DNA from: Alphaproteobacteria bacterium
Lineage (GTDB): Bacteria > Pseudomonadota > Alphaproteobacteria > SMXQ01
Length of the DNA: 36,304 bases
Assembly: GCA_030831315.1 (NCBI GenBank)
Contig: JAURLI010000073.1
Location: forward strand, 1-36,304
Direction of reading: 5' to 3'
The stretch's first letter is position 1. The number at the start of each line of letters is the position of its first letter. The position numbers and the translations under genes are program-made. Positions 1 through 36,304 of this stretch are shown here, piece after piece. The notes beneath the pieces were generated by a model, which saw only the letters and a list, made by a program, of their open reading frames with translations, had not been told where the DNA came from and did not search any database.

Positions 1-702
1 CGCCGTCACATGCATCTCTATGGCACGACGCGCGACCAGTTCGGCGCCATCGCGGTTGCCTTCCGCGAACATGCGCTGCACAACCCCGAAGCGATGATGA
101 AAAAGCCGCTGACGGTCGATGACTATCGCGCCGCGCGCATGATCGTCGAACCTTTCGGCCTGCTCGATTGTTCGCTGCGCTCCGACGGCGCCGGCGCGAT
201 GATCGTGACGACGCGCGAAAGGGCCAAGGACCTGCGCCGCAAGCCTGTGCTGGTGAAGGGTTTCGGTACCCACAACAACCTCAAGGGCTGGTTCGCCGAC
301 GACAACATGGTGAACACCGCCGCCGGACCGTCCTCGGCCCGCGCCTATGCGATGGCCGGCATCGGGCCGGGCGACATCGACTGCGCGCAGATCTACGACT
401 GTTTCACCTACATGGTGCTGACACAGCTCGAGGACTACGGTTTCTGCAAGAAAGGCGAAGGTGGCCCGTTCGTCGCCTCCGGCGCGCTCAAGCTCGGCGG
501 CGGCCTACCCACCAACACATCGGGCGGGCAGCTTTCCGAAGCCCATTGCGAGGGCGTGCTGCAGATCGTCGAAGGCGTGCGCCAGCTGCAGGGCATCTAC
601 GGCGCCGACCGCCAGGTCAAGGATGCCGAAACCTGCATCGTGTCCGGCCACGGCGGCAACACCGTCTGTCATTCCACCCTCATCCTGGGGACCGCAACAT
701 GA
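1..702 (+). CDS. Thiolase-like protein, C-terminal part (5' end outside window)
   Basis: The reading frame is open from base 1 (Arg-Arg-His before the first Met at 10), so the N-terminal half lies outside the window. About 233 residues are visible, against roughly 390 for a full thiolase. The piece matches the C-terminal half of SCP2-type thiolases: an AxGIGPGDID-like stretch, then GGGLPTNTSGG followed by SEAH, and a closing VSGHGGN. The classical GHPxGA loop is replaced by NTSGG..SEAH, which is usual in the lipid-transfer/SCP2-like subgroup paired with OB-fold proteins. Such pairs act on acyl-CoA substrates, for example in steroid or side-chain catabolism; the substrate here is unknown. The stop codon overlaps the next gene's start (ATGA), so the two are co-translated. 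Confidence 0.88.
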   Translation, partial: RRHMHLYGTTRDQFGAIAVAFREHALHNPEAMMKKPLTVDDYRAARMIVEPFGLLDCSLRSDGAGAMIVTTRERAKDLRRKPVLVKGFGTHNNLKGWFADDNMVNTAAGPSSARAYAMAGIGPGDIDCAQIYDCFTYMVLTQLEDYGFCKKGEGGPFVASGALKLGGGLPTNTSGGQLSEAHCEGVLQIVEGVRQLQGIYGADRQVKDAETCIVSGHGGNTVCHSTLILGTAT

Positions 703-1106
703 GCGAATACCTGAAGCCCCTGCCGCGGCCGTCGGCAGAATCGAAGCCTTACTGGGATGCGGCCCGCGAACACCGGCTGGTGGTGCAGAAGTGCAATACC
801 TGCGGCGAATTCTGGTTCCCGCCGTCCCAGCGCTGCGCCCATTGCCTGTCGGACGATCACGCCTGGACCGCAGTGAAGGGCACCGGCAAGGTGTTCAGCT
901 TCGTCACCTACCAGCGCCTCTACCACAAGGGCTGGGACGGCGAGGTCCCCTACGTGGTCGCCGTGATCGAACTGGACGAAGGCCCGCGCATGCTCAGCGC
1001 CGTGGTCGGCATCCCGCCGGAAAAGGTCGCCTGCGACATGGCGGTGAAGGTCGTTTTCGACGACGTCACCCCTGACGCGACCCTGCCAAAATTTACGCCC
1101 GTCTAA
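699..1106 (+). CDS. Zn-ribbon/OB-fold protein (DUF35 family), thiolase partner
   Basis: The 135-residue protein starts at the ATG overlapping the thiolase stop (ATGA). Near the N-terminus it has a rubredoxin-like zinc ribbon, CNTCGEFWFPPSQRCAHC, giving two CxxC pairs, followed by an OB-fold with the family motif GxGKVFSFVTY. Proteins of this family form complexes with SCP2-type thiolases or hydratases and bind CoA or acyl-CoA. The direct coupling to the thiolase-like gene supports that role. Size and motif order are normal for the family. It probably ends this short operon, since an AT-rich regulatory gap follows. Confidence 0.93.
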   Translation: MSEYLKPLPRPSAESKPYWDAAREHRLVVQKCNTCGEFWFPPSQRCAHCLSDDHAWTAVKGTGKVFSFVTYQRLYHKGWDGEVPYVVAVIELDEGPRMLSAVVGIPPEKVACDMAVKVVFDDVTPDATLPKFTPV

Positions 1107-1174
1107 CGTAAAATATAAAAAATCACATATTTTTCGCGGCCTTACATAACCACTTGGAATTCCTATACCTTCGT

Positions 1175-1206
1175 GAATATTACCGTTGCGAAGGGTGGTA
1201 ATGTTC
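1175..1206. promoter_or_regulatory. Inverted repeat upstream of LysR gene, candidate operator
   Basis: GAATATTACC at 1175-1184 is mirrored by GGTAATGTTC at 1197-1206 with a 12-base spacer and one mismatch per arm of ten. It lies in an AT-rich stretch about 45 bases before the regulator's GTG start. ATTACC-N12-GGTAAT fits the dyad geometry of LysR-type binding sites, so autoregulation is plausible. No footprint or second copy upstream of 2301 was found by eye. Confidence 0.4.
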
Positions 1207-1251
1207 GCCATATTAATAAAAAAAATACACATATTCCCAGGGAGAAAATCG

Positions 1252-2169
1252 GTGGATGACCTCAACGAAATCGCAATTTATGCGCGCGTGGTGGAACGAA
1301 AGAGCTTTTCCGCCGCCGCCAAGGACCTGCACCTGTCACCATCCGTCGTGTCCAAGCGTGTCACCGCGCTCGAGGAGCGACTGGGCGTGCTGCTGCTCAA
1401 CCGCTCGACGCGCCGGCTGTCGCTGACCGAGGCAGGCAACCAATTCTATCGCCGCTGCGCCAAGGCCCTTGGCGACATCAATCTCGCCGCAGGCGAAGCC
1501 GCCGCCATGTCGGAAAAGGCAACCGGACTGGTGCGCGTCTATTCGACGCTGGGCGTGGGCCTGCGCACGATCGCCGAAGGCATCATCGCCTTTGGTGTGC
1601 AACATCCCGAGGTTTCGGTGGAACTGATGATCGGCACCGATCCGGTCAACCTGATCGAGCACGGCATCGACGTCGTCATCCGCAGCGCCGACCTGCGCGA
1701 CGCCAGCATCGAATCGCGACAGCTCATGCCGATCAATTACCACATCGTCGGGGCGCCCGAATACTTCGAGGAGCACGGCAAGCCGGGCACGCCGCACGAC
1801 CTCGTTCATCACAACTGCCTGTTGCATCAGGGCCGTCGCGTGCCGAACGAATGGACCTTCAACGGCCCCACCGGCCCCTATACGGTCCGCGTCGGCGGGT
1901 CGTTTTCGACCAATTCGGGGGCGGTCCTGCAGGCAGCCGCACTGAAGGGCATCGGCATCTGCCACCTGCCCGGTTACACGGTGCGCGACCACCTGCGCGC
2001 GGGGAGGCTGATTTCGATTTTCGACGGCCAGCACTCCTCCGACCGCTGCCTGCGGGCCTTCTATACCCGCACGCGTTTCCCGCAGCCCAAGGTCGTGATG
2101 CTGCTCGATTTCCTGCAGAATTACATGGTCGAGGCCGAAGGTCAGCCGCGCAAGGCCGCCAACGGCTGA
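1252..2169 (+). CDS. LysR-family transcriptional regulator
   Basis: I chose the GTG at 1252 because a GGGAG ribosome site at 1240-1244 sits seven bases upstream and translation then begins at the usual LTTR N-terminus (V/M-DDLNEIAIYARVVE). The longer ATG at 1186 would add 22 lysine/isoleucine-rich residues with no family counterpart. The 305-residue protein has the winged HTH (SFSAAAKDLHLSPSVVSKRV, then LLNRSTRRLSLTEAG) and a LysR substrate domain from about residue 90. This length is normal. Position suggests it controls the downstream run beginning at 2301, the upstream thiolase pair, or both. The inducer cannot be told from sequence. Confidence 0.93.
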   Translation: MDDLNEIAIYARVVERKSFSAAAKDLHLSPSVVSKRVTALEERLGVLLLNRSTRRLSLTEAGNQFYRRCAKALGDINLAAGEAAAMSEKATGLVRVYSTLGVGLRTIAEGIIAFGVQHPEVSVELMIGTDPVNLIEHGIDVVIRSADLRDASIESRQLMPINYHIVGAPEYFEEHGKPGTPHDLVHHNCLLHQGRRVPNEWTFNGPTGPYTVRVGGSFSTNSGAVLQAAALKGIGICHLPGYTVRDHLRAGRLISIFDGQHSSDRCLRAFYTRTRFPQPKVVMLLDFLQNYMVEAEGQPRKAANG

Positions 2170-2174
2170 CAGGG

Positions 2175-2207
2175 GTCTCTGTTTGCCCCAACCGGGCAAA
2201 TAGAGAC
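2175..2207 (+). terminator. Strong 14-bp hairpin after LysR gene
   Basis: GTCTCTGTTTGCCC (2175-2188) pairs with GGGCAAATAGAGAC (2194-2207) around a five-base loop, with only one G-U pair. It starts five bases after the LysR stop and is followed by TTTCAC, a short imperfect U tract. It probably ends the regulator transcript. Because the dyad lies about 95 bases before the next gene it could also be a protein-binding site. Confidence 0.6.
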
Positions 2208-2300
2208 TTTCACAAATAACAGGTTCCGGCCACCGTCCCGGCGGCGGTATCCTGCTTAAAACGCGGCAAAAAACCGCAGCCTGGGGAAGGCGAGCCGGCC

Positions 2301-3104
2301 ATGATCGACGGATTTTCGCATATCGTCCTGCATGTCACGGACCTTGACCGGTCCGAGGCGTTCTATCGTGACGTTTTCGGCCTCGACGTCATCGGCCGAG
2401 ATCTCGTCGCCGACGAGGGGCGCAATTCGCTGCTGGGCACCAATACCCGCCAGCGCGTCCTCTTGGTCGAGGTGCCTGAAGTCGTCGCCATCCGCCCCAA
2501 CTCATCCTCCATCCATCACGCCTGGCTGCTGACAATCGACGAATTCGAGCGCGCCAAGGACCGCTTTGCTGCGGCCGGATTCGACATCAACGACAGCCGC
2601 GCCCAGTTCCGCGCGCGTGGCGAGAATTCCGTCGATATCTTCGACCCCGACGGACATCGCTTCCAGGTGCAGGCCTACAGCCCAGCCGCGACCGAGGTCA
2701 TCAAGGAAAACACCGGCCCCATCGCCTGTGGCCACATGGACGATTACGCGGTCGGCGCGGTAAAGGCCTTCGTCAAGGGCAAGTTCTTCCTCGTCCGGAT
2801 CGAGGAAGGCTTCCTCGCCGTGTCGCGCTGGTGCACTCACATGAACGGCCTCTTGTCGTGGAAACAGGAGCACTGGCATTTCTACTGTCCGATGCATGGC
2901 GCCATGTTCAACCGCAAGGGAGAATCGCTCCCCTGTTCGCGCCCCTGCCCGACCCTTCGCCTGCACCCGGTCACCATCGGGGCCGACGGCACCATCACCG
3001 TCGATCCCGACACCGCCATCCGGCGCGACGGCTTCGACCCCGCCCAGGTCGTGCCCGCGAAGGCGGGCGCATCAAGCCGTTTCCCCGAAACGGCGCTTTG
3101 CTGA
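2301..3104 (+). CDS. VOC (glyoxalase/dioxygenase)-Rieske [2Fe-2S] fusion protein 1
   Basis: The protein has 267 residues. Residues 1-127 form one VOC domain (FSHIVLHVTDLDRSEAFY start, DPDG turn near 115). Residues about 140-235 form a Rieske ferredoxin domain with CxH at C178/H180, a 15-residue spacer and CxxH at C196/H199, exactly the [2Fe-2S] ligand pattern. In the VOC part the expected metal ligands are H7, H73 and a Glu; the third position is Gln122, so the usual 2-His-1-Glu site is altered. By family, VOC domains include extradiol dioxygenases and glyoxalases, and Rieske domains carry electrons; a self-contained redox enzyme is an inference. A paralogue lies at 7291-8148. A VOC gene follows after 12 bases. 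Confidence 0.88.
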   Translation: MIDGFSHIVLHVTDLDRSEAFYRDVFGLDVIGRDLVADEGRNSLLGTNTRQRVLLVEVPEVVAIRPNSSSIHHAWLLTIDEFERAKDRFAAAGFDINDSRAQFRARGENSVDIFDPDGHRFQVQAYSPAATEVIKENTGPIACGHMDDYAVGAVKAFVKGKFFLVRIEEGFLAVSRWCTHMNGLLSWKQEHWHFYCPMHGAMFNRKGESLPCSRPCPTLRLHPVTIGADGTITVDPDTAIRRDGFDPAQVVPAKAGASSRFPETALC

Positions 3105-3116
3105 AACGGAGCCCCC

Positions 3117-3584
3117 ATGGCCGATGTAGAAACCCTGTCCCACTCCGGCATATCCGTTCACGATCTGAAGGAAGCGGAGGACTTCTACTGCGGCATCCTT
3201 GGCGCCCAGGTCCACGGCGCGGTCAATTTCGTGACCGAGGACACCCTGAAGGGACGCTCCGTGCACCAGAGCTATACCCTCGGCGATTTCCTCTTCGCCC
3301 TCGTGCTGGCGCCCGATTTCATGCCGATGCCGCCTGCGGACAAGCTGATGGGCGTCAACGGCTTTCGCCATGCCTTCGCCGTGCGCCACGCCGACTTCGA
3401 CGCGACGATCGCGCGCCTCAAGGCCGCGGGCGTTCCGTTCAAGGGGCCGGTCGGCCATCCGGACAAAGGGCCCTTCGGCGAATCGGTCTATTTCAAGGAC
3501 CCGAGCGGTAATTTCCTCGAGCTTCTGTGGCGGCGCGACGAAAACGTCGACTACGCCAAGGCGCCGCAACTGGACGTCGGCTGA
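3117..3584 (+). CDS. Single-domain VOC protein, extradiol dioxygenase/glyoxalase-like (copy 1)
   Basis: This 155-residue protein begins at an ATG preceded by CGGAG. It has paired beta-alpha-beta-beta-beta modules typical of the VOC superfamily. The likely metal triad is complete: H9 in LSHSGISVHD, H85 in FRHAFAV and E135 in DPSGNFLELLW. That makes it a candidate Fe(II)- or Mn(II)-dependent ring-cleavage or related enzyme, though the substrate cannot be assigned. It follows the VOC-Rieske gene closely and has a close, nearly gap-free paralogue at 8151-8630 behind the second VOC-Rieske gene. The conserved pairing suggests the two proteins work together. Confidence 0.88.
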   Translation: MADVETLSHSGISVHDLKEAEDFYCGILGAQVHGAVNFVTEDTLKGRSVHQSYTLGDFLFALVLAPDFMPMPPADKLMGVNGFRHAFAVRHADFDATIARLKAAGVPFKGPVGHPDKGPFGESVYFKDPSGNFLELLWRRDENVDYAKAPQLDVG

Positions 3585-3592
3585 GACGGGAC

Positions 3593-4522
3593 ATGGACGC
3601 AAGCCTCGACAAGCAAAAGACCGGGCTGACCGCAAAAGCGCTCTCGCACCTCGTGATAGAGGTCGACGACCTCGCGGTCGGCGGTTTCTATCGCGATGTC
3701 CTGGGCTTTGCGCCGCTTGGCAGCGACATGATCGGGAACTGTGGCGCTTCGGTAACGCTCGGCGCGGCGAACGGTGGCCTTCTCGTTCTCTCCAGGCGCG
3801 ACGATCGCCCAGATTGCTCGGCAACCGGCGTCCACCAGGCCTATGCCGTCGGCAAGGCGGCGCGCGCGACGATCGCCGCCGCCCTGAAAGATCGCGGCAT
3901 CGCAGTCCATACCTACAAGGAAGACCGACCGGCAGAGGAAGCCGATAATTTCTATTTCGCCGATCCCGCCGGCAACCGCGTGCAGATCGTCGCCCGCGAT
4001 GATGCCGCCGGTCGCCCGCCCACCCTCGATCACGCAGCCGTGCAGGTCGCCAACATGTGGTGGGCCGAAGTTTTCTATACACAGACACTCGGCTGCGCCG
4101 TCGAACATCGGGTCGGCTGGAAAACCACCGACTACGCCCGCGCCCAGTTATGGGCGGACGGCAAGGAAGACATGGCGCCCGGCACGCGGCGGCTCGACCA
4201 GCGCTATTCGTCCATCGTCAACAAGAAGGCGATGCCGCGCGTCAACCTGCAGATCTACCTGCGCATGGGCGCGGTTCCCTTCGCGGTCTATCTCGCCAAC
4301 CAGCATTTCCAGGAACCCCCGGAAAACATGCTGGCAGGTACGCCGCGCGCCGGTTTCTCGGTGACGAACGAGACACTCGACAACACGGCGCGCATCCTCG
4401 ATGCGGCTCGCTGGCCGCAGCATGGCCCTGTCCTTATTGGCGAAGGCCCGATCGCACGCGCGCTTTATTTCAAGGACCCGGGCGGGAACTTCATCGAGCT
4501 TGCCGTGCGCCGGGAAAACTGA
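3593..4522 (+). CDS. Tandem two-domain VOC protein
   Basis: I chose the ATG at 3593, eight bases after the previous stop with GACGGG upstream; it gives 309 residues. Two VOC domains are visible. Domain 1 (about 15-135) has LSHLVIEVDD, H81 and DPAGNRVQ, again with Gln131 where Glu is usual. Domain 2 (about 143-306) has LDHAAVQV with H147 and DPGGNFIEL with E302, but the middle His is not obvious (PRAGFSV). Two-domain VOC proteins include type I extradiol dioxygenases, which keep only one active site, so partial loss is not surprising. Function is uncertain; the gene sits in the apparent VOC operon. Confidence 0.85.
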   Translation: MDASLDKQKTGLTAKALSHLVIEVDDLAVGGFYRDVLGFAPLGSDMIGNCGASVTLGAANGGLLVLSRRDDRPDCSATGVHQAYAVGKAARATIAAALKDRGIAVHTYKEDRPAEEADNFYFADPAGNRVQIVARDDAAGRPPTLDHAAVQVANMWWAEVFYTQTLGCAVEHRVGWKTTDYARAQLWADGKEDMAPGTRRLDQRYSSIVNKKAMPRVNLQIYLRMGAVPFAVYLANQHFQEPPENMLAGTPRAGFSVTNETLDNTARILDAARWPQHGPVLIGEGPIARALYFKDPGGNFIELAVRREN

Positions 4523-4568
4523 ACCAACGAACCACAAAAACCCCACAGGGAACGCCAAGAGAGAAAAA

Positions 4569-5789
4569 ATGACAAAGCTTCATGAGTACCCCCGCTTCTC
4601 CATCGCCGAACGCGACCGTCGCTGGCAGGTCGTGCGCACCGCCATGGCCGCCCAGGGCATCGACGTCATCGTCTGCCCCAACAACACCGGCCACTCGACC
4701 GATTTTCAGGCCAACTGCCGGTGGCTGAGCCACGTCGGCGGCGGCGGCGATGCCGATATCGCCGTGGTGTTCCCGCTCAACGGCGACATAACCGCCATCG
4801 CCACCTCGGCCGCACCGCGCTGGCCTACGGTGCAGGACTGGACGCTGGACGTGCGCGAGGCCCGGCGCAATTACGGCAAGGTCGCGGTCGAGCGCCTGAA
4901 GGAACTGGGCGTCGAGAACGGCGTCATCGGCATCACCGGGCTCGGCGAGATCGGCGGCACGCGCACGCCCGAAGGCACCGTCGGCCTCGGCTTCTGGCGC
5001 CAGATCCGGGAAACCTTTCCCAAGGCAAAGCTCGTCGACGCCTCCTCCATCCTCGTCGAAGCCCGCTACATCAAGAGCGACGAAGAAGTCGCCGCCCTGC
5101 AGAAGTCGATGGACATCATCGAGGAAGGCATCAAGGCGAAGATCGCGACCGCGCGCGCCGGCGTAAAGGACTGGGAAGTCTGGGCCGCCGCCCAGTACGG
5201 CATGATGAAGAACGGCTCCGAAATCCCCGTGCACTGCAACTGGATTTCCGGGCCCAATGACGTACGTACCCTGACGCGCCCGTCCCATCGCATTCTCCAG
5301 CGTGGTGATCTGATCATCAACGAGTTGGAAGCGAACTGGATGGGTTACCGCTCACAGGCGGTCCAGCCCGTCTTCGTCGAAGTGGCCGATCCCGTGCATC
5401 TCGAACTGATCAAGGTGCAGCGCGAGGTGTTCCAGAAAATCGCCGAAATGCTGCGTCCCGGCATTACCGTGAGGGAGCTTTCCGAGGCGACCCGCGCCGC
5501 CGGTGAAAAGGCCGCGCCCAAGACCGGGCCTGCGGCAGGTGCCGTCTGCGGCCTGACCATGCATGGCCGTGGCGCCGGCGACGATGGCCCGATCATCACC
5601 AACCATGCCCGCGATCCCGAGCAGCTTGCGACCGTGATGAAGGAAAACATGGTCTTCATCTTCAAGCCCCACGCCCAGACGGCGGAACGGACGCATATCA
5701 GCACCTGGGGCGATACCATCGTGGTGACGCCCAAGGGGGCGAAGCGCATGGGCAAGCGCCCGCACGATCTCGCGATCGCGGGCGCCTGA
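4569..5789 (+). CDS. M24-family (creatinase/Xaa-Pro peptidase-like) protein with altered metal site
   Basis: The 406-residue protein starts at an ATG after AGAGAGAAAAA. It has a creatinase N-terminal domain (to about 160) and a pita-bread domain with SGPND, RPSHRILQRGD and MHGRGAG. In metal-dependent M24 enzymes the GD segment is followed by two Asp ligands and the protein ends with a Glu in an EDT motif. Here the corresponding parts read INELEANWMGYRSQ and WGDTIVVT, so several metal ligands are replaced. Creatinase itself works without metal, so an amidinohydrolase- or hydrolase-like activity on a small substrate is more likely than a peptidase. It lies between the VOC genes and the first binding-protein gene, as part of the same run. 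Confidence 0.85.
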   Translation: MTKLHEYPRFSIAERDRRWQVVRTAMAAQGIDVIVCPNNTGHSTDFQANCRWLSHVGGGGDADIAVVFPLNGDITAIATSAAPRWPTVQDWTLDVREARRNYGKVAVERLKELGVENGVIGITGLGEIGGTRTPEGTVGLGFWRQIRETFPKAKLVDASSILVEARYIKSDEEVAALQKSMDIIEEGIKAKIATARAGVKDWEVWAAAQYGMMKNGSEIPVHCNWISGPNDVRTLTRPSHRILQRGDLIINELEANWMGYRSQAVQPVFVEVADPVHLELIKVQREVFQKIAEMLRPGITVRELSEATRAAGEKAAPKTGPAAGAVCGLTMHGRGAGDDGPIITNHARDPEQLATVMKENMVFIFKPHAQTAERTHISTWGDTIVVTPKGAKRMGKRPHDLAIAGA

Positions 5790-5897
5790 GGCAAACCGGC
5801 GGCGCGCGTCGCACGACCGGAGAAAAAAGTATCAGGCGTAGCCGATGCCGCCGCGTCCTGCGGTGGCCGACGACAACCTTGATGAAGGGAGCGCATC

Positions 5898-7271
5898 ATG
5901 ACCCCGATGACCCGACTTGCCCCGGCGCTGGCGGCGCTTGGCCTGATTACCGGCGCCGCAACGGCATCGGCCGCGGACCTGCCCGCCTCGACGAAGGCGA
6001 TCCTTGCCGAAACCAAGCTGCCGGAATCCATCCTGTCCGGCCTCGACAAGGAGCTCGAGGTTCCCGCCGCATGGATGGACGAGGCGAAGGCGCGCAAGAA
6101 GCTCTCCATCGTATCGACCTGGGACAACAACCAGTTCCGCAAGATGGTTGCCCCCTTCAAGGAGCGCTACCCGTTCCTGGACATCACCTACGCGCGCTCG
6201 TCCTATAACCAGCGGGTGGTGCGCACCCTGATCGCCTGGAAAGAAGGCCGGCGGCTGACCGACATCATCACCGGCTTCGGCGGCGGCTATTTTCTGTTCA
6301 AGGAAGCCGACGCGCTGGAAGACATGCGCGACATCCCGGGCTTCCGCAACAACGTGCCCGCGAACATGCGCGATGCCGAAGGCAACTGGGTCGGCCAGCG
6401 CCTGCGCTACTGGTGCATGTCCTACAACACCAACATGGTGAAGAAGGCGGACCTCCCCAAAACATGGGAGGACCTGCTGACCAATGCCGCCTGGCACGGC
6501 AACAAGATCGGCCTCGTCAACCGGCCACAGCTCTGGCTCCTGATGCTATGGGGCGACAAGGGCGCCGACTGGACCAAGCGCTACATGAAGGACTTCCTCG
6601 AAAAGACGAAGCCGCAGATGCGCAAGGAAGGCACCAATGCCATGGTGGCGCTGACCGTGGCCGGCGAATTCCAGGCGTCCCTGCCGTCGGCCGCCTATCG
6701 CACCAAGCAGTATCTCGACAAAGGCGCGCCAATCAGCTGGCACTGCCCGGAACCGGTGCCGCTCGCGGTTTCGGAAATGGGGATCGTCAAGGGCACGCCC
6801 AACACGGCAGCAGCCAAGATATTCACCAACTGGTTCCTGTCGAAAGAAGGCCAGATCGCGCAATACGCGGCCGACCAGGCCCCACCCGTGCACAAGGATT
6901 TGCAGACCCGCGAGTTCCTCGCCTTCCCTGACGAGATCATCGGCAAGAAGATCGCCTTCCGCGGTCCCGAAGCCGAAGAAGTGACCAAGGAGGTTTTCGC
7001 CAACTGGGATGCCCTGTGGAAGGCCAACGCCGGCGAGGACAAGACCACGCTGTTCAAGGTGACGGCGAAGCTCGATGCCGTGAAGCAGCGCGGACGCACC
7101 ATTTCCTTCAAACGCGAGGGCAAGACCCAGGAGCTTCAGGTTTCGGGCAGCCGCACCAAGCTGACGATCGCCGGCAAGAAGGAAAGCCGCAGCAAGCTCA
7201 AAGCCGGCATGACCTGCGAAATCGAGGGACCCGAAAACGGGCCCGAAGCAACCGTAGTTACCTGCAAGTAA
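5898..7271 (+). CDS. ABC transporter periplasmic binding protein 1 (iron(III)/AfuA-like family) with extra C-terminal domain
   Basis: The protein has 457 residues and starts at an ATG with GAAGGGAG upstream. A Sec signal peptide (ATASA-AD) is followed by a class-1 periplasmic binding fold of the AfuA/FbpA type: SIVSTWDNNQFRKMV, FKERYP, GRRLTDII, then WCMSYNT, and LPKTWEDLL. After about residue 390 there is an extra domain of about 65 residues with VSGSRT, LKAGMTC and a terminal TCK; it is also present on the proteins at 8717, 10307 and on the unrelated TctC-type protein at 25731. The ligand is unknown; the catabolic context makes an organic substrate as likely as iron. Two binding-protein paralogues follow further downstream. 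Confidence 0.9.
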   Translation: MTPMTRLAPALAALGLITGAATASAADLPASTKAILAETKLPESILSGLDKELEVPAAWMDEAKARKKLSIVSTWDNNQFRKMVAPFKERYPFLDITYARSSYNQRVVRTLIAWKEGRRLTDIITGFGGGYFLFKEADALEDMRDIPGFRNNVPANMRDAEGNWVGQRLRYWCMSYNTNMVKKADLPKTWEDLLTNAAWHGNKIGLVNRPQLWLLMLWGDKGADWTKRYMKDFLEKTKPQMRKEGTNAMVALTVAGEFQASLPSAAYRTKQYLDKGAPISWHCPEPVPLAVSEMGIVKGTPNTAAAKIFTNWFLSKEGQIAQYAADQAPPVHKDLQTREFLAFPDEIIGKKIAFRGPEAEEVTKEVFANWDALWKANAGEDKTTLFKVTAKLDAVKQRGRTISFKREGKTQELQVSGSRTKLTIAGKKESRSKLKAGMTCEIEGPENGPEATVVTCK

Positions 7272-7290
7272 GCGAACGGGAGAAACATAG

Positions 7291-8148
7291 ATGGCGCTCA
7301 ACGGCGCGTTTTCGCATCTGGTGGTTGAATGCGCGGACCTTGAAAAGTCCGAGGCCTTCTACCGCGACGTGATCGGACTTGATGTTGTCGGCCGCAACCT
7401 CGTCGCCGACAACCGGCCCAACTCGTTGCTTGCCACCAACACCCGCCAGCGCCTGCTGCTGGTCGAAACCGGCGAGGTGCCCCCCTATCCGGGTTCGGGC
7501 GGCTCGATCCACCACGCCTGGCTCCTGACTATCGAGCAGTTCAAGGCAGCGCGCGACCGGCTGGAAGCGGCGGGCTTTTCCAGCGGCATCGATCCCCGCC
7601 AGAGCTTCCGCGCCGTCGGCGAATACAACATGGACATCCATGACCCTGACGGCAACCGCTTCCAGATCCAGGCCTTCGGCGAGGAAGGTACCGAGATCCT
7701 GCGTTCGGGCGCGGGCACGGTCATGATGGGACACATGGACGACTTTGCCGTCGGCAGCGTCACCCACAACCGCAAGGGTCGCTTTTTCCTGGTGCGGGAA
7801 GACGAAGGCTTCCTCGCCGTGTCGTCGTGGTGCACCCACAAGAACGGGCTCACGATCTGGCAGAAGGAAAGCTGGCACTTCTACTGCCCGTTCCACGGCG
7901 CCAAGTACGACCGCAAGGGATGCTACGTCGGACACATGGGCTGCCAGCCGATGCGCCTGCACCCGATGCAGATCGACGCGCTCGGCCAGGTGGTGGTCGA
8001 TACCAACCGGTTTTTTGGCCGCAGCGGCTTCGAAGCCGCGCAGGCGGTGCCGGCTGAGCCCGGCGGAAAATTCGACGAGACGGGCCTGACCGAACTGCCC
8101 GCCTGCGACGAAAAAGAAGTACGCGAACGCGCAAAGACAGGGGGCTGA
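7291..8148 (+). CDS. VOC-Rieske [2Fe-2S] fusion protein 2
   Basis: This 285-residue paralogue of the 2301 gene keeps the same order. The VOC domain (1-130) has FSHLVVE (H9), SIHHAWLL (H74/H75) and DPDGNRFQ with Gln125 in the third ligand position. The Rieske domain (about 143-240) has C181-x-H183, a 15-residue spacer and C199-x2-H202. The C-terminal tail is longer and charged (ACDEKEVRERAKTGG). It starts at an ATG after ACGGGAG, 19 bases after binding protein 1, and stops two bases before the next VOC gene. The retained Gln and Rieske ligands in both copies argue for a real shared function rather than decay. Confidence 0.88.
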   Translation: MALNGAFSHLVVECADLEKSEAFYRDVIGLDVVGRNLVADNRPNSLLATNTRQRLLLVETGEVPPYPGSGGSIHHAWLLTIEQFKAARDRLEAAGFSSGIDPRQSFRAVGEYNMDIHDPDGNRFQIQAFGEEGTEILRSGAGTVMMGHMDDFAVGSVTHNRKGRFFLVREDEGFLAVSSWCTHKNGLTIWQKESWHFYCPFHGAKYDRKGCYVGHMGCQPMRLHPMQIDALGQVVVDTNRFFGRSGFEAAQAVPAEPGGKFDETGLTELPACDEKEVRERAKTGG

Positions 8149-8150
8149 TC

Positions 8151-8630
8151 ATGTCCGGCGTTGAAAGCATTTCGCACAGCGGCATCTGCGTGCACGACCT
8201 CAAGGCGGCGGAGGATTTTTACTGCAAGGTCCTGGGCGCCACCGTGCACAGCCGCGTCAACTTCAAGACACAGGATGCGTTGCGCGGGCGCAGCGTGCAC
8301 ACATCGCTGATGCTCGACGATTACCTGTTCGCGGTCATGCTGAGCGAGGACTGGATGGACGTCCCGCCGCCCAAAGTGCTGCGCGGCGAGAACCGCGTGC
8401 GCCATGCCTTCTGCGTGCCACGGGCCCGCTTCGGCGCTGTGGTCGAACGATTGCAGGCCAACAGCATTCCGTTCGAAGGGCCGGTCAGCCACCCCGAACA
8501 GGGACCATTCGGCGAATCGGTCTATTTCCGGGATCCGACGGGAAATTTCCTGGAGGTTCTCTGGCGGCGCGACGAAGACGCCGTCTATAACGAGGTGCAG
8601 CCGCTGGGTCACGGCGGCGGCGGCGCCTGA
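8151..8630 (+). CDS. Single-domain VOC protein, extradiol dioxygenase/glyoxalase-like (copy 2)
   Basis: This 159-residue protein aligns with the 3117 gene without gaps over 155 positions. The putative metal triad is kept at the same residue numbers: H9 (ISHSGICVHD), H85 (VRHAFCV) and E135 (DPTGNFLEVLW). A glycine-rich tail (HGGGGA) is the main difference. It starts two bases after the VOC-Rieske stop, with the ribosome site GGGGG inside that gene's end, implying tight co-translation. Activity is probably metal-dependent, but the substrate is unknown. Confidence 0.88.
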   Translation: MSGVESISHSGICVHDLKAAEDFYCKVLGATVHSRVNFKTQDALRGRSVHTSLMLDDYLFAVMLSEDWMDVPPPKVLRGENRVRHAFCVPRARFGAVVERLQANSIPFEGPVSHPEQGPFGESVYFRDPTGNFLEVLWRRDEDAVYNEVQPLGHGGGGA

Positions 8631-8716
8631 GGGTACAACCAACAACCAAGAAACGGGACAGGCAAACACCAACCCGTCACTCCTCGTCCAACAAAAACCA
8701 AACGAAGGAGCAAACA

Positions 8717-10081
8717 ATGAACAGGACTTCTCTGACAGCGGGGGCTCTCAGTTTCGCCCTGGCGGTGTTCGTCGCCGGCCAGGCGCCGGCCGCGGACCTG
8801 CCGAAGGCTACCCAGGCCATCATGAAGGAAACCAAGCTACCCGCCGAAGTGCTGGCGGGGCTGGATAATGAGCTCAAAATGCCCGCCAAGTGGATCGAGG
8901 GCGCGAAGAAGGAAGGCACGCTGACCGTCAGCGGCACCTGGGATGCCGACCAGTTCGAAGCCCTCGTCGGCCCTTTCCGCGAACGCTATCCCTTCGTCAC
9001 CTTCAAGTATTCGCGCGCCACGCGCCATGACCGCGTGATCAAGCCGCTGCTCGCCTACAAGGCCGGGCGCATCGTCGCCGATGTCATTTCCGGCGTCGGG
9101 GCCAAGTTCACGGCGTTCAAGGAAATCAACGCCATTCTCGATCTCAGCCAGCTGCCCAACTGGAAGAACGTGCCCGACGGCATGAAGGACAAGAACGGCG
9201 GCTGGATCGGCCAGCGCCTGCGCTACTGGTGCATGTCCTACAACACCAGCAAGCTGAAGAAGTCGGAACTGCCCAAGACCTGGGACGACCTGCTGACGAT
9301 CGAGAAACTTCGCGACGGCAAGGTCGGCATGGGCAACCGGCCCAACCTGTGGCTCCTGTCCATGTGGGACGTCAAGGGCGAGAACGCCATCCGCGAATAC
9401 GCCCGCCAGCTGTTTACCGTGGTCAAGCCGCAGCTGCGCAAGGAAGGCATGAACGCGCTGATCAGCCTGGCCACCGCAGGCGAATTCGACGTGGCGCTGC
9501 CGTCCGCTGCCTACCGCGTCAGCCAGATGGTGCCGAAGGGTGCGCCCATCGGCTGGCACTGTCCGGAGCCGGTGCCGATGGCGATTTCCGAAATGGTGGC
9601 GATCAAGGGCGGACATGAAAATGCCGCGCTGATGTTCGTCAACTGGTTCGCCTCGCGCGAGGGACAGGTCGCTCAGTTTGCTGCCAATAACGCACCGCCC
9701 GTGCACAAGGACTTGCACCGGCGCGAGTTCCTGGCCTTCCCCGATGAAATCCTCGGCAAGAAGATCGCCTTCCGCGACCCCGAGGCGATGGAGAACGACC
9801 TCAAGAAGCTGATGCGCTTCTGGGATCCGATGTGGTTTTCGGCCAAGGGCCTCAAGCTGCATATCGTGACCGCGAAGCTCGACAAGGTCGGACGCAAGGG
9901 ACGTGACGTCACCTTCAAGGTCGATGGCAAGGCCCAAAAAGCCAAGGTTTCCGGGTCGCGCACGGGGATCGAGATCGATGGCGCCGATGCGGCGCGGGCC
10001 GAACTCAAGGCCGGCATGACCTGCGAAATCGCTTATCCCGGAGACGGAGAGGAGGCGACCAAGCTAGACTGCAAGAAGTAG
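8717..10081 (+). CDS. ABC transporter periplasmic binding protein 2 (AfuA-like) with extra C-terminal domain
   Basis: The protein has 454 residues, starting at an ATG preceded by GAAGGAG. The signal peptide ends APA-AD. The binding domain carries SGTWDADQFEAL, FRERYP, SRATRHDRVIKPLLAYKAGR, WCMSYNT and WHCPEPVPMAISEM. The final part repeats the accessory module with VSGSRTGIEIDG, LKAGMTC and LDCKK. It is very close to the next gene product, so the pair is a recent tandem duplication, while binding protein 1 is more distant. Cys in WC, HCPEP, GMTC and the last CK are conserved in all three, consistent with periplasmic disulphides. The ligand is unknown. Confidence 0.9.
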   Translation: MNRTSLTAGALSFALAVFVAGQAPAADLPKATQAIMKETKLPAEVLAGLDNELKMPAKWIEGAKKEGTLTVSGTWDADQFEALVGPFRERYPFVTFKYSRATRHDRVIKPLLAYKAGRIVADVISGVGAKFTAFKEINAILDLSQLPNWKNVPDGMKDKNGGWIGQRLRYWCMSYNTSKLKKSELPKTWDDLLTIEKLRDGKVGMGNRPNLWLLSMWDVKGENAIREYARQLFTVVKPQLRKEGMNALISLATAGEFDVALPSAAYRVSQMVPKGAPIGWHCPEPVPMAISEMVAIKGGHENAALMFVNWFASREGQVAQFAANNAPPVHKDLHRREFLAFPDEILGKKIAFRDPEAMENDLKKLMRFWDPMWFSAKGLKLHIVTAKLDKVGRKGRDVTFKVDGKAQKAKVSGSRTGIEIDGADAARAELKAGMTCEIAYPGDGEEATKLDCKK

Positions 10082-10086
10082 CTTCC

Positions 10087-10128
10087 GGCGCCCGCGGGCG
10101 CCAAGGACGGGGCCGCCCGGCCCCGTCC
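10087..10128 (+). terminator. Two GC-rich hairpins between binding-protein genes
   Basis: A 16-base perfect palindrome (GGCGCCCGCGGGCGCC, 10087-10102) is followed by a ten-base-pair stem, GGACGGGGCC/GGCCCCGTCC with loop GCCC (10105-10128). They start six bases after the stop codon. There is no U tract, so complete termination is doubtful; they may attenuate read-through to the next gene or stabilise the mRNA 3' end. The remaining bases to 10306 show no gene. Confidence 0.5.
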
Positions 10129-10306
10129 CCCACCCGCAACGGCCGCAGGTTCGAACGAACCCTTCGATCCGGCCGCACACATTCGTGAGGTTCCAAGCGG
10201 CGCACAGACGCCGCGTGACAAGGCTTCCGCCGCCCGGCCATCGCGCCGGCGGCGCGTTTGCCGTGTGCGCGCCCCCGTGGCGCGATCTCAGGCTATGGAG
10301 GAAACA

Positions 10307-11665
10307 ATGCTTCACCAGTTGATCAAGGCGGGCGCCGCTGTGGCCGCCCTTGCCGCTGTGGCCCCGGCGACGGCGGCCGAACTGCCCAAGGCGACACAGG
10401 CGATCATGAAGGAAACAGGACTGCCCGCCGACGTGCTCGACGGCCTCGACGCCGAGCTTGTCATGCCCGCCAAATGGATCGAGGGCGCCAAGAAGGAACG
10501 CCAGCTGATCGTCAGCGGCACCTGGGATGCCGACCAGTTCGAGGCGCTGGCTGCGCCCTTTCGCGAACGCTATCCCTACATCCGTTTCAAGTATTCGCGC
10601 GCAACGCGCCATGACCGCGTGATCAAACCGCTGCTCGCCTACAAGGCGGGCCGCATCGTGTCGGACCTGATCTCCGGCGTCGGGGCCAAGTATTCGGCTT
10701 TCCGCGAGATCAACGCCATCCTCGACATGCGCCAGATTCCCAACTGGAACAACGTGCCCGATGGCATGAAGGACAAGGACGGCGGCTGGATCGGCCAGCG
10801 CCTGCGCTACTGGTGCATCGCCTACAACAAGAATGCGCTGGCCAAGGCCGACCTGCCGAAAACATGGGACGACCTGCTGACAAATCCGAAGCTGCGCGGC
10901 GGCAAGATCGGCATGGGCAACCGGCCCAACCTGTGGCTGCTGCCGATGTGGGACATGAAGGGCGAAACGGCGATCCGCGACTATGCCTCGAAGCTGTTCG
11001 GCGAGGTGAAGCCGCAACTGCGCAAGGAAGGCATGAACGCGCTGATCAGCCTGGCGACGGCGGGCGAGTTCGACATTTCCCTGCCATCGGCCGAATACCG
11101 CGTCAGCCAGATGGAACGCAAGGGCGCGCCGATCAGCTGGCATTGCCCGGAACCTGTACCTATGGCGATTTCGGAAATGATCGGCCTCAAGGGCGGGCAT
11201 GAAAACGCCGCCCTGATGTTCGTCAACTGGTTCATGTCGAAGGAAGGCCAGGTATCTCAATTCGCAGCCAACTACGCACCCCCCGTGCACAAGGACCTGC
11301 GCCGGCGCGAATTCCTCGCCTATCCAGATGAGATCCTCGGTCGCAAGATCGCCTTCCGCGATCCCGAAGCGATGGAGACGGACCTGCCCAAGCTGATGCG
11401 CTTCTGGGACCCGATGTGGTTCTCGGCAAAGGGCCTGAAGCTCGATGTCGTCACCGCCAAGCTCGACCAGGTCGCCAAGAAAGGCGCCAGCGTCAACTTT
11501 ACGGTGAACGGCAAGGCGCAGACCGTGCGCATTTCGGGTTCGCGCACGACGATCGAGATCGACGGCGTCGACGGCCAGCGGGCCGAACTGAAGGCCGGGA
11601 TGACCTGCGAGATCGCCTATCCCGGCAACAACCAGGAAGCGCTCAAGATCGACTGCAAGAAATAG
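10307..11665 (+). CDS. ABC transporter periplasmic binding protein 3 (AfuA-like) with extra C-terminal domain
   Basis: I chose the ATG at 10307 because GGAGG (10297-10301) lies at good spacing and a signal peptide then begins directly (MLHQLIKAGAAVAALAAV, cut near ATA-AE). The product has 452 residues. It parallels binding protein 2 along its length: SGTWDADQFEAL, SRATRHDRVIKPLLAYKAGR, WCIAYNK, WHCPEPVPMAISEM, and the accessory domain with ISGSRTTIEIDG, LKAGMTC and IDCKK. No ATPase gene is found in the window, and the only matching permease is about 8 kb away on the other strand. The ligand is unknown. Confidence 0.9.
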   Translation: MLHQLIKAGAAVAALAAVAPATAAELPKATQAIMKETGLPADVLDGLDAELVMPAKWIEGAKKERQLIVSGTWDADQFEALAAPFRERYPYIRFKYSRATRHDRVIKPLLAYKAGRIVSDLISGVGAKYSAFREINAILDMRQIPNWNNVPDGMKDKDGGWIGQRLRYWCIAYNKNALAKADLPKTWDDLLTNPKLRGGKIGMGNRPNLWLLPMWDMKGETAIRDYASKLFGEVKPQLRKEGMNALISLATAGEFDISLPSAEYRVSQMERKGAPISWHCPEPVPMAISEMIGLKGGHENAALMFVNWFMSKEGQVSQFAANYAPPVHKDLRRREFLAYPDEILGRKIAFRDPEAMETDLPKLMRFWDPMWFSAKGLKLDVVTAKLDQVAKKGASVNFTVNGKAQTVRISGSRTTIEIDGVDGQRAELKAGMTCEIAYPGNNQEALKIDCKK

Positions 11666-11684
11666 GGCTTGGGCTAGGCGATGG

Positions 11685-11708
11685 AACGGGCCCCCGCGGG
11701 GGCCCGTT
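11685..11708. terminator. Perfect 24-base palindrome between convergent genes
   Basis: AACGGGCCCCC and GGGGGCCCGTT (11685-11695 and 11698-11708) form a perfect stem around GC, with TCGTTTC after it on the plus strand. It sits 19 bases past the binding-protein stop and 5 bases before the stop of the oppositely oriented MFS gene. It most likely ends the plus-strand binding-protein transcript; on the minus strand the downstream sequence is not U-rich. Confidence 0.75.
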
Positions 11709-11713
11709 TCGTT

Positions 11714-12964
11714 TCAAGCCGGGCGGTCGGTTTCAAGTGCCGCCGCCATGGACCGACGGCGCGGAGCCACCCAGAACCAGACGGCCAAGGTCATCGCCGC
11801 CGCCCCGGCAAAGGCCCAGCGCAGGCCGAAGGTCTCGGCGACGGCGCCAAGCCCGAGGGCGCCGACGGCGGGCAGCCCGCGATAGATGACCGTATAAAGC
11901 CCCATGACACGCCCGCGCAGGTCGTCGCTCAGCGCCGACTGGGTCAGCGCCTGAATGCCCGTCGACATGGTGTTGAGGGCAAATCCCGACAACAGGCCGA
12001 AGGCCACGGCGACGCCAAGGTTGGCCGTCGCGACGAAGCCGAAAGTGGCAAGGCACAACCCCGCGCAGCCGGAAACCACGATGGTGGTCAGGCCGGCGAC
12101 GCGGCCGCGTGTCGCGATCCAGGCCGCCGACAGCATCGCCCCCACCCCCATCGAAGAGGTCAGCCAGGCAAGGCCCGTGGCGCCCGCCTCGAACACGGCA
12201 CCGGCGAAGCCCGGCAGCATGTCCTGCACCGGACGAAGGAAGATCGAGGCCGCCGCCATAATGACGAAGATCGGAAAGATTCCCGGATGCCCGCGCACGT
12301 AGCCGAGCGCCACGCCGATATCGCCGAGGATGCGGCGGCCCTTGTGCGGAACGCGGTCGGAAAAATCGAGGCGCATCATGTGCAGCGCGACGATGAAAAT
12401 CACGCAGGCCGCCGCGTTGACGGCAAAGGTCAGTTCGATGCCGCCGATGGGAATGAGGACGGCGGCAATCGCCGGGCCGACAAACCGCGATCCGTTGAAC
12501 AGGGCCGAATCGACGGCGATGGCCGTGCCGATTTCCGTGCGCGGCACCGTGCGCGGCACAATGGCGTGGCGCGCCGTCGAGGTGAACGGGTGAACGCAGC
12601 CGTACATCACCGAGAGCACGAACAGGATTTCGATGGTCATCCAGCCGGCAAACACCAGACCCGCGAGCGCCACCGCGTGAACGACGTTCAGCCACTGGGT
12701 GACGATCTGCTGGACGACGGGATTGCTGCGGTCGGTATAGGCGCCCGCGATGGGCGCCAGAAAGATCATGGGCGCCAGATCGGCCGCCGCGATGACGCCG
12801 AGCCATGTCGGCGAATGGGTCAGTTCCCAGGCCAGCCAGCCGACGCCGACGCGCTGCATCCACAGCGTCACCAGGTTCGGCGTCATGCCGCCCATGAAGT
12901 AGGCGTATTCCCGGTGCCTGAACACGCGAACGATGGGCGATAGGGACGCGGGCGATGCCATCAA
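11714..12964 (-). CDS. MFS transporter (DHA3/EntS-like exporter)
   Basis: This 416-residue membrane protein has about 11-12 hydrophobic segments. Its pattern is like EntS/DHA3-type major facilitator exporters: FRHREYAYFMGG at the start, DRSNP in the loop after the second segment, and a second-half repeat with SDDLRGRVMGLYTVIYRGLPAVG. These often export siderophores, drugs or metabolites. It is the last gene of a minus-strand run after fhs (72-base gap). Its base use is the same as its neighbours. Substrate unknown; efflux of a pathway intermediate is possible. Confidence 0.88.
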   Translation of the reverse strand: MMASPASLSPIVRVFRHREYAYFMGGMTPNLVTLWMQRVGVGWLAWELTHSPTWLGVIAAADLAPMIFLAPIAGAYTDRSNPVVQQIVTQWLNVVHAVALAGLVFAGWMTIEILFVLSVMYGCVHPFTSTARHAIVPRTVPRTEIGTAIAVDSALFNGSRFVGPAIAAVLIPIGGIELTFAVNAAACVIFIVALHMMRLDFSDRVPHKGRRILGDIGVALGYVRGHPGIFPIFVIMAAASIFLRPVQDMLPGFAGAVFEAGATGLAWLTSSMGVGAMLSAAWIATRGRVAGLTTIVVSGCAGLCLATFGFVATANLGVAVAFGLLSGFALNTMSTGIQALTQSALSDDLRGRVMGLYTVIYRGLPAVGALGLGAVAETFGLRWAFAGAAAMTLAVWFWVAPRRRSMAAALETDRPA

Positions 12965-13036
12965 CGGGTTTCCTGACGCAAGGGAGCACCCGGCGGGACG
13001 GCCGGGGACACCCTGTTTAGCATGAAACGCCGCTGC

Positions 13037-14722
13037 CTAGGACAAGCCGGCGATCCGGCCCCCGGTATCGAGGTGAATGTTGTCCGCGGCCGGACGACGG
13101 GGCAGGCCCGGCATGGTCAGAATGCCGCCGCAGACGGCGACGACCAGCCCCGCCCCCGCCGAAAGCCTGAGTTCGCGCACATGGATCGTGTGTCCATTGG
13201 GCGCGCCCAGCCGCTTGGGATCGGTCGAGAAACTGTACTGCGTCTTGGCGATGCAGACGGGCAAATGCCCGAAGCCCATGGCCTCGAGGCGATCGAACTG
13301 CGCGCGCACGCTGTCCTCCGCCGATATGCCCTCGGCCCCGTAGATCTGCCGCGCGACGGTTTCGGTCTTGTGCCAGAGCGTCGCCTCGTCCGGATAAAGA
13401 CAGCGAAAATCGGCCGTCCCGCCATCGGCGAGATCGGCGACGGCGCGCGCCAGCTCTTCCGTGCCGGCACCGCCCCGCGCCCAGTGATCGCAGGCAAAGA
13501 TCCGCACCCCGCGCACGGCGCAGGCAGCGCGCACGATCTCGACCTCTTCGGTAGCATCGGCGGCGTGGCTGTTGATGGCGACGACCACCGGCACGCCAAA
13601 CTTGCCGAGGTTGTCGACGTGGCGCAGCAGGTTGGGCAGGCCCGCCTCCACCGCCGCACAATCGGGACGGTCGAGATCCTTGCGGTCCCTGCCCCCCTGC
13701 ATCTTGAGACCGCGCAAGGTGGTGACCAGCACCGCCGCAGCCGGATGCAGCCCCGCCTTGCGGCATTTGATGTCGAAGAACTTTTCGGCACCGAGATCGG
13801 CGCCGAAGCCCGCTTCGGTGATGACGTAATCGGCGAGCCTGAGCGCGGTGTGCGTCGCGATCACCGAACTGCACCCATGGGCGATATTGGCGAAGGGACC
13901 ACCGTGAATGAGGGCGGGATTGTGTTCCAGCGTCTGCACGATATTGGGACGCAGGGCATCGCGCAGCAGCACCGCCATCGGCTTTTCCGCACCCAACTCG
14001 GAAACACGGACCGGCGCGCCGCCGGACCGATAGCCGATGATCATCTCGCCGAGGCGGGTCTCGAGATCGGCGAGGTCGGAGGCGAGGCAGAATACGGCCA
14101 TGACTTCACTGGCCGCGGTGATGTCGAAATGCGCCTCTTCGGGGCGGGCATCGTCGGCGGCCCCGCGCGGATAGATGATGCTGCGCAGGCCCCGGTCGTT
14201 GATGTCGAGCGCGCGCCGCCAGGTGATGCGCGCCGGATCGAGGCCCAACTCGTTGCCCCAGTGAATGTGGTTGTCGACAAGCGCGGCAAGAAGGTTGTTG
14301 GCGGCAGCGATGGCGTGCAGGTCGCCGGTGAAATGCAGGTTGATGTCTTCCATCGGCGCAACCTGGGAACGGCCGCCACCGGTAGCCCCCCCCTTCATGC
14401 CGAAGCAGGGACCAAGCGACGGCTCGCGCAGGGCGACGAGCGCCCGCTTGCCGATGCGGTTGAGCCCGTCGCCAAGGCCGATGGAGGTCGTGGTCTTGCC
14501 CTCACCCGCAGGCGTCGGCGAGGTCGATGTGACGAGGATCAGCCGGCCGTCGGGGCGGCCCCGCAACCGTTCGAGGCACTCAAAGGACAGCTTCGCCTTG
14601 TCGCTCCCGAACAGGACGAGATCTTCGGCTTTGAGGCCGAGGCGGGTTTGCGCCACCTCGGCGATGGGCTTGAGGGGGACGGAACGCGCAATTTCGATAT
14701 CGGAAAGAAACTTGCCGGACAT
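13037..14722 (-). CDS. fhs: Formate-tetrahydrofolate ligase
   Basis: The 561-residue protein is full length for the family. The ATP-binding loop TPAGEGKTT (residues 70-78) is followed by [18 protein letters not shown] and the conserved [22 protein letters not shown]. The C-terminal [13 protein letters not shown] ending is also typical. The enzyme makes 10-formyl-THF from formate, THF and ATP. In aromatic-degrading alphaproteobacteria it is often tied to THF-dependent O-demethylation or to C1 assimilation; this link is inference here. The gene follows usg (116-base gap) and precedes the MFS gene on the minus strand. Confidence 0.97.
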
Positions 14723-14838
14723 GACAGACCCTTCGGGGCGGCACGGCTTTCCCGTGCGGCCCCCATGGCCGGCACACGGGGCCGCGTCTTCCCGGCGATG
14801 CTATTGCAGGCGGGCGATTTTTGCCACCACCGACGGCG

Positions 14839-15117
14839 CTAGTTCAGGCGCAATTCGCCATCGACATAGCGGAAATCGGCGGCCTGGACGATGCCTGTGC
14901 TGGCCACCCGGATGCGGTGCAGCGGACCGTCGAGATTGCGCGCCCAGAAGTCGAGGAACCTGCGCAGCACCGGAAATTTCGGTGCGATGTCGTAATCCTG
15001 CCAGACATAGGTCTGCAGGATGTCCCTGTGATCGGGCATGCGGTAGATGATTTCCGCCGTGGCGAGGCGGTAGCCCTGCAACTGAAGCTGCAACGCGTTT
15101 CGGGACGGGTACTCCAT
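14839..15117 (-). CDS. Usg family protein
   Basis: I chose the ATG at 15117 because AGGAGG lies seven bases upstream; the longer frame from 15150 would place the ribosome site inside the gene. The 92-residue product has the family core YRMPDHRDILQTYVWQDYD and PKFPVLRRFLDFW. Usg proteins are small, cytosolic and largely restricted to Alphaproteobacteria; their role is not established. This entry is the best taxonomic marker in the window. An AT-rich stretch with an imperfect dyad (CCGTAA/TTACGG near 15173-15190) lies upstream and may hold its promoter. Confidence 0.9.
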   Translation of the reverse strand: MEYPSRNALQLQLQGYRLATAEIIYRMPDHRDILQTYVWQDYDIAPKFPVLRRFLDFWARNLDGPLHRIRVASTGIVQAADFRYVDGELRLN

Positions 15118-15261
15118 GATGGAACCTCCTGACCGAAAGCTAAGAACCAAGGCTGACAGATCTTGATCAGAAACCCGTAAATTCGATTACGGTTTCAGTT
15201 TTCTATCAATATTTACAATAGGTTAGAAGCAGAACCAGGCGAGTGCTGACAAGCCTTGCGC

Positions 15262-15696
15262 TCACCCCTTTTCGAAATGCGACTTGCCCATCTTCGTATA
15301 GGTCTCGTGGATGGCTTCCTGCGGCTCGCCGCCCGCGCGCAGGTCTTCGCGCATCTCCCAGTTGATGTGCTTGATGTTGTTCTGGTTGCCCGAGCGGTTG
15401 CCCATCAGGATCATCGGGCCTGCACCGGAATTCTCCAGCATGTAGAAGGAACCGCCGGTGATCAGCGCCGCCATGCCGGGGTCGAGCACCGCCTTGCCGC
15501 CATCGGGGAAGTGCATGGTGCATTGTCCCTCGATGCAATAGAAGGTCTGGTCCTCGTTATGGCAGTGCATGTCGTCATGATCGCCCGGGTTGGTATAAAA
15601 ATGCACCCAGGCATGCATCTTGCGGGTGTTCATCACCACCGTGCGCTTTTTGGTGGCCTTGGCCAGTTCCGGGCAGTTGATGACTTCGATCCCCAT
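15262..15696 (-). CDS. Cupin-domain protein
   Basis: The 144-residue protein starts at the ATG at 15696 with GGAGGGG nearby. A single cupin barrel is visible with the metal motif HxH (H44, H46) and Gln50, then FYCIEG, followed by the second motif near PGMAALITGGSFYML. HxHxxxQ instead of HxHxxxE occurs in many bacterial cupins. It may be a small dioxygenase, isomerase or sensor protein; the substrate cannot be named. It is divergent from the amidohydrolase gene, and a promoter candidate lies between them. Confidence 0.85.
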   Translation of the reverse strand: MGIEVINCPELAKATKKRTVVMNTRKMHAWVHFYTNPGDHDDMHCHNEDQTFYCIEGQCTMHFPDGGKAVLDPGMAALITGGSFYMLENSGAGPMILMGNRSGNQNNIKHINWEMREDLRAGGEPQEAIHETYTKMGKSHFEKG

Positions 15697-15733
15697 GGCG
15701 TGTTCCCCTCCGTTGTCCTTGCGATTTGGACAC

Positions 15734-15762
15734 AGTCTAGTCCTGCCGGGGCCCCCGCTCAA
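15734..15762 (-). promoter_or_regulatory. Candidate sigma-70 promoter for cupin gene
   Basis: On the minus strand, TTGAGC (15757-15762) and TAGACT (15734-15739) are separated by 17 bases. Each matches four of six consensus bases. The -10 box lies about 40 bases before the cupin ATG. The surrounding 166-base divergent region also must serve the amidohydrolase gene, for which no convincing boxes were seen. Confidence 0.4.
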
Positions 15763-15862
15763 TCGCCCGCGCCCAACTGGCCAAAGCCCCCGGGGCCTTG
15801 TTAGAATGGCCCAAAATCCGGCCCCGGCCGGCAGCCAATAAACAAGGGGGAGGACGCGCCAG

Positions 15863-16909
15863 ATGGGCAGCATTGACGCCGACGCGCATGTCATCGAATC
15901 GCCGCTGACCTGGGCCCATATCGCCCGGGAAGATGCCCGCTTCACGCCGCTGGTCGTGAGCCAGACCTGGGGCTCAGAACAGGCCGATCCCGACGGACGG
16001 CGCGCCAGTGAATACTGGCTGATGGACAACCGCCTGCATGCGCGCGACCGCAACGTCGGCTCCGACACCACGGTGGAATCGCGCGAGATGCGCGATGTCG
16101 AAGCGCGGCTCGCCCATATGGACGAACTCGGCATCGACGTGCAGGTTCTCTACCCCACCGTTTTCCTGCGCCCCGCCGTGCGCACGGCGGCGGCCGAGCT
16201 CGCCCTGACCAAAGCCTATAACCGCTGGCTCGCCGGTATCTGGAAACGCGCGCCCGAGCGGCTGCGCTGGGTGGCGATGCCGCCGCTTCTCAGCAACGAC
16301 GCGCTGCGCGACGAGCTTGCCTGGTGCAAGGACAACGGCGCCTGCGGCATCTTCATGCGTGGCCTCGAATGGGACCGCAACGTCGCCGACCCGTTCTTTT
16401 TCCCACTCTATGAAATGGCTCAGGAGCTGGACCTGCCCATCTGTTTCCATTCGGGCAACAATTCGATCCTGCACCACGACTTCTTCCTCGACGACACCAC
16501 CTTCACCAAGTTCAAGCTGGCCGTCGTCGGCGCCTTCCATTCGCTTCTGGAAAAAAACATCCCCACGAAGTTTCCCGAAGTGCGCTGGGGCTTCGTCGAG
16601 ATCAGCGCCCAGTGGGTGCCCTATGTCTGCCACGACCTGCGCTACCGCTTCCGCCGCCTCGGCCGGCGCCTGCCGGACAAGCCGCTGGCAGCGAACCGCA
16701 TGTATGTCTCCTGCGAAGTGACCGACGACATTCCCTACATCTTGCAGTACGCGGGCGACGACAACCTGATGCTCGGCACCGACTACGGACATCACGATCC
16801 GTCCACCGAGATCAACGCCTTCACGCTGATCCGCGGGCGCGACGACATCGCCGCCGGCGTCATCGAAAAAATCACCGACAAGAACCCGCGCGCCCTTTAC
16901 GGGCTCTAG
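15863..16909 (+). CDS. Amidohydrolase-2 family metal-dependent hydrolase/decarboxylase
   Basis: The 348-residue protein starts at an ATG after GGGGGAGGA. It is a TIM-barrel amidohydrolase of the ACMSD type: DADAHVIES at the N-terminus (D7-x-H9 in place of the classic HxH), FHSG with H196, and GTDYGHHD with D307 near the C-terminus. Members include aminocarboxymuconate semialdehyde decarboxylase and 5-carboxyvanillate decarboxylase (LigW), so an aromatic or ring-fission acid is a reasonable but unproven substrate. It leads a plus-strand run with SDR, AKR and tandem-VOC genes spaced by 16-24 bases. Confidence 0.9.
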   Translation: MGSIDADAHVIESPLTWAHIAREDARFTPLVVSQTWGSEQADPDGRRASEYWLMDNRLHARDRNVGSDTTVESREMRDVEARLAHMDELGIDVQVLYPTVFLRPAVRTAAAELALTKAYNRWLAGIWKRAPERLRWVAMPPLLSNDALRDELAWCKDNGACGIFMRGLEWDRNVADPFFFPLYEMAQELDLPICFHSGNNSILHHDFFLDDTTFTKFKLAVVGAFHSLLEKNIPTKFPEVRWGFVEISAQWVPYVCHDLRYRFRRLGRRLPDKPLAANRMYVSCEVTDDIPYILQYAGDDNLMLGTDYGHHDPSTEINAFTLIRGRDDIAAGVIEKITDKNPRALYGL

Positions 16910-16933
16910 GCGCCATCAGGGAGGACGTACCGC

Positions 16934-17758
16934 GTGACCGATCTCAATTCCGGCAATCTGGACAAGGAAATCGCCAAGGACGGCTCTGCCATTGTCCGCG
17001 ACGGCATGAAGAAGGGCGACATCGCCGTGGTCACGGGCTGCGCCCGCGGCTTCGGCCGTGCGATCTCGCTCCGCCTTGCCCGCGAAGGCGCCAGGCTCGC
17101 CGTGTGGGACCTGCTCGGCGACGAAGGCGAGGAAACCGCGCGCATGTGCCGCGACGCGGGCACCGACGCTCAGTTCTTCCACGCCGACATGGGCAGCCCC
17201 GCGGACATTACCGCCGCCGCCAAGGCGACCGTGGAACGCCTCGGCGCGCCCTTTGTCGTCGTCAACAATGCTGGCATCAACCTGCGCTGCGCGGCCATCG
17301 ACCACCCGGCCGAGATGTGGACCAAGACGCTCAACGTCAACCTGGTCGGCGCCTTCCTGTGCGCCCAGGCCTTCGCCCGCGAAATGATCAGGAACAAGCG
17401 CGGCGGGGTGATCATAAACTTCGCCTCGGGGCGCGCCATCGAAGGGGCGGCCAACTCCATCGCCTATGCTGCGTCGAAGGCAGGTATCATCGCCATGACC
17501 AAGACCGAGGCGACGGAATGGGCGAAGCACAAGATTCGTGTGAACGCCATCATCCCCGGCGTGTCCGAGACGCGCCAGCCGCTGGAAGCAGGCGGCACGC
17601 TGGAAGAGCTGCGCGAACGCGGCAAATCCATTCCGCTTGGTCGCGTCGGCCATCCCGACGACATCGCCGGCATGGTTGCTTTCCTTGTATCGGCCGATGC
17701 CGCCTATATCACCGGCCAGGGCCTCGCCATCAACGGCGGGCGCATCATGCTGCCGTAG
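16934..17758 (+). CDS. Short-chain dehydrogenase/reductase (SDR)
   Basis: Translation starts at GTG (16934) after AGGGAGG. The 274-residue protein is a classical SDR with TGCARGFG at 34-41 for the nucleotide, NNAG at 111-114, Ser165 and the YAASK catalytic pair (Y178, K182). Asp at the end of beta-2 (AVWDLLGD) favours NAD(H) over NADP(H), by family rule. A 25-residue N-terminal extension before the fold is slightly unusual. It lies 24 bases after the amidohydrolase gene and 16 before the AKR gene, so all are probably co-transcribed. Confidence 0.93.
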   Translation: MTDLNSGNLDKEIAKDGSAIVRDGMKKGDIAVVTGCARGFGRAISLRLAREGARLAVWDLLGDEGEETARMCRDAGTDAQFFHADMGSPADITAAAKATVERLGAPFVVVNNAGINLRCAAIDHPAEMWTKTLNVNLVGAFLCAQAFAREMIRNKRGGVIINFASGRAIEGAANSIAYAASKAGIIAMTKTEATEWAKHKIRVNAIIPGVSETRQPLEAGGTLEELRERGKSIPLGRVGHPDDIAGMVAFLVSADAAYITGQGLAINGGRIMLP

Positions 17759-17774
17759 GACAGGGACCCACAGG

Positions 17775-18770
17775 ATGAAATACCGCACTCTCGGCCCCGG
17801 CGGGCTCAAGGTCTCGGCCATCGGCTTCGGCGGGCGCCGCCTTTCGGACAACCACACCGATACCCAGAACGACGACGTCAAGGCCCAGGCGCTGGTCGAT
17901 CACGCCATCGCCAGCGGCCTGACGCTGATCGACACCGCCGACATGTATGCCAACACCAAGAACGAATCTCTGTTCGGCCGCATTCTCGCGGGCGGGCGGC
18001 GCCAGAAGGTGGTGCTGGCGACCAAGTTCGGACTGGTGACGAACGCCGATGGCAGCCGTGGCATCAACGGACGACCCGACTACGCCGTCGCCGCCTGCGA
18101 GGCGAGCCTCAAGCGCCTCAACACCGATTGTATCGACCTTTACTATCTGCACCGGGTCGATCCCGACGTGCCCATCGAAGATACCGTGGGCGCTATGGCG
18201 CGGCTCAAGGAACAGGGCAAGATCCGCCACCTCGGCCTCTCGGAAGCGGGTGCCGCAACCCTGCGCCGGGCCTGCAAGGTCCACCCGATCGCCGCCCTGC
18301 AGAGCGACTACTCGCTCTGGGCGCGCGATTACGAAGCCGACACCCTTCCCGCCTGCCGTGAACTTGGCATCGGCTTCGTCGCCTATTACCCGCTCGGCAT
18401 GGGCTTCCTGGCAGGCGCCATCCGCGAGGTCGAGGCGCTGGGTCCCAACGATTCCCGTCGCAAGACCCCGCGTCTTCAGGACGAGAACATCGGCCACAAC
18501 TGGGGACTGCTGCTCAACCTGCGCGATATCGCCAACGAAAAGGGCTGCAAGCTGAGCCAGCTGGCCCTTGCCTGGATTCTCGCCCAGGCGCCCGACTACA
18601 TCGCCATTCCGGGCACGTCCCAGATTCCCCACCTTGCCGACAATCTCGCCGCCGCCGACGTCGAGCTGAGCGCCGACGACCTTGCCCGCATCGACGAGAT
18701 CTTTCCCCGTGGCGGCAGCGCCGCGGGCCCGCGCCTGCCGAAAGACCGGCTGGCCGAACTGAACCGCTGA
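17775..18770 (+). CDS. Aldo/keto reductase
   Basis: The 331-residue protein begins at the ATG at 17775 (CAGG just upstream). The catalytic tetrad of the AKR family is complete: D53 and Y58 in IDTADMY, K84 in ATKFG and H126 in YYLHRVD. The C-terminal IPGTSQIPHLADNLAA segment is the NADP(H)-binding loop. Such enzymes reduce aldehydes and ketones or run the reverse reaction. In this operon it may act on a ring-fission aldehyde, but no specific substrate can be assigned. Confidence 0.95.
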   Translation: MKYRTLGPGGLKVSAIGFGGRRLSDNHTDTQNDDVKAQALVDHAIASGLTLIDTADMYANTKNESLFGRILAGGRRQKVVLATKFGLVTNADGSRGINGRPDYAVAACEASLKRLNTDCIDLYYLHRVDPDVPIEDTVGAMARLKEQGKIRHLGLSEAGAATLRRACKVHPIAALQSDYSLWARDYEADTLPACRELGIGFVAYYPLGMGFLAGAIREVEALGPNDSRRKTPRLQDENIGHNWGLLLNLRDIANEKGCKLSQLALAWILAQAPDYIAIPGTSQIPHLADNLAAADVELSADDLARIDEIFPRGGSAAGPRLPKDRLAELNR

Positions 18771-18787
18771 CACGCAGGGAGCCGGAC

Positions 18788-19603
18788 ATGGGCAGCCAGA
18801 TCAACCACGTCGCCATCATGAGCGAGAGCTTCGCCATGGTTGCCCAGTTCTATCAGGCAGTGTTCGGTTTCCAGCCGCCGCCGAAGCAGACCAATTTCGG
18901 CGCCATCACCGTTGGCGATGGCTATGTCGGCATCAATATCAACCCGCGCCGCCCTGGCCGCCCGGCGCGGCTCGATCATTTCGGCATTCAGGTCGATGAC
19001 GTCGATGCGACGCTCGATACGCTCAAGCGCAAGTATCCGGACGTGCATGTTCTCAAGCGGCCAAGCAACCGGCCTTTCGCCGGGCTAACGACCCACGACC
19101 CCGACGGCAACATTTTCGATCTCTCACAGATCCGCATGGCCAACCGCTCGGAAATCTACAAGGCGACGTCCGACCAGGGCGGCTGGTCGCAGGAGTGCTA
19201 CGTTACCCATTACGGACTGCGCACGCTCAACCCCGAAAAGATAGCCGAATACTACGTGGACGTCTTTGGGCTGGCACTCGGCAACAAGGCGGCGGGCGAC
19301 CCCAATTACTACGTCACCGACGGACGCATGACGATCACCCTGATGAAATGGGACATCATGGATTACGAAGGTTTCGGCATTGTCGGCGCGGGCCCGCACC
19401 ACATCGGCATCCGGGTCGAAAGCGTCGATGCCTTTAAGGCCCACGTCGACAAGGTGGCCGGTGCCAACCCGTGGCTGGCACCGAAGGAAATCTCTATGGG
19501 ACCGGAAGGCGAGCGTTCACGCCAGATGTTCGCTGATACGGTGCCATACGCGACGCATCAGTTGGCTGACAACAACTGCGTGCTGCTAGCCATTCACGAA
19601 TAA
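18788..19603 (+). CDS. Tandem two-domain VOC protein (extradiol dioxygenase-like)
   Basis: The 271-residue protein starts at an ATG after GGGAGCC. Domain 1 (about 4-120) has INHVAIM and LDHFGIQVDD for two His ligands, but DPDGNIFD puts Asp where Glu is usual. Domain 2 (about 135-270) has THYGLRT and PHHIGIRVES, with no clear third acidic ligand. The two-domain layout resembles type I extradiol dioxygenases, but the altered third ligand makes the activity uncertain. It closes the plus-strand run and is convergent with the permease gene; only 24 bases separate the stops and no hairpin is evident. Confidence 0.85.
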   Translation: MGSQINHVAIMSESFAMVAQFYQAVFGFQPPPKQTNFGAITVGDGYVGININPRRPGRPARLDHFGIQVDDVDATLDTLKRKYPDVHVLKRPSNRPFAGLTTHDPDGNIFDLSQIRMANRSEIYKATSDQGGWSQECYVTHYGLRTLNPEKIAEYYVDVFGLALGNKAAGDPNYYVTDGRMTITLMKWDIMDYEGFGIVGAGPHHIGIRVESVDAFKAHVDKVAGANPWLAPKEISMGPEGERSRQMFADTVPYATHQLADNNCVLLAIHE

Positions 19604-19627
19604 AAGGGACTGAGGTTTTGCGGTTTT

Positions 19628-21391
19628 CTAGTGCCCCGCCTGCTGAACCTTGGCGCCGCGGCCGAAGCCCATAGCGCGCATACCCAGCGTGATCACCAGC
19701 AGGAAGATAATCATCAGAGTACCGATGGCCCCAACGGCCTCGATATTGCCTTCATCCCACATGTTCCATATGAGGATAGCGAGAACCTGATTTTCTGCCC
19801 CTTCGTAAAGGACAAGCGGCTTACCCGCCTGACGGATGGCGTGAAGCATGCACCAGATCCATACGCCGACGAAGGTGGGCAGCATAAGCGGATAGAAAAT
19901 GCGCCACATGGTCCGCCAGTGCGGCGCCCCTGAGGTATGCGCGGCCTCTTCCAGATCCTTGTGGATCTGCAGGATCGCGGCATTCATGGAACGCGTCCCA
20001 TAGGCCATGAACCCGACCACGAAGGCAAGCGAGATCGCCCAGATGCCGCCATGGATGGGGATCCCATACTTATCCATCTGCAGGAACACCCACAGGAATG
20101 CTAGACCCATGACGATGCCGGGAATGGCATGGGGCATGAACGCCAACTGGTCGAGAATCTTACGGCCCCAGAACTTAGAACGCACGACAACTAGCGCAAT
20201 CAGAAAAGACACGATCACCGTCATGGTCGATGCAATGACGACGAGCATGATCGTGTTGGTCATCACCTTGCCGATAAGCGGCGTCTTCCACAGCTCGATA
20301 TAATGCTCAAGGCTCATAGAGGCAAAGGCTGCCGCCGATGGTGCCTGCAGGTAGGGCAGGAAGGAAACGAACAGCAGAACCAAGAACGGCAAGATGATCG
20401 AAAATAGCAGAAACAAGAAAACGATGCCGAAGGCAACCCAGCGCCAGCGCCCGAGACTTATCTCGCGGGGGCGGTAGCCCTTACCGGTAATGATCGTGAA
20501 GCGTTCGGACTTGGCGATGATCCGGGCGTAGATCCAGGTAGCACCAATGGCAATCACAACGTAGATCATGGCGAGCGCGTTGGCCTGACCATAGGCGGGA
20601 ATGACCGACACCGAGTGCAGGATCGAATAGATCTTGGTAGAGAAAACATAAATGCTGGCAGGTAAGCCCAAAATGCCGGGCACCTCGAACACCTCGAGCG
20701 CCGTCATGAACTGGTAGATGGTGACCGCCAGAAGGCCCGGCAGCATGACCCGCAGCGTCACCTTGCGCAGTGTAGAGCGCGGGTTGGCGCCGGACATCGC
20801 GGCGGCTTCCTCGAGCGAAGGGTCCATGGAGCGCAGCAGCGGAACCAGCATCAGGAAGGCCGTCGGTACCAGACGCAGGCCCTCTATGAAGATCATACCG
20901 CCCAGCGAATAGATGTTGATGGGGCCAAGGCCCAGCGGCTCGATCCACTTGTTGATGAAGCCGATGCGCGGGCTAAGCAGCAGAACATAGGCCATCGCTT
21001 GCAGCATACCAGGCATAGCAAGCGTCATCGGCACGCCCGCATAAATCCAGATCTTACCAGGAATGTTCGTACGCTCGACCATCCAGGCGAGGCTTGCTGC
21101 CAGCGAAATACCAAAAGCCGTCGCCCCGATCACGTAGATAAAGGTGTTGGCGAAAACCGAATAGGTATCCGGGTCAAACCAAACGTCCTCGTAGTTGACC
21201 GTACTAAGTTCGGAAAGCGTGAATTCGGTCGGCAAGCTGGCGGTCGAGAAGGAACCAAGAACTAGAAATACCAACGGCGTCACCACCGCAAGAGCGACAG
21301 CCAGAAAGACGATCCAGTGCCAGATCGTAATTGCGGAAATTGCGAACGCCGTAGCGCTTCGGGCCCTGACCGCTATCCCCATTGCCGACAT
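19628..21391 (-). CDS. Fused iron(III)-type ABC transporter permease (FbpB-like)
   Basis: The 587-residue inner-membrane protein has about 12 hydrophobic segments and is two permease units in one chain. Each half contains the EAA loop that contacts the ATPase: LEEAAAMSGANPRSTLRKV in the first and LEEAAHTSGAPHWRTMWRI in the second. This is typical of FbpB/AfuB permeases serving AfuA-type binding proteins, such as those at 5898-11665. No ATPase gene is present in the window. Base composition (about 52% GC in two 60-base lines counted) is lower than in the flanking genes, suggesting a different history. Start ATG at 21391 has AAGGAA upstream. Confidence 0.93.
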   Translation of the reverse strand: MSAMGIAVRARSATAFAISAITIWHWIVFLAVALAVVTPLVFLVLGSFSTASLPTEFTLSELSTVNYEDVWFDPDTYSVFANTFIYVIGATAFGISLAASLAWMVERTNIPGKIWIYAGVPMTLAMPGMLQAMAYVLLLSPRIGFINKWIEPLGLGPINIYSLGGMIFIEGLRLVPTAFLMLVPLLRSMDPSLEEAAAMSGANPRSTLRKVTLRVMLPGLLAVTIYQFMTALEVFEVPGILGLPASIYVFSTKIYSILHSVSVIPAYGQANALAMIYVVIAIGATWIYARIIAKSERFTIITGKGYRPREISLGRWRWVAFGIVFLFLLFSIILPFLVLLFVSFLPYLQAPSAAAFASMSLEHYIELWKTPLIGKVMTNTIMLVVIASTMTVIVSFLIALVVVRSKFWGRKILDQLAFMPHAIPGIVMGLAFLWVFLQMDKYGIPIHGGIWAISLAFVVGFMAYGTRSMNAAILQIHKDLEEAAHTSGAPHWRTMWRIFYPLMLPTFVGVWIWCMLHAIRQAGKPLVLYEGAENQVLAILIWNMWDEGNIEAVGAIGTLMIIFLLVITLGMRAMGFGRGAKVQQAGH

Positions 21392-21436
21392 AACCTGTTC
21401 CTTTCCATTGCGGCGTGCTTCGCCCTAACAACCAAG

Positions 21437-22717
21437 TTAGTTGTCGAATTCGACGATGTCGAGACCGTGGAAACGGTCCAGCGCGTAAACAAGCCCACGC
21501 CAGTCAACGGTGACGTCATTAGTCTGCACGTTCTTGCCCTTCAACCCCGGCTCCGGGATGAAGTACCCGACCTCCTTCGGATCGAAGGGATCGGAAAAGT
21601 CGACTGCCCTGAGCCCGCCCGAGAACCACGTGGCGAACAGGAGCGGGCCGTCGAAATGCTCCTGATACTGATGCGCCCCAAAGCGCCCGCCATTGCGGGC
21701 ATAGGGCGTGTCGCCCTCGTTTACGTGAAAGGTCGAAATCGGCTTCATAGACTTGCCGTCGCTGATGTCGAAGAACCACAGAAAGGCATGCTCGCGGCCC
21801 TGCTCATGCTCGGCCTCTTCATCCATGACAACGACGATATCGAGCCCCCCCACCTTGAAGGTAGGACGAAGCGCGGTGTGGGTCGGATGGAAGAAGGCCG
21901 GATGATAATCGTATTCTGCAATCGTCCTGGGCTTGCGGATGTCGGAAATGTCGATGCCGCGCACGCCGGCATACCAGCACCCGGCCCACAACTCGTTGCC
22001 GACCCGCAGCGCATGGTGCAGCTGATTGCGCGTGCCCTTCCAGGTGGGCTTTTCGCCCGCCCCCACGTTCTGGCCCGGCAGCCACCAGAGCGACACCAGA
22101 TCCGGCTTGGCCGGATTCGAGATGTCGTAAATCTGCAGGATGTTTCCGACAAATCCGTCGCGCCCCGATGAAATATACAGATACTGGTCATCGACATCGA
22201 AACGGTGCGATCCATCGCCGCCGGTTTTGACATGGGTGATCATCTTCGGCTTCGACTTGTCAGAGATATCCCAGACCCGGAACCCGCCCGCATCGAAAGC
22301 GACCGTCCCCGCCTGAAGAAGGTCCGGCACGATCGCCGGATCGTAACCGCCGGCAGTGGCGATTTCCTGGGCGGTTGGCGCGCGGCCAAGCTCAACCTTC
22401 AGGCGCTGCGACAGCGCCAGCGCATCGCGGCCGCGGCGGAAAAATCCGCGCCGCGCACGCTCGACATTGGTGATCATGATCTTGCCGTCATGGATCACCC
22501 GCGCCTTGTGACTGTGGATGTCCTTCGTCTCCAGTTCGATGGTCGACACCACCTTGGGCTTTGACGGATTGGAAACATCGATTATCGACGTGCCATGGGG
22601 CGCATCCATGTGGCCGAGATAGGCATAATCGCCGACGACCGAAATCTGGCCGCCGCCGGCAATATCGACACGGGAAAGATGCTTGAAATGATCCAGATGC
22701 AAAATGTCCTGCTCCAA
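21437..22717 (-). CDS. LVIVD-repeat beta-propeller protein
   Basis: The frame begins at TTG (22717); the start is uncertain, since no good ATG is available and another TTG five codons in has GGAG close before it. The roughly 426-residue protein has repeated blades ending in (I/V)DVSNPSKPKVV-like motifs at about 44, 146 and 205 and onward: WDISDKSKPK, YDISNPAKPD, IDISDIRKP and DFSDPFDPK. LVIVD proteins fold as propellers; no activity is known, and no signal peptide is seen with this start. An insert of about 55 residues (87-143) interrupts the first blades. It lies 45 bases upstream of the permease gene and could share its transcript. Confidence 0.8.
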   Translation of the reverse strand: MEQDILHLDHFKHLSRVDIAGGGQISVVGDYAYLGHMDAPHGTSIIDVSNPSKPKVVSTIELETKDIHSHKARVIHDGKIMITNVERARRGFFRRGRDALALSQRLKVELGRAPTAQEIATAGGYDPAIVPDLLQAGTVAFDAGGFRVWDISDKSKPKMITHVKTGGDGSHRFDVDDQYLYISSGRDGFVGNILQIYDISNPAKPDLVSLWWLPGQNVGAGEKPTWKGTRNQLHHALRVGNELWAGCWYAGVRGIDISDIRKPRTIAEYDYHPAFFHPTHTALRPTFKVGGLDIVVVMDEEAEHEQGREHAFLWFFDISDGKSMKPISTFHVNEGDTPYARNGGRFGAHQYQEHFDGPLLFATWFSGGLRAVDFSDPFDPKEVGYFIPEPGLKGKNVQTNDVTVDWRGLVYALDRFHGLDIVEFDN

Positions 22718-22952
22718 TGCGCGGGAACACAGTCTGCACCGTCAACGGACCCCAACCCGGGTCCGGCAACGGCATAACGGCGCTCCCCTGCGCTGGAACC
22801 CGCTTGCCGGGTCCGTTTGTTTATTGGCCGAAAGTTTATCGCGAAGGCTACCGCCACGACCAGCCGATTAATAGGGACACAGTATTTCTCGGCAGCCCGG
22901 AATTGGCTCTTATCCGTTGAAAATAAGCGATAAAAGTGAGTACTTCGTAATC

Positions 22953-22997
22953 AATAAAATTTTATTCAAATTCAATTCTAATAAAATTGAATTTTTT
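22953..22997. repeat. AT-rich palindrome and hairpin
   Basis: AATAAAATTTTATT (22953-22966) is a perfect 14-base palindrome. It is followed by AAATTCAAT (22968-22976) pairing with ATTGAATTT (22986-22994) and then TTT. In a GC-rich genome such a block may mark a promoter/UP element, an IHF-like site or the scar of an insertion; none can be proved from sequence. Confidence 0.5.
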
Positions 22998-23151
22998 CCC
23001 AAAAAAAATAATAAACCCATGTAATAGATGATCTGTTTTATTGGGATCTCTTCAAAATATTACGGATGCCGGTTTTGATTATTCGATTTTTAGTGCGGTG
23101 GGTTTTCTCCGAAGGTCACGCTTAAAAGTTCTCTGATTCTCCTTGAGGGCC

Positions 23152-23210
23152 GACGGCCGCCCCAGTGTCCCCCAGCCCTCGCGGGCTGCACTGCGGGCGG
23201 TCGTTTTTTA
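23152..23210 (+). terminator. Composite three-part hairpin with U tract, no gene upstream
   Basis: GACGGCCGCCC (23152-23162) pairs with GGGCGGTCGTT (23195-23205). Inside, CAGTG (23163-23167) pairs with CACTG (23189-23193), and CAGCCC (23173-23178) pairs with GGGCTG (23183-23188) around TCGC. A run of T follows the 3' arm to 23209. The form is that of a strong intrinsic terminator on the plus strand, yet the nearest gene to the left runs away from it. It could end a small RNA or act as an attenuator for the E1 gene 115 bases downstream. Confidence 0.75.
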
Positions 23211-23324
23211 TGCGCCGATGATGCAGGCTGGACCGCTATCCCTTATAAAGGTTCTCCGCTCCCGCAACGGGGACGAGGCTTGAAGGACCGTCCGGCAAGG
23301 ACGGCGCATAGAGGGAGAACAACT

Positions 23325-24329
23325 ATGGCGTCACAGCCCACCACGGCCGAACGGATCTCGCTGCTCGAGCGCATGCTAATGATGCGCCGCTTTGAAGAAG
23401 AAGTGCTGCGCGTGGCCCAGACGCACGCTTACGTCGGCCGCCAGCACCTGCATATCGGCCATGAGGCAACGGGGGCCGCGGTCGCTTCCGTGCTGACCCC
23501 CGAAGACCTGTTCCATACCACCCACCGCAACCACGGCTACCTGATCGCCCGCGGCGCCGACCCCGGCCGTGCACTCGCCGAGATCATGGGACGCAAGGAC
23601 GGACTGAATGGCGGCCGCGGCGGCCCGTGGCACCTCTGCGACCGCGAGGCCGGCTTCCAGTCGACCTCGGCCATGGTCGGCGGCAGCGTCGGGCTTGCCA
23701 TAGGTGCTGCCTTCGCCATGAAGAAACAGAAGAAGAAAGCCATCGGCGTCGCCCATTTCGGCGACGGCACCCTTGATGAAGGCATCTGCTTCGAAGCCTT
23801 CAACATGGCCTCGATCTTCGAACTCCCGGTGCTGTTCCTTTGCGAAAACAACGCCAAGGAAGGCCAGCGCCCGTCATCGATGTTGGCGGCGAAGGCGCTG
23901 CGCGATCTGCCCGCGGCGCTGCAGATCGAAACCGTGGTCGTGGACGGACGCGATGCCGATGACGTGCGCGCCGCCGCCACCGACGCCGTCGCCCGCATTC
24001 GCACTACCGGCAAGCCGGTGTTCCTGCAGGCCCAGCTTGAACGCTGGCCGGGCTCGCACCAACTCAAGCCGGAATTCCCGACCGGGGTGACGGACCTGAC
24101 CCTTGCCTGGGAAGAAGGCCGCATCGAAGGCAAGCACGCCGACTGGACCCGCGCCCACGACGGCATACGGCTCTACGCGAAGAAGCTGGTCGCGGAAAAA
24201 GCCACATCGAAGGAAGAGATCCTCGCCCTCGACAGGAAGGTCATCGCCCGCATCGAGGCAGCCCGGGCCTTCGCCGAGGCGAGCCCCTTCCCCGCCCCCT
24301 CGACCGCAACCGACCTGGCTTTCGCGTAA
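23325..24329 (+). CDS. TPP-dependent 2-oxo acid/acetoin dehydrogenase E1, alpha subunit
   Basis: I chose the ATG at 23325 (334 residues) because GAGGGAG lies 8 bases before it. The chain has the family's FEEEVLRV, HLHIGHEATG, RNHGYLIARG and GGRGGPWHL. The thiamine diphosphate motif starts at GDG (146-148) and ends at NN (175-176). Such E1 alpha subunits decarboxylate a 2-oxo acid or acetoin and pass the group to an E2 lipoyl protein. The precise substrate cannot be told. The E1 beta gene follows after 10 bases; no E2 or E3 is found. Confidence 0.95.
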   Translation: MASQPTTAERISLLERMLMMRRFEEEVLRVAQTHAYVGRQHLHIGHEATGAAVASVLTPEDLFHTTHRNHGYLIARGADPGRALAEIMGRKDGLNGGRGGPWHLCDREAGFQSTSAMVGGSVGLAIGAAFAMKKQKKKAIGVAHFGDGTLDEGICFEAFNMASIFELPVLFLCENNAKEGQRPSSMLAAKALRDLPAALQIETVVVDGRDADDVRAAATDAVARIRTTGKPVFLQAQLERWPGSHQLKPEFPTGVTDLTLAWEEGRIEGKHADWTRAHDGIRLYAKKLVAEKATSKEEILALDRKVIARIEAARAFAEASPFPAPSTATDLAFA

Positions 24330-24339
24330 GGAGCACCCG

Positions 24340-25311
24340 ATGACCGTCAAGACCTATGCCGAAGCCGTCGTCGATGCCCTGACCGGGATGCTTAAGGCCG
24401 ACCCGAACTTCCATATCATTGGCCGGGGAATTCTCGGCCACGGCGGGCATGAACACCATGCTCATGCACTGCAGCACGATTTTGCCGACCGCTTCACCGA
24501 TCCGCCTACCTCCGAAGGGGCGACCGCCAGCATGGGCATCGGCGCCGCCATGGCGGGCTGCCGCATGTTCGTGCATCTCGGCACCGGCAGTTTTTCGCTC
24601 GAAGCCTTCAACCAGCTGATCAACGAAGCGGGCGTCGCCCATTCGATGTCGGGCGGGCAGGTCCGGGTTCCGGTGATCTTCCACATGTATCACGGGCTGC
24701 GCGGTGGCGGCTCGGGCCAGCATTCGCTGTCGCCCCAGGCCATGTTCGCCAACAACGCCGGCCTGAAGGTGATGCAGCCAACCTGCCCGCGCGACGTCAA
24801 GGGGATGCTGCGCGCCGCCATCAAGGGCAATACCCCGGTCATCTGGGTGGACCATGCGGCGCTTCTGGGCCAGAAGGGCGAAGTGCCGGACGAGGATTAC
24901 GAGATTCCCCTCGGCAAGGCCGATGTGAAGCGCGAGGGCAAGGACGTCAGCATCGTCGCCTCGTCGCGCGCGGTGCTGTGGTCGCTGGCGGCGGCCGACC
25001 TTCTCGCCAAGGACGGCATCTCGGCCGAGGTGGTCGATATCCGCTCCGTCGTACCGCTCGACGAGGACACGATCACCGCCTCGATCCGCAAGACTGGGCG
25101 CCTCGTCACCGTCGATGAAAGTATCCAGATGTGCTCGGTCGGTTCCGAAATCGCAGCCTTGGCGGCGGAAAAGGCGCAGGCGCAGCTGAAAGCCCCCGTC
25201 GCCCGCATCGCGCGTGCGGCGGTGCCGGTGCCGTTCTCGCCGCCACTGGAAAAGGCAATCTCGCCGAAGCCCGAAATGATCGCTGCCGCGGCGAAGCGCC
25301 TAGTAGGCTGA
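24340..25311 (+). CDS. TPP-dependent 2-oxo acid/acetoin dehydrogenase E1, beta subunit
   Basis: The ATG at 24340 with AAGGAG upstream gives 323 residues. The N-terminal Pyr-domain (EGATASMGIGAAMAG, FNQLINEAG) and the C-terminal transketolase-like domain (VVDIRSVVPLDEDTI, LVTVDES) are both complete, as in the usual E1 beta of about 325 residues. It forms a heterotetramer with the preceding alpha subunit. GHGGHEHHAHA in the N-terminal third is unusually His-rich. It is followed after 17 bases by a pterin carbinolamine dehydratase gene instead of an E2 gene. Confidence 0.95.
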   Translation: MTVKTYAEAVVDALTGMLKADPNFHIIGRGILGHGGHEHHAHALQHDFADRFTDPPTSEGATASMGIGAAMAGCRMFVHLGTGSFSLEAFNQLINEAGVAHSMSGGQVRVPVIFHMYHGLRGGGSGQHSLSPQAMFANNAGLKVMQPTCPRDVKGMLRAAIKGNTPVIWVDHAALLGQKGEVPDEDYEIPLGKADVKREGKDVSIVASSRAVLWSLAAADLLAKDGISAEVVDIRSVVPLDEDTITASIRKTGRLVTVDESIQMCSVGSEIAALAAEKAQAQLKAPVARIARAAVPVPFSPPLEKAISPKPEMIAAAAKRLVG

Positions 25312-25328
25312 TCGAACAGGAGGACATC

Positions 25329-25667
25329 ATGGCCGAATATCTGATTGGAAAAGTCTGCACCCCCTGCCAGGGTGGCATCCCGCCGCTCATCCGCGAAGAG
25401 TGCGAAGAGCTTCGCAAGGAAACCCCCAAGTGGGACCTGACCGACGACGCCACATGGATCCGGCGCTCCTTCGCTTTCGAGGATTTCGTCGGAGCGCTCG
25501 ATTTCGTCAACAAGGTGGGGGCGCTGGCGGAATCGGAAGGCCACCACCCCGATATCAGCTTCGGCTGGGGCTACGTCGATATCAGCCTGCAGACCCACAA
25601 GATCAAGGGCCTGCATGCCAACGACTTCATCCTGGCAGCCAAGATCGACCAGATCGCCGGGGCGTGA
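25329..25667 (+). CDS. Pterin-4a-carbinolamine dehydratase (PCD/DCoH)-like protein
   Basis: The 112-residue protein starts at an ATG after AGGAGG. The PCD signature is clear: EGHHPDISFGWGYVDISLQ followed by THKIKGLHANDFILA. The enzyme dehydrates 4a-hydroxytetrahydropterin, normally with phenylalanine hydroxylase; family members also act with molybdopterin enzymes or as structural partners. No aromatic amino-acid hydroxylase lies nearby. N-terminal CTPC is a non-typical addition. Coupling with the E1 genes is odd and may mean a partner role for this fold. Confidence 0.92.
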   Translation: MAEYLIGKVCTPCQGGIPPLIREECEELRKETPKWDLTDDATWIRRSFAFEDFVGALDFVNKVGALAESEGHHPDISFGWGYVDISLQTHKIKGLHANDFILAAKIDQIAGA

Positions 25668-25681
25668 GCCGGGAAACGAAA

Positions 25682-25711
25682 AAAGATCCCCGGTTTCCGG
25701 GGGCCTTTTTT
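25682..25711. terminator. Bidirectional intrinsic terminator
   Basis: CCCCGG-TTT-CCGGGG (25688-25702) is flanked by an A-run on the left and a T-run on the right (CCTTTTTT), so the tracts pair and serve both strands. It lies just after the dehydratase gene (plus) and 20 bases from the stop of the TctC-type gene (minus). It probably ends both convergent transcripts. Confidence 0.88.
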
Positions 25712-25730
25712 ATTGTCCTGCCTGGCAGCG

Positions 25731-27002
25731 CTACTTGCAGACGACCTTGGACGCCTCGAGCCCGCGCTCGGCATAGGTCAGCGTGCAGTTCATGCCCGCC
25801 TTGAGGTCCTCGCGCTTGGCGCCCTTGCCGGCGATCGTCACCTTGCTGCGGCTGCGCGACAGCGGCGCCTCGACGACGGCGCCGTCGGCCATCTTGACCT
25901 TCACGGAACGGCCCTGCTTGACCACCTCGGTCACGGTACCGGTCTCGTTCAGCTCGACGATCTTAGCCTTCAGCCGTTCGCCCTTGTACTTCATCGCATC
26001 GGCCGCCTTGTCGATGATGGCGGGCGGGGTCTTGAGCAGCTTCGCGATCAGCGACTGCATGCGGTCGCCAGTGACCAGCGAGACGTCGAACTTCACCTTT
26101 TCCAGATCGGCCACAAGCTTCTTGTCGGCGGCTGCCTTCGAGAATGCATCGCGCGCCGCCTTGACACGATCGGCCGGTACGCCCGGGGGCATCATGAACG
26201 GACGGCCGAAAGCCTGGGGCGCAAAGACGAGCTCGAGCACGTCGCGCTGTTCCTCGGTCTTAGCCAGTTCCATGACGAAGGGTGCCTTGATCTCGTCCAG
26301 TTTTTCGACCGAAAGCTGAACGATGATGTTGATGGAGCCGTTCTTCAGCCAGTCCGGATGCTGGTTCTTGAGCGACGTCCACGACCAGCCGCAGCGGCCC
26401 TGGACCTCGTTGCGTTCCATGGCGAGCGCGATGTCCGGGCCCTTGTAGCCGGATACGATCTTGAACTTGGTGCCGAGCAGGTTGTTGAGCACTGCCGGGA
26501 AGTTTTCGGTGTCGTTGGCGCCGGACCCGCCGATGATCAGTTCCTTGGCCTGTGAATCGGCAAAGGTGGCGATGTTCGAATCCTTGCGCGACACGCAGAC
26601 CGACACCTCGTTGTTCAGGCTGCCCAGCCAGTTGAACTTGAGGGGGTCATACTGCAACCCGGACTTGCCGTAGAGCGGCAGGATCGGGATCGTGCGCTGG
26701 ACGGCGCCGATGACCGTGCCGTCCTTCTTGGCGACGTTGTAGACGAAGTTCGCCGCGCGGATCGACCCGGCGCCCTGCATGTTCTGGGAAATGATGCCGG
26801 GCTTGCCCGGTATATAGTTGCCGTAGAAACGGGCGAACTGGCGGGCATAGACGTCGTAGCCGCCGCCCGGCGTGCCGCCGATGATGAAAGTGATCTTCTT
26901 GCCCTTGTAGAAATCGGCAACCGCATCGGCGGCGGCAGGAGCGGCGAAGCCGACGATCGCGGCCGCGCCCATGGCGGCCATAAGCATGGATTTTCTGAAC
27001 AT
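25731..27002 (-). CDS. TctC/Bug-family tripartite-type periplasmic binding protein with extra C-terminal domain
   Basis: I chose the ATG at 27002 because GGGAGGAG lies before it and a signal peptide (MFRKSMLMAAMGAAAIVGF, cut near AAA-D) begins there; the longer frame adds basic residues. The 423-residue product has the family start FYKGKKITFIIGGTPGGGYD and Bug-type motifs such as NMQGAGSIRAANFVYN. The last 70 residues carry SRSRSKVTIAG, LKAGMNC and VVCK, matching the tail on the AfuA-like proteins at 5898-11665. No TctA/TctB membrane genes are seen. Ligand probably a carboxylate, by family. Confidence 0.9.
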   Translation of the reverse strand: MFRKSMLMAAMGAAAIVGFAAPAAADAVADFYKGKKITFIIGGTPGGGYDVYARQFARFYGNYIPGKPGIISQNMQGAGSIRAANFVYNVAKKDGTVIGAVQRTIPILPLYGKSGLQYDPLKFNWLGSLNNEVSVCVSRKDSNIATFADSQAKELIIGGSGANDTENFPAVLNNLLGTKFKIVSGYKGPDIALAMERNEVQGRCGWSWTSLKNQHPDWLKNGSINIIVQLSVEKLDEIKAPFVMELAKTEEQRDVLELVFAPQAFGRPFMMPPGVPADRVKAARDAFSKAAADKKLVADLEKVKFDVSLVTGDRMQSLIAKLLKTPPAIIDKAADAMKYKGERLKAKIVELNETGTVTEVVKQGRSVKVKMADGAVVEAPLSRSRSKVTIAGKGAKREDLKAGMNCTLTYAERGLEASKVVCK

Positions 27003-27113
27003 GTCATCTCCTCCCGTTTGGTGTGGGCGGCACCGGGGACGCCCCTTCTGGATGCGACCGTTCAATCGCTGCCCGCCGGATAGGCCAACGCTAGCAAACC
27101 AGGAACGTCCGGA

Positions 27114-27521
27114 CTAGCTGTAGATTCCGCCCCGGCGCTGGTTGACCTCGATTTCAAACCCGTCGGGGTCGCAAATGAAGGCAATAAAGACGTTGGTGCC
27201 GCTCTTGGGCTCAGCCAGAGCCTTGGTGAAGCGGACCCCGTTGGCCTCCAGCTTTTTGACGAGCGCCGGGACATCCGATACCGCTATGGCGATATGCCCC
27301 TTCCACTCCCTGTCGTGGTTGCCGGTGTTTTCGATCAGTTCCAGAACCGGGTGGGTGCCTTCCTCGCCATAGCCCACATAGGCGACATTGTGCCCGCCGG
27401 GGCCTTCGGTGCGCTCGCGCAGCACCTTCATGCCGAGAAGGCGGGTATAGAAATCGACCGATCGGGCCAGATCGCCCACCGGCAGCATGGTATGACGGAA
27501 ACGAAATTCTAGATCGCTCAC
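27114..27521 (-). CDS. Glyoxalase I-like VOC protein
   Basis: A GTG start (27521) with GGGAGG upstream gives 135 residues. It resembles lactoylglutathione lyase: FRHTMLPVGDLARSVDFYTRLLGM, HNVAYVGYG, LELIEN, GHIAIAV and CDPDGFEIEV. The four metal ligands (His, Glu, His, Glu) are all in place, unlike several VOC proteins in this window. It probably removes methylglyoxal using glutathione. It lies 42 bases after the MOSC gene on the minus strand. Confidence 0.9.
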   Translation of the reverse strand: MSDLEFRFRHTMLPVGDLARSVDFYTRLLGMKVLRERTEGPGGHNVAYVGYGEEGTHPVLELIENTGNHDREWKGHIAIAVSDVPALVKKLEANGVRFTKALAEPKSGTNVFIAFICDPDGFEIEVNQRRGGIYS

Positions 27522-27563
27522 GGGAGCCTCCCTGTCTGTTTTTATTTTGCGACGTCCGGCCGT

Positions 27564-28268
27564 TCAAACCCAGGTCAGCCGTTCGTGGCTCCATTCTAGG
27601 CGATCGGCTTCGGTGGCGGAAGCCGCCGCCGCCAGTGCCTTGAGCCGGGCCGCAAAGCGCTCCTTCCAGGTCGCAGACAAGGCAGCGACGCCAACGGCCC
27701 GCGCCAGCGCCTCCGCCGTCGCCCCCTTGTCGGCCCAGAGCCCTAGCACCTCGGCAATGGAAAGCCGCGCCGGATCACGCGCTTCCAGAACGATGTCATC
27801 ACCCGCACCAATCTCGCCTTCATCCAGAACACGGAAATAAAAGCCCACGTGACCCGTCGCCGCGAAACGGCGCGGCAGATCGTCGTCCTCGAACTTCATC
27901 GCGAGCTTGTGGCAGGGTGTGCGCGGCTCCGTCACCTGCAGCCGCGCTCCGCCGATGCGGAAGATATCTCCAATACAGGTTTCGGCCTCGTCCATGCCGG
28001 TCACTGTCAGGTTTTCGCCGAAGGCGCCAAAGGGCAACTTGCGGCCGAACGTCCTTTCCCATCCGGCATAGTTTTCATGGCCGAAGGCGTAAACCGCCAT
28101 GTCGGGACCGCCATGGGTCTTGAGGTTCCCCTGGCTGTCGCCGTCGATGTTGAGGCGGCGTATCATGACCCGGCCCGCGACGGGCTCCTTGAAGATGGCC
28201 GTCGGATAGGTACGCCCGCGATAGGTAACGCTGCGCGGATGGGCGACATTGACCGAAAGAAGCTGCAT
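27564..28268 (-). CDS. MOSC-domain protein (YiiM-like)
   Basis: The ATG at 28268 gives 234 residues. It has the YiiM-type order: VNIA-like start (LSVNVAHPRSV), INIDGD-like motif, KTHGGPDMAVYAFG, FGENLTV, IGDIFRIGGARLQVTEPRTPCHKL with the catalytic-type Cys, and a helical C-terminal extension. MOSC proteins carry or use molybdenum cofactor sulphur and reduce N-hydroxylated compounds. The frame could begin further upstream, but the ATG at 28268 fits the family start. Confidence 0.9.
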   Translation of the reverse strand: MQLLSVNVAHPRSVTYRGRTYPTAIFKEPVAGRVMIRRLNIDGDSQGNLKTHGGPDMAVYAFGHENYAGWERTFGRKLPFGAFGENLTVTGMDEAETCIGDIFRIGGARLQVTEPRTPCHKLAMKFEDDDLPRRFAATGHVGFYFRVLDEGEIGAGDDIVLEARDPARLSIAEVLGLWADKGATAEALARAVGVAALSATWKERFAARLKALAAAASATEADRLEWSHERLTWV

Positions 28269-28336
28269 GGCACGGGTCCCGCTGGTGGCTTGAACACTCC
28301 AGAATAAGCCCGGCGGGCCCGGTTGGCGAGACCCTC

Positions 28337-29053
28337 CTAGGCCGTAAGCGCCGCCGCCCGCACCCTGTCGGTCAGCAGGAAGTTGTTGATATAGCGGCCG
28401 CTCGGCCCCTTCTGGCCATCCGCGAGAGCGCCAAGCGGATGCCATGTGCCGCCGTCGCAAAACAGCATGGCGTAACCGAGGCCGGCGAAGCGGTCGCGCA
28501 CGCGGGCGACGCAGCCGGCGTTGTGACGCTCTTCCAGTTCGATCAGCAGAGCCGGCCGCCAGCGCCCGATGGTGTCCATCGCGCCGTCGAGGACTTTTTC
28601 CTCGTGGCCCTCGACATCGATCTTGATGAAGTCGACGTCACTGAAGGCGAAATCGTCGAGGCGCGCGAGCGCCGTCGTGAAACGCGCGGCGATCTCGGCA
28701 TCGCCCAGATCACCAAGACGGCCGCCCGGATGATCGGCGCCGCCCTTGCGGTGACGCGGCACCCGGAATTCGGCTTCGCCCTTTTCATCGGACAGCGCTT
28801 CGTCATGCAAATGGACATTACCGAGGGCAGCGCTGCGGATTCGTTCCGCTGGATCGGGGTTGGGCTCGAAAGCCTCGACCCGGTCGCAGCAGCGCGACAG
28901 CCAGTAGGTATAGACACCGCGATTTGCACCGATGTCGATGGCACGGCGGCCCTCGCCCACCAGTCCGGGCAGGCGCGCGATCTCCGGATTACCATGCTTG
29001 CGGACATGGCGGGCCCGCAGGACGAGCTTCAGTCGCTGGTAGGGATTAAACAC
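28337..29053 (-). CDS. FkbM-family SAM methyltransferase
   Basis: GTG (29053) starts a 238-residue protein; the ribosome site is weak, so the start is uncertain. It has the SAM motif AIDIGANRGVYTYWLS (D40-G46), FEPNP, and the FkbM hallmark FIKIDVEGHE. Such enzymes O-methylate sugars or natural-product hydroxyls. It begins 20 bases after the class II aldolase gene and is probably transcribed with it. A role in the catabolic functions nearby is not evident. Confidence 0.9.
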   Translation of the reverse strand: MFNPYQRLKLVLRARHVRKHGNPEIARLPGLVGEGRRAIDIGANRGVYTYWLSRCCDRVEAFEPNPDPAERIRSAALGNVHLHDEALSDEKGEAEFRVPRHRKGGADHPGGRLGDLGDAEIAARFTTALARLDDFAFSDVDFIKIDVEGHEEKVLDGAMDTIGRWRPALLIELEERHNAGCVARVRDRFAGLGYAMLFCDGGTWHPLGALADGQKGPSGRYINNFLLTDRVRAAALTA

Positions 29054-29073
29054 CGGCCGCCGTTAACGCGGCC

Positions 29074-29832
29074 CTAGAGCCGCACGTCCCAGCCAACCGG
29101 CAACAGGCCTGCCTTGCGGCCTTCACCGACGTAATAGTTCCACATCTTGCGGATATGGTGGCTGCGGTCCTCGTATTCACCGACGCGGGCGAGCTCTTCC
29201 TTGGTGATAGGGCGGATGTCGTCGCCGAAGGACAGCGCTTCCTTCATGGCCTTGAGGTTGTCTTCGAAATGCACCGTATCGACGAGGATGGCGGGCGCGG
29301 TCTCGCTGGTCAGCACAAGACCATGCGCGCGCAGCAAAAGCGCATTGGCATCGCCGAGACTTTTGGCCAGGGCTTCACCGTCGGCCTTCGACTTGATATG
29401 GCCCACTTCCTCCATCATCGGAATGCCCGCCGCCCAGCGCGAGGCATGGAAGTCCATGATCTCGATCTTGCGCCCACGCACCATGGTGATGGCGGTGGCC
29501 AGAGGCATGTGGTTGTGGATTACCGCGCCGACGTCGGGACGCTTGCGGTAGACCTCAGTGTGAATGACGAGCTCTGAAGGCGGCTTGCCCGGCGCGCCCT
29601 CCAGAACGTTACCGTCGAAATCGACCAGCAGAATGCTTTCCGGTGTCACCTCGGCCCGGCTTTCGGTGCGCGTCTGGATGTAGAGCTGGTCCTTGCCCGG
29701 AACCCGCGCCGAGACATGGCCTGAATAATGGAGAACCCCCAGCATGTTCAGAAGCCGGGTACAGGCCGCCACTTGGGCGCGCAGAAGTTCACCGGAATTG
29801 GAACCGGAAGCGGGTGCAGTCCCTGCGCTCAT
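29074..29832 (-). CDS. Class II aldolase/adducin family protein
   Basis: The ATG at 29832 follows GAGAGGAAC and gives 252 residues; a longer frame adds a non-conserved stretch. Zinc-ligand motifs typical of class II aldolases are present: EVYRKRPDVGAVIHNHMP (His-x-His) and RAHGLVL with a third His. ELVIHTEVY supplies the catalytic-type Glu. Members cleave or decarboxylate hydroxy acids, sugar phosphates and aromatic side-chain aldols. It lies 79 bases after the DMT gene. Confidence 0.92.
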   Translation of the reverse strand: MSAGTAPASGSNSGELLRAQVAACTRLLNMLGVLHYSGHVSARVPGKDQLYIQTRTESRAEVTPESILLVDFDGNVLEGAPGKPPSELVIHTEVYRKRPDVGAVIHNHMPLATAITMVRGRKIEIMDFHASRWAAGIPMMEEVGHIKSKADGEALAKSLGDANALLLRAHGLVLTSETAPAILVDTVHFEDNLKAMKEALSFGDDIRPITKEELARVGEYEDRSHHIRKMWNYYVGEGRKAGLLPVGWDVRL

Positions 29833-29911
29833 GATCGTTCCTCTCGACAGCCGAAAAATTGGAGCCCCTTTTGTAGAGGCTGGACCCATGCGCGGCAAGC
29901 CCCACGGCGGG

Positions 29912-30793
29912 CTACAGCCGGGCGCGGCGCTCGGACCGGGTGTTGTACCAGGCGGCGCCGAAGATCAGCACGGCGCCGACCCAAGTCCAGATTTCCGTCG
30001 GCTCTCCGAACAGAACGAAGGCGAAGCCCGCCGTGACCGGCAGGCGCAGGAAACCGAAGGGCAAGAGCGCACCCGCCTCGGCGTAGCGGAAGGCGCGGAT
30101 CAGGCAGTAGGGCGCCGCGGTGCCCGCGATCACAACGACCATGATGCCGGGGATGTCGGTGGAATTCGGCATGACCCAGACGAACATCGCCGGCGGCAGG
30201 GCAAAGAACGTCAGCATCGCCTGATAGTAAAACGTCGTGGTCGAGGCCGGGTCGGTGCGCCCGAGGTGGCGCGAATAAACGCTTACGCCGGCATAAAGGA
30301 CCGCCGAACCGAGCGCCATCAGCGCACCGACGCCGATCGGAATGACCCCCGGGCGCAGGATGATCAGCACGCCCAACAAGCCAGTACCTAAGGCCAGCCA
30401 ACGCGTCGCCCGCGAGCGTTCACCAAGGAATAAAATAGCAAGCAAAGCTGCGACTAACGGCTCAATGAAATGAAGCGCGATCGCCTTAGCGACAGGCATC
30501 ATAGAAATGGCTTCGAACCAAAGCCACATGCCGACGAAGTTGCAGATATTACGCTGCAAATGAAACGAAAACTTTGTCGTCCGAAGCTTGCCGAACCCGT
30601 AAAACGAAAAAAAAATCAAAAAAAAGAATAAACCCAAAAAATTTCGGAGAAAAACAATCTGAACAGCGGGCAGATTATCCGACAACATGCGGACGCCGAG
30701 AGGGACCGCCGAGTGAAGGGCCGCTGCCAAAATCGCCCAAAACACGCCCACTGTAAAATTTTGGCGAGGAGACCAATCAGCCCTATACGTCAT
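29912..30793 (-). CDS. DMT/EamA-family transporter (mosaic base composition)
   Basis: This 293-residue inner-membrane protein has ten hydrophobic segments in two EamA units. Unit 1 ends at LFLGER (residues 121-126) and unit 2 at VLFGEP. The frame is intact and the family length is normal. The 3' two thirds of the gene use GC-rich codons (60-68% GC in three lines counted between 30001 and 30420), but upstream of about 30421, coding residues 1-124, lines counted fall to 45-52%, with one at 22%. The change falls at the conserved LFLGER. The substrate is unknown; relatives export amino acids and metabolites. Confidence 0.9.
   Translation of the reverse strand: MTYRADWSPRQNFTVGVFWAILAAALHSAVPLGVRMLSDNLPAVQIVFLRNFLGLFFFLIFFSFYGFGKLRTTKFSFHLQRNICNFVGMWLWFEAISMMPVAKAIALHFIEPLVAALLAILFLGERSRATRWLALGTGLLGVLIILRPGVIPIGVGALMALGSAVLYAGVSVYSRHLGRTDPASTTTFYYQAMLTFFALPPAMFVWVMPNSTDIPGIMVVVIAGTAAPYCLIRAFRYAEAGALLPFGFLRLPVTAGFAFVLFGEPTEIWTWVGAVLIFGAAWYNTRSERRARL
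30410..30430. other. Base-composition breakpoint inside DMT gene
   Basis: Left of this point GC is about 63% (line 30361-30420); right of it GC is about 45-52%, then 32-42% in the regulatory genes beyond 30856. The break lies at codons for the conserved GER after LFL. It may be a recombination junction, a transfer boundary or an assembly join. Confidence 0.5.
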
Positions 30794-30855
30794 AAAAAAC
30801 GAACAAAATGAGAGAGCGGCTAGCCGAAAGAAGTAACACGAGCCCCCTTGTACAA

Positions 30856-33396
30856 TTAACCCGCAACAGCCGGGAACGATATAGTGAACTCAGCACCAAC
30901 ATCTGTATTCGCCACAGAGATAGTTCCATTTAGGTCGTGAACAATACCGAAAACCACAGACAGCCCCAACCCCGTCCCCTCACCAACCTCTTTCCCTGTA
31001 ACGAACGGCTCGAATACTTTATCAAAGACATCCGAACTGATACCACCACCGTTGTCGGAGAAAATAATTTGGACCATGGTCTTCGAATCATTCAACCGCC
31101 CTTTTAACCAAATCTTTTTGTTTATTTTATTTTCATGATCGGGCCATAAAACTTTGTTCAACTGATAGCGCGCATTAACTAAAAGATTAACAATGACTTG
31201 CTCAAGCAACGTTTCACTTCCTTTAATTTTAAGCCCAACATCACTCAAACTAATCACAAACTCTATATTTTCTTTCGCTAATTGCGGCTTATAGATATCA
31301 GAAATGTATTCAAAAACAGAATTCAACGAAAAAACGGTTGCCGCTCCGTCGTCAACCCTTCCAAAAACCCGCATATGATCAATAATGTTAGCCGCCCGTT
31401 TCACTTGTTTACGAATACGTTCTACTTTCTCAATAATATACTTGTTATCAAACACCCCACTTTCAACTCTCGCAGCAAGGTTAGCAGCAGATAATTCAAT
31501 TATATTGAGGGGCTGGTTTAACTCGTGTGCCATACTCGTCGCCATTTGCCCAAGATCAGCCATCTTAGACGCCTGAACGATTTTCCGTTGTGTATGAACC
31601 AGTTCAGTTTGATCAAGCCAAAGACCCAAAACGTCTTCATCCCCAGAATCAACATTTTTGACTAGAGCAAGGGAGTTCAAAATTTCCAACCACTTTCCAT
31701 TTTTGTGCCTAAAACGGAATTGTTGATTTACATACCTTTTATCATTGAGCTCTGAAATACCACTCTGCACTTTAATGAGGTCATCAGGATGAATATTACC
31801 TTCGAACCAATGAGCCTTCGAAAGTTCTTCCGCAGAGTACCCAAGAATTTTCGTGACCGATTGACTGACAAAAAGATTATCCGAAGCAATCTTTTCATTT
31901 CTAAAAGGAGCAATAAAAAAAACGGCGGGCGCCACATCAAATAACTGCCCCAATCGCTCTCGATTAAAGCGGTGTATTTCACTCTGCCGACGCAACTCTT
32001 TGACAACTTCAGAAAACTGCTGTGTTGTGCTAGAAAACTTCTCACGAAGGGCTAACACTAGATTGTTCTGTTCAGCAGTGATTTGCGCGCTAAGTGGGCT
32101 CGAGAATAGGGGAACCGCTCCAAGAAAAACGCATAAAAAAGCTAACATTTTAAAAAGTGTGAGATTGTAATCATTTATTGTATTCAGAAGTGGCTGTTCG
32201 GTCCTAATAAAAAAATTCCACCCTTCAAGAGCCTTTAAATTAGCAATAACGCCATTTCTCCACCTCTGCATAGGATTGGTAGAAAGACTTTGCGTTAGAT
32301 CAATCCAACCATCATCAGTTCCTTTGATCTTACTTAATCCTGGTCTAGAGCCACTTTGATTAGGAAGATCGCGCAAATAAGAGGGGATAATCCCCCGAAT
32401 TGTCTTAATTTTAATAGCCTCATCAATCTGCGAAGCCGCAAAAAATTGAGAAAAAAATGACTCATCAACAACGATTTGTAACTTTCGAAAACTGGATTTG
32501 TCCTTAAAAACGACACTTTCGTAAGAAAACTGATCCAAGCCTAGCGAAGATAACCTCCCGAAACCGTCCTGATAAATAACTTGTTTTCCACCCGGTTGCG
32601 AAACAAAAGAAACAGATAAAACACCACGAAATAGAGAAAAACTTCCATTCGGATCATTATCCTTGTTGAGTGCCAACGTTGCGAGTAATTGGGTCGAGGA
32701 TCGTATCTGTGATTCGACTAATAAATTAACCTGGCGAAGTGTTTTAGCTTCGATCGATAGTCGTTCTTCGAGGAACGACCTCGATTGATAAACCATAATA
32801 GCCGCCACGGGAATTAAGGCGAAGAGAATAAATAAAATTTGGACCAACTCTGAAGATTTATACCCTTCTTCAATTCTCAATTTAAACTTTTGGTTTAGGT
32901 TGTTTTTAAAATAGAGAACGAACAACGCGAACAGCGCTTCCGCTATCAACACATGAATGAGGCCATTAACAATCTGTTTGGCAACAACAACAATTAAGCT
33001 AATGAACGAAAACTTAAGAAAATAACCATAAAACAATAATAAAAGCGGACCGCCAATAATAAACCAGAAAATTACAGCAGATACGTATAAAGGTATTTGT
33101 TTACGATCAAAAAGGAAGCTTATCACAATGATCTCTAGTACATAGACAACTGCAGCGTAAGGGTGATTCCATAAAACTATCGTCGCAGCAGAAGCTATAA
33201 CAGCACTGACTAAACTAGGCAAAAAGCCAAAAATCCTCAAAACCAAAAGGGGAATAAAACTTCCTAAAATGAAATCAAGCCCAAAAGCGATCGGTAAATT
33301 TAATAAGTTTAATAAAAACCCAACAACACCGAAAACACCACCGAGCAAGAGGGGTTTTGATTGCGAGATTTGAAGGTTAAAATCTACGTTTTTCAT
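30856..33396 (-). CDS. Membrane sensor histidine kinase with PAS domain
   Basis: The 846-residue protein starts at ATG 33396 after CGGAAAAAAAA, a weak site. Residues 12-165 are a multi-pass membrane block of about six segments, MASE-like in layout. Another segment at 185-203 and one at 415-435 enclose an outer sensor domain of about 210 residues. A PAS domain follows (about 485-600), then the kinase core: H-box MAHELNQPLN with His624, N-box NARYQL (about 741), G1 DNGGG and G2 GEGTGLGL. It is AT-rich (37-42% GC in lines counted). It probably pairs with the response regulator gene upstream (27-base gap). Signal unknown. Confidence 0.93.
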   Translation of the reverse strand: MKNVDFNLQISQSKPLLLGGVFGVVGFLLNLLNLPIAFGLDFILGSFIPLLVLRIFGFLPSLVSAVIASAATIVLWNHPYAAVVYVLEIIVISFLFDRKQIPLYVSAVIFWFIIGGPLLLLFYGYFLKFSFISLIVVVAKQIVNGLIHVLIAEALFALFVLYFKNNLNQKFKLRIEEGYKSSELVQILFILFALIPVAAIMVYQSRSFLEERLSIEAKTLRQVNLLVESQIRSSTQLLATLALNKDNDPNGSFSLFRGVLSVSFVSQPGGKQVIYQDGFGRLSSLGLDQFSYESVVFKDKSSFRKLQIVVDESFFSQFFAASQIDEAIKIKTIRGIIPSYLRDLPNQSGSRPGLSKIKGTDDGWIDLTQSLSTNPMQRWRNGVIANLKALEGWNFFIRTEQPLLNTINDYNLTLFKMLAFLCVFLGAVPLFSSPLSAQITAEQNNLVLALREKFSSTTQQFSEVVKELRRQSEIHRFNRERLGQLFDVAPAVFFIAPFRNEKIASDNLFVSQSVTKILGYSAEELSKAHWFEGNIHPDDLIKVQSGISELNDKRYVNQQFRFRHKNGKWLEILNSLALVKNVDSGDEDVLGLWLDQTELVHTQRKIVQASKMADLGQMATSMAHELNQPLNIIELSAANLAARVESGVFDNKYIIEKVERIRKQVKRAANIIDHMRVFGRVDDGAATVFSLNSVFEYISDIYKPQLAKENIEFVISLSDVGLKIKGSETLLEQVIVNLLVNARYQLNKVLWPDHENKINKKIWLKGRLNDSKTMVQIIFSDNGGGISSDVFDKVFEPFVTGKEVGEGTGLGLSVVFGIVHDLNGTISVANTDVGAEFTISFPAVAG

Positions 33397-33423
33397 TTTT
33401 TTTCCGACGCCGCTAGCCCACCA

Positions 33424-33831
33424 CTAGCTTCCAAACGGAAGACCTATTGGACGCCTGCGCAGTCTTGCTTTTATGCGCGTGATGAAATTTTCCTGAGAAA
33501 AGGGCTTATTGATAAAATCATCAGCGCCATTTTCGAAACTGGCTATAACAACGGCTTCGTCGCCGTTACCTGTTATTACGATAATTGGAACTTGATTAAA
33601 CACAGGATCTTTACGCACCTTAACTAAAAAATCATTGCCGTGCATGTCTGGTACTGAGAGATCAATTATTATGATATCTGGTAGTATTTCATTTAAGATT
33701 CTTTCGCCGTCTTTATAAGATTCCGCAACGTAGGGGACGAACCCTGCAGAACGTAACCAGCTTTTTAGGACGCGCAAAAGAATTTGATCGTCGTCAATCA
33801 CCAAAACGCGGTTTTTGAGTTTAACAGACAT
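33424..33831 (-). CDS. Single-domain response regulator
   Basis: The 135-residue protein consists of one receiver domain. The acidic pocket D13-D15, phospho-acceptor D57 (IIIIDLSVPDM), T87 (VITG) and K109 (NKPF) are all present. A short basic tail (RRRPIGLPFGS) ends the chain and there is no output domain, as in CheY-like proteins that act by protein contact. It lies 27 bases before the kinase gene and 21 after the CheR-PAS gene, so the three form an operon. Base composition matches the AT-rich block. Confidence 0.95.
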   Translation of the reverse strand: MSVKLKNRVLVIDDDQILLRVLKSWLRSAGFVPYVAESYKDGERILNEILPDIIIIDLSVPDMHGNDFLVKVRKDPVFNQVPIIVITGNGDEAVVIASFENGADDFINKPFSQENFITRIKARLRRRPIGLPFGS

Positions 33832-33852
33832 CTTTTCGCACCGCGAATAGCC

Positions 33853-36304
33853 TTATTTTAAACGATACCGGAATAGAACGGATTTCGACTTAGATACAAA
33901 AACTTCTTCTATCGATATATTAAACTTTGTGCCCTTAATTTTCGATTTGGTATGTTTGGGATTTTTTAGAATTGCCTCAAAGTTTGGTGAATTTTTTAGA
34001 TAGGATTTTGGATAAAAACCCATTTTCGTAAACGCGATGACATGCATTTGAAAATTCCAATCATTAGGGATCGGCTCATTTCTTTTGAAACCAGCTAGGT
34101 TTAAATATTTTTTATTTGCAAATGCACAATTTCCATTTCTATCAAACGCTACAATTGGATCCGTTGAGGATTCAATAAGGAGTAAAACGAATGCGTCACG
34201 TGACGCGATTTCATTTCCTAGTACATCTGAGTCGAATGACACGTACCCGATACTTCTTTTTTTGTCGGGGCCAGGCCCGTTTGAAAAAAGAAATCTTGTT
34301 GCAAGAAATATTTTACCAGAATTTTTTTCATCGATTTCTAAAGTTTGAATTGAACTTTTTTCATTAAAAGCAAGCTGGTTTAATTCGAAAAACGCCGCAT
34401 CGGCCTTTGCCGAAATAACATTTCCGTTTTTATTTTTTCTTGTTTTGAATCTTTCATTAAATTTTTTATTTGAGAAGATAAGCTGCTGGTTTTCATCAAA
34501 TAAAGCAACCGAGCCTGGAATAGCATTTAAGAGGCCATTGATACTGTTCTCGGCGCTTAACGCTCTTTCTGTGATTGCAATTGTAAAAGTGACATCCGAG
34601 TAATTGATAACGAACCCCACGATCTCATTGTCGCGATTAATGAGAGGGGTGCAACGGCGTAACCAGTACACTCCATCTTGCGTTATTTTAAGTTCACGTT
34701 CACATGTCACCCGCGTTTTAGAAGTTCTTTTTATATCAGAGAAAAGATCTGGATCACTCACTCGACACGTAAAATCCTCTAAACAGCGCCCGACATCGGT
34801 TTGCACCACGTTAAAAATTTCTCTAATTCTAGGTGTGAATAACGATATGTTTAGGTCTTTGTCTATAAAAACAGTCGCCGTATCTGAATTTTCCATTAGA
34901 TAGAAAAGTTCAGAGGATTTTTTATTTAATTCATCAATCTTAGCTTCGTGCTCTGAGTTAACACTATACAATTCTTCATTGACAGAGTGTAATTCTTCGT
35001 TGGTTGATTGTAATTCTTCATTTGATGAAAGCAATTCTTCGTTAGTTGACTGAAGTTCTTCGTTTGTCGTTTCAAGTTCTTCAATTGTCGTTTGAAGAGT
35101 TTCTCTTGTAGATTGCAATTCACGCTCGAGCTCACTGACATGTTCTGAATTCAATGTTTTTGCGTCTGTTGCGCTAAAAGAGGGAGCTGGTGTGGTTTCG
35201 ATCGAGCTCTTTCTTTCATTAATTTCGATCAGGTATGATTTTGGTTGTTTCTGTTGAGCAGGAAGATAAAGCACCCGAATGTCGAAAATTTTTGTTTCTT
35301 TTATATGATTAAACCGGACGGAGATACCCTTCAATTCTATCTCAGGAATGTCGTCTTTTTTGATTTTATGGAACAGAGAATTAATAGCGGTTGCTAATTC
35401 TTTCCGCAAAAAATTAACCAACGAACCGCTGAATTTACCTCTCGGGGTCTCAATTAGCTCGGAAGCTGCGCCAAAAATATGGATGATTTCCAGAGAATCA
35501 TTCACAAGAAATCCGGAGGGAATGAGTTGCTCGGCAAGAGCCTCGAAGTAACGCGGATAAGATTGGAGCGTTAGATTGAAATTACTCTCAGCGCGCGATC
35601 CGGGCATTGTCATCTCGTGGCCGAAAGCCATACGTTGGCTAATTCTGGCCATGGAGTTACGCCTGTAGACTTTGAATTTCCGATCCAGTGTCGAACTGGC
35701 TTCCAAGCAGGGGTTTTCGGCGATGGTTTCACTTACACCGAGAAGCAAGACGCCGTTCAAGACTAGAGAGTATGCGAGATTGCTTATTGCCTTACTTTGG
35801 GCTTTTTGAGTGAGATAAATCAGCAGGTTCCTACAACTAACAAAATGCATCCGAGTAAAGGGCGGATCACTAAGCAGATTATGCTTTGAGAAGACAACAT
35901 TTTTGCGTAATGCCGGGGTTACTTTGTAAAAATCATCACCGGTCGCAATAAAATATTTGGTTTTTAATGCTTGCGGAAGTTTTTCTAAAGACTCCCCAGA
36001 ATAGACACCATCCGATGCCCACCGCAGTGAATCGTCATGGAGGTCGGTAGCTATTATTTTGATTTTTTTGACTGAATTCTTTATTGTTTCAAGGCCCTCA
36101 AGAATCAATATTGCAAGAGAATAAACCTCTTCGCCTGTTGAACACCCTGCAACCCAAATTCTAATTTCATCTTCATCTGCAAAAGTTGTAATTAAATAAG
36201 GAACGGTGTTATTTGCTAAATGATCGAATACATTCGGGTCACGATTAAAAGAAGTCACCCCAATTAAAAGATCTTTATAGAGGTTACTAAGTTCTTCGGG
36301 CTGC
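33853..36304 (-). CDS. CheR-type methyltransferase with coiled coil and PAS domains, N-terminus outside window
   Basis: The frame is open to the window's right edge, where it reads PEELSNLYKDLLIG then VTSFNRDPNVF, the usual CheR motif; the true start, and possibly a CheB domain, lie beyond. The visible 816 residues include the SAM site WVAGCSTGEEVYSLAI, CRNLLIYL, then a long coiled coil with repeated (T/S)NEELxS heptads, and two or more PAS domains. Such CheR-PAS or CheB-CheR-PAS fusions act with kinases that lack MCPs. No kinase motifs are seen before the stop at 33853. It is followed by the receiver and kinase genes. Confidence 0.92.
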   Translation of the reverse strand, partial: QPEELSNLYKDLLIGVTSFNRDPNVFDHLANNTVPYLITTFADEDEIRIWVAGCSTGEEVYSLAILILEGLETIKNSVKKIKIIATDLHDDSLRWASDGVYSGESLEKLPQALKTKYFIATGDDFYKVTPALRKNVVFSKHNLLSDPPFTRMHFVSCRNLLIYLTQKAQSKAISNLAYSLVLNGVLLLGVSETIAENPCLEASSTLDRKFKVYRRNSMARISQRMAFGHEMTMPGSRAESNFNLTLQSYPRYFEALAEQLIPSGFLVNDSLEIIHIFGAASELIETPRGKFSGSLVNFLRKELATAINSLFHKIKKDDIPEIELKGISVRFNHIKETKIFDIRVLYLPAQQKQPKSYLIEINERKSSIETTPAPSFSATDAKTLNSEHVSELERELQSTRETLQTTIEELETTNEELQSTNEELLSSNEELQSTNEELHSVNEELYSVNSEHEAKIDELNKKSSELFYLMENSDTATVFIDKDLNISLFTPRIREIFNVVQTDVGRCLEDFTCRVSDPDLFSDIKRTSKTRVTCERELKITQDGVYWLRRCTPLINRDNEIVGFVINYSDVTFTIAITERALSAENSINGLLNAIPGSVALFDENQQLIFSNKKFNERFKTRKNKNGNVISAKADAAFFELNQLAFNEKSSIQTLEIDEKNSGKIFLATRFLFSNGPGPDKKRSIGYVSFDSDVLGNEIASRDAFVLLLIESSTDPIVAFDRNGNCAFANKKYLNLAGFKRNEPIPNDWNFQMHVIAFTKMGFYPKSYLKNSPNFEAILKNPKHTKSKIKGTKFNISIEEVFVSKSKSVLFRYRLK
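34970..35085 (-). repeat. 21-base degenerate tandem repeat coding heptad coiled coil
   Basis: The motif AATTCTTC(A/G)TT or AGTTCTTCGTT recurs every 21 bases at 34970, 34991, 35012, 35033, 35054 and 35075. Each unit encodes a seven-residue (T/S)NEEL(Q/H/L)S block of the coiled coil. It is a coding repeat, not a CRISPR array; copies differ at silent and coding sites. Confidence 0.85.

Follow-up and report, generated by a model that had tools for sequence, protein, structure and literature searches.

A conserved, undescribed VOC-Rieske fusion protein in an alphaproteobacterial family and in Chloroflexota

The window, a stretch of 36,304 nucleotides (contig JAURLI010000073.1, positions 1 to 36,304; assembly GCA_030831315.1) from an alphaproteobacterium of GTDB lineage SMXQ01, contains two genes, VR1 and VR2, that each encode one VOC domain and one Rieske [2Fe-2S] domain in a single chain. 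They are accompanied by genes for further VOC proteins, a creatinase-like protein and ABC transport components:

1186–2169, + strand: LysR-type regulator adjoining the operon, conserved in a same-genus genome
2301–3104, + strand: VR1, VOC-Rieske fusion copy 1, 267 aa (VOC ~aa 5–128, Rieske ~aa 140–238)
3117–3584, + strand: VOCa, partner VOC protein, 155 aa (PF00903), adjoining VR in both phyla described below
3593–4522, + strand: VOC2x, partner double-VOC protein, ~309 aa, with two VOC domains
4563–5789, + strand: M24 creatinase/prolidase-fold protein (PF00557) without the usual metal ligands
5898–7271, + strand: SBP1, ABC solute-binding protein (SBP_bac_6/1/8)
7291–8148, + strand: VR2, VOC-Rieske fusion copy 2, 285 aa (PF00903 and PF00355 over cut-offs)
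8151–8630, + strand: VOCb, partner VOC protein beside VR2, 159 aa (PF00903), starting 3 bases past VR2
8717–10081, + strand: SBP2, ABC solute-binding protein (Pfam)
10265–11665, + strand: SBP3, ABC solute-binding protein (Pfam)
19628–21391, - strand: fused ABC permease (BPD_transp_1), whose homologues lie within VR operons in other genomes

The first-pass annotation had read each fusion gene as one VOC plus one Rieske domain and had proposed a Pfam search of both halves, in which each half indeed scores above threshold. PF00903 (Glyoxalase) gives 48.6 bits in both VR1 and VR2 (cut-off 20.6), and PF00355 (Rieske) gives 28.5 bits in VR1 and 27.9 bits in VR2 (cut-off 20.3). Each of the 22 members of alignment A2 also matches both families, and only Rieske and Glyoxalase-type families were found in VR1, VR2 and these members. 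The Rieske ligands had been numbered exactly, as C178/H180/C196/H199 in VR1 and C181/H183/C199/H202 in VR2, both with CxH-x15-CxxH spacing; this motif occurs twice in the window, against 0.045 occurrences expected from residue shuffles of the six-frame ORFs. Between the window and its same-genus counterparts dN/dS is 0.09–0.18 in VOC and Rieske domains alike, with constraint on the VOC half equal to or stronger than that on the Rieske half, and both domains are under purifying selection. A chance motif or mis-called ORF is ruled out by the shuffles, the Pfam matches, the conservation and dN/dS, and an assembly chimera by the identical fusion in independent genomes from two phyla. The locus has no plasmid match.

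The candidate ligand sets are:

2319–2321, + strand: H7 of VR1, candidate VOC metal ligand, aligned with FosA H7 (phmmer); His in 44/45 homologues
2514–2516, + strand: H72 of VR1, candidate VOC metal ligand, aligned with FosA H64 (phmmer); His in 45/45
2664–2666, + strand: Q122 of VR1, VOC metal-ligand position, aligned with FosA E110 (phmmer); Gln in 41/45, Glu in 4/45
2832–2897, + strand: Rieske ligand motif C178-H180-x15-C196-H199 of VR1, from the motif and homologue conservation
7831–7896, + strand: Rieske ligand motif C181-H183-x15-C199-H202 of VR2, from the motif scan

All four Rieske ligands are kept in 45 of 45 distinct intact fused homologues, and together with the low dN/dS this bears out the earlier argument that ligands retained in both copies point to use. 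The predicted monomer model of VR1 (m0a6cf66d28dc) has a pLDDT of 80.8 and a pTM of only 0.60, so that the placement of the two domains is uncertain.

The VOC half has the superfamily hallmarks, namely paired beta-alpha-beta-beta-beta modules and a predicted metal pocket (PF00903, a FosA-like fold and aligned ligand positions), and is closest both by fold (Foldseek E 4e-9) and by sequence (phmmer) to FosA/FosX/FosB and glyoxalase I, nearer to these than to the extradiol dioxygenases. The two His positions are shared with this group, whereas the third ligand is Glu in its members and Gln in VR; unlike VR, they are without a Rieske domain. The best score against the FosA/FosB NCBIfam models is 33.9 bits for a cut-off of 171, far under every FosA/FosB cut-off, and the 2-His-1-Glu facial triad of type I extradiol dioxygenases is replaced by a Gln-bearing site in 41/45. 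VR thus lacks the defining features of an ordinary extradiol dioxygenase or of FosA. Type I extradiol and PcpA-type hydroquinone dioxygenases belong to the VOC superfamily, like VR, and their folds are related to that of VOC2x; VR differs in its single VOC domain, His-His-Gln site and additional Rieske domain. An Fe(II) oxygenase would not usually have Gln at position 122; the site could hold a different metal or none.

The Rieske half is closest, in sequence and fold, to the soluble domain of bc/b6f-type Rieske proteins (kuste4569, 9rk4; PetC), with which it has the Cys2His2 ligand pattern in common. Foldseek aligns the Rieske fold of the VR model with 9rk4 at a TMt of 0.81 and an rmsd of 1.9. 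VR differs from these proteins in its upstream VOC domain, and its main clade is without the membrane anchor plus disulphide pair of a bc1/b6f Rieske subunit. The bc-type disulphide Cys (positions 183 and 198) occur in none of 36 sequences of the main, H73-bearing clade, and the tuning-Ser position is Ala or Val in 35 of these 36. Judged by these aligned positions, the main clade no longer has the disulphide and Ser to which bc-type Rieske proteins owe their raised potential. The loss is not universal among VR proteins, because 6 of the 8 members of a divergent Chloroflexota clade retain the Cys pair. In the nearest solved relative, kuste4569, both the disulphide and the Ser/Tyr pair are present and the potential is +303 mV (PMC12954380); dioxygenase Rieske ferredoxins are of lower potential, in contrast to disulphide-bearing, high-potential Rieske proteins (PMC12445004).

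The 45 distinct intact VR relatives come from one alphaproteobacterial family and four Chloroflexota genomes, with up to 16 copies in one Chloroflexota genome. No match to the fusion was found among 296 sampled genomes from another phylum (Actinomycetota record as entry) or among 199 from a further one (Vicinamibacteria record as entry), and in the class and own-phylum samples it is confined to its own family; since the distribution rests on samples, rare members may exist elsewhere. The weak Chloroflexota matches (E 1e-21 to 1e-27) proved to be bc-type Rieske proteins with no VOC domain attached, the majority of which have a hydrophobic stretch at the N-terminus. VR1 has an orthologue with 82% identity in a same-genus genome. 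To speak of two copies, as had been done, understates the case: VR1 and VR2 are 56% identical, each has orthologues in other genomes, VR2 forms an orthologous group of its own (7 rows, 100/100), and by these comparisons they are old paralogs.

The arrangement of VR, VOC and double-VOC genes, in places with the M24, solute-binding protein and permease genes, is common to the two phyla. VOCa has a canonical 2-His-1-Glu candidate triad (H9 in 24/24, H85 in 21/24, E135 in 24/24). The VOC2x model (m2b472ec24ec9; pLDDT 87.2) has best-matching folds that include 1zsw, 3oaj and 4huz (PcpA-type), and in the class sample VOC2x occurs only in VR-bearing family members. In an alignment of the M24 protein with PepQ most metal-ligand positions are replaced. 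The VR2 partner set is spread over two contigs of the window's genome, and the orthologous partners are still retained: the double-VOC protein on the other contig matches VR2-set orthologues at 47–52% versus 36–39% for the VR1 set, and the M24 protein there at 70–75% versus 62–64%. By gene order and similarity, each VR paralog has its own VOC, double-VOC and creatinase-like M24 partners, with solute-binding proteins close by. Among the neighbours of VR in Chloroflexota are Rieske oxygenases, one of them LigXa-type, together with cupins and an FAD reductase. The window's genome has 21 Rieske domains and many Rieske oxygenase-like genes; no Rieske oxygenase gene was identified inside the window's VR operon, and no dedicated reductase gene is constant across VR operons.

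The fusion is real, conserved, used and undescribed. The earlier remark that it is not a described enzyme type agrees with the full text of open-licence PMC papers, in which no description was found, and with the PDB, in which no chain spanning both halves was found. That VR is intact in two distant phyla, its gene invariably accompanied by two or three partner genes of the same kinds, suggests an iron enzyme, so far unstudied, in the breakdown of organic compounds. The earlier interpretation as a whole is partly supported. Its view that a Rieske domain on a VOC domain calls for more than ordinary extradiol chemistry fits the FosA-like VOC half and the Gln in 41/45. The reductive or monooxygenase-like step that it suggested is a conjecture, as is service of this VOC pocket by the Rieske cluster. 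Its statement that extradiol enzymes need no electron carrier holds for catalysis and overlooks both the XylT-type ferredoxins and the VOC enzyme TxeA/TflA, which opens an N-heterocycle and requires O2, a metal and a reductant (PMC5749703).

The best explanation, quite possible though we stop short of calling it probable, is that the Rieske domain feeds electrons to the non-heme metal centre of the VOC domain for an O2-dependent catabolic step. VR would then be a non-heme metal enzyme of the cytoplasm, soluble and with a built-in electron donor, or a subunit of such an enzyme. A cellular reductase would recharge the C-terminal Rieske cluster, which would pass electrons, inside one chain or between the chains of a VOC dimer, to a mononuclear metal in the VOC pocket (H7, H72, Q122); the partner VOC protein, with its canonical H/H/E site, may take part. 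These electrons would serve an O2-dependent step whose substrate is a solute taken up through the adjoining ABC system, and the double-VOC and creatinase-like M24 proteins would process the product further. From sequence and predicted structure we infer metal and cluster binding, Rieske-to-VOC electron flow, O2 use and a catabolic role, and reductive chemistry without O2 would match the data equally well. In favour of electron donation are the joint retention of H7 (44/45), H72 (45/45), Q/E122 (45/45) and the Rieske motif (45/45). Also on its side are the lost high-potential features, the synteny in two phyla and the one partner set per paralog, as well as the oxygenase, cupin and FAD reductase neighbours in Chloroflexota, the genome's many Rieske domains and the TxeA/TflA precedent. 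Against it stand the low pTM, Gln122, the lack of a constant reductase gene and the divergent copies with disulphide Cys.

An unlikely alternative is that a VOC centre, in VR or its partners, carries out an ordinary extradiol-like or other O2 reaction without recourse to external electrons, and the Rieske domain only re-reduces accidentally oxidised iron. XylT-type ferredoxins, which re-reduce oxidised catechol 2,3-dioxygenase, are established rescue proteins of extradiol enzymes; the canonical triad of VOCa and the PcpA-type and extradiol-like relatives of the double-VOC fold are in keeping with such a role. However, the known rescue proteins are separate, plant-type four-Cys [2Fe-2S] ferredoxins and not Rieske domains fused 1:1 to their client, VR has Cys2His2 ligands instead, and its Gln site is unlike that of an extradiol dioxygenase. 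We similarly give little credence to the VOC half as a non-catalytic docking or substrate-binding module, with VR a Rieske ferredoxin for partner VOC proteins or Rieske oxygenases. The E-to-Q change, the Rieske oxygenase genes adjoining VR in some Chloroflexota loci and the many Rieske oxygenase-like genes of the window's genome would suit it, but a mere adaptor is not expected to retain a near-universal triad under constraint no weaker than that on the Rieske half, and no Rieske oxygenase gene was identified in the window's operon. That the Rieske domain reduces an organic substrate or intermediate, on which the VOC site then acts with or without O2, is very unlikely: one-electron Rieske clusters do not as a rule reduce organic substrates directly. 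In its favour, TflA/TxeA, VOC enzymes without a Rieske domain, accept toxoflavin only in its reduced form and depend on DTT in vitro, the reductant acting on the substrate (PMC5749703).

Returning to electron donation to the VOC metal, a close parallel is the Rieske oxygenase alpha subunit, which like VR has a Rieske cluster and a presumed mononuclear metal site in one chain. It differs in its ring-hydroxylating (SRPBCC-type) domain, placed C-terminal to the Rieske domain in a chain of ~400 aa; in VR, of 267–285 aa, the catalytic position is taken by VOC and the Rieske domain is C-terminal. In the alpha subunit the cluster lies ~12 Å from the mononuclear iron of the neighbouring subunit. It is conceivable, if doubtful, that VR represents a second kind of Rieske-dependent oxygenase with a VOC-barrel His-His-Gln catalytic domain, in which a FosA-like VOC protein became fused to a bc-type Rieske domain. 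The fusion would then have passed between Chloroflexota and a single alphaproteobacterial family and given rise to many paralogous operons, each specific for its substrate.

The VR paralogs, up to 16 in one genome, with dedicated partner sets, resemble a substrate-diversifying catabolic arsenal, and comparable paralog arsenals are reported in SAR202 Chloroflexota (PMC6946804). VR genes may at present carry only the annotation 'VOC family protein'. Should VR turn out to unite a rescue ferredoxin and its client in one chain, the outcome would be modest, yet a neat case of built-in enzyme maintenance. A Rieske cluster feeding a mononuclear oxygenase iron is textbook knowledge for one catalytic fold. 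If VR works in this way, it would be a second fold with a Rieske-fed oxygenase metal, the principle would have arisen more than once, and VR would constitute a new, testable enzyme family.

Two genes of the window encode VOC-Rieske fusion proteins (VR), each joining one VOC domain to one Rieske domain in a single chain as described in the first-pass annotation:

2301–3104, + strand: VR1 (copy 1), 267 aa, VOC/glyoxalase domain then Rieske domain
7291–8148, + strand: VR2 (copy 2), 285 aa, VOC/glyoxalase domain then Rieske domain

The Rieske ligands are C178/H180/C196/H199 in VR1 and C181/H183/C199/H202 in VR2, exactly the residues that annotation listed, and the motif CxH-x15-CxxH has two matches in the six-frame ORFs of the window versus 0.045 from residue shuffles. 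The structure prediction it proposed was run on VR1, and in the AlphaFold2 model (mean pLDDT 80.8) the VOC and Rieske halves are each folded, with uncertain relative placement (pTM 0.60). The best 50 Foldseek matches to this model include FosA, FosX, FosB and glyoxalase I for the VOC half and, for the Rieske half, the soluble domain of kuste4569 (9rk4); no structure among these 50 covers both halves.

None of the four Rieske ligands varies among the 45 distinct fused sequences. The candidate metal ligands of the VOC half (VR1 numbering) are H7 (44/45), H72 (45/45) and position 122 (Gln in 41, Glu in four), which align with FosA H7, H64 and E110; the alternation of Gln with Glu, and never another residue, argues that position 122 still binds metal. 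Synonymous changes exceed non-synonymous changes ~5- to 10-fold in both domains (window/same-genus pairs).

Within the window's own family, eight of 11 genomes (its own counted) carry VR fusions, with no full-length VR in the other families sampled in this search of relatives, and the fusions are restricted to that family in class- and phylum-wide samples of 385 and 299 genomes. Full-length VR also occur in 4/400 Chloroflexota genomes (3 to 16 copies per genome), and none were found in 296 and 199 genomes of two further phyla, entered via Actinomycetota and Vicinamibacteria records. These figures describe samples of genomes, and the named relatives are metagenome-assembled genomes. In the tree, copies 1 and 2 form separate orthologous groups of seven rows each (99/97 and 100/100) and are therefore old duplicates rather than a recent copy pair. 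One branch (91/79) parts the alphaproteobacterial from the Chloroflexota sequences, alongside a further clade of divergent Chloroflexota sequences (100/100). One Chloroflexota genome has three divergent VR genes in tandem (locus L109, 2664–5777), two with bc-type disulphide cysteines (CTHxxC...CxCH) and all three with H72 and Q122; another Chloroflexota copy (locus L091, 1237–2748 and 1835–2254) has its halves in different frames and is either decayed or an assembly error.

In other members of the family, VOC, double-VOC and M24 genes adjoin VR as a separate set for each of the two groups. Only the VOC member of its set adjoins VR2 in the window; the genome carries the double-VOC and M24 genes elsewhere, on contig C72:

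C72 stretch 8000–25000 (L146), 7916–10112: copy-2-type double-VOC and M24 genes, apart from VR2

The C72 double-VOC protein matches the copy-2 set at 47–52% versus 36–39% for the copy-1 set, and the M24 protein at 70–75% versus 62–64%. Judged by eye, an apparent TauD-type dioxygenase gene adjoins them. In the class sample, two members of the family, both VR-bearing, are the only genomes with the double-VOC protein. A VR, VOC and double-VOC triplet recurs in Chloroflexota, where at locus L110 (6594–7937) the small VOC and double-VOC are fused in one 448-aa protein, tying these partners physically together. Given the per-paralog sets, the matching C72 genes, the triplet and this fusion, VR and its partner genes are a functional unit.

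In the small VOC partner, H9 (24/24), H85 (21/24) and E135 (24/24) form a canonical candidate triad. In fold the double-VOC protein matches other two-domain VOC proteins, PcpA-type hydroquinone dioxygenase among them; candidates conserved in the double-VOC protein are H85 and Q135 (first half) and H151 and E306 (second half). The M24 partner aligns with PepQ, but most of its dinuclear metal ligands are gone, as in creatinase-type M24 members. Solute-binding proteins and a permease make up the rest of the operon, and further catabolic genes lie beside it:

4563–5789: M24-fold protein, metal ligands replaced, creatinase-like, constant VR partner
15262–25311: cupin, amidohydrolase, SDR, aldo/keto reductase, LVIVD-repeat protein
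18788–19603: second double-VOC protein, among these catabolic genes
within 15262–25311: dehydrogenase E1 alpha/beta-like ORFs, identified by eye

Genes near VR in Chloroflexota encode, among others, Rieske oxygenases (one LigXa-type), cupins and a siderophore-interaction-type FAD reductase. Together these neighbours, the partners and the transport proteins suggest that an organic compound, perhaps aromatic or N-containing, is taken up and broken down. With 21 Rieske domains in 2.7 Mb, many in ORFs of 380–550 aa, the window's genome holds strikingly many Rieske oxygenase-like genes relative to its size. At 30001–36304 the GC content drops from about 63% to 37–49% and the genes (a PAS/histidine kinase and a CheR-PAS protein) are unlike the remaining window; the stretch could be an island of foreign origin, or the contig end could have been mis-binned or mis-joined (genome contamination 2.88%).

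The closest Rieske relative of known structure, kuste4569, retains both the disulphide and the Ser/Tyr pair, and its measured potential is +303 mV (PMC12954380); high-potential Rieske proteins with the disulphide are distinguished from the lower-potential Rieske ferredoxins that serve dioxygenases (PMC12445004). All 36 H73-bearing VR sequences lack both disulphide Cys, and 35 of them have Ala or Val in place of the Ser, which suggests that a high-potential ancestral Rieske was tuned down; among the divergent sequences the Cys pair is retained in six of eight. Such a potential would be expected of a donor to an oxygenase-type metal.

The reading we favour, with confidence a little short of even, is that the Rieske domain would donate electrons to the VOC metal centre, which would carry out an O2-dependent step. 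The toxoflavin enzymes TflA/TxeA show that a VOC enzyme can open a ring with O2, a metal and a reductant (PMC5749703). It is unlikely that the Rieske domain is instead a built-in reactivase, and similarly unlikely that the VOC part is a non-catalytic module; a role for the Rieske domain in substrate reduction is improbable. The first-pass annotation did not recognise the fusion as a described enzyme type, and a full-text search of open-licence papers likewise returned no description of it. Both domains are already known; no earlier account appears to exist of their combination, of the His-His-Gln site or of the paralogous operon sets, and VR might, on a tentative view, represent a new class of Rieske-dependent oxygenase.
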